From Bacteroidota bacterium (GTDB taxonomy: Bacteria; Bacteroidota; Ignavibacteria; Kryptoniales; JAKASW01): DNA of 64,000 bases. Location of the stretch: contig JAJYIT010000023.1 of the NCBI GenBank assembly GCA_021789975.1, positions 1 through 64,000 of the forward strand, written 5' to 3'. Shown here piece after piece: positions 1 through 64,000 of the stretch; positions within the stretch are counted from its first letter, which is position 1; each line of letters starts with the position of its first letter. Made by a program: the position numbers and the translations under genes. Below the pieces are notes generated by a model. It was not told the origin of the DNA. It searched no databases and was given only the letters and a program-made list of their open reading frames with translations.

Positions 1-72
1 AGTGCACTGAACTACCAGACGCCGGAGGAATTCATCAACCTAATCGAACGACAAAGGACAGTAGTCACTTGA
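1..72 (+). pseudogene. C-terminal end of IS3-type transposase (cut by window edge)
   Basis: The first 23 codons form an open frame that ends in TGA at 70-72. It contains SALNYQTPEEFINLIE, close to the LNYxTPxEF ending typical of the integrase catalytic domain of IS3-family OrfB transposases. The rest of the gene lies left of the window, so intactness cannot be judged. The following 215 bases before the receptor stop codon hold no gene and should include the right end of the element, although I cannot place its inverted repeat without the other end. Confidence 0.6.
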
Positions 73-287
73 CATTAACCACGATTTTGTTCTTATTCAA
101 TTTGGATCAAAGATGGGGAGCAGTCAGCATCGTCAGCCCGCTAACGTAAGACGGAGACTTGAAACGAGGTGGCAGGTTGTTAGTTCGCTACTGCTTTGAA
201 GGAGAACATGGGAGATGTCAACAGTTCACGTGGCAGGTGCCAGTCTTGAGAATGGGAAGGAATTTAGTATTGGGTGACACACCTCTT

Positions 288-3200
288 TCATATTTGCATT
301 CTCACTCCAAGATCTGCAGTCATACCATAATAACTCGCTGCGCTCGGGAAGCTCGAGCCCTGATTGATCTGTATTTCCGGCTCGCCATTGATGTTGTTCA
401 AATCAAAATAAACCTGGAGCCCCGCCCACGGCAGGTTCTGCTTGACCTGAGCATCATACTCGAGGTATTGCGCAGTGTTCGAGCGCAGCTCAGGCCAGAA
501 GTTGTATTGATAAAAAATGTTCCCATTGTAAAGCATTGAGACACGCGCACCGAAACCACCCAGATCGTACCCGAGAGTTACATTCACTATGTCATTGGGT
601 TGATCGAGAAGCCGGTCATTGAAGCTTGTGACAACGGTGTCGATCACCACTGGATAGGTGGGGTGGACAATGTTGAGATACGTGTATGGATACTTCCCCT
701 GTGAATAAACATGTGTATAATTCACATTAAATATAAGGCCGGAGAGCGGCCCGGGTAGATACCAGAAGTGGGTCTGCCAGTCAACCTCGAAGCCATAATC
801 ATGGACCGGGTACTGGTCGTTGATGGAAGTCGTCAACGAGTAGCCTTCCGCATAGCTGGGAACGCCGGGATACTGAGCAGCATTGATGACATAAGTTGCT
901 CCCGTGGCGAAAATGAAATTGTTGATTCTCTTGTAGAAGCCATCTACCGAAAGCAGCCCCAGTGTATTATCATAGAAGGAGACGATAGCATCGTAGTTTG
1001 CCGAGGTCGCAGGTTTTAGAAGATAGTTATGGTAGTCGACAGAACTCTGTCCGACATCCAGCTCAGGGGTAATATCGGTGTAATCTGGATAATTAATCGT
1101 GTTCGTATATGCCAGGTGAATCTGGAACCAGGGAGCAGGCTCGTAGATCAAATGGACCATCGGCAGCCAGAATCCGTGAGCCAGATTCATCGTTGTGTCA
1201 TAATGGGCAAAATAATATCTCGAAGCAGGACCGAGACGTGAAAGGGCCCTCGGCGCTCCAAGATCTGTCTGTAACACCTGGTATCTGACGCCTGGGAGGA
1301 AAGTCAAGTCTGGACCAAAATGCACAGTTATCATACCATAACCGGCACTTCTAAACTCCTGTCCCCAGTAGTTGTTTATGCCTGATTGTAAAGCGTCAAA
1401 AGACCAATTTTCCAGAGTACCATCCCTCTTCGCAATATTCAGCACCTGTTCAAGAAGACCAAGATTTAGTGGGAGGCCCATTTTGTAGCCTCCTCCCAGG
1501 AAATTGCTCCCGTAGCTATAACTGTTGTCGGCGAAGAGAGGAAGGATTGCTCCGTAAGTATTCAACGTTGACCGCATCCATGGAAACTGCTCGGCAATGC
1601 CCGCCACTATACTCGGTCCGCTATTTCCGTCACCCTGCATATAATTGTAAGATCTGTTCGTGTATCTGAACGCTCCGCCAAATTTCAGTACGCTGGTAAT
1701 GAGATTAGAGAAATTAATACTGGTTTCAAGGTCGAGCTGAGCCCCCATATTGTCTTGTCTTAAAATGCTGTAAGCCTGCTTCAACCCGGACAATTGTGTT
1801 ATCTGCAAGCTATCAAGAGCCAATGCGGGAATCTGTTGTGGACTGAGGCTCTGGTCTGCCAAAGTGCTGAAGCCGGTCGGCAACCCCTGCGAGAAATGCC
1901 ACTCCTCTACATAAGGCAACTGGGTCTGAGAAAATGCATTGGAAAGTTTCAAGTGAACGTTGAATGCCGAAACCTGTTTTTGGAAATCGAGTATGCTGGT
2001 TGCCACAGTTATGTTTTGCTGTTCTGCCTGGATGCCGTATATATGGTTATTTCCCCCGTTGACGAGGTTAAAGGATTCGCTGCGAGTTACAGTGTAATTA
2101 TTTCCATAACTGAAAAAGTTCATTAGACCGACCTTGCCTTCGGGCAGCCGATAATCGATCGTCAAAGTTGCATCATATCGTTTCTGTGTGTTCGGAATGT
2201 CTTCAAGTGTCACGGACTGCAGATAGGTCTTGTTCACTACGTTCAACTTAGGACTATTGAAACCATAGGTTGCTCCAAGCTCGTTGGCTGATAGGTTCTG
2301 TTGCTCGGCGTCGCCCTCTGCAAACAGCCCGAGCTTATCATCAAAGAACCGCTGCTCATATGTTGCGACAAGTTTGTAATCGTTGTAAGTACTTTTCAGA
2401 TTATCATATCCGCCCTGTGCAAGGAGATGCAATTGGCCTCTTTGGGTCGTGGCTTCACGCAGAGTGAAGTTCACGACGCCACCGAGCACGGATGCATCCA
2501 TGTCCGGAGTAATCGCTTTTGTCACCTGGATGCCGCCTAACATGCTCGATGAGACCATGCTTAAGTTAACGCCACGGTCGCCGGAAGAGTATGCCGAGGC
2601 AAGCATGTTATCGCCCTCATTGGCTGATTCTATAGTACCGGGACTCGCAAGTGAGGTGACATTCCCCGGCATCTGGACGCCGTCAATGGTGATCTCATTA
2701 TATTGTGGAGCAAGGCCGCGTATTACTACCTGGGTTGCCTGCCCCCCTTGCCTGATCAGAGAAATTCCCGGCAGCCTTCCAACCGACGCCGCTGCATTCT
2801 GATCCGGGAGTTCCTGAATACTGGCAGCAGAGACAATATTTTCAATCCGACTCGAAGAAAGCTGTTGATTGATTGCGCCGTTTTGACCGCTCGCTTGAGC
2901 AGTAACCACAACCTCTTTGCCTTCGAGCGACACGGCGAGCAGCTTTATCGTTACTACAGAGGGCTTGCCGGCCACCACTTCAACCGGCATTTTCTTCGTC
3001 CGGTATCCAACATAAGTGATCCTCAAGGTGTAAGAACCCGCGGGCACGTTCTCAATCGAGAACGTTCCGTCGAGACGCGTGGCAGCTCCCATACTGGTCC
3101 CGACGAGCATTACGGTAGCTCCCGGAAGAGACTCATTTGTCTTCTCGTCACGGACGGAGCCTTCGATGCTGGAACTGGCAGCGTAAAGAGGAATAGTCAA

Positions 3201-3320
3201 TGCAAAGAAAAGGATTGCTGTCGCAGTGAGATATCGCGGGATTCTTTTAAGAACACTCTTGCTGGAAGTTTTCAGGGACCGTGATCGGTCAAGGACATCA
3301 CTTAGTCTGGAAGGGGACAT
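288..3320 (-). CDS. TonB-dependent receptor with carboxypeptidase-regulatory-like N-terminal domain
   Basis: Outer-membrane active transporter of 1010 aa. A signal peptide follows a long charged n-region (hydrophobic core about residues 30-48). A carboxypeptidase-regulatory-like beta-sandwich domain follows (about 50-135, with SLPGATVMLVGTS), then a plug domain (about 150-280, with SIQELPDQNAAASVGRLPGI) and a beta-barrel. The plug pattern is that of the large TonB receptor class often linked to carbohydrate uptake. No SusD-like partner is adjacent. AGAGGA lies 8 nt before the chosen ATG. The GH26 gene upstream on the same strand suggests an oligosaccharide substrate, which is inference. The last residues (GVRMQI) lack the usual terminal aromatic. 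Confidence 0.9.
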   Translation of the reverse strand: MSPSRLSDVLDRSRSLKTSSKSVLKRIPRYLTATAILFFALTIPLYAASSSIEGSVRDEKTNESLPGATVMLVGTSMGAATRLDGTFSIENVPAGSYTLRITYVGYRTKKMPVEVVAGKPSVVTIKLLAVSLEGKEVVVTAQASGQNGAINQQLSSSRIENIVSAASIQELPDQNAAASVGRLPGISLIRQGGQATQVVIRGLAPQYNEITIDGVQMPGNVTSLASPGTIESANEGDNMLASAYSSGDRGVNLSMVSSSMLGGIQVTKAITPDMDASVLGGVVNFTLREATTQRGQLHLLAQGGYDNLKSTYNDYKLVATYEQRFFDDKLGLFAEGDAEQQNLSANELGATYGFNSPKLNVVNKTYLQSVTLEDIPNTQKRYDATLTIDYRLPEGKVGLMNFFSYGNNYTVTRSESFNLVNGGNNHIYGIQAEQQNITVATSILDFQKQVSAFNVHLKLSNAFSQTQLPYVEEWHFSQGLPTGFSTLADQSLSPQQIPALALDSLQITQLSGLKQAYSILRQDNMGAQLDLETSINFSNLITSVLKFGGAFRYTNRSYNYMQGDGNSGPSIVAGIAEQFPWMRSTLNTYGAILPLFADNSYSYGSNFLGGGYKMGLPLNLGLLEQVLNIAKRDGTLENWSFDALQSGINNYWGQEFRSAGYGMITVHFGPDLTFLPGVRYQVLQTDLGAPRALSRLGPASRYYFAHYDTTMNLAHGFWLPMVHLIYEPAPWFQIHLAYTNTINYPDYTDITPELDVGQSSVDYHNYLLKPATSANYDAIVSFYDNTLGLLSVDGFYKRINNFIFATGATYVINAAQYPGVPSYAEGYSLTTSINDQYPVHDYGFEVDWQTHFWYLPGPLSGLIFNVNYTHVYSQGKYPYTYLNIVHPTYPVVIDTVVTSFNDRLLDQPNDIVNVTLGYDLGGFGARVSMLYNGNIFYQYNFWPELRSNTAQYLEYDAQVKQNLPWAGLQVYFDLNNINGEPEIQINQGSSFPSAASYYGMTADLGVRMQI

Positions 3321-3742
3321 ATCTCAATTCCTCTGCTTGATGAAAGCTGGATCGTAACAGAAAACTGGTTCTACTGCTCATAACTAAGACAGGATACCGG
3401 ATGCTGCGTTAGTTTCTTCTAAACAGGTACTGTAACGATATAGCGAGCGATATTGTCTAACGTTTAACATTCGTCCGAGAAGTCACATTTTAAGAACAGC
3501 TTATCTCAATGTCAAGAACTTCTTTTCGAAACAAAATCGGATGTTCACCCTCTGCCAGCCATGATTTCCCTATCCGAATCCGGGTTAAGACTGCCGGCTA
3601 TTGCAGCCCAACTTCCGGAACAGCATATACTTGTCCTTGAACAAGAAATCTTAGGTGCCGGTGTGTTTGACTTTATTGGGAGCTGACTAAGATCAATTAC
3701 ATTTGCATCCCCGCCTTTGTCGATGGGACCGAATTCGCGGGC
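3321..3742. other. Intergenic region upstream of the TonB receptor gene
   Basis: These 422 bases lie between the GH26 stop codon and the receptor start, both genes reading leftward. They must hold the receptor promoter if it is transcribed separately from GH26. I see no coding frame with family resemblance, no strong hairpin with a T-run and no recognisable riboswitch. Confidence 0.4.
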
Positions 3743-5029
3743 CTACCTCAACAAGACTAGCTTTCTTGTCCGGCTGTAGCCCCCTGCGGTCAGCCTATAC
3801 AAATACACGCCGCTTGGTAACGCGGAACCGTCGAATGTAACCTGGTATTCACCTGGAGATTTGTACGCGCTGACCAGCGTTTCGATATGCCTTCCGAGTA
3901 GGTCATAGATTTTGAGAGTCACAAATGACGACATTACTACATCGTATGGAATTAAAGTCGTGGGGTTGCTCGGGTTCGGATAGTTTTGATAGAGCTGCAT
4001 ACTTGGAGGACGTCCCCATATTTGTCCCTGGATCCCGGTCGCATTCCAGCCCGGCATCTGACCAAGCGTTATCACATTCTGTGAATTGTACAGACTTCGA
4101 ATCTGCCCCGCAGTGTTGTCCTTGAAGACAAGCGTCGGCCACGCCATGAAGAATGTCCACCTCGGTTGTTGCAGCAGCGTTGCGTCGCTGGGTAATTGAC
4201 CACATTCTCCAATCGCAATCGGTTTATCGCCGGCCTTGTTCAATATGATGCTGTATTTTGAAGTGGTGTACATCGTGCCATCGCTTCCATAAACATCAAG
4301 CAGCAGGATGTCCCAGTACGAGCTTCCCGGATCGTAAGTGTTTACATCGCTGGACAGCGTCGAAAAATCTTGCAGGTCCCATTCCCAAATGAGGTTGGTC
4401 AGCCCTTTCGTCTTGACAAGATAGTCATGTGTGATCTGGTACAACCTTGCAGTGCCGTTTGGCCCCGGCCTCCCTCCCCACCAGAATGCAGATTGGTTCA
4501 TCTCATGCAGCGGCCGGAACAGTACTTCCACTCCGTTATCTTTCAGGTACTTGAGATACGGAACGATATGATCAATCTCATTCTTCCAGTTGTTATTCAG
4601 TACAGTGCCGTCAGTTATGAGTGAGTCCCACTGGGAATTAGTCAAGTGACTCAACACCCCACAACTTCCCTCCCATGAGCAGGGCTCTCCACATGTGGGG
4701 GGACAGGCGTGCCACATCAGTTGAACCAGTGCGCCTCTGTCCCACTCTGTTTCTGCTTCGTGAATCATTGTCCAGCGGGATTGAATATTATCAGACTCGT
4801 AAAGAAAATCCCCGCTCCAGAGACCGGGATATTTCCCGACGAGTGCATGTATAGAATCTGTTGCTGCTTCAGGCGCAGAGTTTGGTTCAGCGTTGTGCTC
4901 TCCCGCCACAGTCTCATGCCCGGAAATCTGTTTGAGGAATCGCATTACTGCAGATGTATCAGCGGTCTGAGAAAATGCGAGGGTCGATGTCAATACGAGT
5001 ACCCCCAGAGAAAGAAAGATTCTTTTCAA
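3743..5029 (-). CDS. Secreted GH26 mannanase-like glycoside hydrolase with T9SS sorting domain
   Basis: Predicted beta-mannanase of glycoside hydrolase family 26, 428 aa. A signal peptide (1-20, ending AFSQ) precedes the catalytic domain, which opens with ISGHETVAGEHN. RPLHEMNQSAFWWGG carries the family acid/base Glu (E176), and AIGECG carries the likely nucleophile Glu (E275). Residues about 342-428 form a type IX secretion C-terminal sorting domain (YQNYPNPSNPTT, later GVYLYRL and a basic RKLVLLR end), so the enzyme should be exported through T9SS and held at the cell surface. A cysteine cluster (CPPTCGEPCSWEGSC, about 109-123) may form disulfides. It faces the divergent GH3 gene, suggesting joint breakdown of mannan-type polymers. 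Substrate is inferred from the family. Confidence 0.85.
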   Translation of the reverse strand: MKRIFLSLGVLVLTSTLAFSQTADTSAVMRFLKQISGHETVAGEHNAEPNSAPEAATDSIHALVGKYPGLWSGDFLYESDNIQSRWTMIHEAETEWDRGALVQLMWHACPPTCGEPCSWEGSCGVLSHLTNSQWDSLITDGTVLNNNWKNEIDHIVPYLKYLKDNGVEVLFRPLHEMNQSAFWWGGRPGPNGTARLYQITHDYLVKTKGLTNLIWEWDLQDFSTLSSDVNTYDPGSSYWDILLLDVYGSDGTMYTTSKYSIILNKAGDKPIAIGECGQLPSDATLLQQPRWTFFMAWPTLVFKDNTAGQIRSLYNSQNVITLGQMPGWNATGIQGQIWGRPPSMQLYQNYPNPSNPTTLIPYDVVMSSFVTLKIYDLLGRHIETLVSAYKSPGEYQVTFDGSALPSGVYLYRLTAGGYSRTRKLVLLR

Positions 5030-5413
5030 TCGTGCATCACCGTACTAACCCATCCTGGCGGATTTTTTCAATTTGTAGACGCATTCGATGCCAAATTCTG
5101 GTAAAGGAATATATGAATTGCTCGCCCTTCCTAAAATCCATCCTTCATCTGCGGTATGATGTTGCATTAGCAAAAAGGGTAGATTCAGTACTCAACAAGC
5201 GGGAAAGGAACTACCACGAATCACGAGAATTGTAATTTCTCAATTCGAACTGCACGAATTATATTTTCAACACCTGCCTATCTGCAGGCAGGTTCGTGTC
5301 ATTGAATGAGTTACTTTTTCCGATTCATGCCTGCATGCCATAGTGCGTTTCAGCACGCAGTCATGTCATATGTGTAAGAGACACCCAACTACCAAAAAGA
5401 GGCATCTGACATC
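5030..5413. promoter_or_regulatory. Divergent promoter region between GH26 and GH3 genes
   Basis: This 384-bp region separates the start codons of two divergently transcribed glycoside hydrolase genes, so it should contain both promoters and any shared operator. Apart from the inverted repeat at 5272-5293 I see no recognisable operator and no convincing gene. Confidence 0.5.
5272..5293. repeat. Short palindromic element (ACCTGCCT / AGGCAGGT)
   Basis: ACCTGCCT at 5272-5279 and AGGCAGGT at 5286-5293 are perfect 8-base inverted arms around a 6-base loop. The arms match those of the 20-bp palindrome inserted in the transposase remnant at 10145-10164, so this looks like a second copy of the same dispersed element. 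An operator role for the flanking genes is possible but less likely. Confidence 0.6.
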
Positions 5414-8074
5414 ATGAAAAGATCCTTAGTCCCTTTATTTCTCGGCTTACTGACAACAGCCGCATTTTGTCAGACTCTTCCTTATAAAAATCCAAGACTT
5501 CCGGTGAAAGCAAGAGTAAACGATCTGCTCTCCCGAATGACTTTGAAAGAAAAATTCTGGCAGTTGTTCATGGTACCGGCCGATCTAAGCGCAGGCATAA
5601 AGAAATACAAGGATGGAATATTCGGCTTGCAGTTCAATACGACGGCCAGATCGAACGGCGCCGCCGGACAAATGTTCAACTACGGCAATTCCGGGACCGC
5701 GGAATCGGAGGCGAAAGAAATAGACGCCGCCCAGAAATATTTTATAAACGATAAGCGGCTCGGCATTCCAATCATTCCGTTCGACGAAGCGCTTCATGGA
5801 TTGATAAGGCCCGGTGCAACTGCCTTCCCGGAAGCCATCGGATTGGCTGCGACATTCGACGTCCCTCTCATGAAGCGGGTCGCAAACGCGATCGCCTCCG
5901 AAGTGAGATCGAGAGGCATAAGGCAAGTGTTCTCTCCAGTAATCAACATAGCCAGAGACGTAAGATGGGGCCGAACCGAAGAGACATACGGAGAGGATCC
6001 GTTCCTGACATCTCAAATGGCGGTTGCGTTCGTATCCCAGTTTGAAAAGTTAGGTGTCGTTGCCACACCGAAACACTTCGTCGCGAATTTCGGCGCCGGA
6101 GGGAGAGACAGCTATCCGATAAACTTCAGCAGGAGACTGATGGATGAAATCTACTTCCCGCCATTCAAAGCCGCGATCCGGAAAGGACACGCGATGTCAG
6201 TAATGGCATCTTATAATTCCTTCGACGGGACTCCGTGTTCCGCGAACAAATGGCTTCTAACCACCGTCTTGAGAAAAGACTGGGGATTCAAAGGCTATGT
6301 CGTATCGGACGCGGGAGCGGTCCCGGGCGCTACCGATTTACATTTCACTGCACGCAACTATGCTGTCGCTACCGAGAAGGCTATCGATGCCGGACTGGAC
6401 GTTCTGTTGCAGACGTCGTATTCGCAGTTTCCGATGTTCTATAAAGCTGTCAAGGAAGGATTGATCAAAGAATCAGTTTTGAACAATGCAGTAAGAAGAG
6501 TCCTGGCGGCGAAGTTCGAGCTGGGATTGTTCGATCATCCCTATGTGAATCCCCAAAAAGCAGCGGAACTTAACGATAGTCCCGCGCACAGGGAATTAGC
6601 CGAAAGGGCCGCCGAAGAATCGATAGTCCTTCTGAAAAATGATAACCACATTCTCCCCTTGGGCAGGAATTTAAAGAAGATTGCGGTTATCGGAACGGAT
6701 GCCGTGGAAGGGAGGCTCGGCGGTTACAGCCGTCCGCCGGGTAATGTCGTCAACATATTTGATGGAATAAAAGAGAAAGTAAAAGGGAAAGTGGAATATG
6801 CTCCCGGCTGCGGAAGAGAGAACATCGCATACGTTCCCGTTCCCGGTGAAGATCTGTCCTGCGTTTATGACGGGAAGAAAGATGAAGGACTGCTCGGAAA
6901 ATATTTCAGCAATCCGAATTTTAAGGGAGAACCGGCATTCACAAGAGTAGACAGGACCGTGGATTTCAGATGGACATTGTTCTCGCCGGATGAGGCGAAG
7001 CTCGATCGCGATTGGTACTCCGTGGAATGGAATGGAAAAATCATCGGACCTGAGAACGGGAAAGTCGATATCGGAATCGAAGGGAATGATGGCTACAGGT
7101 TATTCATAAATGACACCCTTGTTATTAATAACTGGATCCAGAAATCATACGGCAGATCGACAGTGGCCTACGAGTTTCAAAAGGGAAAAAAGTACGACAT
7201 AAGGATCCAGTTCTACACAACAGATGGCGATGTACGGTGCAAGCTTGTCTGGAACTCGGGTGTGAAGGATGACTGGCGTGAGAAAATTGACCAGGCAGTT
7301 GCCCTTGCCAGGAAGAGCGACGTCGCGATTGTGACTGCGGGGATTGAGGAAGGAGAATTTCGCGACAGGGCCAAGCTGGGTCTGCCCGGTCACCAGGAAG
7401 AGATGATAAAAGAAATCGCAGCGACAGGTGTGCCTACCGTGGTTATCCTTGTCGGCGGAAGTGCAATTACCATGGAACACTGGATTGACAAAGTTCCTGG
7501 TATAATCGACGTGTGGTATCCGGGAGAGCTTGGAGGAAATGCAGTCGCCAACGTCTTATTCGGCGACTATGATCCGGCCGGCCGCCTCCCGATTACGTTT
7601 CCCATCTTCGAGGGGCAGCTGCCGCTGTACTACGACCATGAACCGACCGGAAGAGGAAACAGTTATGTGAACCTTACAGGTGAGCCGTTATTCCCGTTTG
7701 GATACGGACTGAGTTATACGAAATTCGATTATAGCGATCTGACTCTAAGCAAGAAAGAGATAACTCCTGCCGATACTGTCATCGCGCGTTTCAAGATAAC
7801 GAATGTAGGTAAAGTCGGCGGTGATGAAGTACCCCAACTATATATACATGAGCTATACACATCCGTGGCCACACCTGTTATAGCGCTGAAAGGGTTCAAG
7901 AGAATTTACCTTGAAGCCGGTGAGACGAGAGAAGTCGAGTTCAAGATTACGCCCGATTTGTTGTCGATGATTAATGGACACCTGAAAAGAGTTGTGGAGC
8001 CTGGCGAGTTTCATATCATGGTAGGTGCTTCGTCGAAGGACATAAGGTTGAGGGGGACGTTAACGGTGATGTAA
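5414..8074 (+). CDS. Secreted GH3 beta-glycosidase with inserted PA14 domain
   Basis: Family 3 glycoside hydrolase of 886 aa (beta-glucosidase or related exo-glycosidase). A signal peptide (1-20, AAFCQ) is followed by the TIM-barrel domain with KHF (220-222) and the nucleophile Asp in YVVSDAG (D299). The alpha/beta sandwich domain starts near residue 395. A PA14 carbohydrate-binding insert (about 490-625, starting GLLGKYFSNPNFKGEP) and a C-terminal fibronectin III-like domain (about 790-886) complete the usual architecture of PA14-containing GH3 enzymes. It has no T9SS tail, so it is probably periplasmic, finishing oligosaccharides produced by the divergent GH26 enzyme. It is the only intact plus-strand gene in the window. 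Confidence 0.9.
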   Translation: MKRSLVPLFLGLLTTAAFCQTLPYKNPRLPVKARVNDLLSRMTLKEKFWQLFMVPADLSAGIKKYKDGIFGLQFNTTARSNGAAGQMFNYGNSGTAESEAKEIDAAQKYFINDKRLGIPIIPFDEALHGLIRPGATAFPEAIGLAATFDVPLMKRVANAIASEVRSRGIRQVFSPVINIARDVRWGRTEETYGEDPFLTSQMAVAFVSQFEKLGVVATPKHFVANFGAGGRDSYPINFSRRLMDEIYFPPFKAAIRKGHAMSVMASYNSFDGTPCSANKWLLTTVLRKDWGFKGYVVSDAGAVPGATDLHFTARNYAVATEKAIDAGLDVLLQTSYSQFPMFYKAVKEGLIKESVLNNAVRRVLAAKFELGLFDHPYVNPQKAAELNDSPAHRELAERAAEESIVLLKNDNHILPLGRNLKKIAVIGTDAVEGRLGGYSRPPGNVVNIFDGIKEKVKGKVEYAPGCGRENIAYVPVPGEDLSCVYDGKKDEGLLGKYFSNPNFKGEPAFTRVDRTVDFRWTLFSPDEAKLDRDWYSVEWNGKIIGPENGKVDIGIEGNDGYRLFINDTLVINNWIQKSYGRSTVAYEFQKGKKYDIRIQFYTTDGDVRCKLVWNSGVKDDWREKIDQAVALARKSDVAIVTAGIEEGEFRDRAKLGLPGHQEEMIKEIAATGVPTVVILVGGSAITMEHWIDKVPGIIDVWYPGELGGNAVANVLFGDYDPAGRLPITFPIFEGQLPLYYDHEPTGRGNSYVNLTGEPLFPFGYGLSYTKFDYSDLTLSKKEITPADTVIARFKITNVGKVGGDEVPQLYIHELYTSVATPVIALKGFKRIYLEAGETREVEFKITPDLLSMINGHLKRVVEPGEFHIMVGASSKDIRLRGTLTVM

Positions 8075-8197
8075 TTTCAGATGCACATATTGATTTATTC
8101 GGGTGCTTGGGACCAGAGAGAAGAAGGCGACTGTCGCATGGGCGGATGACGATACCGGGGACGAAGCTAAGAGAATGGCGCGGAGCCAATGAGCCAG

Positions 8198-8923
8198 TTA
8201 TACCATTATGGCCTTTATCCAGAGGCTGACTACCAGCGTAATCCCAACTGACGCGAGCGTGCCGACCAGGAAGTACTCGGCAAACTTCTTGTCTTCGAGC
8301 TCCTTGAACCGGGCCAACGCTTTGGCCGCGATGATGAATCCTATCGTGGTGATGTTCCCTGTCATAATTAATAAGTAAAGAATGGTCCTTTCGAGAACAC
8401 CTATGAGTTTCCCCATCTTCAGCGTCGTCACCTCATCATCCTGGCCCCCGATCCCGCCTGAATAGCTTCTCAGCAAAGCGAGCACAAGGTAGTTGCCTTC
8501 AAAGGCAGTCAGAAAGAAGCCGACCGACACAATGAAAAAATTAGTGATCGTTTGTGCGGACACGCCAAAATTCACCAGGTGTTGTATGGAGATCAGAGCA
8601 TTTATGACGACCTGAGAAGGTCGCCTGTCGAAGACGTTCAAGTTCAGCGTCACGAGGACAGCAACGCAAACGAACATCGTCGAGATCACTCTCTTCAGCG
8701 GCGAATTGTTCCGGCCACGGACAAGAATAGAATCGGCCGCCATTGTGACGAGAAAAAGTATGGCATATCCTAAAATATTATCACCCGAAACCACCGGAGC
8801 AATCATTACCGCCGAGAATATCAACGGTACCAGGCTCCTGATTATGTTCGACTCTATCTTCAGGAGCGAAGAGTACCTGCTGAGTAGAATGACAAGGAGG
8901 AAGTAAAAGGATTGGGCGCTCAT
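8198..8923 (-). CDS. DUF3307-like polytopic membrane protein
   Basis: Membrane protein of 241 aa with about six or seven hydrophobic segments. The C-terminal stretch (GVLERTILYL, then AAKALARFKEL and AEYFLVGTLASVG) resembles the C-terminal half of membrane proteins with a DUF3307 region that pair with SatD proteins. The usual N-terminal DUF3307 signature is not evident. Its ATG overlaps the TGA of the SatD-type gene as ATGA, implying translational coupling. Function is unknown. Confidence 0.6.
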   Translation of the reverse strand: MSAQSFYFLLVILLSRYSSLLKIESNIIRSLVPLIFSAVMIAPVVSGDNILGYAILFLVTMAADSILVRGRNNSPLKRVISTMFVCVAVLVTLNLNVFDRRPSQVVINALISIQHLVNFGVSAQTITNFFIVSVGFFLTAFEGNYLVLALLRSYSGGIGGQDDEVTTLKMGKLIGVLERTILYLLIMTGNITTIGFIIAAKALARFKELEDKKFAEYFLVGTLASVGITLVVSLWIKAIMV

Positions 8924-9549
8924 CGTTCGCTCTCTTCAATCGCCTGAGGGAGGAGTTCGAAGAAATCGATGTAGTCCCTGATCTGCTTGCTTGATATCGT
9001 TTTGTAAACTGCTCGCTGCTTTACCCCTACAGCTTTCACGATCTCGCCGATGGATTTGCCATGCAGAAGGTAGACGAAGCATCCGAGAGCGGTCCGGTTC
9101 CATTTCTCGAACTCATGAGAGAATAGCAGGAGGGATTTGTTAATGATTTTTATGTTTGCAAGCTCCGAGCCGCTTATCGCGATAATGGTGCGTTTGTATT
9201 GCTTCAGCGAAGTGAGCTGATTTCGTGCGGAGTAGAATGCGGGTCCGTCCATGCCTGTTGCACTGCTGCGGTTTATGTCGGTGGTAAGTATGCCGCGTCC
9301 GAGAGAGAACCTGACTCTGTTCGGATAAACTGCCCACAAGATGTCGGAGATATCATGGAACACCGAGCCGAAGTCCTTGTAGACCGCCTGGAATTCGTCG
9401 CCCAGCGTGATGGTGTAAGGGGATATTAGGTTCGCTTTCGAAACCGTGTTGACCTCGGTCAGCCGGACATTCAAATCTCTTTGCAGCTTTGCGCGGTCCG
9501 CAACGTTCCGGGAGCCAACAATATCCGCGATAAGACAAACCACATTCAT
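8920..9549 (-). CDS. SatD family protein
   Basis: Cytoplasmic protein of about 209 aa resembling the SatD family: N-terminal VVCLIADIVGSRNV, central TLGDEFQAVYKD, then SLGRGILTTDINRS, and a C-terminal helix-turn-helix-like segment (IVKAVGVKQRAVYKTI). The frame also opens at a TTG ten codons upstream (9579), but I prefer the ATG at 9549, where the family similarity begins. It overlaps the downstream membrane gene by ATGA. The family's biochemical role is not established. The C-terminal part could bind DNA, which is inference. Confidence 0.65.
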   Translation of the reverse strand: MNVVCLIADIVGSRNVADRAKLQRDLNVRLTEVNTVSKANLISPYTITLGDEFQAVYKDFGSVFHDISDILWAVYPNRVRFSLGRGILTTDINRSSATGMDGPAFYSARNQLTSLKQYKRTIIAISGSELANIKIINKSLLLFSHEFEKWNRTALGCFVYLLHGKSIGEIVKAVGVKQRAVYKTISSKQIRDYIDFFELLPQAIEESER

Positions 9550-9725
9550 TTGACGGCAATCTGTACTATTGATGGACAATACATGCGAATCGTACCGGGT
9601 CAGTACACTCTACCTTTCAAATACACGGGAAAGGCATTTTCACGAGTGCACGTGATTGGTACGCTTGGAATATATTGCACTGAACGGGTACAGTCAATGC
9701 CAAGGCAACGGTCATCCTTACAGCG

Positions 9726-9802
9726 CCTCCGGCTGAGACTCCTACCTGCCGGTAAATTGGAAAAGAAGGTCTCACATTCGCAAAGTGGTGTAGTCCCGGA
9801 GG
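9726..9802 (+). ncRNA. Candidate IS110 bridge-RNA hairpin (remnant)
   Basis: Directly upstream of the IS110-type transposase remnant lies a nested inverted repeat. The outer arms are CCTCCGG (9726-9732) and CCGGAGG (9796-9802); the inner arms are TGAGAC (9734-9739) and GTCTCA (9769-9774). The enclosed loops are about 29 and 21 nt. IS110-group elements are known to encode a structured bridge RNA in the non-coding end preceding the transposase, with target- and donor-binding loops. Position and two-loop shape fit, but I could not test guide complementarity because the element ends are not defined. Confidence 0.35.
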
Positions 9803-9847
9803 TACCGGTAGAAAGTTGAGAACTCACAAGACGAAAGGAGACCTTCA

Positions 9848-10293
9848 ATGACTAAGATGAAGTTAGAGCGGCAAGACAGCAAAAGCAACGGAATTAAGTT
9901 GTCAGAGTATGAGAACTACGTTGCAGTTGATTGGTCAAAGTCAAATATGGCGATAGCAAGATTAACGAGGAGTAGAGTTCAGCCAAAAGTGTTGGAACGT
10001 CCGGCAGATATTAGGGAGCTAAAGACATATCTAAAAGGACTGAAAGGCAAGACGATAGTGACAGTAGAAGAGACAATGGTTGCGCACTGGCTGTACTTGG
10101 AGCTTCATGATGTAGTGGACAAGATTTTGATATGCGATCCATACCTGCCTGCCGGCAGGCAGGCCGGAACAAGTTGTTATCGGACGGGCCGAAGATGGAC
10201 AAGATCGATGCTGGAAAGTTGTGCGAGCTATTGAGAGCCGGACTGATGTCAGATAGGCGACTAGTAAACGATACTTCTCACCAAGTCGAGTAA
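9848..10293 (+). pseudogene. IS110-family transposase remnant, frameshifted and truncated
   Basis: N-terminal part of a DEDD-type IS110 transposase/recombinase: VAVDWSKSNMAIARL (first catalytic Asp), TVEETMVAHWL (Glu) and, after a frame change, SDGPKMDKIDAGKLCELL (the DxxKID motif). AAGGAG lies 6 nt before the ATG. Between codons for DPY and RNK a 20-bp palindrome (10145-10164) is inserted and breaks the frame: in frame one the protein runs to 10234, and the true sequence resumes in another frame at 10165 and stops at 10293. The family is usually 300-400 aa, so most of the C-terminal half is missing. Inactive. Confidence 0.8.
10145..10164. repeat. 20-bp palindromic element inserted in transposase gene
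   Basis: CCTGCCTGCCGGCAGGCAGG (10144-10163) is a perfect palindrome. Removing 20 bases (10145-10164) restores a continuous IS110 reading frame across the motif DPYRNKLLSDGPK, so this is a clean insertion. Related arms occur at 5272-5293, and a half copy (GGCGGCAGGCAGGC) occurs near 10468-10481. It behaves like a miniature dispersed palindromic repeat. Confidence 0.8.
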
Positions 10294-10749
10294 AGAAAGG
10301 ATCAGTAGCAGAGAAAACTATGACTGACCGAAATATCTATACCGAGCTAGTCAGGCCGACAGAAAGCGGCGCAGCCATCTTATGCAGCTGTGAGACCAAA
10401 AGTCAGAAAACAAAAACACAATCTATGTTAATGGATTCTTATTATCTCTCGACTTTCTTTTCCATAGGCGGCAGGCAGGCACGCGTCTCGGCGGTGGATT
10501 GGTTTTCGGCCGCGCTCCTATGTCGCAGGTACCCTTATCTGGATTGCCACGTCGTCCGTCATTATATGTTATGGCGGACTACTCGCAATGGCTCGTTTGG
10601 AGAGAGAGGCGCAACTCCCGGGCTACACGATTCATGAGCGGGATCTCCAGGAAACTGTTTCCCTTCTTTCTGCTTATCGCGACCTTTTTTGTGACTCTGT
10701 TTGGCTTTGCGCCTCTGCGACTTTGCGGTGAGACTCTTCTTCTGCCGAA
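10294..10749. other. Non-coding stretch after the IS110 remnant, with CGCCTCTGCG-type repeat
   Basis: No frame here resembles a known protein. A half palindrome (GGCGGCAGGCAGGC) lies near 10468. At 10705-10732 there is one arm of a dispersed repeat (TTTGCGCCTCTGCG then ACTTTGCGGTGAG), whose opposite-orientation relative is at 34321-34389. The region looks like decayed mobile or repeat DNA at the 3' side of the UPF0182 gene. Confidence 0.45.
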
Positions 10750-13473
10750 TCATTTCTTCCTGGTCATGCTCTGGAGAACACCTTTGAGCTTATCCAATTC
10801 CCGACCATAGTTCGCCCAGTCGCCACTCTTCAGATAACCCAGCGCCCGATTGTAATAGCTCAGCGCCTCCTGTGCCATGCCGGACAACGGCCCTGTCGGA
10901 ACTCCGGTGAGAGCTTCCTGTGTCTGGACGGTGGAAATAGTATCCGCTGAGAACACGGCCCGCAGGGCATCGTCCAGGTTATCGCGCATCTGCAGATTAT
11001 CCTGAAGCGCAACGATGACGCGTTTCAATTCCGGCATCTTGCTCTGTTCCGACTGGAGGTAGACGGGTTCTACATACAGGAAAGAATGCTCAATAGGAAT
11101 GACGAGCAAATTCCCCCGGATCACCCTGGACCCCATTTGGTTCCATAGAGTCAGCTCGGAAGAGATATCGGGTTTCTGATTTATCCGGGCGTCGATTTGC
11201 AGCGGGCCGTAAATCAACTTTTCCTTAGAGAGACTGTATTCCAACAATTGCCCGTAATTGTCGCCGTCACACCGCGCACACAGCCAGGACACCATGTTGT
11301 TCTTGTTCGATGGCGTGAAGGGAATCATCAGAATAAATTCCTCCGACTTGGTGTCCGGCAGCCTCATGATGATGTAATAAGGGAGCATCGGCTGCTCCTG
11401 CTGGTTGTATACCTCTTTCGGGATACTCCACAAGTCTTCCTGGTTATAGAAGACCTGCGGGTTTGTCATGTGAAATGTCCTGAACATGTCTGCCTGGATC
11501 TGGAATAAGTCCATGGGGTAACGTATGTGCCTTCTCAGAAAGGTGGGCATCTCGCTGACGGGCTTGAACAGATTTGGAAATATTTTCTCGTACGTCCGGA
11601 TCAGCGGATCCGAAGGATCGATGACGTAATATGAAACGCTTCCGTTATATGCATCGATAACTACCTTAACGGAATTGCGAATGTAGTTGATCCCATAGTA
11701 ATTTTGTCCCCCATAAAAAGGCTGCGAGTAAGGAAACATGCTCGACGTGGTATAGGCGTCATGAATCCAATACAGATGACCGTCATTGCCCACCACCAGG
11801 TAGGGTTCGGAATCATATTTAAGAAACGGTGCGATCGTTCTGTCACGGTCGGTGATGTCTCTATGGAACATGATGCGGCTCTCGCTTGTCACGTAGCCGG
11901 TCAGCAGGATGTTTATGTCCGAAAATTTCCATGCGTAAACCAGCCTCCTGAAAAGGCTGGAGAGCCGAACTCCGCCCGTGCCATGATAGGAAGTGTACAC
12001 ATCCTGGCTGCCGCTCGGGTAGTCGAACTCCTCGGTTTTGGTGTTGACGAGGACATACTGATTTGTTTGTTCGCCATAGTAGATTTGCGGCCGGGTAATT
12101 GACAATGCGCTTGAGTCGGGAGGAATGTTTTTCACGATTAGATTGGGCATGCCGGATTCCGTGATCTCGTTTACAGGGCTCATCACCAGGCCGTAACCGT
12201 GTGTGTATTTCAGATGAAGGTTGATCCATGTCTGTGCGCGGGCAGGAAGCTGCGAAGCGGGTAGTTCCCTGGCGGCAACAGCCACCTCTGTGTACCTCCC
12301 GTTTATATGATATCGATCCACCTGTACATTGTTGAAATTGTAATAGAGCCGGATTTCCTGCAGTTGCCTGTAGGTATTGATGAGCGGCCTGGTATCCCAG
12401 AGCCTGATGTTGTGGATTGTCGAGTCGTTCGCCTTCATCTCTTCGTATGTCAGTGGCTGCCCCACCGGGAAAGGTTTGTCTTTGACTTTTTGCAACCCAA
12501 ACCCCAGACGGGTGAATTTAATATTGTTGACAATGTAAGGAGTCTCCATCGTCAACTGGTTGGGCTTAACAACATACTGCTCGATCAGGCTGGGATAAAT
12601 CCAGGAGAAAACTATAAGGACGGCAAAGAAGAGACCGATCGAATAGAGAACGTATCTCCATTTCTTGAAGTAGGGCACCGTGAAAAAGAGGACCGCGACG
12701 ATCAGGGATACGATGAACACCGCCCAGTAGGCGGGAATCTGCGCGTGGACATCCGCATACGATGCGCCGTATGCCACACCTGAACTCGAATACATCAGAT
12801 TGTATAGGTTTAGTCTGAAAACGAAGGCGATCCCCAGAAAAAATAAGCCACCCAGAACCGCCAGATGAGACTGGGCTTTCTTGTTGACAGAAAAGCGATT
12901 TCCCTGGAGACCGACGGCCTGGTCCATGAAATAGGAAATCAGAACCCCTGCCGAGACGATAACTACTGCAAACAAATACCAGCCCTGCAAGAAATCATAG
13001 AACGGGAGGCGGAAGACATAGAAACCGGCATCCTTCGAGAAGATCGGGTCGGCGACTCCGAACCTGGTGGCATGAAGGAACTTCAAGAATGTTTGCCATG
13101 AGGCGGATGCCTGCGAGCCCATCATAAATGAAAAGAACAGGATGATCGCCGCCCAAGAATATTTTGCGAATCTATCGCTGAAAGCAATATCGGTAAGCCT
13201 GGGTGCTCGCTCTGCGAACGGCACTTTCAACGAGCGGGTATAACTTCCACGTTTCCTCGCGACGGCAATGTTCCACCATGCGAAAATTCCAAACACGAGA
13301 AAGAAGACGAGGAACGACAGGATCTTTGCCCATAGGATCGTGGTAAATACCGCGCCGTAACCCAAACTCCGAAACCAGAGCCAGTCGCCGTAATACCCGA
13401 CAAAACCGGAGAATACCACCACCAGGGCTATGATAAGAATGGCAATCGAGACAAGAAGTAATTTTGTTTTCAT
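10750..13473 (-). CDS. UPF0182 family membrane protein
   Basis: Large membrane protein of 907 aa matching the UPF0182 (COG1615) family in size and layout. About seven transmembrane segments fill the first third (starting LLLVSIAILIIALVVVFSGF), followed by WFRSLGYGAVF, a family-typical segment, and a long extracytoplasmic domain with family-like stretches such as NAYNGSVSYYVIDPSDPLI and LIPIEHSFLYVEPVYLQ in approximate form. The C-terminal 80 residues (ALSYYNRALGYLKSGDWANYG) are helical, as usual for the family. The physiological role is unknown. The gene stands alone, with remnant DNA on one side and a 469-base spacer on the other. Confidence 0.85.
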   Translation of the reverse strand: MKTKLLLVSIAILIIALVVVFSGFVGYYGDWLWFRSLGYGAVFTTILWAKILSFLVFFLVFGIFAWWNIAVARKRGSYTRSLKVPFAERAPRLTDIAFSDRFAKYSWAAIILFFSFMMGSQASASWQTFLKFLHATRFGVADPIFSKDAGFYVFRLPFYDFLQGWYLFAVVIVSAGVLISYFMDQAVGLQGNRFSVNKKAQSHLAVLGGLFFLGIAFVFRLNLYNLMYSSSGVAYGASYADVHAQIPAYWAVFIVSLIVAVLFFTVPYFKKWRYVLYSIGLFFAVLIVFSWIYPSLIEQYVVKPNQLTMETPYIVNNIKFTRLGFGLQKVKDKPFPVGQPLTYEEMKANDSTIHNIRLWDTRPLINTYRQLQEIRLYYNFNNVQVDRYHINGRYTEVAVAARELPASQLPARAQTWINLHLKYTHGYGLVMSPVNEITESGMPNLIVKNIPPDSSALSITRPQIYYGEQTNQYVLVNTKTEEFDYPSGSQDVYTSYHGTGGVRLSSLFRRLVYAWKFSDINILLTGYVTSESRIMFHRDITDRDRTIAPFLKYDSEPYLVVGNDGHLYWIHDAYTTSSMFPYSQPFYGGQNYYGINYIRNSVKVVIDAYNGSVSYYVIDPSDPLIRTYEKIFPNLFKPVSEMPTFLRRHIRYPMDLFQIQADMFRTFHMTNPQVFYNQEDLWSIPKEVYNQQEQPMLPYYIIMRLPDTKSEEFILMIPFTPSNKNNMVSWLCARCDGDNYGQLLEYSLSKEKLIYGPLQIDARINQKPDISSELTLWNQMGSRVIRGNLLVIPIEHSFLYVEPVYLQSEQSKMPELKRVIVALQDNLQMRDNLDDALRAVFSADTISTVQTQEALTGVPTGPLSGMAQEALSYYNRALGYLKSGDWANYGRELDKLKGVLQSMTRKK

Positions 13474-13942
13474 TTTAACATCCTAATCTATTTCTTCGCA
13501 ACCCGCGCCCGAACTGTTACCCCGTACTAAGTTAGTGCTCCTGTCACGAATTGGCAAACATGAAGTTCTTTTGGGTGGGTAACGCCTCGCTGAGGGTGCT
13601 GAAGTCTACGACGAAACGGTCTGTAACCGCCAGGTCGCAATGGAGCCAAAGGCAACTGGACTTCAATCAGGCACCCGGCGGTTGATCCGATCCCCCGGTG
13701 CTGCAGGTCAACGAGTCCACACTTCGGATAATATTCATACAGCCGACGGAAGATTCACGGTCAACTCACTTCGTGAGAAGACTGGCTGGAACCCGGCGGG
13801 CACTTAATCCAGTCGCACTGTTTTGAAAAGAGTAACGAACATTTAAAAGCGAAAAGACTTCGTTGCAGTTAAATGTGTTCGTGTACGACTACACTTGGTG
13901 TGAGCCGGATGCAACGTCAGCCGGCTGCGAACAACTTCGCCT
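13474..13942. other. Intergenic spacer with degenerate repeat copy
   Basis: This 469-base spacer holds no supported gene. Bases 13528-13558 (TAAGTTAGT then GCTCCTGTCACGAATTGGCAAA) match 36635-36665 at about 26 of 31 positions. The GTCAnGnATTGGCAAA pattern recalls end sequences of some insertion sequences, so both sites may be IS scars. It also contains the 3' untranslated side of the cupredoxin operon. Confidence 0.4.
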
Positions 13943-14827
13943 TTACTGCTTCAACTCGAAATTTTCCTCGATGCTTCCTGATTCGGGAATAATTATGCGG
14001 ACCGACTGGCTCCTGTAGTATCCGTACCATGATCTCAAGATATATTTTCCCGCCGGTAGGTTTCTTATGACATACCTCCCTGTGCTGTCCGTTACAGCGT
14101 AATAAGGATTTTGCAGTGCCACAATCCATGCCTGCATCTCGGGATGTATATCGCAAAGGATCAGAGCGAAGCAACGGGGACTTTTGAAAGTAAAACGCCT
14201 GCTCTTGCCGGGTGCAAACGATCCGAGATTGAAGCTTCCTGCACACTGAGACGGCGTGAAAACATCGTGCAGCACTACATCGCTGTTGAGGAATTCCACC
14301 GTGGTACCTGCGAGTATCGGAAGAACGGCCGGGTTAAATGCAAGATGCCTTTGATCCATGACTGCCGGCTTTTTCGGCGGTACAAAAGTACTATCTACAT
14401 ATTCGACATAGACGACAGCGTTAGCATTGCTGGCTCCTCCGACTACCGTGACCTTTCCCTTAATGTCGCCCGCCAATAAACGGCTTGGAAGCGTGAAAGT
14501 GGGAAGTATGAATCCGATGAAGAAGAAAAATCCCAGGACGGCCGAGGCGCAAGTAAGAGGCCGTCCTACATGATTGCCGGCGTCAGTTCGTCTACGAGAA
14601 TGTAAACGGAGTGCCTTCGTGACGTTCAAACGTTCAGTATAAGTATGCAGAATACCGCACGGCAGAATCGGAAACCTTTCCAGTCTTGAAAGACAGATGT
14701 CCGACAAAAGCATTCGGGAATTACGCCGGTGGTTCTTAGGGACTATGTCCACCACGACACCAGCTTTCGAACAGTCTACGATCAGGCTCGCGAACTTATT
14801 CTCAGTGTTCCCCCGTTGCATTTTCAT
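13943..14827 (-). CDS. Cupredoxin-like periplasmic protein (type-1 copper site, carboxypeptidase-like fold)
   Basis: The conserved part begins after a hydrophobic signal segment (LGFFFFIGFILPTF, about residues 97-110) with GDIKGKVTVVGG. Likely type-1 copper ligands are His in LHDVF, then Cys, His and Met in LCDIHPEM. The C-terminal part (YAVTDSTGRYVIRNLPAGKYILRS, in approximate positions 245-270) is a carboxypeptidase-regulatory-like beta domain. This family occurs beside multiheme respiratory genes as a plastocyanin-like electron carrier. The frame opens at 14827, overlapping the cytochrome gene by 26 bases, but the first 80 or so residues look non-native; the real start is unclear, perhaps a TTG near residue 67. 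It is last in the 22.9-13.9 kb operon. Confidence 0.7.
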   Translation of the reverse strand: MKMQRGNTENKFASLIVDCSKAGVVVDIVPKNHRRNSRMLLSDICLSRLERFPILPCGILHTYTERLNVTKALRLHSRRRTDAGNHVGRPLTCASAVLGFFFFIGFILPTFTLPSRLLAGDIKGKVTVVGGASNANAVVYVEYVDSTFVPPKKPAVMDQRHLAFNPAVLPILAGTTVEFLNSDVVLHDVFTPSQCAGSFNLGSFAPGKSRRFTFKSPRCFALILCDIHPEMQAWIVALQNPYYAVTDSTGRYVIRNLPAGKYILRSWYGYYRSQSVRIIIPESGSIEENFELKQ

Positions 14828-15953
14828 TCACGAAAAGATACAAAGATTTAATGTCATTTGGGAGAAGCTTCGGTAGCTTTTTCCCCCTGGCGACCAAGAT
14901 TTCTTCCATTTGTGAAACATGGTTCCACAGTGCGGCGAGAAATTCATCCTTGTCGCGGTACACCGCAAGCTGTCCGACTGTCGGCGCTTTGAGTTTGTTG
15001 CCCGCGAAGTGACAGTTTGAGCATCCGTCATCTTTGAAAAGACGAGCACCAGCCTCAGCCGATCCTGTCGTTTTCGGTGTGCTGCTGAAATACAAATACG
15101 ATATTACGTCTGCCATCTGGTTATCGGTAAAGAGCGGGAAGGGCTTCTTCATTTGACGCGCCGCGTTTAACATTTTCTCTGAATGGTCCCACATGATACC
15201 AGCTATTTTCATAACGCTTTGGTTTGTGTTTGTCTCATCCAGTCTGGGGCCGATATTTTTCTGCACATGGCAATACTCGCATCCCTTCTCTTTGAACAAC
15301 TTCAACCCGCGGGTCGGATCACCGGGATAAGAGTATATTCTCTCTTCAGTCTTCAACGAGCTGGCCTGCCTTAGATACTCAGCCAGGTCCGCAAACTCGT
15401 TATCCGAAAAGACCGGGAGGCTGACTTTCTTCGAGATACGTCTCCGCTCCATGGCCACGGCATGGTTCCACATTTCCTGAGCCAGCTTCACCGGCGACTT
15501 GAAGACCTTCATGCTATCGAGAGGTATCTTACCGCTCACAGGCATGCCTACCGAATGACATTCTACGCAGTTCTTGCTGACGAACAACTCTTTACCGACC
15601 GATGAATTACCCGGTTGCCCAAGGTAACGAACAAAGTAAAGGAAGTTCGAGAGTTCTCTGAAATCTGTTCCATTGAACTGAGGTCTTTCCGTCCTGGTAC
15701 GCGACATTACCGCCAGCATCTGCTCCGAATGATTCCACATCTTTGATAGAAGGTCATACTCGTCCCCGATGAATACTTGCTTCCCAAAATCCGGAGCCAC
15801 CGTTCCCCCGGTGCCGTTTACTGCATGGCAGTTCAAGCATCCCTGTTTTTCGAGCACTTCCCTTCCTGCCAAAGGGTTCTTCGGCAGCACCTGCGCCATG
15901 GCAACGGCAGACCAGAGAATCAGAACAATCATTTGTCGTATTTTCATTTTCAT
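14802..15953 (-). CDS. Tetraheme c-type cytochrome built of four monoheme-like modules
   Basis: Periplasmic cytochrome c of 383 aa with a signal peptide (1-21, VAMAQ) and four heme motifs, CLNCH, CVECH, CEYCH and CSNCH, spaced about 85-100 residues apart. Each sits in a repeated module containing MWNHSEQM-like text (MWNHAVAM, MWDHSEKM, LWNHVSQM). The conserved His and Met in these repeats may supply distal ligands. The repeat layout suggests gene duplication of a small class I-like cytochrome. It overlaps the preceding small membrane gene by ATGA. It probably passes electrons between the membrane complex encoded upstream and the cupredoxin encoded downstream. Confidence 0.85.
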   Translation of the reverse strand: MKMKIRQMIVLILWSAVAMAQVLPKNPLAGREVLEKQGCLNCHAVNGTGGTVAPDFGKQVFIGDEYDLLSKMWNHSEQMLAVMSRTRTERPQFNGTDFRELSNFLYFVRYLGQPGNSSVGKELFVSKNCVECHSVGMPVSGKIPLDSMKVFKSPVKLAQEMWNHAVAMERRRISKKVSLPVFSDNEFADLAEYLRQASSLKTEERIYSYPGDPTRGLKLFKEKGCEYCHVQKNIGPRLDETNTNQSVMKIAGIMWDHSEKMLNAARQMKKPFPLFTDNQMADVISYLYFSSTPKTTGSAEAGARLFKDDGCSNCHFAGNKLKAPTVGQLAVYRDKDEFLAALWNHVSQMEEILVARGKKLPKLLPNDIKSLYLFVNENATGEH

Positions 15954-16177
15954 GCCTCTTTCCTGTGCAGACTAAAGAAGACATAGGACAGGACACCGGC
16001 AAGTATCCAGAACACGGTGATTGCAAGTATGCTTATCCATAACGAAGCAGTCTGCGCATCCTTGACCTGGTTGGCGATGATTACGAGATGCACGAACCAC
16101 CATGTTACTCCGATCGCGAGTAACCAGTTGAACGAAAGCGTGATGAGCTGGATGGTAAAAACCTTTTTATCACTCAT
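15950..16177 (-). CDS. Small two-helix membrane protein of the NrfD operon
   Basis: Protein of 75 aa with two hydrophobic segments (about 8-32 and 45-67) and a short basic tail. I do not recognise a named family. It sits between the NrfD-type gene (11-base gap) and the tetraheme cytochrome gene (ATGA overlap), so it is probably a small subunit or assembly factor of the membrane complex, comparable in position to small subunits of alternative complex III. That role is inferred from location only. Confidence 0.6.
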   Translation of the reverse strand: MSDKKVFTIQLITLSFNWLLAIGVTWWFVHLVIIANQVKDAQTASLWISILAITVFWILAGVLSYVFFSLHRKEA

Positions 16178-16188
16178 GTCGTTGCCTC

Positions 16189-17553
16189 TTATATCTCTGC
16201 TTTTACCGACGCTTCAACGCCGGCTTCATCTCTCTGTCCGGGCAGGTAATCCCGCAGCCGCATGGAGACTTCATGTATGCTGTGCTCCCGCCCTTCTTTA
16301 GTCTCCCAGATCGAAATAAGCGGAAACAACTTTGAGAACCCCATGAAGCCAAGCACGAATGCCGATGTAGCTGCAGCAGCTATTCCCAGCTCCGTGATGG
16401 ACGGGACGTACATTCCCGTCGGGTATGGGAGTCTCGGGTTCGCGAGCGTCGGTATGATAATGATAAGCCTTTCAAGCCACATCCCGATAACGACTCCGAT
16501 TGACGCAACCAGGATGCCGGGAATCGTCTTCGTTTTCTTGTTGCTCAGTATAACAATCGGTAAAAGGAAATTGCAGAACACCATGGCCCAGAAGAACGGT
16601 GCATACGCACCTATAAACTTATACAAGAACACTCTCATCTCTGCTGGCTCATGCCCGTAAAAAGTTGTCAGGAATTCAGCGAACGTGAAGTAGGTCCAGA
16701 GCAGAGCCACGACAAGAAGAAGTGTTCCCAGATATCTGAAGTGGATTTCTTTCAGATAGTCTTCAAAGTGGAATATTTTCCTGAACGTGACCATGACAAT
16801 GACAAGCGCGGCGATTCCCGAGTAAATTGCACCTACCACGAAATATGGCCCGAAGATAGTGCTGTGCCAGCCGGGCTGAAGTGTCATTCCGAAAATCCAC
16901 GCGATGATGGTGTGTACCGAAACAGCAATAGGTATGACCATCACCATTAGAATGTTTATTGCTCTCTCCAGTGCGTGCTTCTGTCTCGGAGTGCCTTTGT
17001 ACCCCCACGCGAGTATCCTGTAGAAATTGTGTAGTTTACCCCCCCTGTCGCGCAGGAGCGCGATGTCGGGTATCATGGGCACGTACAAATAGATCGTCGA
17101 CGCTGTGAAGTAAGCAGTGACGCTGGTCAGATCCCACAAGAGCGGCGACTGCAGCCTGCCTCTCTCGAACAAATGCAGGATCCTGTCCGGCCTGCCAAGA
17201 TCGATGATCGGATGCAAACCGCCGATGGCAAGAACGATTCCGGTTATGACTTCTGCCATTCTCGTGATGGGCCGTCGCCATTCGGCTTTCGAGAGTCGAA
17301 GAATGGCAGAAATCAATGTGCCGGCATGGGAGATACCGATGAAGAAGACGAAGTCCACGATGTAGAATGCCCAGGAAACCGGCTCGTCCATCCCGGTTGC
17401 ACCGAGGCCGTAGAAAAGTTGATGGATGTAGCAGCCCAGTCCAAATAGGAAGACTGCCGCCAGAGCGATTACGACGACATAGAACGTTCTGCTTGTTTGG
17501 TATATCGGTCTGAAGAGGACTTCATCTTCATCGTGCAGGTCTTGGTAACTCAT
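16189..17553 (-). CDS. NrfD/ActC-type quinone-interacting membrane subunit
   Basis: Integral membrane protein of 454 aa with about ten transmembrane helices. It belongs to the NrfD/PsrC superfamily, as shown by FFIGISHAGTLISAILRL, GGLHPIIDLGRPDRILHLF and the cytoplasmic ending KLFPLISIWETKEG. Its size and sequence style match ActC of alternative complex III and related ten-helix members rather than the shorter NrfD. It should bind menaquinone or menaquinol at the inner membrane and pass electrons to or from the ferredoxin subunit encoded immediately upstream (16-base gap). Confidence 0.88.
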   Translation of the reverse strand: MSYQDLHDEDEVLFRPIYQTSRTFYVVVIALAAVFLFGLGCYIHQLFYGLGATGMDEPVSWAFYIVDFVFFIGISHAGTLISAILRLSKAEWRRPITRMAEVITGIVLAIGGLHPIIDLGRPDRILHLFERGRLQSPLLWDLTSVTAYFTASTIYLYVPMIPDIALLRDRGGKLHNFYRILAWGYKGTPRQKHALERAINILMVMVIPIAVSVHTIIAWIFGMTLQPGWHSTIFGPYFVVGAIYSGIAALVIVMVTFRKIFHFEDYLKEIHFRYLGTLLLVVALLWTYFTFAEFLTTFYGHEPAEMRVFLYKFIGAYAPFFWAMVFCNFLLPIVILSNKKTKTIPGILVASIGVVIGMWLERLIIIIPTLANPRLPYPTGMYVPSITELGIAAAATSAFVLGFMGFSKLFPLISIWETKEGREHSIHEVSMRLRDYLPGQRDEAGVEASVKAEI

Positions 17554-17569
17554 AACTCGATTTCCTCGT

Positions 17570-18256
17570 TCATTCTATAGCATTCAGATAGCGAACCTTC
17601 GGGACGGTACCCAGCTCCTCCAGTAGACCGAATGCGCGGTAGTCTCGCGAGGCTTTCGTTACTTCGCTCTTCGGATCGTCCAGGTCGCCGAATGTGATCG
17701 CGTCGACCGGACAGACTTCGACGCATGCAGGCACATAATCACCCGGCTCGAGCTTCCTGTGCTCGACCGCCGCCTTTTCGGAAGCCTTTTGAAGACGCTG
17801 AATACAGAAGGTGCATTTCTCGACGACGCCTTTCGGGCGAACCGAAACGTCCGGGTCGTAGGTTTTCTCCATCTGGACCGGTTGCGCCTGCCTGTCCCAA
17901 TTGAAGACCTTCACTGTGTAGGGACAATTGGCCATACAGTAACGGCAGCCGATGCACTGTGGGTAGATCTGTGCCACGATACCATCGGGCCTCTTGTAAG
18001 TTGCCCTGACCGGACAGACTTTTATACAAGACGGCTCGTCGCACTGCATGCAGTTTCGAGGCAAAGCCTTGGGCCTGATGTTAGGATAGTCGCCGTCGAA
18101 TTCCAGCGTCAGCATTTTCATCCAGAACATCGCCCTCCCGTTCTGCGCATCATCCTCCGAGACAATCTGAACATTGTTCTCCAATTTGCAGGCTGTGACG
18201 CATGCCTGGCAGGAAGTGCATTTGTTCAGGTCTATCATCATTCCATATTTCGGCAT
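17570..18256 (-). CDS. Four-cluster [4Fe-4S] ferredoxin subunit (PsrB/ActB type)
   Basis: Iron-sulfur protein of 228 aa without a signal peptide. The cysteine motifs are CTSCQACVTAC, CMQCDEPSCIKVCP, CIGCRYCMANCP and KCTFC with a later CVEVCP, the standard four-cluster set of DMSO-reductase-type electron transfer subunits. It should be exported folded with the Tat-dependent large subunit encoded upstream (7-base gap) and link it to the NrfD-type membrane subunit. In alternative complex III this module is fused to the molybdopterin-like part; here they are separate genes. Confidence 0.92.
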   Translation of the reverse strand: MPKYGMMIDLNKCTSCQACVTACKLENNVQIVSEDDAQNGRAMFWMKMLTLEFDGDYPNIRPKALPRNCMQCDEPSCIKVCPVRATYKRPDGIVAQIYPQCIGCRYCMANCPYTVKVFNWDRQAQPVQMEKTYDPDVSVRPKGVVEKCTFCIQRLQKASEKAAVEHRKLEPGDYVPACVEVCPVDAITFGDLDDPKSEVTKASRDYRAFGLLEELGTVPKVRYLNAIE

Positions 18257-18263
18257 GATCTTC

Positions 18264-20420
18264 TCACTCTATCTTGACGCTTGTTTCTGATAGTGATGGC
18301 GTTCCCGTCGCCTCGTCGAACACATAGTCCGCATAATCGATCGGATTGATCCCGTACTTCTTCTCGGTGAATTTGTGGCCGAGGCCGAACGGGACATCGA
18401 TATTGGAAGGCACGACGGTTGGATTGTGGATGGCAGTTGCCACGAAGGATCCTCTTCGGGTTTGTACTCTTACCTTGGTTCTGTCACCAACCGACAACTT
18501 CTTTGCGGTGTTCGGATTTATTTCGATCCAGGTATCGTAATAGACATCTCGCTCGACCCCGAACTGCTCCGTGAGAGCCGCATTCCTCAACATGTTTCCC
18601 TTATAATCAAGATTCTTGGAAAAGATGTTGAGGGTTAGAGAATCGGCATCGTGCGTTTTCTTTTCGCTGCTCGCACTACCCTTCCCGGTCAGCTGGCTCG
18701 CACTTAATGACAGAGTGGGCGAGAACTGTTCCACTTTAGGAAATGGATCCCACCATCCACCATATTTCAGCATTTGGTCCCAGAACTCATCAAAATCAGA
18801 GTAGGAAGTCAATTGCCACCCGGCTTCGTGCAGACTCTTTTCCAGGCCTGTCGGCTTTTTCTGGGCCATCAGCATCCCCTTGCCGTGTTTATAGACCGGT
18901 TTCAAATTCGCGCGAAGATAGTCCACATAATTTCCGTACGGCAAATCTTTTGAGAGATTCAGGTCGTGCATCAGAGATATGAGCACGTCGCCGGTATGTG
19001 TGGTAGCGTAGAAAGGCTTCACCACCGGCCGCTGAACACTGACTACAGGTGCTCCGGTAACCGTTGAACTCATGGCGTCGAATTTCTCGAAGTCATCATG
19101 GTCGGGTATAATCAAATTGGCAAGTTCTGTGGTCTCATCTATAAACGGAGAAAAGGACACAACAAGCGGAATGTTCGAAATCGCTTTCCTGAGGTCTTCT
19201 GAATTGGGAGAATTAAAGATGAAGTTGCTTCGGTAGATCAACAGCACCTTGAGATCGGCATCTCCAATTAACCTGCTTGTGTTCCATGACGCACTTGCAG
19301 CATCCGATTTCGTTTTGTCATCACCCGGAATCTCCCGGGTCTGCAGTTTTCCATAGCCACTGAATCCCCTCAAGGCATTCAATGCGAGCACCGCATAAGC
19401 GTTTCGTGTGCCATTGGATGATTGCAGGATGGATTCGTCAAAATAAGCAACCGGCGAAGTTGCGCTCGCAAATTCCCGCGCCGTGGCTATGATGTCTTTT
19501 GATGGTACTCCGGTCTTTTTTTCTACATCCGCTGGGCTGTAGTCTTCCAGGATGAGTTGGCGAAAACTACCAAAGTCGTTGAAATTCTTTTGAACGAACC
19601 CCTTGTCGTATGTGCCATCGTTCAAGATGACGCAGGCAAGACCGAGAGCGACATCTTCATAAAACTCGGGCAATACCGGTATCCACGGTTTCGATTTGAA
19701 AGCGCTCGGAGTCAGTTTCGGAGAAAAAGTAACAATGCTGCCGCGTTTCGACCTGAGGTCGTTGACCGCACGAGAGAAGAACAACGGGCTTTCGGAAATC
19801 TCTGTCAGTTGCGAACCGAAGTTAATGATTAAATCACAGCGACTGAAGTCGATAAAATCCGGATAATCGTCCGCGGCACTGCGGTATGGCAGAACTGTTT
19901 TGGAGCCAAATCTGTCTATAGCGACCTTTTCAGATTTCAGGCTTTGTGTGAAGTCGTGAATAAGGCGTCCCATGAAGTCCGACTCCGCCTGAGCAACGAA
20001 AGCGGTTTTCTCTCCAGAATTGTCCTGAAGCGCTTTCGAAAGAATGCCGTAAGCTTCATGGTACGATACCTTCTGAAACTTCCCGTTGACTTTCCTCATT
20101 GGAGAAGTAAGTCGATCAGGGTGATACAAGTTTTGGATGGAAGTCAATCCCATCGGACAGATTCCACCGGCGTTGATCGGGGAGAGCGGATTGCCGAAGA
20201 CCTGGACAGGCAGATCGTCGATCATCCTGACGCGGAGACCGCAATGACCCGGGCACTTCGCGCATGTGGTGATTTTCCATGTTTCAATGCGAGGTCCCTT
20301 GTAGAGTATCGGCACCACGGCATTCGGAATTTTGATAAGTGCCTCGCCCAAGCCGCCGACAGCAAACCCCGCCAGCGAACCGCCAAGAAGTTTTACGAAG
20401 TTTCGTCTACTTATATGCAT
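18264..20420 (-). CDS. Molybdopterin oxidoreductase-family large subunit with Tat signal
   Basis: Protein of about 718 aa in the complex iron-sulfur molybdoenzyme family. The start at 20420 gives MHISRRNFVKLLGGSLAG, a Tat signal. An ATG 16 codons upstream (20468) would overlap the cytochrome gene and is less likely. A [4Fe-4S] motif follows (CAKCPGHC, then GGICPMG). The middle and C-terminal regions keep the molybdopterin-binding fold, including the late IEINPNTAKKLSVGDRTKVRV segment of the dinucleotide-binding domain. I cannot tell whether molybdenum is bound: the homologous part of alternative complex III (ActB) has lost the cofactor. Context (pentaheme ActA-like gene before it, FeS and NrfD genes after it) favours an ACIII-like quinol-linked complex. 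Confidence 0.85.
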   Translation of the reverse strand: MHISRRNFVKLLGGSLAGFAVGGLGEALIKIPNAVVPILYKGPRIETWKITTCAKCPGHCGLRVRMIDDLPVQVFGNPLSPINAGGICPMGLTSIQNLYHPDRLTSPMRKVNGKFQKVSYHEAYGILSKALQDNSGEKTAFVAQAESDFMGRLIHDFTQSLKSEKVAIDRFGSKTVLPYRSAADDYPDFIDFSRCDLIINFGSQLTEISESPLFFSRAVNDLRSKRGSIVTFSPKLTPSAFKSKPWIPVLPEFYEDVALGLACVILNDGTYDKGFVQKNFNDFGSFRQLILEDYSPADVEKKTGVPSKDIIATAREFASATSPVAYFDESILQSSNGTRNAYAVLALNALRGFSGYGKLQTREIPGDDKTKSDAASASWNTSRLIGDADLKVLLIYRSNFIFNSPNSEDLRKAISNIPLVVSFSPFIDETTELANLIIPDHDDFEKFDAMSSTVTGAPVVSVQRPVVKPFYATTHTGDVLISLMHDLNLSKDLPYGNYVDYLRANLKPVYKHGKGMLMAQKKPTGLEKSLHEAGWQLTSYSDFDEFWDQMLKYGGWWDPFPKVEQFSPTLSLSASQLTGKGSASSEKKTHDADSLTLNIFSKNLDYKGNMLRNAALTEQFGVERDVYYDTWIEINPNTAKKLSVGDRTKVRVQTRRGSFVATAIHNPTVVPSNIDVPFGLGHKFTEKKYGINPIDYADYVFDEATGTPSLSETSVKIE

Positions 20421-20430
20421 TGGGAATTTC

Positions 20431-20940
20431 TCATCGGTGACAGTGTGAACAATCTGTAGTGACGCCATGCTTTACGTGGCAATTCCAGCAATTCTGCATC
20501 TTGATCTGCAGGAACTGCGTCTTCGGCGGCGAAGTCAAGGCAGCCATATCACCATGGCACAGCTTGCAGTCTAACTTGCCAAGAAGGACGTGCCTTCGAT
20601 GCGAGAAGTACACGTAGTCGGGAACGTGGTAAATCGAGTACCAGGGTATCTGTTTGTGCTGTGAAACGTATTTGTAAACCAGCAGTTCCTGCGGCGTTTT
20701 TTTCATTGGTGTCGAATGGCACGCGCCGCAGACCTCGATATTCGGGATTCCTGCACTCGCGCGCATCATCACACCCTGGTGGCACGCCATGCAAGGGATT
20801 TTGTACTTCCCGGCATGGACCGCATGGCTGAAATCAATCGGCTGGACAAAGCTTTCCCTCCGACCAACCAGATAATTGACCAGGACAATCCCTGCCAGAA
20901 ATCCCACGGCAATAGCAACAAGCATCAGGTATTTCTTCAT
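20431..20940 (-). CDS. Pentaheme c-type cytochrome (ActA-like)
   Basis: Membrane-anchored cytochrome of 169 aa with an N-terminal helix (about 5-25, LMLVAIAVGFLAGIVLVNYL) and five heme motifs: CMACH, CGACH, CKLCH, CWNCH and CSHCH. FSHAVH and FSHRRH provide typical distal histidines of cytochrome c3/c7-like domains. ActA of alternative complex III is also a membrane-anchored pentaheme protein placed just before the molybdopterin-like gene, as here (10-base gap). It should carry electrons between the membrane complex and periplasmic acceptors or donors. Confidence 0.88.
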   Translation of the reverse strand: MKKYLMLVAIAVGFLAGIVLVNYLVGRRESFVQPIDFSHAVHAGKYKIPCMACHQGVMMRASAGIPNIEVCGACHSTPMKKTPQELLVYKYVSQHKQIPWYSIYHVPDYVYFSHRRHVLLGKLDCKLCHGDMAALTSPPKTQFLQIKMQNCWNCHVKHGVTTDCSHCHR

Positions 20941-21052
20941 GTCAGTAAGTTAGCTGCCTAAGTCAACTGCAACTCACCCGCCAGAAATAAAAGTCCGGAC
21001 ACGTGGCGCGAAAAAGATGAGTCGAAGTTTTTTAGGCAGCCTTAGCCTTTCC

Positions 21053-21472
21053 TTATTCGATTGTCCTCAGGAACTCCAGCACCGCACGCGCCTGATCCTT
21101 CGTCAAATTCTGATCGGGCATCTCTGGAACGTTGGAGAATTTCTTGATCAGTGCTTTAACATTGGGATCTTTCTCCTGCATCACCGCGGTGTTCAACAGG
21201 TAGTTCATAATGAATTCAGGGGTTCGCTTCTTTGCGATCCCGCGGAGCGGCGGCGCCATCTTCGTCTGGTTAACGCTATGGCACAAGTAACATTGGGAAT
21301 AGAAGATCGATTTGCCTTCGTCAACCAGGCTCTGATCGATCTTGCCTAACTTCACGTTCTTGATCGGTCCTATACCATTGTCGACGGCGGCTTTCTTCCC
21401 TTGAGGTAAGAACCCCATCATGACAAATACCATCACGGACAAAAAGAACGTAGAGACCATTGTCTTTTTCAT
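21053..21472 (-). CDS. Periplasmic monoheme cytochrome c
   Basis: Small class I cytochrome c of 139 aa with a signal peptide (about 1-22), the heme motif CYLCH and a likely axial Met in NVPEMPDQNLT. It begins 13 bases after the Cyc2-like heme-porin gene. In iron-oxidising bacteria a periplasmic cytochrome commonly takes electrons from Cyc2, so this is a candidate shuttle between the outer-membrane heme-porin and the pentaheme/NrfD complex encoded 112 bases further on. Confidence 0.85.
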   Translation of the reverse strand: MKKTMVSTFFLSVMVFVMMGFLPQGKKAAVDNGIGPIKNVKLGKIDQSLVDEGKSIFYSQCYLCHSVNQTKMAPPLRGIAKKRTPEFIMNYLLNTAVMQEKDPNVKALIKKFSNVPEMPDQNLTKDQARAVLEFLRTIE

Positions 21473-21485
21473 TTTAAATTTCCTT

Positions 21486-22850
21486 TTAAAAGGCGAACCA
21501 TGTTAGTAAGTAAAGCGTGTTATTATCGGAGGCATTTCTTCCAAAATCATCGTAATTCGTCGAGCCTCCGTTGAATTCCGAGTACGCGACATACTGGAGA
21601 GTAAATTGAGTATTGAGCCACGGTATATAAGACAACTGGCCGATGATGCCGCTGCTGTTCGGCGAGCCGTTTGCGCTTCCCGTGACAGCGCCTGGTGCGT
21701 AGAGCACCGGATCGGTCTTGCCGCTGGTCGTGAAGTATCCCAACGCCACGGCGAATGGAGCAGAAAAATTATAGTTTGCGTCTACCTTGAACATATTGAG
21801 GGTGAGACTGTTTGAGGACGAACCGCCTCCAACATAAGTCGCGTTGAGACTTTGGTTCTCGGTAATGTAACTCGCGTGAGCGATCAGCTCACCGCCGCCC
21901 AGCGCATTCTCATACTGCGCATCAAATCCCACATCGGTATATTTGTCGGTCGGCCCAGAGATCCCGGCAGGAAATACGCCGGTCGCCAAACCGAATGTTC
22001 CCACTTCAATATACTGTTTACTCCAACTGTGCTGCAGTGCCACTCGCCAGTAAGGCGACACACCCTTTATATTGTCTGTCCAGGTGTTGTCGGCGGGATA
22101 TGAAACACCCTGAATCGCAGAATGATACCCACTCACGCCAACATAAAGGAGGTTGTCGTACAACCCGTACACTCCGAGTCCGAGCACGTTTCCGGAGAAA
22201 GCGCCGTCGATGATGGGCGACCAACTCGGCGTAGGTGCAGAGGCAGATGAAGCGTAAGGGAATCCCCATGCCGGCGTTGAATTCCAGACGTCTTCCATAG
22301 TCGGATTATTGTTAAGAGTGATTCCGTACAGCAAGTCCTTGCCGGCAAGCATCGTGTGGTTGGCATATCTGAACTCCGCCATATCCATGCCGATTGTCCC
22401 TGCTGATGGATCGTAAGTGAGCTGAATGTATGAACCGAGATTCGGAGTCAACTCACCGGACAGGAAAAAGCTGAGTTGTTGTGGGAATTGCGTGGCACTT
22501 GCTTCCGCACCCGGCGTTGCTTTGCTAACCGCAGTGTAAGAAGACATAACCATGGCGCTGAACGGAAAGTCCTTGAGTATCTGTAAATCTTTGCTCTTAT
22601 CATGGGACGCAACCAGAGTTGGAGATCCGACCATGGTGTATCCGTTCAGCTTGAACAACCTGCCGAACGGCGTCAGTTGAGGAAAGTTGTAATGACAGGC
22701 GCTGCACGCCAGTCCGGTTTGCCGTGCGTAGCTTGGTATCGCATAGCTGTTTGAACTTGATAGAATCACGACAGCCCCGATTAGAGCCACCACGAGCATA
22801 AGACTCCGCCCGGTTGCATCAGCCGGGTTGTACCTCGTTCGTAGTTTCAC
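21486..22850 (-). CDS. Cyc2-like outer-membrane monoheme cytochrome-porin
   Basis: Predicted outer-membrane protein of 454 aa. A signal peptide (about 1-37) is followed at once by YARQTGLACSACHYNFPQL, with heme motif C49-S-A-C52-H53, and by TPFGRLFKLNGYTM; the rest is rich in alternating beta-strand sequence ending in aromatic FAF, consistent with a porin-type barrel. Cyc2 iron oxidases have this order: ARQTG, CxxCH, FGRxFKxxGYT, then a barrel of about 400 aa. The wider family also includes proteins not shown to oxidise iron, so function is inferred. It is the first gene of the electron-transfer operon. A paralogue lies at 38443-39918. Confidence 0.75.
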   Translation of the reverse strand: MKLRTRYNPADATGRSLMLVVALIGAVVILSSSNSYAIPSYARQTGLACSACHYNFPQLTPFGRLFKLNGYTMVGSPTLVASHDKSKDLQILKDFPFSAMVMSSYTAVSKATPGAEASATQFPQQLSFFLSGELTPNLGSYIQLTYDPSAGTIGMDMAEFRYANHTMLAGKDLLYGITLNNNPTMEDVWNSTPAWGFPYASSASAPTPSWSPIIDGAFSGNVLGLGVYGLYDNLLYVGVSGYHSAIQGVSYPADNTWTDNIKGVSPYWRVALQHSWSKQYIEVGTFGLATGVFPAGISGPTDKYTDVGFDAQYENALGGGELIAHASYITENQSLNATYVGGGSSSNSLTLNMFKVDANYNFSAPFAVALGYFTTSGKTDPVLYAPGAVTGSANGSPNSSGIIGQLSYIPWLNTQFTLQYVAYSEFNGGSTNYDDFGRNASDNNTLYLLTWFAF

Positions 22851-22904
22851 GTTGACCTCTGAATTGTTCTTTTTAAGTTTTAAAGATGTTTCGATATAGT
22901 TGTT

Positions 22905-23285
22905 CTAGCTTGTCTTACACACTCGCAATGAGTGCCGCACAGCCTCCTGAAGCTCTTTCAATTCCAGAGGCTTCAGGAGCACGCGCTCGACACCGTACGA
23001 TTTCAATTCCGACTCGCTCGCCGTATCAGGATACCCGGTTATGACAATAATCGGAGTTTTGGTCTGCAGTCGCCTCGCATGAATTATGAAGGTGACTCCC
23101 GATTCGAGATTCAACCTGAGGTCCGTGATGAGGAGATCGAATTTTTCATTCTCCAATCTCAGCAAAGCCTCCCTGGTAGTGGGAGCAGCTATCATAGCAC
23201 ACCCCTCCCCTTTCAGGAAATCCCGAAACGCAAGAAGGATGTTTTTGTCGTCATCCAGAACAAGAACTCTAGGCTTGCGGGTCAC
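22905..23285 (-). CDS. Single-domain response regulator (receiver only)
   Basis: CheY-like receiver of 126 aa: acidic pocket LDDDKN, phospho-acceptor Asp in LLITDLRL, Thr in IVITGYP and the conserved Lys in LLKPLEL. It has no output domain, so it should act as a phosphorelay intermediate or by protein contact. It lies 54 bases upstream of the Cyc2-like gene and just after the sensor kinase gene, which makes the kinase its probable partner and the electron-transfer operon a probable target. Confidence 0.85.
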   Translation of the reverse strand: MTRKPRVLVLDDDKNILLAFRDFLKGEGCAMIAAPTTREALLRLENEKFDLLITDLRLNLESGVTFIIHARRLQTKTPIIVITGYPDTASESELKSYGVERVLLKPLELKELQEAVRHSLRVCKTS

Positions 23286-23501
23286 GATGGTGCATGATTC
23301 TTACATTCCACTGCAATGGCCGTGCCGGCGAATGGAAAGCGTTTACTGATTATTCTATGGATTTCTGGAGGTTCTTACTCAGTCAGAAGCCAATGTGACA
23401 AGCGGCGCTTGCAGAGTGGAAAGTGAAAGTGGCACGTACCAAGTGATGAAGGTTCTCTTCAGCCCGGTCTGTCGAGGAGCTGAAGTAATATTTTGTGAGC
23501 C

Positions 23502-25907
23502 CTATGCAACCCCGACGCTGACTGTCGGATGCACAAGCGGCAGGAGAATCCTGAATTTCGTGCCGACTCCCGGTTTACTCTCGACAGCAACTATTCCCCC
23601 GTGACCGTTGACGACTCGCTTCGCCATGGATAGACCAAGCCCCGTCCCATTGGGCTTAGTTGTGAAGAACGGATCAAAAATCCTGGAAATGTTCGTCTTC
23701 GTGATCCCGGGACCGGTATCTGCAATTTCAATTTGAACGCATTCGGTTCCCTTCTTGAGAACGATTTCTTCGAGGTCGGTGTGATCGTCGGGCGATGTCT
23801 CAGTCATTTCCACATACATAAAATCCCGGAGCGTCTTCCCGATTTTAGTCCGCCCGGTGACTATTGTGATCGACGAGTTTTGTTCCGTCAACGCGGGAAG
23901 GGATTGTGGAGAGATGTTTCTTTCTTCAATTGCCTGAACCGCATTGAAGACGACGTTCACGAGTGCTTCCCGCAAATGCACAACGTCGACCATCAAATCA
24001 GGAATTGTCACATCCGGATTATTCTCGATGGTCACACGAGATTTCTCGGCCCTTAGTTTCACGAATGCGATGCTCTCCTCTACTACATGGTTGACCGATG
24101 ACAGGCGGAAATCCATCTTGGTGGGCCGGGCAAATCCGAGAAGCTCAGAGACAGTGGTCTCCATACGATATGCTGAATTAAGCGCCACCGTCAGGGACTC
24201 CTTCTTCGACCTATCGAGGTCATCCGATTCATTGAACAACTGAAGTATCATCTTGATTGAAGTAAGCGAGTTCCGAAACTCGTGGGCGATGAAAGCGGCA
24301 AGCTCGCCCATCGTTGCAAGTTTTTCGGTCTTGAGCAGATGCTGCTCGAGTTTCTTCCGGCTGGTCACGTCGGTTACAATCTCAAGGACAGCCTCGACTT
24401 TCCCATCCTTCTGCATCGGGACCGAGAAGTGCTCGATGAATCTATCCGTCCCGTCCGGTCCTACAATACGGTCCAGGTGCCCTTCGGATTTGCCGGACAG
24501 CACCACTCCGCGGCTCACGCACTTCTGACAAAATCCCGCCTTGCAAAAGAAATCACAACAGACTTTGCCGATGACCTCTTCCGGTTGGTAGCCGGTCACC
24601 TTACCAAGCGCCGCGCTAACCGATTGTATTTTCAAATCCCGGTCAAGGACCAGCAGTGCACTTGGGACGTTGTCGAGTATGGTTTGAAGCTTCGACTTCT
24701 GCTCTCGAAGCTCCGCTGTTCTCTCAGTGACTTCTTTCTCCAGGCTCACTTTATGATCCATCAGCTCGCGGTCTCGTACCAGGATCGAGTCGGCCATGGC
24801 ATTGAACTGGTCTGCAAGTTTTTCGATCTCGTCTCTTGTCTCAATCTTCAGTCTATGCTCGTAGTTTCCGCCGGAAATGATTTCTGCGCCCCGGCTCAAC
24901 TCCTCAATCGGCCTAGTAAACTGGTTTGTAGCTACGAGGCTCAGCGTGACTGACAGGACAAGGACCCCCAGAATGGCAGCGCCGAAAGCAAAAGAGACAA
25001 AATAGGCAGGCCTCATCAATACTGCCTTTGGAATGGTCTCTATAACGAAGAGTGGAATCGAAAACCCCGCCTTTTCATCTCCGCTGTTGGGTGCTGTATT
25101 CTTTGAAAAGAGAGGGGCGTATGAGACCACTTCACCGATACCTTTCGTGATGATGCCGGCCATCCCTGAAAGCAGCTTCGCCGAAACCGAACGAGAGTAA
25201 TCATTGTCGATGCTTTCTCCGGTCGTGATGAACAGCTTTTTCCAATCTCTCCTCTTTTGAGAGTCGTACAAAAAATGCCCATCCCCGCTCACCAACATCA
25301 CTCTGCTGGAGTAGCTCCGCGGGGAGGCAGACGCCATGACCTGAAAGAAAGTCGATGCAAAAACATCTGCAACCAGAATACCGACACGTTTGTCATGAAA
25401 GTAGAGGGATGTCGCGAAACTTACCACCGCGACGCGGCCCAGCTGCTCGTTCGGAACTTCCGCCGGTGAAAAGGCTGTCTGGTCCTTTTTCAACATTCCG
25501 GTAAGGAACACGTAGTAATATTCGCTTGTCCGGCTGAGTTTTCCGCGGGGAGTGACGGCAAAGCCTCCAATGCCAAACTTTCCCGATGTAGACTGCGCTC
25601 GCAAAAGGTCCAACCCGTTTGCATCGAGAATTCTGACGCGATAGTAGATCTGTTTTGTCCGCTCAAAATCCAGGAGCTCAGCTTCCAGAGAGCTAACTGA
25701 CCCGTATCGTGGAGCACCACGCTCTGCCAGTTGCCGTTCAAGCTCTTTGATTTGATAGGAATCGGCAAGAAATCTCAAGTCTGTCTCCACACCCGACAGG
25801 AAATCACTCGCGCGCTGCCGGACCAGCGCTACATCCTGGTCCAGGTTCCGCGTGGCAGTGTTCACCAAACTTCCTGCAGTCGACCACACAGCAAACACTC
25901 CGACCAA
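23502..25907 (-). CDS. Membrane sensor histidine kinase (periplasmic sensor, HAMP, Cys-rich PAS)
   Basis: Kinase of 801 aa from the TTG at 25907. Order: periplasmic Cache-like sensor (about 15-295), transmembrane helix (300-325), HAMP (327-380), PAS (405-515), HisKA with AHEFRNSLTS (H542), and an HATPase domain with DTGPGI and GTGLGLSM. The PAS domain holds five cysteines in one stretch (C450, C451, C455, C460, C463). Coding sequence continues upstream of the TTG in the same frame through a clear first membrane helix (TKLIIAFSGISIVPIALVG) to just after the regulator stop codon, so the true start is probably near 25994, where ATT follows AAGGTG. It likely phosphorylates the NtrC-type regulator upstream and/or the receiver protein downstream. 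Confidence 0.88.
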   Translation of the reverse strand: MVGVFAVWSTAGSLVNTATRNLDQDVALVRQRASDFLSGVETDLRFLADSYQIKELERQLAERGAPRYGSVSSLEAELLDFERTKQIYYRVRILDANGLDLLRAQSTSGKFGIGGFAVTPRGKLSRTSEYYYVFLTGMLKKDQTAFSPAEVPNEQLGRVAVVSFATSLYFHDKRVGILVADVFASTFFQVMASASPRSYSSRVMLVSGDGHFLYDSQKRRDWKKLFITTGESIDNDYSRSVSAKLLSGMAGIITKGIGEVVSYAPLFSKNTAPNSGDEKAGFSIPLFVIETIPKAVLMRPAYFVSFAFGAAILGVLVLSVTLSLVATNQFTRPIEELSRGAEIISGGNYEHRLKIETRDEIEKLADQFNAMADSILVRDRELMDHKVSLEKEVTERTAELREQKSKLQTILDNVPSALLVLDRDLKIQSVSAALGKVTGYQPEEVIGKVCCDFFCKAGFCQKCVSRGVVLSGKSEGHLDRIVGPDGTDRFIEHFSVPMQKDGKVEAVLEIVTDVTSRKKLEQHLLKTEKLATMGELAAFIAHEFRNSLTSIKMILQLFNESDDLDRSKKESLTVALNSAYRMETTVSELLGFARPTKMDFRLSSVNHVVEESIAFVKLRAEKSRVTIENNPDVTIPDLMVDVVHLREALVNVVFNAVQAIEERNISPQSLPALTEQNSSITIVTGRTKIGKTLRDFMYVEMTETSPDDHTDLEEIVLKKGTECVQIEIADTGPGITKTNISRIFDPFFTTKPNGTGLGLSMAKRVVNGHGGIVAVESKPGVGTKFRILLPLVHPTVSVGVA

Positions 25908-25996
25908 AGCAATCGGAACGATTGAAATGCCTGAAAAAGCTATGATCAGCTTGGTCCTGATCGATAGCCAGGAAAAGAGACGATTGACGTTAATAT

Positions 25997-27403
25997 CTAC
26001 ACCTTTTTCCTGAAGTCGTTGGGATTGATTCCGTGCTTGGAGAGCAATCGCTGAAAATTCTGCCTCGTCATGCCCGATGACTGCGCTGCTGCAACCACGT
26101 TTCCCTTGAACTCCCTCATAGCTTCCGTAACGAATCCTTTTTCAAAATCGTCGATGATTCGATTTCTTGCCCCGGCAAACTTTCCGGCAGCATGGGATCC
26201 ATCTCCGTTCAAATGAGTCCCCACAGATTCCTCGAGTGCAGGTGAGGTTATCACATCTTCTTTTGCGAGGATTACCGCGCGCTCCACGATATTCTCAAGC
26301 TCGCGGACATTTCCCGGATACATCTGTGCGGCAAGGAACCGGACGGCGTCTTCCGAGAAAGCTGTAACTTTCTTTCTAAACTTCTCGGAATACTTGGCAA
26401 GGAAGTAGTTTGCAAGGATTGGAATATCTTCTCGACGCTCGCGTAGCGGCGGAAGGCTTATGACCATCACGTTCAGCCTGTAAAAGAGATCTTTCCTGAA
26501 ATCTCCCTTCTTCACCTCGTCTTCGATATTCTTGTTCGTCGCGGCGATAAACCGTGCTCCAACTTCGAGTGTTTGGTTCGACCCCAACCTCTCGAACTGC
26601 CGCTCCTGGAGAACCCGTAGAAACTTTTGCTGAAGCAACAGCGACAGGTCACCGATCTCATCGAGAAAAATCGTCCCGTTCTTCGCAGCTTCGAATTTTC
26701 CGGGCTTCGTATCGGTGGCACCCGTGAAAGCTCCTTTTTCATATCCAAAAAGCTCGGACTCCAGAAGTGTCTCCGGCACAGCCGTGCAATTTACCGCTAC
26801 AAATGGCTGACTGGAATTAGGTCCGTATCCGTGAATTGCCCTCGCTACAAGCTCTTTGCCTGTACCACTTTCCCCGAGAAGGAGGACGGGAGTTAGATTT
26901 GGCGTGGTCGAGACTGAGCCGATCAGTTTGTAAATGTTTTGCATCCCCGAACTTTTCCCGACGAGCTCGTAGCGGTCGGTGAACTCCGCTTTGATGGCCT
27001 GTGTCGAATTTCTTGCGGCACCAATCGCTTCGAGTCGTGCAATTGCCTCGGCTGTAACTTTTCTGACTTGCTGGATGTCCAGCGGCTTTGTCAGGTAATC
27101 GAAAGCTCCGAACTGCATTGCACGAACTGCAGTTTCGACAGTCCCATATCCCGTAATCATGATCACCGGGACAGATGGGTACGTCGCTTTGATTTCTTTG
27201 ATTGTATCGAGGCCATTCATCCCGGGCATATTTATGTCGAGAAAGACCAACGTTGGTTTCTCAGCGGGAAGGAGACTCAAACCTGAGATTGCTTCCGGAG
27301 CACTTGCGACTCCGTACCCGTCCTTCAGAAATAGCTGCCTCAGGGCAAAGACTATTCCCTCGTCATCATCAATTATGAGTATTTTGTGCTTCGCTCGCTC
27401 CAT
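25997..27403 (-). CDS. NtrC-family sigma-54-dependent response regulator
   Basis: Regulator of 468 aa: receiver domain (1-120, Asp in VFLDINMPG), sigma-54 interaction AAA+ domain (about 145-385, Walker A GESGTGKE, the GAFTGA loop contacting sigma-54, and GTIFLDEIGDL), and a C-terminal Fis-type helix-turn-helix (AAAQSSGMTRQNFQRLLSKHGI, in part). It is first in an operon with the kinase. Targets are likely the flanking cytochrome operons, but I found no clear -24/-12 promoter upstream of them. Confidence 0.93.
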   Translation of the reverse strand: MERAKHKILIIDDDEGIVFALRQLFLKDGYGVASAPEAISGLSLLPAEKPTLVFLDINMPGMNGLDTIKEIKATYPSVPVIMITGYGTVETAVRAMQFGAFDYLTKPLDIQQVRKVTAEAIARLEAIGAARNSTQAIKAEFTDRYELVGKSSGMQNIYKLIGSVSTTPNLTPVLLLGESGTGKELVARAIHGYGPNSSQPFVAVNCTAVPETLLESELFGYEKGAFTGATDTKPGKFEAAKNGTIFLDEIGDLSLLLQQKFLRVLQERQFERLGSNQTLEVGARFIAATNKNIEDEVKKGDFRKDLFYRLNVMVISLPPLRERREDIPILANYFLAKYSEKFRKKVTAFSEDAVRFLAAQMYPGNVRELENIVERAVILAKEDVITSPALEESVGTHLNGDGSHAAGKFAGARNRIIDDFEKGFVTEAMREFKGNVVAAAQSSGMTRQNFQRLLSKHGINPNDFRKKV

Positions 27404-27640
27404 TAGATTTAGTCCACGCCCTGCTTTGTTACCGACTCATCAACGGTAAGTTATCGGCGGCATTGGAATGAATCAAGAACAGAACTCCCTCGGGTTTGCT
27501 CTTTTTACCGAATATGGAAAGTCGATTTCCGTTGGTAAACGATGGGGCATAAAGTTTTGCAACCGTACAGAACAGCGCATGCGCCGGGATGAGAGAACGG
27601 TGAACTATATTTATGTCCTCTCATCCGTCTGTCGCCCTGG

Positions 27641-28207
27641 TTATTCTTCTTTCAGGGGATGGGCAATTTTCGCACTGTAGGTCTTGAAATCAAACCCGTG
27701 ATAAAACGGACTCTCCTGGTTGTGACACCGGAGACACACAGCTTCTGTCGGAAGACGCAATCCCACTGAATCTGCATCGATCGTATTTGCATGAATACCC
27801 TTCATTGTTGCCATTTTCCAGTAGTCTGCTCCGGCTCCATGGCACGATTCGCATTGGACGCCTGCGGTGGAATCGAATCCTGTTTCGAACATCGAAGCGG
27901 GCAACCCATACCCTGTCTCGTGACACTTCAGACATTCAGGTGACTTCTGTGGATCACAGATGCCGAGTTTTGCTGCGACAGCCTTCGCGGTATCCGACGC
28001 CAAATCTTTGTACGCCATCGCGTGCTTCGAAGCTTCCCAGATTTTGTACTGTGCACCGATCTTCTCCGTCGAATGACACATCTTGCATTTCTGTGCTCCG
28101 ACAAATTTATGTGTCCCGGTTGTGGCACGTGCCGATTGCCCAAATGTTGCAGATGCACCACAGATCAACATGAGCACTACTGTCAACAGCGGCAGGAACA
28201 TTTTCAT
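27641..28207 (-). CDS. Tetraheme c-type cytochrome (c554-like)
   Basis: Periplasmic cytochrome of 188 aa with a signal peptide (1-23) and four heme motifs, CKMCH, CLKCH, CESCH and CLRCH. The pattern HKFVGAQKCKMCHSTEKIG and GVQCESCHGAGADYW is that of the cytochrome c554-like family. It overlaps the end of the 11-heme gene by ATGA and closes the Rieske/cytochrome b operon. It is probably a soluble electron partner of that complex. Confidence 0.88.
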   Translation of the reverse strand: MKMFLPLLTVVLMLICGASATFGQSARATTGTHKFVGAQKCKMCHSTEKIGAQYKIWEASKHAMAYKDLASDTAKAVAAKLGICDPQKSPECLKCHETGYGLPASMFETGFDSTAGVQCESCHGAGADYWKMATMKGIHANTIDADSVGLRLPTEAVCLRCHNQESPFYHGFDFKTYSAKIAHPLKEE

Positions 28208-29679
28208 TTTTCTGATCTCCTTTCAATTTGCTTGATCTTCAAAAACAGAAGGACCGCCAACGCGGTGATTATCAATGTTGCAACGCCGAGCCCTTCTCTT
28301 CGGAAGTAATATTCTTTGATTTCACCAAGGGCGCTGACTTGGGCATTCCCCACTATCTTCAGTCCCGGTTCAGCCGCGGATTTCACAAGCGAGGCATTGA
28401 AGGAGTGAACTTGCACTCGACTCTCGACAAGCGATTGATTCACATCTTTTAGGGAGTAGCTTGCATCCGAGACGTCCATACCGAGTTGTTCAGCATGTCC
28501 GAGAAGGCTCTCTGCATCGGTCCGTCCAACGGTCAGGCTGTCAAGAGTTGCTTGTATTGCAAGTATGGAACTCGCAGCAGAGTCAGTGGGGACATCTTTA
28601 TGGCATTTTCCACATACGGATTCAGGACCGAATCCTATCATCGTGTCAGACGGCTGCCGGACAAGATGATTGCTATGGCAAACCACGCAGCCGGGAAGAT
28701 TTGATTTTGCAAAAGCAGCTCGATGAACGCTCTTGTCGAACAGGTCTGAATTTGCCTGGTGGCAGGTGCCGCAGACCGAAGCGACGGAGGAAGCTCCCGG
28801 CGGCACTGCACCATGGTTCCCGTGGCATGAGTTGCATGCCGGAGCGCTCAAATCGGAATTCTGTAGAAGGGCAATCCCGTGGACGCTCTGTTTGTAATCG
28901 GCATATTGATTTGTGGGTATGTTGTATTGAGCCATGTACGATTTGTCGCTGTGACATTTGGCACAAGTCCGGGGAATATTCATCGGATATACAGGTGACC
29001 GTGGGTCCTTGACGGAACGAATAAGATGGTTCGAGTGACAACTCACGCACGTCGCGGGCTTCGGATCTCCGGCTTTGTTGAGTTTGCCATGCACGCTTGT
29101 AAGATATTTCTCATACTGATCCACAGGCAGTCCCGGATTGAATTTCTTCATATAATCCGGATCGCTGTGGCACTTCGCACAGGTTTTGGTGACGTTGGTC
29201 GGGTAAACCGGCGACTTGACGCTGTTTATGTCTAAAATATTGTGTATACCATGACAGGAAATGCACGTTGGCCCCTTGCTACTTTGCGAGAGTGCTCTTC
29301 CGTGGACACTCGCAAGGAACTCGTCCATCACATCATCGAGGTGGTACGCAGTTTTGAATGTTGATTTCTCTGATCCATGACATTTCCCGCACATTTCCGG
29401 TATAGAAGACGGCTTCGGGACACCGACATAGCCTTTCTTCGGATTCATTGCGGCGTCCTGATCTTCAACGGTTGGGTCGCCGCCGTGGCAGTCTGCACAA
29501 GTGACTCCCGCCTTGTAGTGAATGTCGGTCATGTAGGCCGTTGCTTCATCGCTGCCGATATCGGTGTGGCAACTGAGACACTTATCCACCGGCTTCATTG
29601 TCTGTCCGCTCGCGCCGACCACGGCGAACAAGGTGAACGTGCACCACACAACCAGGAGGAGTCTAATCATTTTCATCAT
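28204..29679 (-). CDS. Undecaheme membrane-anchored cytochrome c
   Basis: Multiheme cytochrome of 491 aa from the ATG at 29679, which overlaps the cytochrome b stop as TGATG and is preceded by AAGG. An open frame runs 77 codons further upstream but lies over the cytochrome b gene. A signal peptide (VVWCTFTLFAVVGASGQ) precedes eleven CxxCH motifs: CLSCH, CADCH, CGKCH, CISCH, CAKCH, CVSCH, CAKCH, CNSCH, CGTCH, CVVCH, CGKCH. A helical linker and a C-terminal transmembrane helix (LGVATLIITALAVLLFL) end the protein. Such NrfB/NapC-unlike multiheme chains beside a cytochrome bc complex occur in metal-reducing and anammox-type bacteria. Confidence 0.9.
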   Translation of the reverse strand: MMKMIRLLLVVWCTFTLFAVVGASGQTMKPVDKCLSCHTDIGSDEATAYMTDIHYKAGVTCADCHGGDPTVEDQDAAMNPKKGYVGVPKPSSIPEMCGKCHGSEKSTFKTAYHLDDVMDEFLASVHGRALSQSSKGPTCISCHGIHNILDINSVKSPVYPTNVTKTCAKCHSDPDYMKKFNPGLPVDQYEKYLTSVHGKLNKAGDPKPATCVSCHSNHLIRSVKDPRSPVYPMNIPRTCAKCHSDKSYMAQYNIPTNQYADYKQSVHGIALLQNSDLSAPACNSCHGNHGAVPPGASSVASVCGTCHQANSDLFDKSVHRAAFAKSNLPGCVVCHSNHLVRQPSDTMIGFGPESVCGKCHKDVPTDSAASSILAIQATLDSLTVGRTDAESLLGHAEQLGMDVSDASYSLKDVNQSLVESRVQVHSFNASLVKSAAEPGLKIVGNAQVSALGEIKEYYFRREGLGVATLIITALAVLLFLKIKQIERRSEK

Positions 29680-30752
29680 CACCTTGCTCCTATCACCGTG
29701 AGAATAATTATGTACAGGACGACGCCGATGCCGACATAATTGATGATCTTGTTCCGTTTCCCCTTTGATGTTTTCGAATCCCAGAGAGGAACCAGAAACC
29801 AGAGGAGTCCGGCGATGCCGAAGAGCGAAATGCCGAAAACCTCGCCGTCGATCATCGCAAGCTTCGCAGGGAAGAATTTCAGCGATTGGAACATGAACAG
29901 GAAATACCACTCCGGCTTGATGCCCATAGGAGCGGAGGCAAACGGATCAGCCTTATGCCCCAGCTCCCAGGGGAAGAATACGGCGAGGATTGCCAGCACG
30001 TTAAGGACAATCAGCCATAGAAGAATATCTCTCAGTACAAAGTTCGGAAAGAACGGAATGTGTTTCTTCTTAGATTCCGGCAAATCCTTCCATGACTCAG
30101 GCTCGCTTATTCCCTGGACTTGAATGAACAGAAGATGGGCACCGAGTATCACTGTGAACAATGCGGGAAGGACGGCAACGTGGAGTCCAAAGAATCTTGT
30201 GAGAGTTGCAGTCGTTACATCACTCCCGTTTCGTAGGAGCTCCATGATAGGCTTTCCGATTATCGGGACAACTCCGACGATTTCCGTCCCGACTTTCGTT
30301 GCGAAGTACGACAGGGTATTCCACGGGAGCAGATACCCGCTGAATCCGAACGTGAGTGTCAAAGCCAGCAGAATGAATCCCGAGTACCAGGTCAGCTCCC
30401 TGGGGGTGCGGAACGCTTTGGTGAAATAGACTGAGAACATGTGGATCACGACAGAGAGTATCATCAGGTTGGCGGACCAGCTGTGAATCGATCTGATCAG
30501 CCATCCAAACTGCACTTTAGTTACGATGAACCTCACGCTCTCATACGCGCTCTGGGCTCCCGGCTGGTAGTACATTAAAAGCAATATTCCCGTGACCACC
30601 TGGACGATAAATAGAAACAGGCTTACCCCTCCGAAGTAGTACCAGAACGAACCTTTGAACTGAGGGACTCTCTTTTCCTTTGCGAAGTGTTCGACTATAC
30701 CGAGGTCATAGCGCTTGTCTATCCATCTAAATACTTTTGATGTTTTGTCCAT
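29679..30752 (-). CDS. Cytochrome b of a Rieske/cytochrome b complex
   Basis: Quinol oxidase subunit of 357 aa with about eight transmembrane helices, joining the cytochrome b6-type N-terminal and subunit IV-like C-terminal parts in one chain. Heme b ligands are seen as His pairs in SIHSWSANLMILSVVIHMF and in FFGLHVAVL with GAHLLFI. The quinol-site motif PEWY is present (GIKPEWYFLF). The gene follows the Rieske gene by 10 bases. Electrons would leave to the 11-heme cytochrome instead of a conventional cytochrome c1. Confidence 0.93.
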   Translation of the reverse strand: MDKTSKVFRWIDKRYDLGIVEHFAKEKRVPQFKGSFWYYFGGVSLFLFIVQVVTGILLLMYYQPGAQSAYESVRFIVTKVQFGWLIRSIHSWSANLMILSVVIHMFSVYFTKAFRTPRELTWYSGFILLALTLTFGFSGYLLPWNTLSYFATKVGTEIVGVVPIIGKPIMELLRNGSDVTTATLTRFFGLHVAVLPALFTVILGAHLLFIQVQGISEPESWKDLPESKKKHIPFFPNFVLRDILLWLIVLNVLAILAVFFPWELGHKADPFASAPMGIKPEWYFLFMFQSLKFFPAKLAMIDGEVFGISLFGIAGLLWFLVPLWDSKTSKGKRNKIINYVGIGVVLYIIILTVIGAR

Positions 30753-30762
30753 GTGTATCTCC

Positions 30763-31209
30763 TCAGCTCTTCGACACGACTATCTGCTCACCTTTAACGG
30801 TGACGTCGTATTCAGTCAATGGTCGCGGAGGCGGCCCCGAGACATTTCTGCCGTTGAGGTCATAAACCCCACCATGGCACGCACACCATATCTTCTGCAT
30901 ATCCGGTCGGTACTGAACAGTGCATTGAAGATGTGTGCAGACTGCCGTAAAGGCTTTCAGCTTGCCGCCCGGGGTGTCGACGAGAATTGCAGGTTCGTTC
31001 CCGAACCTGAATACCTTTCCCGTGTTCGGCTTGAAGTCTTTGACCGACCCTGCGACCACACTCGACGGGGCTGCTTCAGTCTGCGGAGGGATTTTGAAAT
31101 AATCGATTATCGGATACAGGACTGCTGCCAGCCAGGCAAGGATTCCAAGTCCCAGAAGGTAATCGAGGAACGACCTTCGTGACATTTTTCCATCGTAGGG
31201 GACAACCAT
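30763..31209 (-). CDS. Rieske iron-sulfur protein
   Basis: Rieske [2Fe-2S] subunit of 148 aa. A Tat-like signal anchor (MSRRSFLDYLLGLGILAWL) is followed by the cluster motifs CTHLQC and CACHGG. The frame opens at 31209, but an internal ATG at 31185 places the twin-arginine segment at the N-terminus and may be the real start. It is first in the operon with cytochrome b and two multiheme cytochromes. Confidence 0.92.
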   Translation of the reverse strand: MVVPYDGKMSRRSFLDYLLGLGILAWLAAVLYPIIDYFKIPPQTEAAPSSVVAGSVKDFKPNTGKVFRFGNEPAILVDTPGGKLKAFTAVCTHLQCTVQYRPDMQKIWCACHGGVYDLNGRNVSGPPPRPLTEYDVTVKGEQIVVSKS

Positions 31210-31795
31210 TTTCTTCGTCTCTCCCGTTCTTAGTTCAAATAAGAACCGCGGCCGGTACTACAAATGCCGCAACGTTGTCTGATGACTAAATGTATTTTAA
31301 GGTGCTGCTTTGGTGATCGAACCTGGTTGTACCATCATATATGGAAATTGCCACAAGAACGAAACGTAAGGGAAATCCAGGGAGAAGGAAACCAGACTTA
31401 ATGTCAAGGTTCCCATAATACCTCACACTCCAATACCGACAGAACAGCCCTTACGGTTTGATAAAAGTGTATCCACCACGAGGTGGGAATCGCCTCTTTG
31501 CGAAATGTTCTTCGAAAGTTCATGACTCTTTCGGACTCCGGTGAAATGTTGCAATGCTCATGCCGCACAAATTTCTTATTTTTTTGCAACTGTTAGGGTA
31601 TCTGAAACGACCGAGTGCGGCAAATTGCCGTTCCGCCAAGGGCATTTAAGGAGAATCTACACCTGCGGGGCGGACTTCCGTATCCCATTCAAAGGTTTAT
31701 GATTGGGATAGTCTTCCTCAAACTCAAGAACTGAATTGAATAAGATGGCTTCTTAGAAGTCCGGTATGGTCCACCTGTTTTGATTTCTCACGTCT
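31210..31795. promoter_or_regulatory. Long non-coding region upstream of the Rieske operon
   Basis: These 586 bases separate the Rieske start codon from the end of the DUF2339 gene, both reading leftward. No frame here is convincing. A perfect dyad CGGCAA-a-TTGCCG lies at 31618-31630 and could be an operator or part of a terminator for the DUF2339 gene, but it has no T-run. No -24/-12 sigma-54 promoter could be recognised despite the nearby NtrC-type regulator. Confidence 0.35.
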
Positions 31796-33430
31796 CTATG
31801 ATCCTGATTTGGATCTGGTTCTTGCATAGATGAAAGATATGACCAACAAAACGAAGCCAAGTGCTAGAAATGAAAGTATTCGAAACGTGGGCTCCAGTTT
31901 CGTGATTCCCACGATAATCAAATAGAGTGCAGTCATAAGAAAAGTCAGCAGAGCCATCCAGCGGTATTTCATGTTCTTCAGTACCAGGCTGATGACGTAA
32001 TACACAAGGGCTACTGCCAGCCAGGAGAGGCTGACGTAATTTTTCGGAACACTGTGGTACAGGGCAAAAGGAAAAATGAAGAATGCGGCGACCAGATATG
32101 CAATCCGCATCTTGTCTGTCTGCAGCTCAAGGCGCTTCTGCTGCCAATTGAGAATTCGCGCACTCAGAAGTGCGACCACGCCAAAACTGAGACTCGCTAT
32201 TCCGATCGCTCGGGCAAGGAACAGGTATGCCAAAAAGATAAGTGAGTAGATGACAAAATTCGTGACCACGATAAATTTCGAGCGAAACCAGATTGCGGTC
32301 GAGACTACAAGGAGACTCTGCCAGCAAAGGAGAATGAAGAATCCGGGCTGAGTGAATCCCGCTACGATCGCTATGCTCAAGGCAGCATACCCCGTCATGG
32401 CATAAAAGAACGTCTGGTACCGGCTTCTCTCTTTTAGCCAAAATGCAATCGCAAGTGCCATGAAGACTACCGATACGGCAAGGCTCGACGCTGTCAGCAG
32501 GTTCTGGAACTCGGACACCGTCACAAGAAGGAAGAGTCCGTAACCGAGGCAAAGATTCAGCAGAGTGTTTATGATAACAACAAGCTGTTCTCTCTCTTTG
32601 GACGGGCGAAAGAATGTTCCAACCGAGAATAGAATCGGCCAAAGGAGAATCAGAAGCGTTGCGTAATATGGAACGGGTCTAAAGGTTAACTGGTTGCCGA
32701 CTAAAGGATTGTTGAGCAGCCAAATTAGGTTTGTTAAATAGATTGCAGACACTCCGTAGATAAGGAAGCTTTCCCATCGATACATTATGGTGAAGCAGCA
32801 TGTCAGCACCGCGGCTATGAGTGTGATGGTGAAGAATGAATATGGGTGTTCGGTTAGAAGTGCGACGATAAGAAGCATTGACAGAGAAATGGACGCAAGA
32901 TACACAGACTTGCGTCGCACTGAGACAATCATGCTGACAATTGCTACCATGAGGAGGAGCAATGTTTCTACAATGCCGGCACTAAGAGACGGCTGGCGGG
33001 TGAAGTAGTGGAGGCGAAGGGTCGAAAAGAACAGGAGTGCCAATGCGCTTCCCAACAGGTATCCAGAAAGAAGCGGAAAAGTCTTCTTCAAGAATCGTGA
33101 GATGAGCAGCGATCCACCTGCAAGGATACAGCCTAATACCGGCGCGAACGACGGGGGCAGTGTTTTGTACGGCTGCAGAAGTAGTAAGACCACCCCGATT
33201 AAAAGAGTGACGATTCCAACTTTTGCGAACCAGTAAAGTCCGATCTTTATCTCCAGATTTTCTCCGGAGCTTTTCGCAGTATCGGTTAAAGCTTCGACCG
33301 GCGTTTCCACTTCCGCTTCGGCAGACTCGATGTTCAACTCTCTCTCGATCCGCTTAATCCGGGATTCCAGATTTGACAGAGTCCTGGAGACTTGTTGAAG
33401 GCTGAGGCCCTTGCTTTCGTCGTCAGGCAT
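31796..33430 (-). CDS. DUF2339 family polytopic membrane protein
   Basis: Membrane protein of 544 aa with a coiled-coil-like N-terminus (LSNLESRIKRIERELN, about 14-35) followed by LEIKIGLYWFAKVGIVTLLIGVV, the typical entry of DUF2339 proteins, and about 14 transmembrane segments. Family members are usually longer (800-1000 aa); this is a short form. Function is unknown. It has no functional link to its neighbours that I can see. Confidence 0.75.
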   Translation of the reverse strand: MPDDESKGLSLQQVSRTLSNLESRIKRIERELNIESAEAEVETPVEALTDTAKSSGENLEIKIGLYWFAKVGIVTLLIGVVLLLLQPYKTLPPSFAPVLGCILAGGSLLISRFLKKTFPLLSGYLLGSALALLFFSTLRLHYFTRQPSLSAGIVETLLLLMVAIVSMIVSVRRKSVYLASISLSMLLIVALLTEHPYSFFTITLIAAVLTCCFTIMYRWESFLIYGVSAIYLTNLIWLLNNPLVGNQLTFRPVPYYATLLILLWPILFSVGTFFRPSKEREQLVVIINTLLNLCLGYGLFLLVTVSEFQNLLTASSLAVSVVFMALAIAFWLKERSRYQTFFYAMTGYAALSIAIVAGFTQPGFFILLCWQSLLVVSTAIWFRSKFIVVTNFVIYSLIFLAYLFLARAIGIASLSFGVVALLSARILNWQQKRLELQTDKMRIAYLVAAFFIFPFALYHSVPKNYVSLSWLAVALVYYVISLVLKNMKYRWMALLTFLMTALYLIIVGITKLEPTFRILSFLALGFVLLVISFIYARTRSKSGS

Positions 33431-33855
33431 TTGTGCTACCTCCGATCATGAGCTCGGTGGATAATAGCTGGATTTCAACTCACCACCGAAACTCTCAGGT
33501 GGATTCATTGCTTATTTATAAGTTTACGAAACGGTGTTTGATGCCGTTCCCGCTAAATCCTGACTTTGTGCTTGAGCTGAAGACGGGTTTTCAAATCACC
33601 GCCCTGCAAGAAAATCGCACTGTGCCACCTGCCGCCGGCTAATGTCAAACTTTGGATCACGGTTCGTTTGGCTGTCGAATTGGTATTTCAGTGGGATGAG
33701 GACCCGCCATCTTCTGTTGTGCATGCCCGCAATTATAAGGCACTATAGGGAGATTGTCAATGCCCGCATGAGGAACGCCACTACGGGGCGGCGTTTATAG
33801 ACTTGCATACCAATCTAAACTGCCGCCGGTTCTTATTCGGGCGATATTCAAAATA
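33431..33855. other. Intergenic spacer, no recognised feature
   Basis: This 425-base stretch between the DUF2339 and VOC genes has no open frame with family resemblance and no strong hairpin. It contains the promoter for DUF2339 by position. Confidence 0.35.
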
Positions 33856-34248
33856 CTAACTGCCGGAGGGCTCTTCTTTTAACTCGAAGAGATTGCCGTC
33901 GTGATCGGAAATAAAAGTCAAAACTGCGGCACCCTTCGATACCTGTACCACCTTAAGACCCACCTTTTTGCATTTGTCAACGATATCTTTTAAGCCTGCA
34001 ATCCGGATGCAGGTATGGGCAATCTGTTTTTCGAACGCTCTGTAATCTGTCCAGACCAATATTTCATAATGGACATTCTTATCCCGGTAATTCAAAATCA
34101 AAAGCTCATCGTCGATCCCAAAGATATTTCGAGCGAGGTTTCTATCAAGAGTTTTCGGTGGTGATTTTTCGAGCCCTAATATGCCGGCATAGAAACGGTC
34201 GGCATTTTCTTCACTGCTTGCAGCCAAACCCACATGAATGAAATCCAT
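33856..34248 (-). CDS. VOC (glyoxalase/dioxygenase fold) family protein
   Basis: Small protein of 130 aa starting MDFIHVGLAASSEENADRFY, a classic VOC beta-alpha-beta-beta-beta entry, and ending LTFISDHDGNLFELKEE, the usual second-module metal-ligand region (Glu in FELKE). Possible metal ligands are His5 and the terminal Glu. I chose the ATG at 34248, preceded by GAGGGTGG, over one 10 codons upstream. Substrate cannot be told. Confidence 0.75.
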   Translation of the reverse strand: MDFIHVGLAASSEENADRFYAGILGLEKSPPKTLDRNLARNIFGIDDELLILNYRDKNVHYEILVWTDYRAFEKQIAHTCIRIAGLKDIVDKCKKVGLKVVQVSKGAAVLTFISDHDGNLFELKEEPSGS

Positions 34249-34320
34249 TTGACCACCCTCTTGTTTTTCATTAAGCACTCGGACGTTGATCTTGTGCAGC
34301 AGAAGCGGGAAATATCTTTC

Positions 34321-34389
34321 ACCGCAAAGGCGCTGAGACGCAAGGATATCCTACCCGTTATCATCCCCAGCGCCTTCGCGCCTCTGCAG
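34321..34389. repeat. Imperfect inverted repeat of the GCAAAGGCGC family
   Basis: The left arm ACCGCAAAGGCGCTGAGACG (34321-34340) and the right arm CAGCGCCTTCGCGCCTCTGCAG region (34368-34389) are imperfect inverted copies. Related sequences lie at 10705-10732 and 47485-47515. The element fills the spacer between the VOC gene and the dehydrogenase stop codon and may fold as a hairpin at the 3' end of the dehydrogenase transcript. Confidence 0.55.
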
Positions 34390-34390
34390 T

Positions 34391-35425
34391 TCATCTTTCC
34401 CGTTGGGGGTACACCGCATTCGGTTTTATAATTACTTTCAGCGCTTCCTTCCCTTCCAAAACCATCTTGAACCCTCTTGCTGTATCTTCTATCGGCAGCC
34501 GGTGCGTAATGAGTTCATCGACGTTGATTTTCCTGTTGGAGATCAAGTTCAGCGAATCTCTAATATCCGGAGGACCGCAATAATAAGACGTAAGTATTCG
34601 GATCTCCTTCCTCCAAAAATCATTTACCGGAACAATAACATCCTTATCCGGTCCAGGAACGGTAAACAGAACCACAGTGCCTCCCATGTCAACGGCTTCC
34701 CAGGCTTGCTTGAATGCAGGCATGGCGGAAGTTGTTACGATAACCGTATCGGCCTTGGCACCGTTTATTTGAAGCAGCTCTTTCAAAACGTCTGCACGGG
34801 CATTGATAACATGATCTGCTCCGAAATGCTTTGCCAGCTCGAGCCTTTTATCATTTACATCTGTTGCAATCACCTTGCAGTCCTTGGACTTTGCAAGTTG
34901 AATGTTCAGAAGCCCCGACATACCGGATCCCAGTATAAGAACGGTCTGACCTGTTTCAATGGATGCAAGCCTTTGCGATCTTACAACACATGCAAGAGGT
35001 TCAATAAATGTAGATTGATCATAGCTCACACTTTCAGGGAGCAAGTACGAACCGTTCTCAACTAATATCTTGGGAACGAGTATGTACTCCGCAAACCCGC
35101 CGGGCAGCCTTTCTTTTACGCCGGTGCATTGCGGATAATGCCCCTTCAAACAATAGCGGCATTTAAGGCATGGTACTTTGGGCGCGACAAAAAGTCTGTC
35201 GCCTTTCTTAAACTTATCGACACCTTCACCCGTTTCCACTACTTCAACACCTACTTCATGGCCCTGAACGAGAGGTGCCCTCGGCAGGCGGTACCACTCA
35301 ACGACATCGCTGCCGCATATACCGCATGAAATCACCTTTACGAGCATCTCTCCTTCGCCGGGAGACGGCGTCGGCAATTCTTCCAGTCTTATATCATTAT
35401 TATTGTACCACATCGATACTTTCAT
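34391..35425 (-). CDS. Zinc-dependent medium-chain dehydrogenase
   Basis: MDR-family alcohol/polyol dehydrogenase of 344 aa. Catalytic zinc ligands are in GICGSDVVEW (Cys) and QGHEVGVEV (His, Glu). The structural zinc site is C-x2-C-x2-C-x7-C in CLKCRYCLKGHYPQC. The Rossmann fold follows (LILGSGMSGLLNIQLA, then ATDVNDKRL, acidic Asp after beta-2, so NAD is the likely cofactor). Resemblance is to threonine/sorbitol dehydrogenase-type enzymes. The aldolase gene 183 bases upstream on the same strand suggests a shared sugar or polyol route, which is inference. Confidence 0.88.
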   Translation of the reverse strand: MKVSMWYNNNDIRLEELPTPSPGEGEMLVKVISCGICGSDVVEWYRLPRAPLVQGHEVGVEVVETGEGVDKFKKGDRLFVAPKVPCLKCRYCLKGHYPQCTGVKERLPGGFAEYILVPKILVENGSYLLPESVSYDQSTFIEPLACVVRSQRLASIETGQTVLILGSGMSGLLNIQLAKSKDCKVIATDVNDKRLELAKHFGADHVINARADVLKELLQINGAKADTVIVTTSAMPAFKQAWEAVDMGGTVVLFTVPGPDKDVIVPVNDFWRKEIRILTSYYCGPPDIRDSLNLISNRKINVDELITHRLPIEDTARGFKMVLEGKEALKVIIKPNAVYPQRER

Positions 35426-35608
35426 GAACTGCCTCCAGCGCTACTTTTAAAAATCAAAGCAAAAGATCAGCACACCTACGATGCCGTAGGCACGGATCTA
35501 CACTAAAAAACAGGATGGGCACAGACAGGAATAATATGAAAAAATCGGTAAGCATCCGTTCTGATCCGCGACCATCAGTGTGCCTTCTTTTGTTTCAGCT
35601 TCACCCAG

Positions 35609-36493
35609 TTATGATTTTTTAATCCTCAGACTATTATAAAGCTCAAATGCCATTTCGGGAGATTCGTTGTCATGGACAACCGCCCTTACTGCTTTTATCA
35701 TAGCGATAGGTGATTCTGCCTGGAAGATATTTCTTCCCATATCCACGCCTGCGGCACCCTGTTGCACGGCATGATAGGCCATGGCCAGGGCATCAAGCTC
35801 CGGGATCTTTTTTCCGCCGGCTATTACAATCGGCACCGGGCACGAAGCGGTAACGGTTTCAAAATCTTCGGGTACATAATAAGTCTTGACATACTGCGCG
35901 CCAAGCTCGGCACAGATGCGCGTTGCAAGCCTGAAATATTTCGCATCGCGTACCATGTCTTTACCCACAGCCGTTACGGCGAGAGTCGGAATTCCATACC
36001 GTGTTCCCATATCAACAGCCTTTGTCATGTTGATAATCGATTCGCGTTCGTGCTCGCCACCTATAAAAACCTGTACCGCCATGGCCGAGACATTCAGGCG
36101 AATCGCATCCTCGATATCTACGGCTATGGATTCATTCGAAAGTTCTTTGAGTATGCTGGTGCCTCCAGAGACTCTTAACACAATTGACTTCTGAGTTTCT
36201 GGCGGGATGATGCTTCTTAACACGCCGCGAGTAAGCATCAGCGTGTCGGCAAACGGCGCGAGAGGAAGAATATTGACGTCGAGCCTTTCCAACCCCGTAG
36301 TCGGCCCCTGGAAATAGCCATGGTCAATGGCGAGCATAACCGTTCTTCCGCTGATAGGATTGAATATTCTGCCCAACCTGTTTTTCATTCCCCAATCAAG
36401 GGAATTTGATCCTTTTAAGAAATAGTTTTGAGATTTCTGCGGAACGCTCGTGTAATATTGCTTGGCTTCGGATGTCCCTTCGGTATCCGGCAT
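35609..36493 (-). CDS. Class I aldolase of the LsrF/DeoC-like family
   Basis: Aldolase of 294 aa resembling LsrF (3-hydroxy-5-phosphonooxypentane-2,4-dione thiolase) and archaeal class I fructose-bisphosphate aldolases: [32 protein letters not shown], the Schiff-base Lys in [21 protein letters not shown] and [10 protein letters not shown] for phosphate binding. Without the rest of an Lsr operon an autoinducer-2 role is not supported; a related sugar-phosphate cleavage is more cautious. Likely co-transcribed with the downstream dehydrogenase. Confidence 0.85.
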
Positions 36494-36819
36494 TTCAATT
36501 CTCCTTTTGTTTATTAATCAAAGCCCTGATCTTCGAAGTGCAAATTACAAATTCCTTGTGCGAAAAAGTACTTTCAACTGCTGAACTATACACTCTAATT
36601 CCTAATCGCCTCCCCACAACTGATGCAATGGAGTTAAGTTAGTATTCCGGTCAAGCATTGGCAAATTGGTTCGCAAGATGCTTTTGGAGATGGAGGTCCT
36701 TCCTGGTATCTGCCCCCTCACCCCTAGATCACCACAGACATCATGCTGCTAATGTGGAATGTGGAGTGAAATTGAAGAATGGAATCATGAGCGAAGAATG
36801 GGTGAAAACTCTTAAACCT
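36494..36819. other. Non-coding region left of the tRNA fragment
   Basis: No gene is supported here. Bases 36635-36665 match 13528-13558 at about 26 of 31 positions (TAAGTTAGT ... ATTGGCAAA), probably a scar of a mobile element. The aldolase promoter must lie near 36494-36600. Confidence 0.4.
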
Positions 36820-36876
36820 TGGTGCCCGGGACAGGACTTGAACCTGCACGAGATTGCTCCCACTAGACCCTGAATC
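36820..36876 (-). tRNA. 3' fragment of tRNA-Leu, 5' half missing (att-site-like)
   Basis: Read on the minus strand, 36876-36820 gives part of the anticodon loop (TTCAGG), a class II long variable arm (GGGAG CAAT CTC), a T-arm (GCAGG TTCAAGT CCTGT) and the acceptor 3' strand CCCGGGCACCA. The matching 5' acceptor strand GCCCGGG and the D-arm are absent upstream (36877 onward is unrelated sequence). A variable arm of this length with a GCCCGGG acceptor indicates Leu. Such 3' fragments are left when integrative elements insert at tRNA 3' ends. The remaining spacer 36877-37145 holds no gene. Confidence 0.75.
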
Positions 36877-37145
36877 ATTCCAGTGACGTTTTCCAAAGAC
36901 AAAGTGCTTAATTCCAAATCGTTTTGAGCGCTTTTCTTTCGCTGCAGCTGTGGGGATTGCAAGTTTTCTTCGGGCACTGGTAAGGTTTTGGTTAGGCGAG
37001 TATAGGGTGGTACAGAGAGGTATTGGACATGGTTATGAAATGGTGAGGCGACCACAAGCTTCACCTCGGAGGAAAGTCAATACATGAATATATCGCGGTC
37101 CGAATTGGTGGCAACGAGGGAGAGTTTCCGAAGAATTCTAGCGCA

Positions 37146-37172
37146 AAGGTCGGCAGTCGCGCTGCCGACCTT
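37146..37172 (-). terminator. Strong stem-loop downstream of the T9SS-sorted protein gene
   Basis: AAGGTCGGCAG (37146-37156) and CTGCCGACCTT (37162-37172) form a perfect 11-bp stem with a 5-base loop, 21 bases past the stop codon at 37194. In the minus direction it is followed only by a short TT, so it is a terminator or mRNA-stabilising hairpin. Confidence 0.6.
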
Positions 37173-37193
37173 GTGTTGAAAGTACTGGAAGGT

Positions 37194-38072
37194 CTATTTA
37201 AGCAAAATCATCTTCATTGTCCGCACGTAATCCGGCGTTGACAGGCGATAGAAGTAAACACCGCTAGCGAGGCCCGAACCGCTGAACTGGACCGAATGAA
37301 TACCGGCAGGCTGAGTGGTGTTGACAAGTGTGGCGACTTCATTGCCGAGAATATCGTACACTTTCAGGGTAACACGGGAGACCGCCGGAAGCTGATAGCT
37401 GATGACTGTTGTGGGATTGAAAGGGTTCGGGTAATTCTGGCGCAGAGAAAAAGTTGTCGGTGTGCCACTATGATCTTTAACTGCCGTTGTCTTCTCCGGC
37501 GCTCCGACGAATGCAATTGCAGAATACGCATCGGGTGTCGTGAAAGACACAGTGTTGTCGTCGATGGAAGCACCCTGAATGCTCACCCAGTTCGAGCCGT
37601 TCCAGACCATTACTCCCGTCGGATGAAAATGACGGTACATGGAATCCGCCGCGATGCTATCCCAATAAAGGTGGCACGCGATACCTTTCCCGAACTGCAT
37701 CATGTTAGTGCTCCCCATCCCGGAAAAACTCATAAAGTTGAAGTTCAAAGAGTCTTTTCCGATTTGCGCACGATACCACCCGATGAACGTGGAATCATGC
37801 GACAGACCGAGACTATCCATCGGCATCTCATCGATCCGACAGTAAATGGAATCCGGCATATTCATCATCATCCTTGCCATTGCGCCGGGGGCAAACATCA
37901 TAGTGGTGGACGAATCGTTCCAGCATTTTACCACTGTTGTGTCCGTCGAGTTCCGCTGAACCCAGTTGCTGTAATTCATTTGTGCGAAGGCCGATAGCGG
38001 AAGAATCAAAAGTACGACCGCCAACATGCCTATATAATTCCCTGTGCTACAAGTTCTATATGAATGCTTCAT
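37194..38072 (-). CDS. Secreted Met-rich protein with T9SS sorting domain
   Basis: Protein of 292 aa with a signal peptide (about 8-31, VVLLILPLSAFAQ). The N-terminal 190 residues are not recognised; they contain a methionine cluster (TMMFAPGAMARMMMNMPD) and repeated Asp-Ser text. The C-terminal 80 residues are a type IX sorting domain (RQNYPNPFNPTT, ASGVYFYRL, basic end), so it should be surface-attached. The methionine cluster, in a region rich in copper genes, could bind Cu(I), but this is only suggestive. A strong hairpin follows the gene. Confidence 0.75.
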   Translation of the reverse strand: MKHSYRTCSTGNYIGMLAVVLLILPLSAFAQMNYSNWVQRNSTDTTVVKCWNDSSTTMMFAPGAMARMMMNMPDSIYCRIDEMPMDSLGLSHDSTFIGWYRAQIGKDSLNFNFMSFSGMGSTNMMQFGKGIACHLYWDSIAADSMYRHFHPTGVMVWNGSNWVSIQGASIDDNTVSFTTPDAYSAIAFVGAPEKTTAVKDHSGTPTTFSLRQNYPNPFNPTTVISYQLPAVSRVTLKVYDILGNEVATLVNTTQPAGIHSVQFSGSGLASGVYFYRLSTPDYVRTMKMILLK

Positions 38073-38442
38073 TTGACCCTTCTCCTAATTTCTATTTTAG
38101 ATTCGAATCGTGTTCGGGATCCCTGTCCTTCGTAATGAAAGAGACTCCGGTCATCAGCCGGATGCCGTCACGTTCCGGCGTATCTCCATGCAAATGCTCA
38201 AGCCTCATGCCGATATCAAGGAAGACAAAAACCGCCAATTGGAACGAAGATGGGGGAAATTCGAGGTGCGAGCCTTACGTTTGAGGGGTAGTTTGTTGAC
38301 GTTTGAGGCATTACGGGACAACGCGGCTGCCGGATGGGTGTTTTGAAGAAAAGTCTGTGAACTCTGGAGGTAAACGAACACCAGGCTGTCAGGCTGCGTC
38401 GCGTCAGGCCGGAGACACTGACGCGACACATCGACATTGAAA
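38073..38442. other. Spacer between the T9SS protein and heme-porin genes
   Basis: This 370-base stretch carries the promoter of the T9SS-sorted gene and, near its right end, a perfect hairpin (38398-38427). No coding frame is convincing. Confidence 0.4.
38398..38427 (-). terminator. Stem-loop downstream of the second heme-porin gene
   Basis: GTCGCGTCAG (38398-38407) and CTGACGCGAC (38418-38427) pair perfectly over 10 bp around a 10-base loop, 15 bases beyond the stop codon at 38443. There is no T-run, so a classical intrinsic terminator is uncertain. Confidence 0.45.
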
Positions 38443-39918
38443 TCAGAACAGGTATTCCAGTTTCACCGCTGTAACGTCAAAGTCAGACGCCGAAATAGAC
38501 CTTGGGTTGGGTGCGCCAGCAAGAACGTATGCTCCGTATTGCGCAGCACCGATGTTGTATGTCGAGAAGAATGTCCTCTCGAGTTTCAGGTTGACATTCT
38601 CCCAGGGAAAGCAGCCAACACCGACGATCGCCCCGCTGACATTCATGTCCTTAAGCTGACGGGATGTCTGATAGAGATATTTCACGTAGGTGCCAATCAG
38701 GCTATTGTAATAATAATCAGCCTTCACTCCGAAGCCCTGTCTCGATACGGCGATACCATTGCCCGGAAGTCCTGTGAAGCCGTCCACACCGTAGAATGCG
38801 CCGTCCCGTTGAGACTGGAGAAGGCCGAAAAGTTCAATAAGGTTGTTGTTGCCAATATATTGAGCCTGGAAGTCAAATCCCAAATTGTAGTAGTTGTCGA
38901 TATAATCCGGATTGACAAGCACGGCGGCTTGACTTGCGGTCATATTGAGTCTCCCGAAATAACCGAATCCTCCAATCTCAGTATAGGTGTTCTTGCCGAT
39001 CGGAGGAAGATAGTACGAGACTCTGACATAACTGTTTACACCGTTTACGCCATCGAATGTACCAGAGCCTGAGATGGCGCCTTGCACGTAACCGTTCGCC
39101 GTCTGATTTGCCGTCGGTCTGTAGACTCCCACACTCGCGTACAGCCCGCCGCCGTCGAAATCGCCGAGCATTCCGAAAAGCTCTCCGCCTTCCATGAAGG
39201 CTGTGCCCGGATCGAAGAGAGTATTATGCGTGCTGAGCCCCATAAGACTTGCCGTCAAGCCCCAGGTTCCAATTGTGTTCGAAGGATCGCCGGCGGCCAG
39301 GGCATCTTCTGCCCTTATCCCGTAGACAAAGTTCTGGCCTGCGACAGTCTCATCCGGGGACACGAGAGCTACATCGAACATTCCGAGTCCGACAGTACCG
39401 CCTTCGTCATCGGGTCCACCGAACTCAATGAAGCTTCCGAGTCGCGGGGTGATCTCGCCTGCTATGTAAATGCTCGACCCGGCAAGGTAATCGAGCAGAT
39501 CTTTGTCTCCATAACCATCAGGACTGGAGATGAAACCCTGTCCAGCGGTTACAACTCCATGGGGAACAAGTCCGTTCCCGCCTCCCTGTTGGTAGTTCCA
39601 CCTTGAAGAGATCCTGGCAGAAACCATCGGCGTGGCTGGGAATTCGAGGATTGTCCTTCCCTGACTGGCGGTGTCGCTTGTGGAGGCATGGTCACTTATG
39701 AGCTGAGTATTGTTGCTGACATAGCCGTGAAGTTTGAAGTCCCTGCCGAACGGTGTGAGATGCGGAAAAACGGTATGACAGGTTGCGCAGCTCAGTCCAG
39801 TCTGACGGGAATAGCTTGGGATTGCTTTTGCCGTTCGTGGAACAGCGAGCGCCAACGCAACGGCAATGGATGCCAAAAGCGCCGTTCGCCGGACAAAGGG
39901 ATTGTCAAAGTTATACAT
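38443..39918 (-). CDS. Second Cyc2-like outer-membrane cytochrome-porin
   Basis: Outer-membrane protein of 491 aa, paralogous to the one at 21486-22850. The signal peptide (about 10-32) is followed by YSRQTGLSCATCHTVFPHL (heme motif C44-x2-C47-H48) and TPFGRDFKLHGYVS, then beta-strand-rich barrel sequence ending KLEYLF with the terminal Phe typical of outer-membrane proteins. It is a lone gene followed by a hairpin, unlike the operon copy. It may serve a different electron donor or acceptor. Iron or other metal oxidation is possible from family resemblance, not shown. Confidence 0.72.
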   Translation of the reverse strand: MYNFDNPFVRRTALLASIAVALALAVPRTAKAIPSYSRQTGLSCATCHTVFPHLTPFGRDFKLHGYVSNNTQLISDHASTSDTASQGRTILEFPATPMVSARISSRWNYQQGGGNGLVPHGVVTAGQGFISSPDGYGDKDLLDYLAGSSIYIAGEITPRLGSFIEFGGPDDEGGTVGLGMFDVALVSPDETVAGQNFVYGIRAEDALAAGDPSNTIGTWGLTASLMGLSTHNTLFDPGTAFMEGGELFGMLGDFDGGGLYASVGVYRPTANQTANGYVQGAISGSGTFDGVNGVNSYVRVSYYLPPIGKNTYTEIGGFGYFGRLNMTASQAAVLVNPDYIDNYYNLGFDFQAQYIGNNNLIELFGLLQSQRDGAFYGVDGFTGLPGNGIAVSRQGFGVKADYYYNSLIGTYVKYLYQTSRQLKDMNVSGAIVGVGCFPWENVNLKLERTFFSTYNIGAAQYGAYVLAGAPNPRSISASDFDVTAVKLEYLF

Positions 39919-40041
39919 GATCTTTATCCTTCCATGATTTCTTATTTTGCGTCAACAGTATTAATCGCGTGCCTTAGATTTTCGGACCTCAAGTCCGGAA
40001 TCTCTACACTTCATTAAATGACGGGAACATCGAAGAGCGGA

Positions 40042-40491
40042 TTAAATGCGGAGGTTACAGTTGAGGATGTGTAAACCTGGTGGAGGAGAGGCAGCGTTGT
40101 TGGTAGCAAACAGCTGATTGCCGATTGTCGATTGATGACCATTGAGAGCTGGAATAAAACCAAGAACCGTCACAAAATGGCCGATCAATTTGGCTGAATC
40201 CGTGAAACTGGTTACCACACTCTTCTTAGAATCAACAACTTTGATACAATTATTCTCGACCAACCGCAGTCCGTAATGCCGCAGGGTGATTCTTCGAGAG
40301 CAGCTGCAGAAGTCTTCGCACGAAGTAGCTTTCGAGTTCGTTGACTTCGCGGGAGTACTTACCGGCCTATGCGTCATGGTACAGAAATATGAAACGCAGG
40401 CATACTGAACCTGCCCGACCATGAAAGCCAGTAAGACAGCGAGATTCAGATATTTCGTTTTCTTTCCTCCGGTCTCACGAACATTCAGCAC
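40042..40491 (-). CDS. Hypothetical small exported Cys-containing protein
   Basis: Frame of 149 aa with one N-terminal hydrophobic segment (about 14-32, YLNLAVLLAFMVGQVQYAC) and a cysteine pattern CEDFCSCSRR after it. The rest is unremarkable, with low-complexity NAASPPPG near the end. The start is uncertain: the frame opens at a GTG, but GGAGGAAAG lies inside the first 12 codons. I do not recognise the family. Position at the head of the copper region suggests a periplasmic metal-related protein. Confidence 0.45.
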   Translation of the reverse strand: MLNVRETGGKKTKYLNLAVLLAFMVGQVQYACVSYFCTMTHRPVSTPAKSTNSKATSCEDFCSCSRRITLRHYGLRLVENNCIKVVDSKKSVVTSFTDSAKLIGHFVTVLGFIPALNGHQSTIGNQLFATNNAASPPPGLHILNCNLRI

Positions 40492-40527
40492 TTGGAATAG
40501 AAACGTCAGTTTAGTTGCGCTTGGGAC

Positions 40528-40746
40528 TCACGAAACCCCTCCCGCTTCCTCTAATTGCTTTGGGGGACACTTCACGTCCGCATACGAGCAAAAGACGCAG
40601 CAGACACCGGGCTTCGCCTTCATTACAACGTTACAAGCTTTACAACGATAGAAATGCTGACAGGCATTTGTAGGCATCTCCAAAGTCTCTTTGTAACCGC
40701 AATTGGGACATGTGAGTGTGGCGGATGTTACGATTTCGTGTCTCAT
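40528..40746 (-). CDS. GDCCVxC-like small zinc-ribbon protein
   Basis: Protein of 72 aa. CPNCGYKETLEMP and RCKACNVVMKAKPG form a zinc-ribbon-like pair. PGVCCVFCSYADVKCPP matches the core of the small GDCCVxC-domain family found with mercury and other metal-handling genes, except that the Asp of GDCC is Val here. Function is thought to be metal binding or trafficking; the altered residue could mark a variant specificity. Confidence 0.65.
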   Translation of the reverse strand: MRHEIVTSATLTCPNCGYKETLEMPTNACQHFYRCKACNVVMKAKPGVCCVFCSYADVKCPPKQLEEAGGVS

Positions 40747-40807
40747 GGTTCTTCTTTCATGCTGTCAACCTTGTCAAATTCAGAAGAAACCTTGATAAGG
40801 ACCGCGA

Positions 40808-41728
40808 TCATAGGCTCCATCGGAATCCGCCGGTTAAGCCAAACGATGGCGCAGTGTCGGTAAGGCCCTTCGAGAGAAGTATCGTCCATATCATACTGGA
40901 GCTTGTTTTGCAGTTCAGGCCGAGTGACGCCTGGTTGGGCGGCGGATAGCCGGAAAGTATAGTTGTATATCCCTGATACATGACAGCGACAGAGAAATCT
41001 CCGTTACTGAAAAACCTTCCAATTCCGCCTCCATAAGAGAACGGGTTCCTGAAATCGACTCCAGATGGCTTACCCAAAACCAGGTAACCGGCATTAGCCA
41101 TTAAGACGTAAGCACCGAATAGTTGCCGGTAATTGAGCGAGCCTCCGAAGTCAAATTTGCCTGTACCGAAGTTGTCTGCCGTACTTGCAGTGGGAACTTT
41201 CATCTGAACGTCTATGCCGATCGCCGGGGAATTTCCCTCTGGTCCGAAACTTCCTGTCGACTGGTCCAAGTCCGGACGAATGAGATCATACTCTCCGGTC
41301 AGAAACAAGTCTCCTAATCCGACGATGTTTGCCATAGTTCCCATCGAAGAGCTGCCGGTACCTCCCATCATGCCCCCGCCGCCGGAGGACATGTTCATAT
41401 TCGAACCGCCGTGCGGCAGCAGCATCCCGCCGGCCCCCGTAACGAAATTGTTGTTCTGAGAAACGACCGGAAGGATCGCCGACGCGCTCCAGCCGTTCGC
41501 TTCGTACCTGAGACCGGGCACCAGGTAGAAGGTCGAGGTGTTGCTGCCGAATATGTAATCACCTTGAGAGTACTGAACGTATCCGGTTGCATACCAATTG
41601 CCCTGCGCTTGAACAGATGCGGCGGGAAACAACAGCCAGACAGATAGAATTATCAACTCAATTTTCCAGTTCCGGCTGCCCAACGTTATGGCCGCACTAG
41701 CAGACAACCTCATTCGATTTTTCATCAC
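40808..41728 (-). CDS. Outer-membrane beta-barrel-like protein of the metal cluster
   Basis: Exported protein of 306 aa with a long n-region and signal peptide (about 24-42, ASVQAQ). The mature part has alternating beta-strand sequence and ends GLTGGFRWSL, as in transporter-type outer-membrane barrels of the phenol-degradation/MetA-like class. A loop at about 100-130 is rich in Gly and Met (SNMNMSSGGGGMMGGTGS), which suggests metal contact. It could be a pore for metal efflux or a structural barrel; I cannot choose. Confidence 0.6.
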   Translation of the reverse strand: MMKNRMRLSASAAITLGSRNWKIELIILSVWLLFPAASVQAQGNWYATGYVQYSQGDYIFGSNTSTFYLVPGLRYEANGWSASAILPVVSQNNNFVTGAGGMLLPHGGSNMNMSSGGGGMMGGTGSSSMGTMANIVGLGDLFLTGEYDLIRPDLDQSTGSFGPEGNSPAIGIDVQMKVPTASTADNFGTGKFDFGGSLNYRQLFGAYVLMANAGYLVLGKPSGVDFRNPFSYGGGIGRFFSNGDFSVAVMYQGYTTILSGYPPPNQASLGLNCKTSSSMIWTILLSKGLTDTAPSFGLTGGFRWSL

Positions 41729-41818
41729 CTTTCACCTATAGGTATTTCACTTCAGACATAACCAATGAGACACAGAGAGGACTTCTTCTCGGTGTCTCAT
41801 GTGGTTTCAAAGACACGA

Positions 41819-42301
41819 CTATTTCCCGCCGCCGTTCTGTTCTTTCTTCAGGTTTTGCATCATCTCGTGGTAATCATTCACCAGTGAGCCCATGTGCATT
41901 TGCATCTGCGTCATCTGATCCTTCATTTTGGGGTCGGCCATCATCGATTTGTCGCCCATCGTCTTGTTCATTTGCTCCAGTAGCGATTCCATATTCGTTC
42001 CTAACTTCTTCATCTGCTCCATCATAGCCATTTGTTGATCCATCCCCTCCATTCCGCTCATCCCTTTCATACCGTTCATTTGCTTCATCATTCCGGAGAG
42101 CTCATTCGTCATGACATGCATATGCTGCATCATATCCGACATGGAGGTCATGTTCTGCGTGTTGTTCATCTGCTGCATGTGTTGCATGTTACCCATGCTC
42201 TGCGAGCTCCCTCCCATCATGCCCTGGGCATATGAGGCGGTTGCAGTGAAGATCAGGGTTAGTAACACAAGTCTGCCAGGATGAATTGAATTGGATTTCA
42301 T
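41819..42301 (-). CDS. Methionine-rich periplasmic protein
   Basis: Protein of 160 aa with a signal peptide (1-25, ATASYAQ) and a mature part dominated by Met and Gln (GNMQHMQQMNNTQNM, KQMNGMKGMSGMEGMDQQM), predicted largely helical. Met-rich periplasmic proteins bind Cu(I) or Ag(I) in several copper resistance systems. It lies in the CopA gene neighbourhood with a strong AGGAGAAAG before its ATG. No named family. Confidence 0.7.
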   Translation of the reverse strand: MKSNSIHPGRLVLLTLIFTATASYAQGMMGGSSQSMGNMQHMQQMNNTQNMTSMSDMMQHMHVMTNELSGMMKQMNGMKGMSGMEGMDQQMAMMEQMKKLGTNMESLLEQMNKTMGDKSMMADPKMKDQMTQMQMHMGSLVNDYHEMMQNLKKEQNGGGK

Positions 42302-42338
42302 TTTCTTTCTCCTTTATGTTAGTTGTTGACGCTAAATG

Positions 42339-42716
42339 CTATTCTACAATTATTTTTCCGTGCAGCATTCCCATTCCACATTGGAATCCGAACTCTCCTT
42401 CCTTGTCGGGAGTGAATTCAAGAGGGATAGTCTTGAACGGAGTGAGCGTTGCCTGCTTATTGAAATCCGGGAACAAAACTTGTTCCGAGCAGACAGCCGT
42501 TTCTTCGCGGTAGAAGTTGAGACGCACCGGCCTTCCTTTCTCAATCGTTATTACATCCGGCGAATAACCGCCTTTCACTTTGATTACGACTTCCTGGATT
42601 CCAGATTCCGTGGTTTCAACTTTCGTTGATCTCTTTTCTGAGAACCAGAAAAACCATCCGATCCATCCGCTAAGAGATAGTCCGCCTATCGTTACGAGTA
42701 TTTGGTCGATAGTCAT
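42339..42716 (-). CDS. Membrane-anchored cupredoxin-domain protein
   Basis: Protein of 125 aa with an N-terminal transmembrane anchor (about 5-27) and a cupredoxin_1-type domain: VIKVKGGYSPDVITIEKGRPV, NFYREETAVCSEQVLFPDF and the end motif FQCGMGMLHGKIIV. Likely copper ligands are the Cys in VCSEQ and the Cys, Met and His in CGMGMLH. Such proteins commonly sit beside copper ATPases and may hand Cu(I)/Cu(II) on at the membrane surface. It follows copA by 19 bases. A paralogue with altered ligands lies at 55109-55489. Confidence 0.8.
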   Translation of the reverse strand: MTIDQILVTIGGLSLSGWIGWFFWFSEKRSTKVETTESGIQEVVIKVKGGYSPDVITIEKGRPVRLNFYREETAVCSEQVLFPDFNKQATLTPFKTIPLEFTPDKEGEFGFQCGMGMLHGKIIVE

Positions 42717-42735
42717 CGTGTTTCCTTTCAGTGCC

Positions 42736-45450
42736 TTATGATGTTTTCATTTTATATGCGCGGAGCCGGTTCGCATTTGTGACAACGGTGACGGAGCTGA
42801 ACGCCATCGCCGCTCCGGCTATGATCGGCGAGAGCAGAATTCCGAAGAACGGGTACAGAGCGCCCATTGCAACCGGCAGTCCGAGCGTATTGTAGAAAAA
42901 TGCGCCGAACAGGTTCTGCTTGACATTCTTCATAGTAGCTCTGGAAATATCGATTGCCGCGACTACACCACCGAGATTGCCCTTTATCAGCGTAATATCG
43001 GAGGCTTCGATTGCGACGTCTGTTCCGGTGCCTATTGCGAGGCCGATATCTGCCTGAGCAAGAGCAGGGGCATCGTTTATGCCGTCGCCGACCATCGCCA
43101 CCTTCTTCCCCTCCATCTGAATCTTCTGAACATTGTGTGCCTTGTCTTCAGGGAGGACGTCGGCAAACACTCTCGTAATTCCAACCTGTCGTGCAATTGC
43201 CTTTGCGGTGCGCTCATTATCGCCTGTTATCATCACAACTTCCAATCCCATCTTCTGAAGCTGTGCCACGGCGCTTTTCGAATCTTCCTTAACTGTGTCT
43301 GCCACCGCAACAATTCCGGCAAAGCGTTTGTCAACGGCGACGTACATCGGGGTCTTTCCATCTTCAGCAAGCTGGCTGCTCTTTTCTTCGGACGCTCCGA
43401 TTTCAATTGCCATATCTTTCATCAGTTTGGAGTTGCCAAGAAGTACATGCTTACCCTCGACCTTTGCTTCGACACCCTTCCCGGGAATTGCATTGAAAGA
43501 CTCTGTGTCGATTATCCGCACCTTTCGTTCGACAGCGCCGTTCACAATCGCTTCGGCGAGTGGATGTTCGGATGCCTTCTCGACGGAAGCAGACAATCCA
43601 AGCAGTTCGTTTTCATCAAAGCCGTTCACGGCAATAACGTCAGTCAAAGCCGGTTTTCCTTTTGTAATCGTTCCGGTCTTGTCGAGAACGATTGTGTTGA
43701 GCTTCTGAGCCGTTTCCAACGCTGCACCGCTGCGAATCAATATTCCATTCTCAGCGCCTTTGCCAACGCCGACCATCAGTGAAATCGGCGTTGCGATTCC
43801 CAGCGCGCACGGGCAGGCAATAACCAAAGTAGTAACGAGGACGATCAATGCAAAAACAAGGCTCGGTTGTGGACCGAAGTCGTACCATATTATAAATGAC
43901 AAGACACCGAGGATCATGACGGCAGGAGCAAAGTAGCCCGATATCTGGTCAACAACCCGCTGTATCGGCGCTTTCGAGCTTTGTGCCTGCTGTACCATCC
44001 CGATAATCTGTGCAAGCGCAGTATCCTTGCCGACTTTTGTGGCCTTAAACTTGAATGACCCCGTCTTGTTTATCGTGCCGCCGATGACCTCGTCGCCCGA
44101 CCGCTTCTCGACAGCGATCGGCTCCCCGGTAATCATTGATTCATCAACGCTTGACGCGCCATCCACCACGACACCATCGACCGGGACCTTCTCACCGGGG
44201 CGGACTATTACGGTATCACCGACTATAACTTCTTCGAAGGGAATATCTCTCTCGGCTCCATCCCGGATAACACGTGCGGTTTTGGCCTGCAAACCGATGA
44301 GCTTCTTTATTGCCTCTGAGCTTTTTCCTTTCGCTCGCACTTCGAGAGCAAGACCGAGAATGACAAGCGCCGTGACGACTGCAACAACGTCATAGAACTG
44401 CCCGGCGAGCTGTCGTGAGGGAAATGCTGACGGGAACAGAAATGCCACTGTCGAATAAAGCCATGCGGCAGCTTCACCGGTCGCAACAAGCGTGTTCATA
44501 TTTGCCGACCGGCTCTTGAATGCGGCGACTGCCCCCGTAAAAAACTGTGCGCCCGAATAAAACATAACAATAAGCGTGACGACTGCCATGGAAATCATGA
44601 TCAGTTCCGCACTTGTGGTTCCCATTCGCATCAGATTTGAAATTCCAAAAAGATCGGGATAACTGAAGAATACAACGGGAACGGAGACAACAGCAGCGAA
44701 AATGAATTTCCGCATGAGCTTTTTGTATTCCTGTTCATGTGCAATCTCAGTCTCATCTCTCGTTTCGCCTTCCTTTGCCGCTTCAGCCTTTTCGCTGCCG
44801 GCCCCGTCACGGACCGTGTAGCCGAGAGACTCTATAGACTTTGTAAGTTCCGAGATGTTCACCTCGGAGGGTATGTACTGCACCATCGCAATTTCACTCG
44901 CAAGATCGACACTTGCGGAGACAACTCCAGGTTTCTTAAGGAGATCGTTTTCAATTTTCGTAACGCAGGAACCGCAATACATGCCGCCGATCTTGAGCGT
45001 GAGCGAGCTTTGACCCGCTTTGTAACCTGCCTTCTTTATTGCACCGACAATCTGCTGAGAGTTTGTAACACCGGGCTGGTACTCGACAAAAGCCTTTGCG
45101 GTGGCAATATTGACATTGACTTTCTTCACCCCGACCAACTGTTTAATTTGTTTCTCAATCGTGAGCGCACAGTTAGCGCAATCCATGTTTATGATTGGGA
45201 TTTGAACCTGCGCAGTCTCGTGGCTTGATTTGTCCACACTCGAAGCGGCGTGATGAGAAGCTGGCACGTTTGAATTTGAAATCGATTCCGCTCCTTCCTT
45301 TGTCGGCGCAAGATATTGTCCGGGGTTTTGATCAAACTTCCCTTTGCAGGCCGGTGAGCAGAAAAAGAACTTAGTTCCATTTCGTTCTGATTGGAATTCG
45401 GTTGTTTCCTCGACCGGCATACCACATACTAGATCTTTTGGCATTTCCAA
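42736..45450 (-). CDS. copA: Copper-translocating P1B-type ATPase with YHS and two HMA domains
   Basis: Cu(I) export ATPase of 904 aa. An N-terminal YHS domain ([12 protein letters not shown] ... [12 protein letters not shown], 1-50) precedes HMA1 (NMDCANC, about 85-150) and HMA2 (GGMYCGSC, about 155-220). Eight transmembrane helices include [10 protein letters not shown], the copper-site motif. The cytoplasmic domains carry [13 protein letters not shown] (phosphorylated Asp), SEHPLAEAI (nucleotide-binding HP) and [13 protein letters not shown]. The YHS fusion is seen in several bacterial copper ATPases. It anchors the cluster and should remove cytoplasmic copper. AAGGAG-like sequence precedes the ATG. 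Confidence 0.95.
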
Positions 45451-45534
45451 TTTCTCCTTGTTTAGATTGTACTTAGGCCTATAAACATACTTCGACTTTC
45501 ATAACGCAGCCGGTGCTATTTCATTACACATTTT

Positions 45535-45921
45535 CTAACACTTCTCGACAGCCTTTCGAAGCTTCGCCTGAATCTGCTCAGCTATCTCCTTAAGGTGCGG
45601 GTTGCTGACAGCCTGCATAGAAGCTACGGGGTCTATCGCCGCAATTTCGGTGATGCCCGCAGATAATTCCTGCACGACGACATTGCATGGCAGCATCGTC
45701 CCAATCTTGTCTTCTGCCTGCAGGGCTTTGTAAGCAAACGGCGGATTGCAGGCGCCAAGGATTCTGTACTTCCGGAAATCGACATCCAACTTTTTCTTCA
45801 GTGTCTCCCTGACATCGATCTCCGTGAGAATTCCAAATCCTTCTTCCTTCAATTCGTTTTTGACTGCCTCAACGGCCTCTTCGAAAGAGGCTTTCTTAGT
45901 TTTGCTGAAATAGTAAGTCAT
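45535..45921 (-). CDS. DUF302 domain protein
   Basis: Protein of 128 aa matching DUF302: MTYYFSKTKKASFEEAVEAV, GILTEIDVRETLKKKLDVDF, YRILGACNPPFAYKAL and MLPCNVVVQEL. No signal peptide is seen. DUF302 genes often occur with copper or sulfur handling genes; the molecular role is not established. The conserved CNPP and MLPCNVV cysteines could bind a metal. It is located 85 bases upstream of copA in the same direction. Confidence 0.88.
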   Translation of the reverse strand: MTYYFSKTKKASFEEAVEAVKNELKEEGFGILTEIDVRETLKKKLDVDFRKYRILGACNPPFAYKALQAEDKIGTMLPCNVVVQELSAGITEIAAIDPVASMQAVSNPHLKEIAEQIQAKLRKAVEKC

Positions 45922-45942
45922 AGAGCTTCCTCCTCTTAGTAT

Positions 45943-46299
45943 TCACATCTTTTGTTGCATCAGCCGCGGCAAAGCTTCACGGCCGCTTAATACGCTTAAC
46001 AGGTTCGGCCAATAGCGATGCTTGCCACCCGTTCCCGATTTGTTCACTGCTCGAAGAAGCTGCCGAAGCGTCACCTCCCGAGGGTCGTAAGCGACGACAG
46101 CGCTTTCTTCCTCCAAACTGACACTTGCAGCCAAAAAGCCATTCAAACGCAGGAAACCGTTTCTCACGCGAGTCGCGCAGTTCGCGCAGCCCATCCCTTC
46201 GACAGACAGGTAAGCTACCTTCACTCCTTCAATATCGATTGATGTCAAATCCACATTTCTGCTGATCGCATCAACATGGCAATCTCCACATGGTATCAT
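45943..46299 (-). CDS. HMA-type metal-binding protein
   Basis: Protein of 118 aa starting at the ATG at 46299 (AGAGGT 7-8 bases before it). The open frame extends 30 codons further but only through repeat sequence. An N-terminal MIPCGDCHVDAI may be an extra metal site. The HMA domain has VEGMGCANCATRVRNGFLRLNG, the GMxCxxC site of copper chaperones. The C-terminus (RYWPNLLSVLSGREAL) is unusual for a chaperone, which normally stops near 70 aa. It likely delivers Cu(I) to CopA. Confidence 0.78.
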   Translation of the reverse strand: MIPCGDCHVDAISRNVDLTSIDIEGVKVAYLSVEGMGCANCATRVRNGFLRLNGFLAASVSLEEESAVVAYDPREVTLRQLLRAVNKSGTGGKHRYWPNLLSVLSGREALPRLMQQKM

Positions 46300-46323
46300 A
46301 ATGTACCTCTTCTTTCTGAAAAA

Positions 46324-46387
46324 CGGAGACCGGAGACGACAGGCAGCAGGTATGTGCCCGATTCTGGTTTCCGGCCTCCGATTCTGC
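46324..46387. repeat. GGAGACxGG-type imperfect inverted repeat
   Basis: GGAGACCGGAGACGACAGGC on the left and GGTTTCCGGCCTCCGATTCTG on the right (in approximate form) are imperfect inverted arms. The style is that of the repeats at 49435-49499 and 56580-56637. All three sit just after or before small metal genes. Confidence 0.5.
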
Positions 46388-46389
46388 AA

Positions 46390-46869
46390 TTAGTCCTGCT
46401 TATGATGAGCTTCATGGCCACCCATGGTGCTATCGGCGGATTTCTTCTGCATCTTGTGGTGGTCCATCATCCCTCCACCCATCATCATTTTCATCATCAT
46501 CTCGTGCATCTCCTCATTTTTCATCATCTTCTTGCACATCGACATCATGGAGGCCGTGTCGCTTTTCATGTGTTCCATCATTTTGTCCATCATCATCATG
46601 CGCATGTGCTCGTCGGAGGCGATGCGATCCATCATCATGTTCATCATGGATGAATCCTTCATCATCTCCATCATTTGCTGCTTTTGCTCGGCTTCACTCC
46701 GCTTTTTCTCTTGGGCCTGTGCCCCGGCAAAAAGAAAAATGACCGTTAGCAACGCCACGACAAATGTGAATCGTCTTCCCGTTCGAGTCGCGGTCTTCGA
46801 GACTTCCCCGCCTAGCGGGATTTTCCCGATTGAGTCGGGATCTTCGACACTTCGTTCAACGTTAAACAT
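46390..46869 (-). CDS. Met- and His-rich periplasmic protein
   Basis: Protein of 159 aa from the ATG at 46869, preceded by AAAGGAGG. The signal core is FVVALLTVIFLFAGAQAQ (about 34-52). The mature part is one long Met-rich helix (KQQMMEMMKDSSMMNMMMD, HMRMMMMDKMMEHM, EMMMKMMMGGGMMDHH) ending in a His tail (GGHEAHHK). A Cu(I)/Ag(I)-sequestering role is likely by composition. The signal peptide n-region (SIGKIPLGGEVSKTATRTG) is encoded by a palindromic element (46807-46849) that seems to have been inserted and kept in frame. Confidence 0.72.
   Translation of the reverse strand: MFNVERSVEDPDSIGKIPLGGEVSKTATRTGRRFTFVVALLTVIFLFAGAQAQEKKRSEAEQKQQMMEMMKDSSMMNMMMDRIASDEHMRMMMMDKMMEHMKSDTASMMSMCKKMMKNEEMHEMMMKMMMGGGMMDHHKMQKKSADSTMGGHEAHHKQD
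46807..46849. repeat. Double palindromic element inside a reading frame
   Basis: CCCGC-cta-GCGGG (46807-46819) and TCCCGA-ttgag-TCGGGA (46824-46840) are adjacent perfect hairpins, followed by TCTTCGACA. The CCCGCnnGCGGGATCTTCGACA core recurs at 56298-56319. Confidence 0.6.
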
Positions 46870-46915
46870 GATATCCTCCTTTGTTTGTGATTCGGTTTGA
46901 TAGACATCTTTGTTG

Positions 46916-47257
46916 CTATCTTCCAATTCCCGATGTAATCCTGGCCGCAAACAGGACTAACCAGCTCGCAGCTAATCCCGCGACGGCTCCATCAACGAAT
47001 CCAAATAATGCACCAAATGCTGTCGGTAATTCAGCAATCTGGGACGTGAAAAGACGGGCAGTTAAAAACGGAAACTCGGAATTGAACATCGGCAACATGT
47101 CGTGCATTCGTCCCAAAATCAGGTAGGTTGCCGACCAAAACACACCAAAGGTGAGTGCCACTATCCAGGGTATATAGTTCGTCTTCCTGCCGGCGCGCCG
47201 ACCAACGGTTTGGGCAGCGTTACGAAACGGAAATCTTTCCATGTTTGCTTCCATCAC
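46916..47257 (-). CDS. Small membrane protein of unknown function
   Basis: Protein of 113 aa with two hydrophobic segments (about 29-50 and 78-108) and a basic N-terminus (NAAQTVGRRAGRKTNY). The style is that of small DUF5676-like membrane proteins found in copper clusters, but I cannot assign it. It overlaps the upstream gene's stop by ATGA. Confidence 0.6.
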   Translation of the reverse strand: MMEANMERFPFRNAAQTVGRRAGRKTNYIPWIVALTFGVFWSATYLILGRMHDMLPMFNSEFPFLTARLFTSQIAELPTAFGALFGFVDGAVAGLAASWLVLFAARITSGIGR

Positions 47258-47466
47258 GCCACCTCCCGGATAGTTGAATTTGAATTCATGCCGGCATTAT
47301 CTCCGAGGAAATAGGTGCCTGCATCAAAGAGGCACCTACAGGGCGAACCACATTCACAATTGGTTTCGCGCTTTGCACAAGGGCGGCCAAAGACAACCCC
47401 ATCATTACCGAGTGAGCAATCGGGTTCCATTTCCAAGTGCATCTCCATCGCCATTCCTGAGTTCAT
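47254..47466 (-). CDS. Small Cys- and Met-rich protein
   Basis: Protein of 70 aa from the ATG at 47466 (AAAGG 9 bases upstream). The frame extends 20 codons further but through a repeat. MNSGMAMEMHLEMEPDC and RPCAKRETNCECGSPCRCLFD give a dense set of Met and Cys, suggesting metal binding like a metallothionein. No family recognised. It is translationally coupled (ATGA) to the downstream membrane protein. Confidence 0.5.
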   Translation of the reverse strand: MNSGMAMEMHLEMEPDCSLGNDGVVFGRPCAKRETNCECGSPCRCLFDAGTYFLGDNAGMNSNSTIREVA

Positions 47467-47625
47467 CTTGTAACCTTTCTTTTTCACACCCAAAGACGCT
47501 GAGCCTCGCCCACGGTTACAGTTCATTTGAGGTCTGATTCAAAAGTGTTTTTAACATAGCTCTCCGTTACAATCCCGAAGCCCTCGTTTTTCAATAAGTC
47601 ATTCCTTTTTTCTTCCTAATATTTT

Positions 47626-48762
47626 TCATGCTTGCGCACCATGCGCTCCCTTTCCGTGCCTGCACCACACGCAATCACAATCCACATGCATGCATTGTTT
47701 ATCTATCAGACGTGAATGATACCAGCGTTTTGCGATTTGGAACATCACCGCCTTGAGAGGCGATGGATTGTACCTCTTTCTGAGCCACTCAATGGGGTCT
47801 TCGAGCTTATCCACGATAGACAGAGCTTTCTCGTAGCCGCGATTTCCAAGGAGCGAGAAAATGAGCCGGTCGGCGACCGACACTTCAAGTATTTTCTCTA
47901 TTTTTTCCTGGACAAGGCGCTCATAAGATTCGCCCGATATTATGCTCTGGGCAGCTAAATATCCAGACATCATGGCGTATCTCATTCCGAATCCCCACAG
48001 CCCGTCCTGGAAACCGGCACTTTCGCCGACATACCAGAACCTGTTGCCTTTCGTCACAGGTTTGAAGAAGAAGTTCACAAAACCTCCGAACTCCCTCGGC
48101 TCCCTGATGACGATTTCAACCAACTTTCTCATTCTATTGAGCGCACTCTCGAAATACTTCCGCTCGCTCCTGAAATCTTCAAACAGGCAGGTCGCGAAAG
48201 TCGCCTTGCCTCCGTTTATGAGGAGATAAGCGTAGGCTTTTGGTGCAATCCGGTTATCGACAAGAGTGATTGCAGCGTCCTCATGCGATGTCGAAAAAAC
48301 TATACCTTTAGCAATTGCATCCGCTGACTTCGGTCCGGTAGCTACTACTGCCTTCCCCTGTTTGACCTCATCCACTTTATCATTCCAAACGATTTTCACG
48401 CCTGCCGCAATCGCCTGTTCCTTTAGCCCGTGATCGAGAGATTCTCCATTCGCTCCCCGCTCCACCAGGTAGAAAAGCGTCCTTTGGAATTTCACGAGAT
48501 GTCTTTTGCCCGACGGTGTGAACACTGCCAATTCGCTGTAAGGTTTGCACAAGAAGACTGTCGAGATCCCAACGCTGGCCAAGAAATCAATCGTATCTTC
48601 CTTCGTTGACCAGTTCTCCAACCCCTGGAAATCGCCGTTGAATCGCAAACCGACATTGTCGTTTTGTTCGTGTACGACCACTTCGATGTTGGCTTTTGCA
48701 AGATTAATCGCGGCTGTAAGACCGGCCGGTCCAGCACCTATAATATGGATTGGCTCGCTCAC
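47626..48762 (-). CDS. FAD-dependent NAD(P)/FAD oxidoreductase (geranylgeranyl reductase-like) with Cys-rich tail
   Basis: Flavoprotein of 378 aa. The N-terminal dinucleotide-binding motif HIIGAGPAGLTAAINLAKA is followed by EQNDNVGLRFNGDF. A mid motif (VGESAGFQDGLWGFGMRYAM) is the second FAD contact typical of the geranylgeranyl reductase/halogenase-like group. The C-terminal 25 residues end CMHVDCDCVWCRHGKGAHGA, a Cys/His cluster unusual for the family that may bind metal. It is encoded with a methyltransferase-like membrane protein (ATGA overlap). Substrate unknown. Confidence 0.75.
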   Translation of the reverse strand: MSEPIHIIGAGPAGLTAAINLAKANIEVVVHEQNDNVGLRFNGDFQGLENWSTKEDTIDFLASVGISTVFLCKPYSELAVFTPSGKRHLVKFQRTLFYLVERGANGESLDHGLKEQAIAAGVKIVWNDKVDEVKQGKAVVATGPKSADAIAKGIVFSTSHEDAAITLVDNRIAPKAYAYLLINGGKATFATCLFEDFRSERKYFESALNRMRKLVEIVIREPREFGGFVNFFFKPVTKGNRFWYVGESAGFQDGLWGFGMRYAMMSGYLAAQSIISGESYERLVQEKIEKILEVSVADRLIFSLLGNRGYEKALSIVDKLEDPIEWLRKRYNPSPLKAVMFQIAKRWYHSRLIDKQCMHVDCDCVWCRHGKGAHGAQA

Positions 48763-49412
48763 CCAGCTACCTCAAGTCTCTTCGGGAACTTGACTCCCGA
48801 CTTGGGAACAAAGCGAGGTATAGCCCTCTCGTATTCCCTGTACTCCTCACCAAACTTGGTTTCCATATCACGTTCTTCTCGCAAAGAGAGTTTGTAATAG
48901 GCATAAGTCAATATGGGAAACATGACAAGAGTGAGGATGGTGGGCCATTGGATCAGCATCCCGATTGTCACAAGGAAAAGTCCTGAGTATTGTGGATGCC
49001 TTACCCGCGCATACAGACCTTCGGTCACCAGGCCGCCGCTTCCGTGGTAAATGTGGTTCCACCCCGATCCCATGATCCAGAGTCCGATCAGCATTACAAA
49101 GCCGCCTATCTGGCATATAACAAGTTTAACCCACTCGGGTGCACCGAACAGTGTACCGAGCAAGTGCCCATTGACATGTCCGAAAGGGTTGGCAACGCCT
49201 AACTTGTTCCCGAAAAGGGAGAGCAGAATGTATATCGTCAGCGGGAAACCGTACATCTCCGTGAAGAGAGCGACGATAAAGGCGGCAAATATTCCAAGTG
49301 TCCGCCATTCATATTTCTTCTTCGGCTTAAGGAACCCGATGGCAAAAGCCGCAAATATAACCACGTTGATAAGCACCATGGTCCAGAGTCCGTAGTCATA
49401 CGATTCGTGCAT
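48759..49412 (-). CDS. Isoprenylcysteine methyltransferase-like (ICMT/PEMT) membrane protein
   Basis: Membrane protein of 217 aa with about five transmembrane helices. It ends in the signature of the ICMT/phospholipid methyltransferase family: GLYARVRHPQYSGLFLVTIG, then LREERDMETKFGEEYREYERAIPRF. In bacteria such proteins methylate lipids or have unknown substrates. Coupled by ATGA to the flavoprotein gene. No partner prenyl-protein system is visible. Confidence 0.8.
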   Translation of the reverse strand: MHESYDYGLWTMVLINVVIFAAFAIGFLKPKKKYEWRTLGIFAAFIVALFTEMYGFPLTIYILLSLFGNKLGVANPFGHVNGHLLGTLFGAPEWVKLVICQIGGFVMLIGLWIMGSGWNHIYHGSGGLVTEGLYARVRHPQYSGLFLVTIGMLIQWPTILTLVMFPILTYAYYKLSLREERDMETKFGEEYREYERAIPRFVPKSGVKFPKRLEVAG

Positions 49413-49434
49413 AGCGTTTCTCCTTTCTCAATAG

Positions 49435-49499
49435 AGGAGACAGGAAACAGGAACAAGGAAACAAATTTCCTTTCTCCTGCCTCCTATCTCCTTTCTCCT
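49435..49499. repeat. GGAGACAGG-type inverted repeat
   Basis: GAGGAGACAGGAAACAGGAA on the left and TTTCTCCTGCCTCCTATCTCC on the right are imperfect inverted arms, filling the whole spacer between the methyltransferase-like and YHS genes. Same family as 56580-56637. Confidence 0.6.
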
Positions 49500-49503
49500 C
49501 ACG

Positions 49504-49710
49504 TCAGTGATGATGTTCGTGTCCTCCACTCTCTTTCGGCTTGGCATACTTCGACGGTTCTTTGTCGAAAGCAGCCTTGCACGAAGGTGAGCAGAAGTAA
49601 TAAGTGGTACCCTGGTACTCACTCTTCGCAGTCGCTTTTTTCTCATCGATCTGCATTCCGCATACCGGGTCGTGAGTCGCCGCAGGGCGGGATTTCGCTT
49701 CGCTTAACAT
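49504..49710 (-). CDS. YHS domain protein with His tail
   Basis: Protein of 68 aa consisting of one YHS domain (DPVCGMQIDEKKA ... TYYFCSPSCKAAFDKEP) with the usual Cys pair sets (CGM, FCSPSC) and a C-terminal HEHHH tail. The YHS fold is a metal-binding module found in copper ATPases; free-standing copies probably act as copper or other metal chaperones or sensors. Confidence 0.85.
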   Translation of the reverse strand: MLSEAKSRPAATHDPVCGMQIDEKKATAKSEYQGTTYYFCSPSCKAAFDKEPSKYAKPKESGGHEHHH

Positions 49711-49723
49711 TTCATATCTCCTT

Positions 49724-50416
49724 TCAAGAGTTTGTTATTTTGTACCATGAAATATGCTCATACAAACTGGACCAGAGCATTCCGAAAGAGAACGCAAAAA
49801 GTAATTCCTCAAGCGGAATTCCTAGCAACAGAATCCCGGTCAGGGCTTTTAAATTCCATACATGAATGACATAACTGGGAAAGAAAGAGAGCAGGCTGAG
49901 GAAGAAGACGAAGTAATAGACCAGGAATAGCAGTCCTCCAATCCATATTTTCCACCTCAGGTCGGGTCTGCAGTATAGCGTCAGCAGTGCGCCGGCAAAC
50001 ATCGCAATTACCCCGCAGTAAATGTGGTTTAATTTCGTAAATATGGCGAGCGCGAGGAATATCGGGATGGGTGAACTCAGAAAGTAGATATGCAATCTAT
50101 GTCGGCTGTGCATCATTTCAGATGCGTCCATCTTCGTGACATTCCTCCTGTAAATTACTCTATATAAAACCGAGGATGTTCCTGCGATGGCAAACGTAAA
50201 GATGAAACTCTCGATGTCGAACCCCGTTCGCTGCGCCAGGTCGAACAAGCTCGGAGGGTTCCAGTAAGCCGGGACAAACAGAGGTTCCGTGAAACCGAAC
50301 AGCATCGTGCCGAGACTAATCGACATCATCTCTTTCCGGAACGATGGTTTTGATAAATACAGAATTATCCAGACCATCAGAAAGAGCAATGACCATATGA
50401 ACCAGACGTAGTGCAT
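49724..50416 (-). CDS. Lycopene cyclase-domain-like membrane protein
   Basis: Membrane protein of about 230 aa with seven or so helices, from the ATG at 50416 (four bases after the upstream stop). The end motif IPLEELLFAFSFGMLWSSLYEHI resembles the PLEEFLFxF signature of lycopene cyclase-type (CrtYc/d-like) domains. No carotenoid genes are nearby, so a cyclase role is doubtful. Part of a tight run with YHS-like genes. Confidence 0.6.
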   Translation of the reverse strand: MHYVWFIWSLLFLMVWIILYLSKPSFRKEMMSISLGTMLFGFTEPLFVPAYWNPPSLFDLAQRTGFDIESFIFTFAIAGTSSVLYRVIYRRNVTKMDASEMMHSRHRLHIYFLSSPIPIFLALAIFTKLNHIYCGVIAMFAGALLTLYCRPDLRWKIWIGGLLFLVYYFVFFLSLLSFFPSYVIHVWNLKALTGILLLGIPLEELLFAFSFGMLWSSLYEHISWYKITNS

Positions 50417-50420
50417 TTGA

Positions 50421-50561
50421 TTAAGATATCCTTTCAGCTGGATCTTCAAATTCGCTCTGGCACAAAAGGTAGCAGACAAAATATACTTCCCCATTGAAAT
50501 TGGCTTTTGCGCAGGTTTTGTTCTTGTTCAATTTCTTATTGCATACCAGACATCGGCTCAT
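50421..50561 (-). CDS. Very small YHS/TRASH-like Cys protein
   Basis: Protein of 46 aa from the ATG at 50561 (GGAGG 7 bases before, overlapping the previous gene's end). CLVCNKKLNKNKTC and GEVYFVCYLLCQSEF give the CxxC ... CxxxC arrangement of a minimal TRASH/YHS metal-binding fold. Too short for confident family assignment but the strong ribosome site and tight spacing support it. Confidence 0.6.
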   Translation of the reverse strand: MSRCLVCNKKLNKNKTCAKANFNGEVYFVCYLLCQSEFEDPAERIS

Positions 50562-50562
50562 T

Positions 50563-53004
50563 TCAATCCTCCGTAGTAGAAGTTTGTGAAGCGGGATTTC
50601 CCCTAAGCAAAATTGCCAGCGCACTCGCCGCAATCAAATAAGAAATTGCGCCGAGTGCAAGACTTGAGTTATATCCATTCGTCATCGCGATAATTATAGC
50701 AAGCGCGCTCCCGACGACGGATGCGATTCCGTTGATCGCCCACATCCACGGTATCGCCGGTCCACCGAGCCGTTTTTCAGCAAGACGCAGGCAGGTCGGG
50801 AACATCATTCCCATCGGAAATCCCTGGATAAACAACGTCGCCGCGGCAATGGCCCTCAACGTCGAAAGACTCGCCCCTTGCAGGTTATTAAAGATCGGAG
50901 GGGCAAGGAAAAGTACTAGAAGCGCAAGCACCGCGCTCACCAGACCTGCGACCACGGCAGCAGACGGCTTCGTTCTATTTGAAAGTAAGCTTCCCGCACC
51001 GCTTCCGGCAAGGAGTGACGCGAGCAGCAGCGCAAGGCTCCGCGATGGGTCGCCAAGATAGAACACTAACTTCTGGAACAGGGCAAGCTCGATTATAATG
51101 TATCCCAATCCAATTGATATAAAGAACACGGGGAGCCACCACGAGAATTTCCTGACGTTGTGTCGGGTGTCATTGGCTGCGGCCAGGCCTTTGAACCATG
51201 ATGCCGGGATAACGAGAACTGCCACAAGCAATCCCAACGACAGCCACAGAAGTGTATATAAAACCTGCGGAGTCGAGAAATCATATTGGAAAAAGAATGG
51301 GCGGTTGTCTGTTGGCGGCACGAGGTTCATTCCGGTACCTGTTTCCAAACGAGCAAGCGACAGTTTTCCATCCGCAACCCCGGTGAACACAGGATTCATC
51401 ATCGGTATGCCCTGGTCGATGCTTGTCGAAAGCGAGAAGCGGGCCATTTGCTGTTCAGCACCAGGAATGTATGACGCCCGCGGATCGAATTGCGAGAAAT
51501 TATGGACTCCTATATGCAAGAACGTGGCCTCCCAGTTCGGCACCGGCGTTTTCCTCAACCCGAAAAGAGGCATCATGTCGGATCCGAGAATGTATATCCG
51601 GCTCATCGCCTGCTGCACAGACAATCCCCTCATCTGCAAAGCTGCCACAGCCGTCGTCATCATCTTCGCTGCTTCCGGCATATTGTGTGCCATGACCAAC
51701 AGTGTTCCATTGTCTGTCAGATGATCGTAGTAATCCTCGAAGGCGTTCTTCGTGAAAAGATAACTCTCGGAGAGCGCAAACGCATTTAAGCTTTGGCTGC
51801 TTTTTGTTATCGGCATGAAGAGCGTAATCAGGTCATACTGTCGATCACTGCGGCGTACGTAATTCCTCCCTTCTGCAACGACTACCTTCACGTTTCTGAA
51901 CCGTGTGTATATTCCTCCGTCGAATCCGCTGTAGTCCTTGACTATCGATATCATCTGCGGATTGATATCGACGGCGGTAATCTTCTTGTAACCTGCTTTG
52001 AGAGCAAGCAGTACATCACGTCCACCGCCAGGACCGATAACAAGTGCAGAGTTCTTAATGCTGTCGGGCAAATCCAGCAGCGGAAGCATCCCCCAGAAAC
52101 CGCCGACCGCCTCGAGGATAGCATTTGAGGAGTCAGAGAGCGACCCGTTGAACCGGATCATGTTAGCTCCGGCAGCTCCATCTATGAAGATTGCCATGAG
52201 TGAGGTGTCGGAATCGAATCGGACCAGATCGGTTCGTCCAAATGCGCTCCATCGCGAATCGATAATCTTCGCGGAGTTTCCCTGGATAGTCATAAGCCTG
52301 TAGAGGTCTTTGTTCGGATCCCGCCCGATCGGTACGTCTCCGAGAATAGCGTTGTTGAAATTAGCGAAGAAGAGGACTCCCGCCACAATTGCTACCGGAA
52401 TGTCAAACGACCAGCGCTTGAAATTTCCTGCCGTTGCAATCAGCGCGATTACAGAGAGAACAAATGCAAGCAGTAAAATGGCCTGGATGGGTCCCTGCCA
52501 GTCGATGAGAGGCGGAAACAGCAGCGCACCGACGGCCGCTCCAAACAAATCGAAGGCATACAGGAGACTCGTAAGTCGCGGAAACAGCCGGAAGAGCCGG
52601 GAAAACACAAAACCGGAGGCTGCAAAAGGAAGAGCGGCGGAAAGAGCGACAACAGTTTTACCCAGGGTGGGACCGACTTTCAGAATCAAAATAATCGCAG
52701 CGACGAGTGCCAGAACCGTGAGCACTATCCCGATCACAGGAAAATTATCTTCGTCGGAATTGTCTGCGCGCTTTCGAGAGTAGAAGTATTCGATTAGCGC
52801 TCCAATCGAAATGCCGAGCAACGAAACGCCGACAATCAAAAAGACATACTGATTTGTCAGCAGTACCGAAGCTATGCGGGTAAGCAGAATTTCGTAAGCC
52901 AACATGACGGCTGAGAGAGTGAACGTGATTGCGACAAGCCGCCAACGGGAAGCAGATGACCTCTCAGTCGATTCAGGTTGTGCCGTTCGGTTTATATTTT
53001 CCAT
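50563..53004 (-). CDS. Membrane-fused spermidine synthase-like protein
   Basis: Protein of 813 aa from the ATG at 53004 (AGGAGA 10 bases upstream; other ATGs up to 53073 overlap the previous gene). About seven N-terminal transmembrane helices, a cytoplasmic spermidine synthase-like Rossmann domain (LVIGPGGGRDVLLALKAGYKK, then VDINPQMI), and about seven C-terminal helices. These fusion proteins are common but their reaction is not established; the polyamine-site residues cannot be confirmed here. Co-directional with the site-2 protease gene (25-base gap). Confidence 0.82.
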   Translation of the reverse strand: MENINRTAQPESTERSSASRWRLVAITFTLSAVMLAYEILLTRIASVLLTNQYVFLIVGVSLLGISIGALIEYFYSRKRADNSDEDNFPVIGIVLTVLALVAAIILILKVGPTLGKTVVALSAALPFAASGFVFSRLFRLFPRLTSLLYAFDLFGAAVGALLFPPLIDWQGPIQAILLLAFVLSVIALIATAGNFKRWSFDIPVAIVAGVLFFANFNNAILGDVPIGRDPNKDLYRLMTIQGNSAKIIDSRWSAFGRTDLVRFDSDTSLMAIFIDGAAGANMIRFNGSLSDSSNAILEAVGGFWGMLPLLDLPDSIKNSALVIGPGGGRDVLLALKAGYKKITAVDINPQMISIVKDYSGFDGGIYTRFRNVKVVVAEGRNYVRRSDRQYDLITLFMPITKSSQSLNAFALSESYLFTKNAFEDYYDHLTDNGTLLVMAHNMPEAAKMMTTAVAALQMRGLSVQQAMSRIYILGSDMMPLFGLRKTPVPNWEATFLHIGVHNFSQFDPRASYIPGAEQQMARFSLSTSIDQGIPMMNPVFTGVADGKLSLARLETGTGMNLVPPTDNRPFFFQYDFSTPQVLYTLLWLSLGLLVAVLVIPASWFKGLAAANDTRHNVRKFSWWLPVFFISIGLGYIIIELALFQKLVFYLGDPSRSLALLLASLLAGSGAGSLLSNRTKPSAAVVAGLVSAVLALLVLFLAPPIFNNLQGASLSTLRAIAAATLFIQGFPMGMMFPTCLRLAEKRLGGPAIPWMWAINGIASVVGSALAIIIAMTNGYNSSLALGAISYLIAASALAILLRGNPASQTSTTED

Positions 53005-53029
53005 AGCATTGTTCTCCTGGTAATAGTTT

Positions 53030-54382
53030 TCACTCATAGGGACAGAAAATTCCGAGCGCATTGTAGAACGCATGCGGCACCGGCGTCAACATGAGGAAAA
53101 GAAGCACAAATGCGAATGCACCAAGTGCCACTCTTCGGGAATCCAACTTTGAGAAATCGTTCAACGGCGGAGGGCTTTTTATTCCGGCGATGAAGAAAAC
53201 TATAATAGCCCAGATGAGAAGGCCCGACCATACAAACAACGCGAGGAGGAAAAGGGCGAATAGCGCCACCATCCCGATTACCTCAGCCTTACGTCTCCCG
53301 AAGAGCGCATGTGCAACATGACCTCCGTCGAGCTGTCCGATCGGGAGCAGGTTCAGCGCCGTCACCAATATTCCCAGCCAGCCTGCAAATGCGAGCGGGC
53401 TCATGAGAATATTGTGGCCCTCGATAAGACGGTCGCCAAGCGATAGTTTTGCAAGCAGGGCAAAGAGAACAGAGGAGCCTACGTCTGAGCCTCTTTGCAT
53501 CATGGTAGCGGTATTCACAGCGGGAAGAACTGTTGAAGACTGAAGTCCTATCAGAAGTGCCGGAATTGCAAACACAAGCCCGGCAAGCGGGCCCGCGATG
53601 CCCACGTCAAAGAGCGCACGCCTGTCTTTCGACGGCGACTTCATCTGTATGAATGCTCCGAACGTTCCAAGAGCAAACGGAACCGGAATAAAGTATGGCA
53701 GCGTCACTTTCATGTTGTGTGCGCGCGCAGTGAAATAGTGTCCTAGTTCGTGTGCGCCCAGTATAATCATGAGCCCGAGTGCGTAAGGCAGGCCGGCGGC
53801 AAACCTCCAGGGCTCATTCCACAGATTTATTCCCTGATATGCAGCTCCGACCCACGTCGTTGTTCCCAACGTCAATAGAAACAGGACAATGTTGAGCCAT
53901 GGACTGGGTTTTTTCTCCTCATGTTTTCCCAGAGCACCGGACTTCAGAACTATGATGGGTTTCCCAGCTTCATCCTCCTGGAGATAAGCCGACGTGTCCG
54001 TGTTGGCGAAGTGCCTCTGCAGCGTCTCATAAGCCGTGTCGGAATCGACGAGCAGTTTCCCTCTCAGAACAAGACTGTCCTCCACTCTTTCCTGGTTCGT
54101 GATCCACATGACATCTGATGCGCTATGCGCCAACGTGGTCATCAGGTTACTGTCTTCTTGCGGCGTGGAAGTATCTTCTTTCGATACCTCCTCATCTTCT
54201 TCCCGCATCGGGACGCCTCCCATGAAGAGGAACATGACGACACAGCAAATGATGAGAAACAGGAAGAAGAATAGCGGGCTTATCGTGATCCCGCTCAGAG
54301 CGAGCACGAAGAAAAGAACGAGCGGCAGGATGCAAACAAGGATCATCAGGAGGGTATGTCCAAAATCGTGTTTGTGTTCCAT
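53030..54382 (-). CDS. Site-2 protease-like M50 family membrane peptidase
   Basis: Membrane metalloprotease of 450 aa. A short helical N-terminus and a soluble domain (about 60-155) precede the catalytic helices with LGAHELGHYF (HExxH zinc site) and the second-site motif LNLLPIGQLDGGH (Asp ligand). The layout is that of the plant/cyanobacterial EGY-like and bacterial long S2P proteins. It could cleave membrane-bound regulators or leftover signal peptides; the ECF sigma factor at 56.6 kb has no visible anti-sigma factor that would make a target. Confidence 0.88.
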   Translation of the reverse strand: MEHKHDFGHTLLMILVCILPLVLFFVLALSGITISPLFFFLFLIICCVVMFLFMGGVPMREEDEEVSKEDTSTPQEDSNLMTTLAHSASDVMWITNQERVEDSLVLRGKLLVDSDTAYETLQRHFANTDTSAYLQEDEAGKPIIVLKSGALGKHEEKKPSPWLNIVLFLLTLGTTTWVGAAYQGINLWNEPWRFAAGLPYALGLMIILGAHELGHYFTARAHNMKVTLPYFIPVPFALGTFGAFIQMKSPSKDRRALFDVGIAGPLAGLVFAIPALLIGLQSSTVLPAVNTATMMQRGSDVGSSVLFALLAKLSLGDRLIEGHNILMSPLAFAGWLGILVTALNLLPIGQLDGGHVAHALFGRRKAEVIGMVALFALFLLALFVWSGLLIWAIIVFFIAGIKSPPPLNDFSKLDSRRVALGAFAFVLLFLMLTPVPHAFYNALGIFCPYE

Positions 54383-54400
54383 TTTATCACTCCTTCAATG

Positions 54401-54613
54401 TCAATGATGATGGTGAGACATTTGTTGTCCCTCTTCGGTAGGTTGGCCTCTGTCTCCCTGTTGAGGATTGTCCTGGCCGCCGTGCTGCCCATGGGATCCG
54501 TGACTGCCTCCGTGCGAATGTCCTCCGCCGCAACCTCCCATGCCGCCATGACCACGATGCATGAAGAACATCAAGAGGGCAAATCCGATCAAAAAAAGGA
54601 GAGTCGATGACAT
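54401..54613 (-). CDS. Small His/Gly-rich membrane protein (DUF2933-like)
   Basis: Protein of 70 aa from the ATG at 54613 (AAAGGTGG upstream). One transmembrane helix (about 4-20) is followed by HRGHGGMGGCGGGHSHGGSH and a HHHH end. Such short anchored His-rich proteins occur in heavy-metal loci and presumably bind metal ions. Confidence 0.6.
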   Translation of the reverse strand: MSSTLLFLIGFALLMFFMHRGHGGMGGCGGGHSHGGSHGSHGQHGGQDNPQQGDRGQPTEEGQQMSHHHH

Positions 54614-54628
54614 GGTTTTCACCACCTT

Positions 54629-54970
54629 TCATGCAAGTGCGTCGATGCCGTGCATTTTTGTGCGGATGCTGACGGCATCTTCGACGTTTGTGACGAATAT
54701 TTTCCCATCGCCCGGCTGACCGCTGTGAGCGTGGTCGAGGATTGAGCCGACCACGATGTCGGCAAGGTCATCGGAGCATATAAGCTCAATCTTAACGGCC
54801 TTGCTGTACCTCTGGCAGTACTCCATGGAGATGTTCAATTCCTTCTTATCCGCCCAGCTCCCGAGCAAAGATACGTCGATGACCGTCATTCCATTGATGC
54901 CTATTGCCTCGAGATGCGAAATCACTGTGTCCGCTCTCTCTGGCCTGATGTACGCTTTTATCTCTTTCAT
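54629..54970 (-). CDS. P-II-like (GlnB-fold) protein
   Basis: Protein of 113 aa from the ATG at 54970 (AAAGGAGAGG upstream). MKEIKAYIRPERADTVISHL, SLLGSWADKKELN and GDGKIFVTNVEDAVSIRT match the P-II fold (the last near the ATP-binding end). The T-loop region lacks the uridylylated Tyr motif. There is no amtB or glnA nearby, so a nitrogen role is not supported. P-II-like proteins in metal clusters (CutA- or PII-like) may bind metals or nucleotides. Confidence 0.8.
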   Translation of the reverse strand: MKEIKAYIRPERADTVISHLEAIGINGMTVIDVSLLGSWADKKELNISMEYCQRYSKAVKIELICSDDLADIVVGSILDHAHSGQPGDGKIFVTNVEDAVSIRTKMHGIDALA

Positions 54971-55020
54971 AGGATCCTCTCCTTTCACAATTTCGTTTTT
55001 TTGCTAAGAATAAATTTGTC

Positions 55021-55095
55021 TCTTGTAGCGCTCTGCGCAAAGCGCTAAGCGCAGCGCGAAAACGTTTTGCGCTATGCTCTTTGCGCCATGCGCAA
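55021..55095. repeat. GCGC-rich inverted repeat (GCAAAGCGC family)
   Basis: GCGCAAAGCGCTAAGCGCAG and TTTGCGCTATGCTCTTTGCGC (approximate) are palindromic repeats filling the spacer between the P-II-like and cupredoxin genes. Confidence 0.5.
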
Positions 55096-55108
55096 GCTCC
55101 ATCCTCTT

Positions 55109-55489
55109 CTACTCCTCCACCACCAGTTTGCCTTTCAGCTTCCCCTTCCCGCACTGGAAAGTGTATTCGCCCGGCTTCTCCAGCATTATCTCTGTAGAGA
55201 CAACCGCATAGTGAGGTAGTCTTATCCTCTTATTGAAATCGGGAAAGAGAATCTCTTCATCACAGTAAGACAGGTCCTTCCGGAGGAAGTTCACCTGCAG
55301 GAGCCTTCCCGCTTTCGCGGTGATCACATCAGGGGTGTAACCATGATCTACTATAATATTAGCTTCCTGGATGCGGATCCTTTCCAATTCCGCGTGCTCT
55401 CTCTTTTCCATTGCTTGCCAGAACCAGTAGTAAAGAGAAATTGCAAGAGGAATTCCGATTAGAGCGGCAATTGTGCTAAGCATTATCAT
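55109..55489 (-). CDS. Second membrane-anchored cupredoxin-like protein, altered ligands
   Basis: Protein of 126 aa from the ATG at 55489, preceded by GGAGG. Anchor helix (about 3-22), coiled segment, then the cupredoxin domain: NIIVDHGYTPDVITAKAGRL, NFLRKDLSYCDEEILFPDF, FQCGKGKLKGKLVV. It parallels the copA-linked protein at 42339-42716, but the C-terminal Met and His of CGMGMLH are replaced (CGKGKLK), so a normal type-1 copper site is unlikely. It overlaps the upstream YHS-like gene by 14 bases. Confidence 0.72.
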   Translation of the reverse strand: MIMLSTIAALIGIPLAISLYYWFWQAMEKREHAELERIRIQEANIIVDHGYTPDVITAKAGRLLQVNFLRKDLSYCDEEILFPDFNKRIRLPHYAVVSTEIMLEKPGEYTFQCGKGKLKGKLVVEE

Positions 55490-55817
55490 TGTAACCTCCA
55501 TTGTTCAGCTGAAAATTGTCATAAGTGTCATATTGATTCAGCGGCTTACACGCGCACTCAAGCGCATGGTTGCGTTCAGCAATCACGGCTTCATTCAGTT
55601 GAGACTTGCCATGAAACTTGCTGAGTCCTAACGACCTGCGCGATTCTTCGAGAAGCCGGTCGCGTTCGGCAATTATTCTTTCGAGTTGAATTTCGAATGT
55701 GATCATGCAAAGGCCGGTGTGGAAATAGTAGGTCTCACCTTCAAGCTCACGTTGGAGTTCGGGATTAGCTTGCATTCCACAGATAGCACATCTTTTTACT
55801 ATTTCATTGGTGTCCAT
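55476..55817 (-). CDS. YHS/TRASH-like metal-binding protein
   Basis: Protein of 113 aa. RCAICGMQANPELQRELEGE and TYYFHTGLCMITFEIQLE correspond to the CGM and second-Cys segments of a YHS fold, with FHTGLC replacing the usual FCSPxC. A charged helix follows (RIIAERDRLLEESRRS) and a Cys pair near the end (HALECACKP). Likely a metal sensor or chaperone accessory to the cupredoxin encoded downstream. Confidence 0.6.
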   Translation of the reverse strand: MDTNEIVKRCAICGMQANPELQRELEGETYYFHTGLCMITFEIQLERIIAERDRLLEESRRSLGLSKFHGKSQLNEAVIAERNHALECACKPLNQYDTYDNFQLNNGGYNDNA

Positions 55818-55873
55818 ATACTTTCACTTTCTATCTTTATTCTTTGGTTCATACTCTTCTTCGCCACAACAAT

Positions 55874-56146
55874 TCATGCCTGTGTATCGTGAGCCGACCG
55901 GGCAAACAGGTTGTAGAGCAGGATAAACGCGTAGCTCGCGTAGAAGCCGTAGAGGAATGACTCGAAGAATCCGAGGAAGAAATCTTTCCAACTAATCCAC
56001 GTGAAGCCCGGCAGAAGTGATTGCCATGCCGGATACATTTGCCATCCTTTCGGAAATATCAGGCCCCACAGAACGCAGAGCACAAATGAGTTGGCAAGGA
56101 AACTTCCGAGTGCCCAAGCTACTGGCCGCGGTTTAATCGGGTTCAT
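55874..56146 (-). CDS. DUF5676 family small membrane protein
   Basis: Protein of 90 aa from the ATG at 56146 (AAAGGAGAATAAGG upstream). MNPIKPRPVAWALGSFLANS and FVLCVLWGLIFP match DUF5676, with two transmembrane helices. The open frame upstream of this ATG is not native: it runs through spacer and a palindromic repeat. DUF5676 genes are typical companions of copper ATPases and YHS proteins. Confidence 0.75.
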   Translation of the reverse strand: MNPIKPRPVAWALGSFLANSFVLCVLWGLIFPKGWQMYPAWQSLLPGFTWISWKDFFLGFFESFLYGFYASYAFILLYNLFARSAHDTQA

Positions 56147-56273
56147 ATCCTTATTCTCCTTTCTTATGACATTTAATAAAGCCCGCCCTGGCAAGCCGGA
56201 GACGACCGAAAGGTGAAGTATGTCGTTTTCCCCTTGGAACGGTTCGTCCCGGCAAGCCGAAGGCAGACAAAGT

Positions 56274-56495
56274 TCAGCAGCATCCGTGTCCACCACTCCC
56301 GCGAGCGGGATCTTCGACATGGTGTCCATGGCTTGACGCCGAGCTGGAATCGGCGGCTTTCCCGGCGTACTTAGCAGGGTCCATCAGGAAACGCCTCTTA
56401 CAGTCATCCGATGCGACGAAGTAGGTCTGGCCTTTGTACTCTACTCTCCTGGCAGACTTTTCGTCGATTTCCATTCCACAAACTGGGCATTTCAT
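56274..56495 (-). CDS. YHS domain protein with His/Cys tail
   Basis: Protein of 73 aa from the ATG at 56495 (AGAGGT upstream). CPVCGMEIDEKSARR and TYFVASDDCKRRFLMDP form the YHS domain, with VASDDC in place of FCSPxC. The tail GHHVEDPARGSGGHGCC is His- and Cys-rich; part of it (VEDPARG) is encoded by a palindromic element at 56298-56319 that seems to have been inserted in frame. Confidence 0.8.
   Translation of the reverse strand: MKCPVCGMEIDEKSARRVEYKGQTYFVASDDCKRRFLMDPAKYAGKAADSSSASSHGHHVEDPARGSGGHGCC
56298..56319. repeat. Palindromic element inside the YHS gene tail
   Basis: CCCGC-ga-GCGGG (56298-56309) followed by ATCTTCGACA, sharing the GCGGGATCTTCGACA-type core with 46807-46849. Confidence 0.5.
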
Positions 56496-56579
56496 TTTGT
56501 AAACCTCTCTTTCTTGCTTGCTTGTTTGTTTGCTCATCTTCCATGACGCTGCATGTCAAGGGCGGTTACAGTATCTCAA

Positions 56580-56637
56580 GAGGAGACAGGAGGCAGGAAA
56601 CAGGAAATCGGCCTCTTGCCTCCGGTGTCCGGCTTCC
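56580..56637. repeat. GGAGACAGG-type inverted repeat
   Basis: AGGAGACAGGAGGCAGGAAA on the left and CTTGCCTCCGGTGTCCGGCTT on the right form imperfect inverted arms in the spacer after the sigma factor gene. Same family as 49435-49499. Confidence 0.6.
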
Positions 56638-56638
56638 A

Positions 56639-57166
56639 TCATTTCTTGCACGAGCAATCCAAACAATGATGTTCTGCGCACATTCGGCATGTTTCTTCGA
56701 GGCGCTTACGAAGTGCCTGTCTCGCACGATGGGACCTCACCTTGAGATTGTTGCGGGAAATTCCAAGACGCGTCGAAACTTCTTCGGCGTCCTCTCCATT
56801 AATGTCGATTGCCTTCACTACATCGGCATACTCCGGTTTCAAGGTGGGAATAAGCTCCCTCATGCATCCGCAGATTTCTTCCTGGTCCTCCGGCTCAACC
56901 GCCACATCCGCGTCGGCGAAGTAATTCATCCTGCGGTTCATTTCCGCTGCTTTTCTTCTGTAGGCATCGATGACCGCGTTTTGAAGAATCCTGTAAAACC
57001 ATCTGATAAGTTTTTCGTCATCTTCAATTTCCGGTGCGCTGTGGACCGCCTTGAGAAGGCAGTCTTGCAGTATGTCCTCAGCGAGATCTGGATCGGAGAT
57101 TCTCTTTCGGATGTAGCCCAGGAATTTTGCCCGACCGCTGACTAACTCCGATTCTACTTTATGCAT
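56639..57166 (-). CDS. ECF-type sigma-70 factor with C-terminal Cys-rich tail
   Basis: RNA polymerase sigma factor of 175 aa. Region 2 (LGYIRKRISDPDLAEDILQD, then WFYRILQNAVIDAYRRK) and region 4 (EVSTRLGISRNNLKVRSHRARQAL) are clear. The last 20 residues, TCRMCAEHHCLDCSCKK, carry five cysteines and two histidines. C-terminal Cys-rich domains that sense copper occur in CorE-type ECF factors, which work without an anti-sigma factor; none is encoded beside this gene either. Probably the metal-responsive regulator of this region. The lgt gene is 13 bases upstream. Confidence 0.85.
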   Translation of the reverse strand: MHKVESELVSGRAKFLGYIRKRISDPDLAEDILQDCLLKAVHSAPEIEDDEKLIRWFYRILQNAVIDAYRRKAAEMNRRMNYFADADVAVEPEDQEEICGCMRELIPTLKPEYADVVKAIDINGEDAEEVSTRLGISRNNLKVRSHRARQALRKRLEETCRMCAEHHCLDCSCKK

Positions 57167-57179
57167 AAGTTAACCTCTC

Positions 57180-58082
57180 CTATCTTCTGAAATGTTCCGC
57201 AACGGCCTGCCGTTGATCCTTCCCATTCACTAGTTGTGGTTCAAGCGAGGCAGGTTTACTGCGGAGGTAAAGGAAACCGATCACTCCGACGATTATCATG
57301 GGTATCGACCAGAGTTGGGCCTCAGTGAGTCCAAACAGAAGCCGGGGGTTCAACCTGATAAACTCAACGATCAGCCTCTCGGCACCTTCAAGGACCAGGT
57401 ACAGCATAAACAACATGCCCTCCGTTCTCATGTTTTTCCTGAGACGCCAGAGCACGAAGAAGATGATAAGGCAGGCAAGGAACTCATAAATGGGAGTCGG
57501 GTGGACCAGCGTGTTATCAGGGACAATCCCGCCCGGGTATCTCGCTTCGATCTTTGGAAGGTACCTAAATGCGGTGGAAGGAGGGTCGATTCCCTTTGCG
57601 TAGTCGACTCCCCATGGTAGGTTCGTGGGCATGCCGTAATCACCGTCTCCAGAAAAATGACAGGCCAGTCTTCCTACGCCATACCCGAGAATGAGGGCGG
57701 GAGCCAACGCATCGGCTACATTGAAGAACCTGAACCCTTTGCGCTTAATAGCCCACGCAACTACTAACGTGGCAAGAATAAAGCCTCCGTACCAGGTCAT
57801 CCCCCCGGCAAAAACTGCCATGTAGATCGGGTCCTTAAGGAAGTCAGACCAATTCTCGATGAGCGAGAGTATCCTCGAGCCGACCAGACCAAAGACCACA
57901 GCGAGTATGGTCACCTGGTTCGCGAAGTCTGCCCCGAGGCCTTTTCGCGTGAATTCCTTCACTGCAACGTAGTTGGCAACAAGGAATGCTATCCCCACTG
58001 TCAAACCGTAGCTGTACACCTTAAGTGGACCAATTTTGAAGAGAACCGGTACTACGGTGTCACTTAAAATCTTGCTCAGCAT
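57180..58082 (-). CDS. lgt: Prolipoprotein diacylglyceryl transferase
   Basis: Membrane enzyme of 300 aa that transfers diacylglycerol to the lipobox Cys of prolipoproteins. The family signature GYGVGRLACHFSGDGDYG is present, as are WGVDYAKG and HPTPIYE, within seven transmembrane helices. Found next to a metal cluster here, possibly as an additional copy serving the lipoproteins encoded at 62.2-62.9 kb; a housekeeping copy may exist elsewhere. Confidence 0.93.
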   Translation of the reverse strand: MLSKILSDTVVPVLFKIGPLKVYSYGLTVGIAFLVANYVAVKEFTRKGLGADFANQVTILAVVFGLVGSRILSLIENWSDFLKDPIYMAVFAGGMTWYGGFILATLVVAWAIKRKGFRFFNVADALAPALILGYGVGRLACHFSGDGDYGMPTNLPWGVDYAKGIDPPSTAFRYLPKIEARYPGGIVPDNTLVHPTPIYEFLACLIIFFVLWRLRKNMRTEGMLFMLYLVLEGAERLIVEFIRLNPRLLFGLTEAQLWSIPMIIVGVIGFLYLRSKPASLEPQLVNGKDQRQAVAEHFRR

Positions 58083-58693
58083 TTGTCATGTCCTTGCTTA
58101 TGTGCAGCACAAGTTTCTACCACAGAGAACTCCCGCGACTCCTCAATGGGGGCAAGTCGCTCAAGGGCGCCTTGTCGATCATAATCATTGTTCGATACCG
58201 AAAGAGCTTTCCGGTATCTTTTCTCCGCTCGTTCAAATTCATTTAATTCATACAACGCATCACCGATCTTGATTTGTACCCAGAGGTCATTTGGAAAATC
58301 GATGTCTAGCTCGGTGATCTGCCGGTACGCTTCATCCTCCATACCAGCTTCAGCGAGCATAACAGCACGGTCACCCAAGAAATTGGCTCGCTCCAAAACC
58401 TCGGACCAGAACCGCTGATGCTGAAGGGCCTCGGATGTCATGCCGACGCTGTGCAACTGAAAAGGTAAATCGAGAAGCCAACCCGTGACGTGCGCACCAG
58501 TCATACACTCGAGTTCACAGATGAGCCCCTCAGTCGGCGACAGCTCGGCGAGCTGGTGTGCAAGTTTGCAGTGCTTCCCCAGGATGTCAGCGCTAAGTGG
58601 CTCCTTAGAGTGATACAATTCCTCGACTCGCTCGGCAATGGCCTTTAACATGCACGGAGAAACGTCGCGCAGTATTTCATTTCTGCTCTTCAT
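58076..58693 (-). CDS. TPR-like protein of unknown function with Cys/His tail
   Basis: Cytoplasmic protein of 205 aa with all-helical sequence. TPR-like repeats occupy the second half (DEAYRQITELDIDFPNDLWVQ, GDALYELNEFERAEKRYRKAL, in part). The C-terminus ETCAAHKQGHDKC is Cys/His-rich. It overlaps the lgt start by 7 bases. I do not recognise a named family. Confidence 0.6.
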   Translation of the reverse strand: MKSRNEILRDVSPCMLKAIAERVEELYHSKEPLSADILGKHCKLAHQLAELSPTEGLICELECMTGAHVTGWLLDLPFQLHSVGMTSEALQHQRFWSEVLERANFLGDRAVMLAEAGMEDEAYRQITELDIDFPNDLWVQIKIGDALYELNEFERAEKRYRKALSVSNNDYDRQGALERLAPIEESREFSVVETCAAHKQGHDKC

Positions 58694-58702
58694 AGTTAGC
58701 CT

Positions 58703-59452
58703 TCAATCATGTGTCCATATGTTTTGTTGAAACTCTCTCCCCTCGCGGTAATCCGCGCTCATCTGCGGGATATATTTCATGTCGTCGCCGACAATCGTCC
58801 CATCACGAAAATCGATTGCCCGTGTTGAATAGGATCTATACCCGGGATTGTGTGTCACCATCAGAATCGTTTTTCCGCGTTCATTCAAAAGCTTGAAGAG
58901 CTGCATAATCGATTCGCTCGTTGCAGTGTCCAAGTTGCCGGTCGGCTCATCTGCCAGAATTATTAACGGATCATTTATGAGCGCACGTGCGATTGCGACA
59001 CGCTGCTGTTCGCCGCCGCTCAGTTCTCCCGGAAGATGTTTGGCTTTTTCGTAGAGCCCGACTTCGGTCAAAATATCCCCAGCCACCGCTGTCTGCTTCT
59101 TCGCCTGCATTCCGGTCGGAGCCAGTGGAAGGAGAACGTTTTCCAGAACGTTCAGGTAGGGCACGAGATTAAAAGACTGGAACACAAAGCCGATATATTC
59201 CCTGCGAAGATCCGACAACCCGTCCCGGCGCAAAGAGTAGATGTCAATTTCATCTATGACGACCCGTCCGCTCATCGGTGCACTCAAGCCGCCGACAATT
59301 GTGAGAAATGTGCTCTTCCCTGACCCCGAAGGTCCCATCACGGTCACGAATTCTCCATCGTCGATTTGCAGCGAAACCGCTCTCAACGCGTGTGTCGATG
59401 TGTCGCCGATGGTGTAAACCTTGCTTAGGTTTTCTATTTCGATTAGGGACAT
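58703..59452 (-). CDS. ABC transporter ATP-binding protein (LolD/MacB type)
   Basis: ATPase of 249 aa: Walker A GPSGSGKST, signature LSGGEQQRVAIA, Walker B LIILADEPTGNLD and H-loop MVTHNP. The sequence belongs to the LolD/MacB/FtsE-like group that works with FtsX-type permeases, encoded here 200 bases upstream with a repeat between them. Together with the DUF2318 protein it resembles the accessory set of P19-type iron uptake loci. Confidence 0.92.
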   Translation of the reverse strand: MSLIEIENLSKVYTIGDTSTHALRAVSLQIDDGEFVTVMGPSGSGKSTFLTIVGGLSAPMSGRVVIDEIDIYSLRRDGLSDLRREYIGFVFQSFNLVPYLNVLENVLLPLAPTGMQAKKQTAVAGDILTEVGLYEKAKHLPGELSGGEQQRVAIARALINDPLIILADEPTGNLDTATSESIMQLFKLLNERGKTILMVTHNPGYRSYSTRAIDFRDGTIVGDDMKYIPQMSADYREGREFQQNIWTHD

Positions 59453-59487
59453 ACTTTTTCTTGACTCCGACCAATCGTATTTAGATT

Positions 59488-59636
59488 ACGGGAAGCTCCA
59501 AGCTCCAAACACCAAGTTCCAAACAAATTCCAAGTACCAACTTTCAAGCTCCAATTCTGAGCTTTAGTATTTGTCTTTTTGAGATTTGAAGCTTGTTTGG
59601 AGCTTGGCGTTTGTGGTTTGGAATTTTCTTTTCGCA
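59488..59636. repeat. Long CCAAG/CTTGG imperfect inverted repeat
   Basis: Left arm (GAAGCTCCAAGCTCCAAACA and onward) and right arm (GAAGCTTGTTTGGAGCTTGG and onward) are imperfect inverted copies built from AAGCTCCAAAC/AAATTCCAAG units, about 150 bases in all. It separates the ABC ATPase and permease genes, which otherwise would be adjacent. Confidence 0.65.
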
Positions 59637-59652
59637 TAACACAATTATCTTT

Positions 59653-60807
59653 CTAAAGCGATCTTAATGCTACTGTTGGTTCTAATCTTGCTGCTTTGTA
59701 TGCCGGATAAATTGCCGCGGACACTCCAACGAAAATTGAGAGGGCGAATGCCGTCAGGATGGTGTCAATTCCAAATCCCTGAATTCCATGAAGTCCCATG
59801 AGAGGACGAGCCAGATATGCACCTGAAATTCCGAAGAGATATCCGACAATTCCTGCACTGAGACTTACGATAAGCGATTCAAAGAGGAGCACGGCAAGAA
59901 CATGTTTTCTCTTGAAGCCGACTGCGCGGAAAATTCCAATTTCCTTCTCCCGCTCAGTGATCGACGACATCATGTTGACAAATATCATGAGTGCGGCAAA
60001 TAAAACGACTGCGACGGACAATATGATCGAGAAATGCCGTATTCGGTGCATCACGTCCATCTTCGTTTCGATTGTCTGTCGGAGAGCCATTACCTGGGCA
60101 TTCGGCAGTTTTTCTCCTATCTGTGCAACGATTGAATCAATAGGGCAGTTGTAGCATAAAGCGGAAACCTCAATCATACTCAGCGCTTCCCCCTTATCAA
60201 AGACCTTCTGCGCAGCGGGAAGCGAAATGAATATCAGTTTATCATCCTGTGAACCCGTTTCCGTCAATATGCCCGCAACCCGGAAATGGTGCTTCGCTAT
60301 CTCAAGGTCGTCCCCGGGTTTTAGATTCAACGCCTGGGCCGCAGCTGAGCCGGCAAGGATATCATCGGGTTCATCGGGCCGTGAACCTGAAGATCGCCAC
60401 CAGCGTTTGAGACGGAATTCGGAATTGAAATCGACTCCTGAGACGATCACATTCCTTCCGTTGACATCTGCAGCGTGAAAAAGCTGTGGCACGACGGTGG
60501 CGATATTCTCCGAGTTCTTTATTGCCTTTATTTTTGCCAAATCGGACATCCCAAGTTTCTCACTGCCGAACGTAACGCCCGCGACCGAAAGCCCGCCGTA
60601 ATCCAATGAAAGATCGTCCGATTTGGGCAAGATGAGAATATTAGCGCCGTATTCGTCTAACTTCCTCGAGAAATCATATTCGAGAGATTTTGTGATCCCG
60701 GTCAGCGCGACCTCTATCGCCACCGCAAGTGCCAAGCCCAAAATGGTGAGAGCCGTGCGGACCCTTCGCCGTTTGAGATTTTTCAGCCCAATGTGGTACA
60801 CCCTCAT
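59653..60807 (-). CDS. FtsX/MacB-type ABC transporter permease
   Basis: Permease of 384 aa: one N-terminal helix (ALTILGLALAVAIEVALTGI), a periplasmic MacB-like domain (about 45-265) and three C-terminal helices (about 255-380) with EREKEIGIFRAVGFKR, the coupling motif of FtsX-type permeases. It works with the ATPase encoded downstream. A cysteine pair ALCYNCPID lies in the periplasmic domain. Confidence 0.9.
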   Translation of the reverse strand: MRVYHIGLKNLKRRRVRTALTILGLALAVAIEVALTGITKSLEYDFSRKLDEYGANILILPKSDDLSLDYGGLSVAGVTFGSEKLGMSDLAKIKAIKNSENIATVVPQLFHAADVNGRNVIVSGVDFNSEFRLKRWWRSSGSRPDEPDDILAGSAAAQALNLKPGDDLEIAKHHFRVAGILTETGSQDDKLIFISLPAAQKVFDKGEALSMIEVSALCYNCPIDSIVAQIGEKLPNAQVMALRQTIETKMDVMHRIRHFSIILSVAVVLFAALMIFVNMMSSITEREKEIGIFRAVGFKRKHVLAVLLFESLIVSLSAGIVGYLFGISGAYLARPLMGLHGIQGFGIDTILTAFALSIFVGVSAAIYPAYKAARLEPTVALRSL

Positions 60808-60809
60808 GG

Positions 60810-61505
60810 TTACGCTCTCGGCTGCCAGCTGGATACTGTCTTGACGTCGATTTGAATGGTATTTCCAACAACCCTGCTCGGAATCACCTGGGGCGGATAA
60901 GTCCCGCAGGCTCCGCTTACTGCTTCAAGATTCTGGAGTTTCCATGTTGTGCCGCATGTATTACAGACGATGTTGTCGCCGACGATGTGGAACCGCGTCG
61001 ACCGGCAAGGCTCACAAAGGCTCACGGCGGTAACTAACTTCCCGTCCGGTGCGATGTAAGCCAAAAGTGGAACGGTCCGCGAGCCGTCGGTGTACCTGAA
61101 AGCGACGAACTCATTCTTCTTTACGAGGTCTAGCGGCAGAGTGATTTTCCCATTCGCTACTTTCGGACTCACATCCACCATTTGAAGTCCGGTATTGGAG
61201 TAGCTGATGTCGTTGGAAACCACCGGCTGCGATTCAATAGCGGAATTGGTCGGTGAAGAAAGTATGCTGGATAGGAGTACGCCGATTACCGCCACTATAG
61301 CAGCGCCGAAGATAACCATGACGTATCGCGGCATGCCGCCGCCTTCATTCTTCATCACCCTCTCGCGCTTGTTCTTGTCGTAGATCCCGTTTGCGGGATG
61401 TGAATGACTCTGTCCAGAGCCCTGTGACAGACGTGCACCGCAATGAGGACAGAACCTCGCATTCGTCTTTGCGGGCTTGCCGCATTTATTGCAGAAGTTC
61501 GCCAT
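60810..61505 (-). CDS. Zinc-ribbon plus DUF2318-like Cys protein
   Basis: Protein of 231 aa from the ATG at 61505. An N-terminal zinc ribbon (CNKCGKPAKTNARFCPHCG) precedes one transmembrane helix (about 60-85) and a DUF2318-like domain: SLCEPCRSTRFHIVGDNIVC, NTCGTTW, SGACGTYPP. DUF2318 proteins are part of P19/Ftr1-type iron uptake loci together with an ABC ATPase and FtsX permeases, which are encoded next to it. A redox or metal-transfer role in the periplasm is likely. Two bases separate it from the permease gene. Confidence 0.8.
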   Translation of the reverse strand: MANFCNKCGKPAKTNARFCPHCGARLSQGSGQSHSHPANGIYDKNKRERVMKNEGGGMPRYVMVIFGAAIVAVIGVLLSSILSSPTNSAIESQPVVSNDISYSNTGLQMVDVSPKVANGKITLPLDLVKKNEFVAFRYTDGSRTVPLLAYIAPDGKLVTAVSLCEPCRSTRFHIVGDNIVCNTCGTTWKLQNLEAVSGACGTYPPQVIPSRVVGNTIQIDVKTVSSWQPRA

Positions 61506-61507
61506 GT

Positions 61508-62173
61508 TCAATTTTCTCCTGAGTTGGCGCCGATCCCAGCTGAACCGCCAAAATTAGAAAGCGGGGGAACGACGAAGTTGGTTTTGCTTTTCATGTGACC
61601 GTAGGTCCTGTTTACCGCCGCTATGATCTGATCGGGGCTTTCCCGCTCTTCAACGGATTTCCGAATGAACTCGCGCTCCTTGACGGCAGTGGGACATGTG
61701 CAGGTATCAAGAGACAGGTCGCCGCACGTGCCGCAGGAACAGTCGAACTTCTTAGCAATCTGCATAGCTTTCGATTCATCGACTGGATCCTGAAGTCTTG
61801 TTTCAACCACGGCGACCTGTCTTCCATCAACAGAATCTTTCCTGGAACGTTGAGAAATAACTATGACCACGATGATAACTCCGAACGTGGCTACTGCCGC
61901 TGCCGCGTAGCCTCGCCTTCGAACGGGCGGGACGAATCGGCTTCTGTGTGATTTCGTAGAATGAAGCTTAGGCGTTTCTCGGACTGAGGAAGAGAAAGCG
62001 GCAGGATCAGACGAAAGTCGCGTACCACAATTCGAACAGAAAAGTGCGTCAGGCTCGTTGTGACCCCCGCAAGACGAACAGTCCTGTCCGACTTCTTCGG
62101 GCAATTTTGTCCCGCAATGGGAGCAAAATCTCGCATCGCTGCCGTTTTCAATGCCGCATTTATCGCAGATCAT
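61508..62173 (-). CDS. Double zinc-ribbon membrane protein with CSCGxCG domain
   Basis: Protein of 221 aa from the ATG at 62173, overlapping the upstream stop as ATGA. Two zinc ribbons (CDKCGIENGSDARFCSHCG, CSSCGGHNEPDALFCSNCG), one transmembrane helix (about 92-112), then an extracytoplasmic domain with KKFDCSCGTCGDLSLDTCTC and PTAVKEREFIRKSVEERES. This last part resembles Cys-rich domains related to CcmH-like proteins, suggesting thiol redox or metal transfer. Ends two bases before the DUF2318 gene start. Confidence 0.7.
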   Translation of the reverse strand: MICDKCGIENGSDARFCSHCGTKLPEEVGQDCSSCGGHNEPDALFCSNCGTRLSSDPAAFSSSVRETPKLHSTKSHRSRFVPPVRRRGYAAAAVATFGVIIVVIVISQRSRKDSVDGRQVAVVETRLQDPVDESKAMQIAKKFDCSCGTCGDLSLDTCTCPTAVKEREFIRKSVEERESPDQIIAAVNRTYGHMKSKTNFVVPPLSNFGGSAGIGANSGEN

Positions 62174-62478
62174 TGGGACTCCCATTTCTCGACCTTATCG
62201 CCTCTGACAGGATTTCCTCTGAGCACAACAGCCACGGAAGAATTGTCGCCGAGGACCTTCTCCACCTTCACCTTTCCTGCGAGGACGGCTCGTTTCTCAT
62301 TCACCGCATAAAGCTGGAGCACATCGCCTGCCTGTATGCCGTTTGCCGAGCCGACATCTATGAAGACCTTATTATCTGTCCGCCCGGTTACGTAGCCTCT
62401 CGTGACCAGCGACTCCGAACATCCGACCGCCGCAATAGTCAGAAGTATCGCGGTAATTCCTAACGTGATCGTTCTCAT
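62170..62478 (-). CDS. Small lipoprotein with FlgT C-like beta domain
   Basis: Lipoprotein of 102 aa: signal peptide with lipobox AVGC (Cys20), then SLVTRGYVTGRTDNKVFIDV, GSANGIQAGDVLQLY and VEKVLGDNSSVAVVLRG. The pattern (G-x-V-FIDVG-x2-NGI-x2-GD) resembles the FlgT C-terminal domain family. Similar to the product of the next gene upstream, indicating tandem duplication. Role unknown. Confidence 0.72.
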   Translation of the reverse strand: MRTITLGITAILLTIAAVGCSESLVTRGYVTGRTDNKVFIDVGSANGIQAGDVLQLYAVNEKRAVLAGKVKVEKVLGDNSSVAVVLRGNPVRGDKVEKWESQ

Positions 62479-62517
62479 GATATTTCTCCTTTCTATGCGA
62501 ATAATTAGTCATCTTAT

Positions 62518-62898
62518 CTACTGATTACTTGGTTTTGGCATCCATTTTTCGATTCTATCGCCCGGCAAGATTCTCCCGTTCAACACCTCGATCGCTGAGG
62601 AATTGTTACCGAGCACTCGTACGACCATCACCTTACCCGCTATCTCCTTCACATTCGAGCTAAACGGGCGAACGATCCGAAGAGTGTCTCCGGTTTGTAT
62701 TCCATCGTCTGAGCCGATACTGATGATAAATCCGTTTGCGGTGCGCCCCGTGACGTACCCTCTGGCAACGAGCGATTCTGCGGAACAACCTATGAAGCCT
62801 ACCGCCAGAAGGAGGACGGCGACTTCTATAAGTCTGGCCCTTATAATGTTCTTCCTTACGTATCGACAGGTGGGAATTGAGGAAGCACTCTTAGTCAT
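62518..62898 (-). CDS. Paralogous small lipoprotein with FlgT C-like domain
   Basis: Lipoprotein of 126 aa with an extended n-region, lipobox FIGC (about Cys38), and a domain parallel to its neighbour: SLVARGYVTGRTANGFIISIG, SDDGIQTGDTLRIV, VLGNNSSAIEVLNG. It overlaps the end of the P-II-like gene by 8 bases. Probably a duplicate that diverged. Confidence 0.72.
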   Translation of the reverse strand: MTKSASSIPTCRYVRKNIIRARLIEVAVLLLAVGFIGCSAESLVARGYVTGRTANGFIISIGSDDGIQTGDTLRIVRPFSSNVKEIAGKVMVVRVLGNNSSAIEVLNGRILPGDRIEKWMPKPSNQ

Positions 62899-63184
62899 CG
62901 AGTTCTCCCATCCTCCTGCCGATGGTCGAAAGATCGGCCGACCTTGCGTGAAAGTCGTTCACGAAAACCAAATGATCTGGAAGTCCGCCGGTAGTGCCGA
63001 CTTCATGGATAATCCGGCAGACATTGTCCACAACGTACTCGTCGCACAGGAGATCGACCCGAGAAACCTGCGAAAGCGGTTTAAAGTATTCGATGACTTT
63101 GATCTCCTTTATCCCCGTCAAGCCTAGCTCTCCGATCAGCCAATGAACTCTGATGGGGTTGATGTATGTGGTTACTCTTTTCAT
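62891..63184 (-). CDS. Short P-II-like protein
   Basis: Protein of 97 aa with P-II-like layout: MKRVTTYINPIRVHWLIGEL, KEIKVIEYFKPLSQVSRVDL, LLCDEYVVDNVCRII and GLPDHLVFVNDFHARSADL. It is shorter than the copy at 54629-54970 and lacks a T-loop of normal length, so it is P-II-like only in fold. Two such proteins within 8 kb, both among metal genes, are unusual. Confidence 0.62.
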   Translation of the reverse strand: MKRVTTYINPIRVHWLIGELGLTGIKEIKVIEYFKPLSQVSRVDLLCDEYVVDNVCRIIHEVGTTGGLPDHLVFVNDFHARSADLSTIGRRMGELDD

Positions 63185-63419
63185 ACTTGCCTATGATTTA
63201 TTCCGATTATTAAGACCGGTTTCTCGCGGAAGGCCGTAAGAAAGAGAAGGGGCGCCGGGGAGGCCCAAAGTGCACTTGTGTTAGTCTGTCCGCAGGTCTG
63301 TTCGGACAATCTGTGTAGTGGTTTATTTTTAAAAGTGCTCCCTGGGTGCCAGCGCCCCGTACTCTGCTGGTATGGAGACTTGTTCCCGATCAGTTCGAAA
63401 CAAGGAACAACATGCGTGC

Positions 63420-63680
63420 TCACGATTCCGGACCTTCAGCTTTTGGGTTCTCATTATGGCCCTCGACACCCGGCAGGTACTTGAGAGGATTCTCCAGGAA
63501 TGCAGCCTCACAGTTAGGCGAGCAGAAATAATAATGAGTTCTCTTGTGCTTGACTCTGCCGACCGCATTGCTTTGTTCGAGAGACATTCCGCATACGGGG
63601 TCTCGCACAAGGGTTTCCTCTTCATTCGGTTTTGCCGTCGTCTTGCCGGGAAACCGTCCTGATTTGATGTCGAGATTCAT
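63420..63680 (-). CDS. YHS domain protein
   Basis: Protein of 86 aa from the ATG at 63680 (GAAGGAAA upstream); an ATG seven codons earlier is possible. The YHS domain is DPVCGMSLEQSNAVGR ... HYYFCSPNCEAAFLENP. The tail is hydrophilic (GVEGHNENPKAEGPES). It ends the window's series of free-standing YHS proteins. The 235 bases to its left (63185-63419) hold no gene. Confidence 0.82.
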   Translation of the reverse strand: MNLDIKSGRFPGKTTAKPNEEETLVRDPVCGMSLEQSNAVGRVKHKRTHYYFCSPNCEAAFLENPLKYLPGVEGHNENPKAEGPES

Positions 63681-63703
63681 GTTGCTTTCCTTCGAGTTCA
63701 TTC

Positions 63704-64000
63704 TCAGTGGCTTTGGCCACCAATGCCGTTTTGCTCAAAAGCTTTCCCCTGGTGCATAATTGAATCAGGGGGAGTCATATTCATGTTATCCATGTCGCCT
63801 GAACCGGTACTGTCGACCATGCCTCCTTTGACTAGTGCGGTACCGATCCCGTAAGTGAACACGAGTCTCCCGCCGTACGACGCGCCATACGAGATAGTCA
63901 CCGCGGTCGCGAGAACCAGCAAACTTCTAATCCACTTCAACCTGTCCTTTGTGAATAAGATCGACAGGGCGGCGAGAATACTCAGCAACGTTCCTGCGAT
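63704..64000 (-). CDS. DUF2231-like membrane protein, C-terminal part (cut by window edge)
   Basis: The frame is open through the right edge. The visible 98 residues hold two hydrophobic segments (LLSILAALSILF, SLLVLATAVTISYGASYGG) and LVFTYGIGTALVKGGM, the typical end of the DUF2231 membrane domain, then a Met/Asp-rich tail (GDMDNMNMTPPDSIMHQG). Such proteins occur with heavy-metal or cytochrome genes. The start lies beyond the window. Confidence 0.65.
   Translation of the reverse strand: MAGTLLSILAALSILFTKDRLKWIRSLLVLATAVTISYGASYGGRLVFTYGIGTALVKGGMVDSTGSGDMDNMNMTPPDSIMHQGKAFEQNGIGGQSH

Follow-up and report, generated by a model that had tools for sequence, protein, structure and literature searches.

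The question of how, in neutrophilic iron oxidation, electrons leaving Cyc2 get to the quinone pool has had two proposed answers, alternative complex III (ACIII) and bc1, in neither case with gene linkage, and the placement of ACIII has been called "highly speculative" (PMC4643136). The window analysed here, a 64,000-nucleotide stretch from an uncultured bacterium of the Bacteroidota/Ignavibacteria branch, bears on this question in that it combines a Cyc2-type porin with a complete quinone oxidoreductase in a single operon, and in a congener the same slot is filled by a Rieske-cytochrome b; shared operon and swap thus offer a defined, expressible protein set for testing the Cyc2-to-quinone route. 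The presence of Cyc2 in Ignavibacteriales and of Cyc2 with a split ACIII in iron oxidisers is already published; the papers we consulted do not describe the single operon, the third lineage to which its complex belongs by sequence, or the swap.

The operon, its porin and its soluble carriers

The operon runs from position 22850 to 13943 on the minus strand (as do all features described below), and our analysis confirmed all nine co-directional open reading frames in the order originally predicted. Intergenic gaps range from -38 to +112 bp, most being 7–16 bp or small overlaps, and CXXCH-type heme motifs number one in the porin, one in the adjoining cytochrome c, five in a class III/c7-type cytochrome and four in a four-domain cytochrome. 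The same gene order recurs in other species at 45–92% identity, which puts the operon far beyond chance; congeners and members of a second family have it preceded by the same two-component system (these loci are called type A here), and a third family has a variant of it. The conserved unit also takes in three upstream genes (22905–27403), which encode a receiver-domain protein just before the porin (22905..23285, PF00072; shared by the type A loci and the swapped cassette L313), a Cache-HAMP-PAS, NtrB-like sensor histidine kinase (23502..25907) and an NtrC-like sigma-54 response regulator (25997..27403, PF00158 9e-67). A scan restricted to the strict consensus found no sigma-54 promoter upstream of the porin in any type A locus.

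The first gene (21486..22850) encodes a 454 amino acid fused monoheme cytochrome-porin of Cyc2 type, as judged from its motif, AF2 fold, structure matches and full-length relatives, in which a c-type cytochrome comes next. Cyc2 proteins carry AXPXFAR[Q/K][T/Y] before CXXCH (PMC8406198); the parallel region here, AIPSYARQT-GLA-CSACH-YNF-PQL, differs by one conservative change (F to Y), and type A relatives of the second family have AIPSFARQT. The single CXXCH (CSACH), the downstream PXL (PQL) and a length above the Cyc2 minimum of 365 amino acids are all present, no model in Pfam or NCBIfam names the protein, and its structure matches are OprO/OprP/OmpF-type. The AF2 model (pLDDT 81, with low confidence in heme region 32–50) has an N-terminal cytochrome and 16 barrel strands, the single-heme barrel that the original prediction anticipated, so a Cyc2-like porin is borne out by motif, size and predicted fold. 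The association with the Cyc2 of neutrophilic iron oxidisers fared less well: the porin is without the CHF[QE]x[FY]P signature of their Cluster 1 and falls outside the Cluster-1-type clade in our tree (SH-aLRT 99), whose references for that clade are Chlorobi-like and gammaproteobacterial genomes rather than FeGenie HMMs. A Cluster-1 Cyc2 oxidises Fe(II) in vitro, and function outside that cluster is less certain (PMC8406198).

The periplasmic monoheme class I cytochrome c (21053..21472, PF00034 1.7e-9) adjoins the porin in the type A loci and in many Bacteroidota relatives, and is the probable first carrier from it. The predicted tetraheme cytochrome (14802..15953, PF00034 2.5e-18) does have four hemes, not as a single tetraheme type but as four tandem class I monoheme domains; it is kept alongside the complex in type A loci and in the related type B loci, which have the complex and no porin. 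The last gene (13943..14827) encodes an exported cupredoxin with a carboxypeptidase-regulatory-like domain (PF13620, and a weak plastocyanin match), in which the Cu-ligand pattern H...C-DI-H-PE-M can be read; its reading frame shares 26 bp with the preceding gene, and where the protein actually starts is uncertain. Homologues of this cupredoxin adjoin porins elsewhere. A small membrane protein of 75 amino acids (15950..16177) has no Pfam match; the type A loci, and most of those of type B, have a homologue at the equivalent position.

The quinone-linked complex and its lineage

The four remaining genes, A-B1-B2-C, encode the complex. Subunit A (20431..20940) is a membrane-anchored pentaheme cytochrome of ActA/QrcA type (five CXXCH), matching ActA structures at E 1e-21 to 1e-14. 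Subunit B1 (18264..20468; PF00384, PF04879, PF01568) is a molybdopterin-oxidoreductase-like protein with a Tat motif (SRRNFVK) and an FS0-type CX2CX3CX27C motif, both read from the sequence; its best solved-structure matches are FdhF, ArrA and PsrA-type proteins. In our residue table its Mo-ligand position holds no Cys, no selenocysteine and no residue conserved in the family, and B1 probably serves as a scaffold lacking a Mo active site. A structure model of B1 built from five sequences was of poor quality (pLDDT 46.8) and does not enter into this reading. Internal stops flagged in the B1 of some relatives raised the possibility of selenocysteine, which was dismissed for one genome (G286), whose TGA precedes the start codon; the other flagged frames are open. 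Subunit B2 (17570..18256) is a four-cluster ferredoxin (16 Cys in four motifs) with CIGCRYC rather than CIGTRYC, so that four Cys stand at the place of the ACIII [3Fe-4S] motif, where ACIII has lost one; CIGCRYC is found in types A and B, and C[IV]G[TS] in all crown ACIII rows. Subunit C (16189..17553) is an NrfD/ActC-type quinone-site protein, as judged from its ActC match (residues 21–419, E 1.7e-68), its channel and quinone-site residues and its tree. It keeps every N-side proton-channel residue of ACIII, but its quinone site has Asp118 and Ile220 in place of His139 and Asp253 of the R. marinus ACIII (Ser136 and Asp141 are kept), and Asp118 in place of the His is Qrc-like.

Trees of B1, B2 and C each resolve three lineages: Qrc, crown ACIII and the operon's complex, which is the sister of crown ACIII in the NrfD tree and lies outside it in the B1 and B2 trees. 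By sequence, then, the complex forms a third lineage of its own within the ACIII-Qrc branch and is not an ACIII. It had been described as ACIII-like with ActB split in two; the pentaheme A, the paired B1 and B2 and the ActC-type C uphold the architecture, while the lineage, the quinone-site residue and the quinone-side cluster motif set it apart from ACIII. The predicted absence of ActD/ActF-type genes, which ACIII possesses, holds for the operon across the type A loci. Canonical fused ACIII of Bacteroidota (6f0k, 6btm) has homologous A, B and C subunits and the same channel residues, but also a fused ActB, ActDEF, the [3Fe-4S]-type CIGTRYC and a His/Asp quinone site. A complete ACIII of this canonical kind is encoded separately in this genome, on contig C71.

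One of the closest described arrangements is that of Ferriphaselus and Mariprofundus, in which an ACIII-like actAB1B2CDEF and cyc2 are proposed to cooperate (PMC4643136, PMC5566968). A Cyc2-type porin, a pentaheme A, separate B1 (with the same CX2CX3CX27C) and B2 and an ActC-type C are common to both, and since a split ActB with this FS0 motif is known there (PMC4643136), the split alone is not new. In the Ferriphaselus table, however, cyc2 lies at a different locus from act, which includes D, E and F, whereas here there is one operon and no ActD/ActF; the clade, the Asp for quinone-site His, CIGCRYC and a porin outside the Cluster-1-type clade are further differences.

Qrc, the menaquinone reductase of sulfate reducers (PMC6303296, PMC13059093), has the same order of multiheme c, cofactor-less Mo-family protein, FeS protein and NrfD, as well as a CIGCRYC-type motif and the quinone-site Asp. 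NCBIfam Qrc models are the best matches of A, B1 and B2, but all four subunits fall under the equivalog cut-offs (A 98.8 of 180 bits with QrcA model NF041781, B1 226.8 of 440, B2 270.1 of 400, C 41.1 of 570). Subunit C is ActC-type with the ACIII channel residues, and only Tyr176 and Arg395 among these recur in the Qrc rows; the Qrc loci examined have no porin or cupredoxin, and their clades are separate from the operon's complex in the B1, B2 and C trees. QrcD was considered as the nearest NrfD and rejected on the tree.

Inner complexes found beside the porin

The cassette of a congener (genome G319, L313) reads kinase-NtrC-receiver-porin-cytochrome c-Rieske-cytochrome b-cupredoxin, with 43, 55, 61, 57 and 52% identity to the window in kinase, NtrC, porin, cytochrome c and cupredoxin, respectively. 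Here Rieske-cytochrome b stands in for the complex within the same cassette, a natural replacement. Among 76 named porin relatives with a readable reading frame, a quinone oxidoreductase lies on the same strand within 7 kb in 30 (Rieske/cytochrome b in 21, one with the molybdopterin-type subunit in six and FeS-NrfD in three); the other 46, several of them on short contigs, have no same-strand complex nearby. In two Acidobacteria loci (L194 and L281) the porin is separately associated with an ACIII-type complex, and Cyc2-family porins occur in 15 of 32 gammaproteobacterial genomes with split ACIII and in 2 of 32 without it (Fisher p 4e-4, relatedness ignored). A porin-to-quinone electron conduit with interchangeable inner complexes is the best reading of these observations, and we consider it probable.

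Direction of electron flow and other readings

The predicted complete path from outer membrane to quinone has a candidate gene for every step, and with porin, periplasmic carriers and quinone-linked complex in one conserved operon it looks like a complete, testable electron wire. We infer physical contact among the parts, their co-regulation, an inward direction (uptake is favoured), the substrate and proton coupling along the following lines. An extracellular reductant, for which Fe(II) is the obvious candidate, would pass electrons to the one heme, placed at the mouth of the 16-strand porin; soluble carriers (monoheme cytochrome c, four-domain cytochrome and cupredoxin) would take them across the periplasm to the membrane-anchored pentaheme, and from there the four-cluster ferredoxin would relay them to quinone on the periplasmic side of the NrfD subunit. 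The ACIII channel residues kept in this subunit suggest that quinone turnover may be coupled to proton movement, with proton motive force made or spent, and the linked kinase and sigma-54 regulator presumably set expression. NrfD Asp118 and Ile220 and ferredoxin CIGCRYC supply a residue-level prediction of running direction. More tentatively, and at somewhat less than even chance in our estimation, the third lineage, with its ACIII-type channel and Qrc-type quinone site, could be a dedicated partner of the Cyc2-type porin for quinone reduction by extracellular electrons, possibly powered by proton motive force, and Cyc2-type porins generally might have a plug-in slot for Rieske-cytochrome b, NrfCD or ACIII-like complexes.

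The same parts could run outward, the complex oxidising quinol and electrons passing by way of the pentaheme, the soluble carriers and the porin to Fe(III), humics or another extracellular acceptor; we think this rather unlikely, though several observations agree with it. Subunit C retains the ActC-type channel, and ACIII works as a quinol oxidase (PMC8076601); in type B relatives the complex is accompanied by Rieske-cytochrome b and by cytochromes of 11, 13 and 19 hemes; relatives of Fe(III) reducers are found among the Ignavibacteria (PMC6344600); and this genome has no RuBisCO. The lack of RuBisCO also counts against uptake, as do the description of Ignavibacteriales as heterotrophs, some of them as Fe(III) reducers (PMC8478452, PMC6344600), and the position of the porin outside the Cluster-1-type clade. 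Against outward flow, the Cyc2 proteins tested oxidise Fe(II) (PMC8406198), the quinone-site Asp and CIGCRYC are features of Qrc, a quinone reductase, and not of ACIII, and in congeners without the complex the porin and cytochrome c lie beside Rieske-cytochrome b and a cox operon.

These complex-free porins, like the 46 porin relatives with no same-strand complex nearby, count against a conduit. Together with the porin-free type B complexes they would suit an ordinary periplasmic quinol:cytochrome c or cytochrome c:quinone oxidoreductase whose neighbouring porin serves, for example, metal sensing or uptake. Such an arrangement is improbable in view of the short gaps of a single operon kept in several species and two families, the Rieske-cytochrome b swap inside the same cassette and the separate Acidobacteria linkage to an ACIII-type complex. 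A dedicated polysulfide, arsenate or nitrate reductase with its active site in B1 is scarcely credible: the FdhF, ArrA and PsrA-type matches and the FS0 cysteines fit it, but B1 has neither a conserved Mo ligand nor the catalytic-clade position of Psr/Arr/Fdh-type CISM reductases, its pentaheme partner is as in ACIII and Qrc, and, as had been predicted, it groups apart from other CISM enzymes, inside the ACIII-Qrc branch (SH-aLRT 99; the CISM outgroup, chosen from profile hits, mistakenly took in some ACIII and type AB members, and the conclusion rests on the six that fell outside).

Of the type A loci examined, only the one in this genome has a second co-directional cluster beside it (27641..31209). 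This cluster encodes a Rieske protein (30763–31209), cytochrome b (29679–30752), an 11-heme cytochrome (28204–29679) and a 4-heme cytochrome (27641–28207), and in relatives homologues of these genes accompany the type B form of the complex. The inner-membrane cytochrome bc and multiheme clusters of Fe(III) reducers may resemble both this 27.6–31.2 kb cluster and the type B relatives, in which Rieske, cytochrome b and multiheme cytochromes likewise occur together.

Operon and porin

All nine open reading frames of the original prediction lie on the minus (-) strand in the predicted order (22850 to 13943), separated by -38 to +112 bp. After the porin, family searches identify a class I cytochrome c, a c7-type pentaheme cytochrome (A), a molybdopterin oxidoreductase with an Fe4S4 domain (B1), a four-cluster ferredoxin (B2) and NrfD (C), and one further protein has class I cytochrome domains with four heme sites; the last protein combines a cupredoxin-like copper-ligand pattern with a carboxypeptidase-regulatory-like domain. 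The genes that precede the porin in the same orientation encode a receiver protein, a Cache-HAMP-PAS kinase and an NtrC-like regulator (22905-27403, - strand); farther upstream are 4-heme, 11-heme, cytochrome b and Rieske genes (27641-31209, - strand). This Rieske-cytochrome b-11-heme-4-heme cluster is homologous to the genes that join the porin-less type B complex (below) in other families.

The porin (454 residues) has a single heme site, PXL, and the Cyc2-unique motif (defined in PMC8406198) with one F to Y change. Sixteen barrel strands were counted in its AF2 model (mean pLDDT 81), and its matches include the solved 16-strand porins OprO and OprP, as is also reported for Cyc2. It is Cyc2-like in motif, heme, length and predicted barrel. 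In a quick tree it falls outside (SH-aLRT 99) the Chlorobi-like and gammaproteobacterial porins that carry CHF[QE]x[FY]P, a signature that by our reading of the sequences, rather than by a published HMM, marks the Cluster-1 type. Published work already describes Cyc2 from Ignavibacteriales (PMC8478452, PMC6344600) and, in iron oxidisers, Cyc2 together with split ACIII (PMC4643136, PMC5566968); the open-access literature on cyc2 and NrfD in one operon yielded other gene clusters only, an absence that is weak evidence.

An inner-membrane complex apart from ACIII and Qrc

Further species of the genus also have the porin-bearing operon (type A: kinase, NtrC, receiver, porin, cytochrome c, pentaheme, B1, B2, C, small protein, four-domain cytochrome, cupredoxin), as do three genomes from a second family; identities are 76-92% for NrfD, 45-68% for B1 and 55-83% for the porin. 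Some of the contigs are short, and not all genes are visible in each genome (e.g. G305, G310, G445). In a third family (locus L122, also counted as type A) the same kinase and regulators are linked to pentaheme, B1, B2, C, four-domain cytochrome and cupredoxin, with a more distant porin. Type B has no porin, and its small-c4-pentaheme-B1-B2-C set is linked to Rieske, cytochrome b and 6-, 11- and 13-heme cytochromes. In this genome the window complex comes in addition to a canonical actABCDEF-cox operon, which is complete on contig C71.

The complex had been predicted to be ACIII-like, and in a PDB sequence search C and B2 do match ACIII, but Qrc, crown ACIII and types A+B form three separate groups in each of the trees made for C, B2 and B1. 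The Qrc references came from the phylum to which a deltaproteobacterial relative belongs, and those for split actAB1B2CDEF from gammaproteobacteria; canonical ACIII was the third set. Genome G307 joins types A+B in all three trees, and G483 in those of C and B1. In the C tree ACIII stands beside types A+B with full support, albeit with a very long branch to Qrc; the branching order is not fixed in the B2 tree. With other CISM members added, B1 stays in the ACIII-Qrc branch. The best NCBIfam models are Qrc for A, B1 and B2, all under cut-off, and, weakly, DsrP and QrcD for C.

By the residue list of PMC8076601 for R. marinus ActC, C keeps 13 of 13 N-side and five of six P-side channel residues; in its quinone site His139 (R. 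marinus) is replaced by Asp118, a position where Qrc has Asp/Glu, and Asp253 by Ile220. The third B2 motif has Cys in types A, B and Qrc, and Thr or Ser in every crown ACIII row (C[IV]G[TS]). The FS0 motif of B1, CX2CX3CX27C, is exactly the one reported for iron-oxidiser ActB1 (PMC4643136), and no residue is conserved at its Mo-ligand position. In some fused ActB proteins (L036 in G120, L104, L110) the B1 half lies nearer to unfused forms; these are possible intermediates of ActB fusion.

Different complexes beside the porin

In congener G319 a second cassette (L313) runs kinase, NtrC, receiver, porin, cytochrome c, then Rieske and cytochrome b, then cupredoxin, and in four congeners with no detected B1 gene porin and cytochrome c adjoin a divergent Rieske-cytochrome b pair and a cox operon. 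A same-strand quinone oxidoreductase lies within 7 kb of the porin in 30 of the 76 loci with a readable porin ORF (the 80 named loci being the best 80 of at least 581), where our judgement, not a computed value, puts chance at about the level of a percent. Rieske/cytochrome b partners come mostly from Acidobacteria and FeS-NrfD partners from Bacteroidales; those of B1 type occur in both Bacteroidota and Acidobacteria. Among the latter, the L194/L281 operon (porin, cupredoxin, pentaheme, B1, B2, C, ActD-like, cytochrome c) encodes a complex that falls in the crown ACIII clade, so that, if the trees are right, the porin would have joined an ACIII-superfamily complex at least twice. Of 32 gammaproteobacterial genomes with a B1 hit (split ACIII wherever the locus was read), 15 have Cyc2-family porins, against 2 of 32 without such a hit, kinship uncorrected.

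A slot common to different complexes implies a common job, electron exchange between the porin-linked cytochrome c and the quinone pool; contacts between the operon proteins we infer. Outward flow through the same parts, a less likely reading, would suit the ACIII channel kept in C, the relatives of Fe(III) reducers in the same branch, and the finding that RuBisCO, the one carbon-fixation marker searched for, did not turn up in the genome. We favour electron uptake, inferring direction and substrate, because tested Cyc2 proteins have Fe(II) oxidase activity, a terminal oxidase lies next to the porin cluster in congeners, and similarity to the quinone reductase Qrc is seen both at the quinone site and in the quinone-side cluster motif.

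Further porins and neighbouring genes

Among named genomes at least 581 porin relatives were found, the best 80 being from Bacteroidota, Gemmatimonadota, Acidobacteriota and Proteobacteria. Full-length relatives, each followed by a c-type cytochrome, are plasmid-borne in Caballeronia, Acidiphilium, Acidithiobacillus and Methylocystis. Bacteroidales loci L195, L199 and L200 have FeS-NrfD-cytochrome-porin-cytochrome c operons with no molybdopterin subunit, a simpler porin-linked quinone module; an FeS protein, ActC-like NrfD and monoheme cytochrome, again with no molybdopterin subunit, recur in Bacteroidota (L035, L037-L040, L042). A third Cyc2-motif porin (ARKY type; genome G000, contig C77, L076, 9094-11378) adjoins a homologue of the operon cupredoxin and a diheme protein, and L079 has a similar pairing. 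By eye, a 1253-aa ORF with a Cas9-like N-terminus (L206, 722-4483) lies near a porin paralogue, and a short window ORF (9848-10234) like the N-terminus of an IS110-type transposase is possibly a remnant.

The window's second Cyc2-motif porin (38443-39918, 491 aa, AIPSYSRQTGLSCATCH) is distant from the first (about 80 bits) and has similar copies in several congeners. Downstream of it, at 42736-45450 and 50563-54382 and also by eye, are a probable heavy-metal P-type ATPase, YHS-like at its N-terminus, and several membrane proteins and small metal-binding-like ones, which together may serve copper handling.
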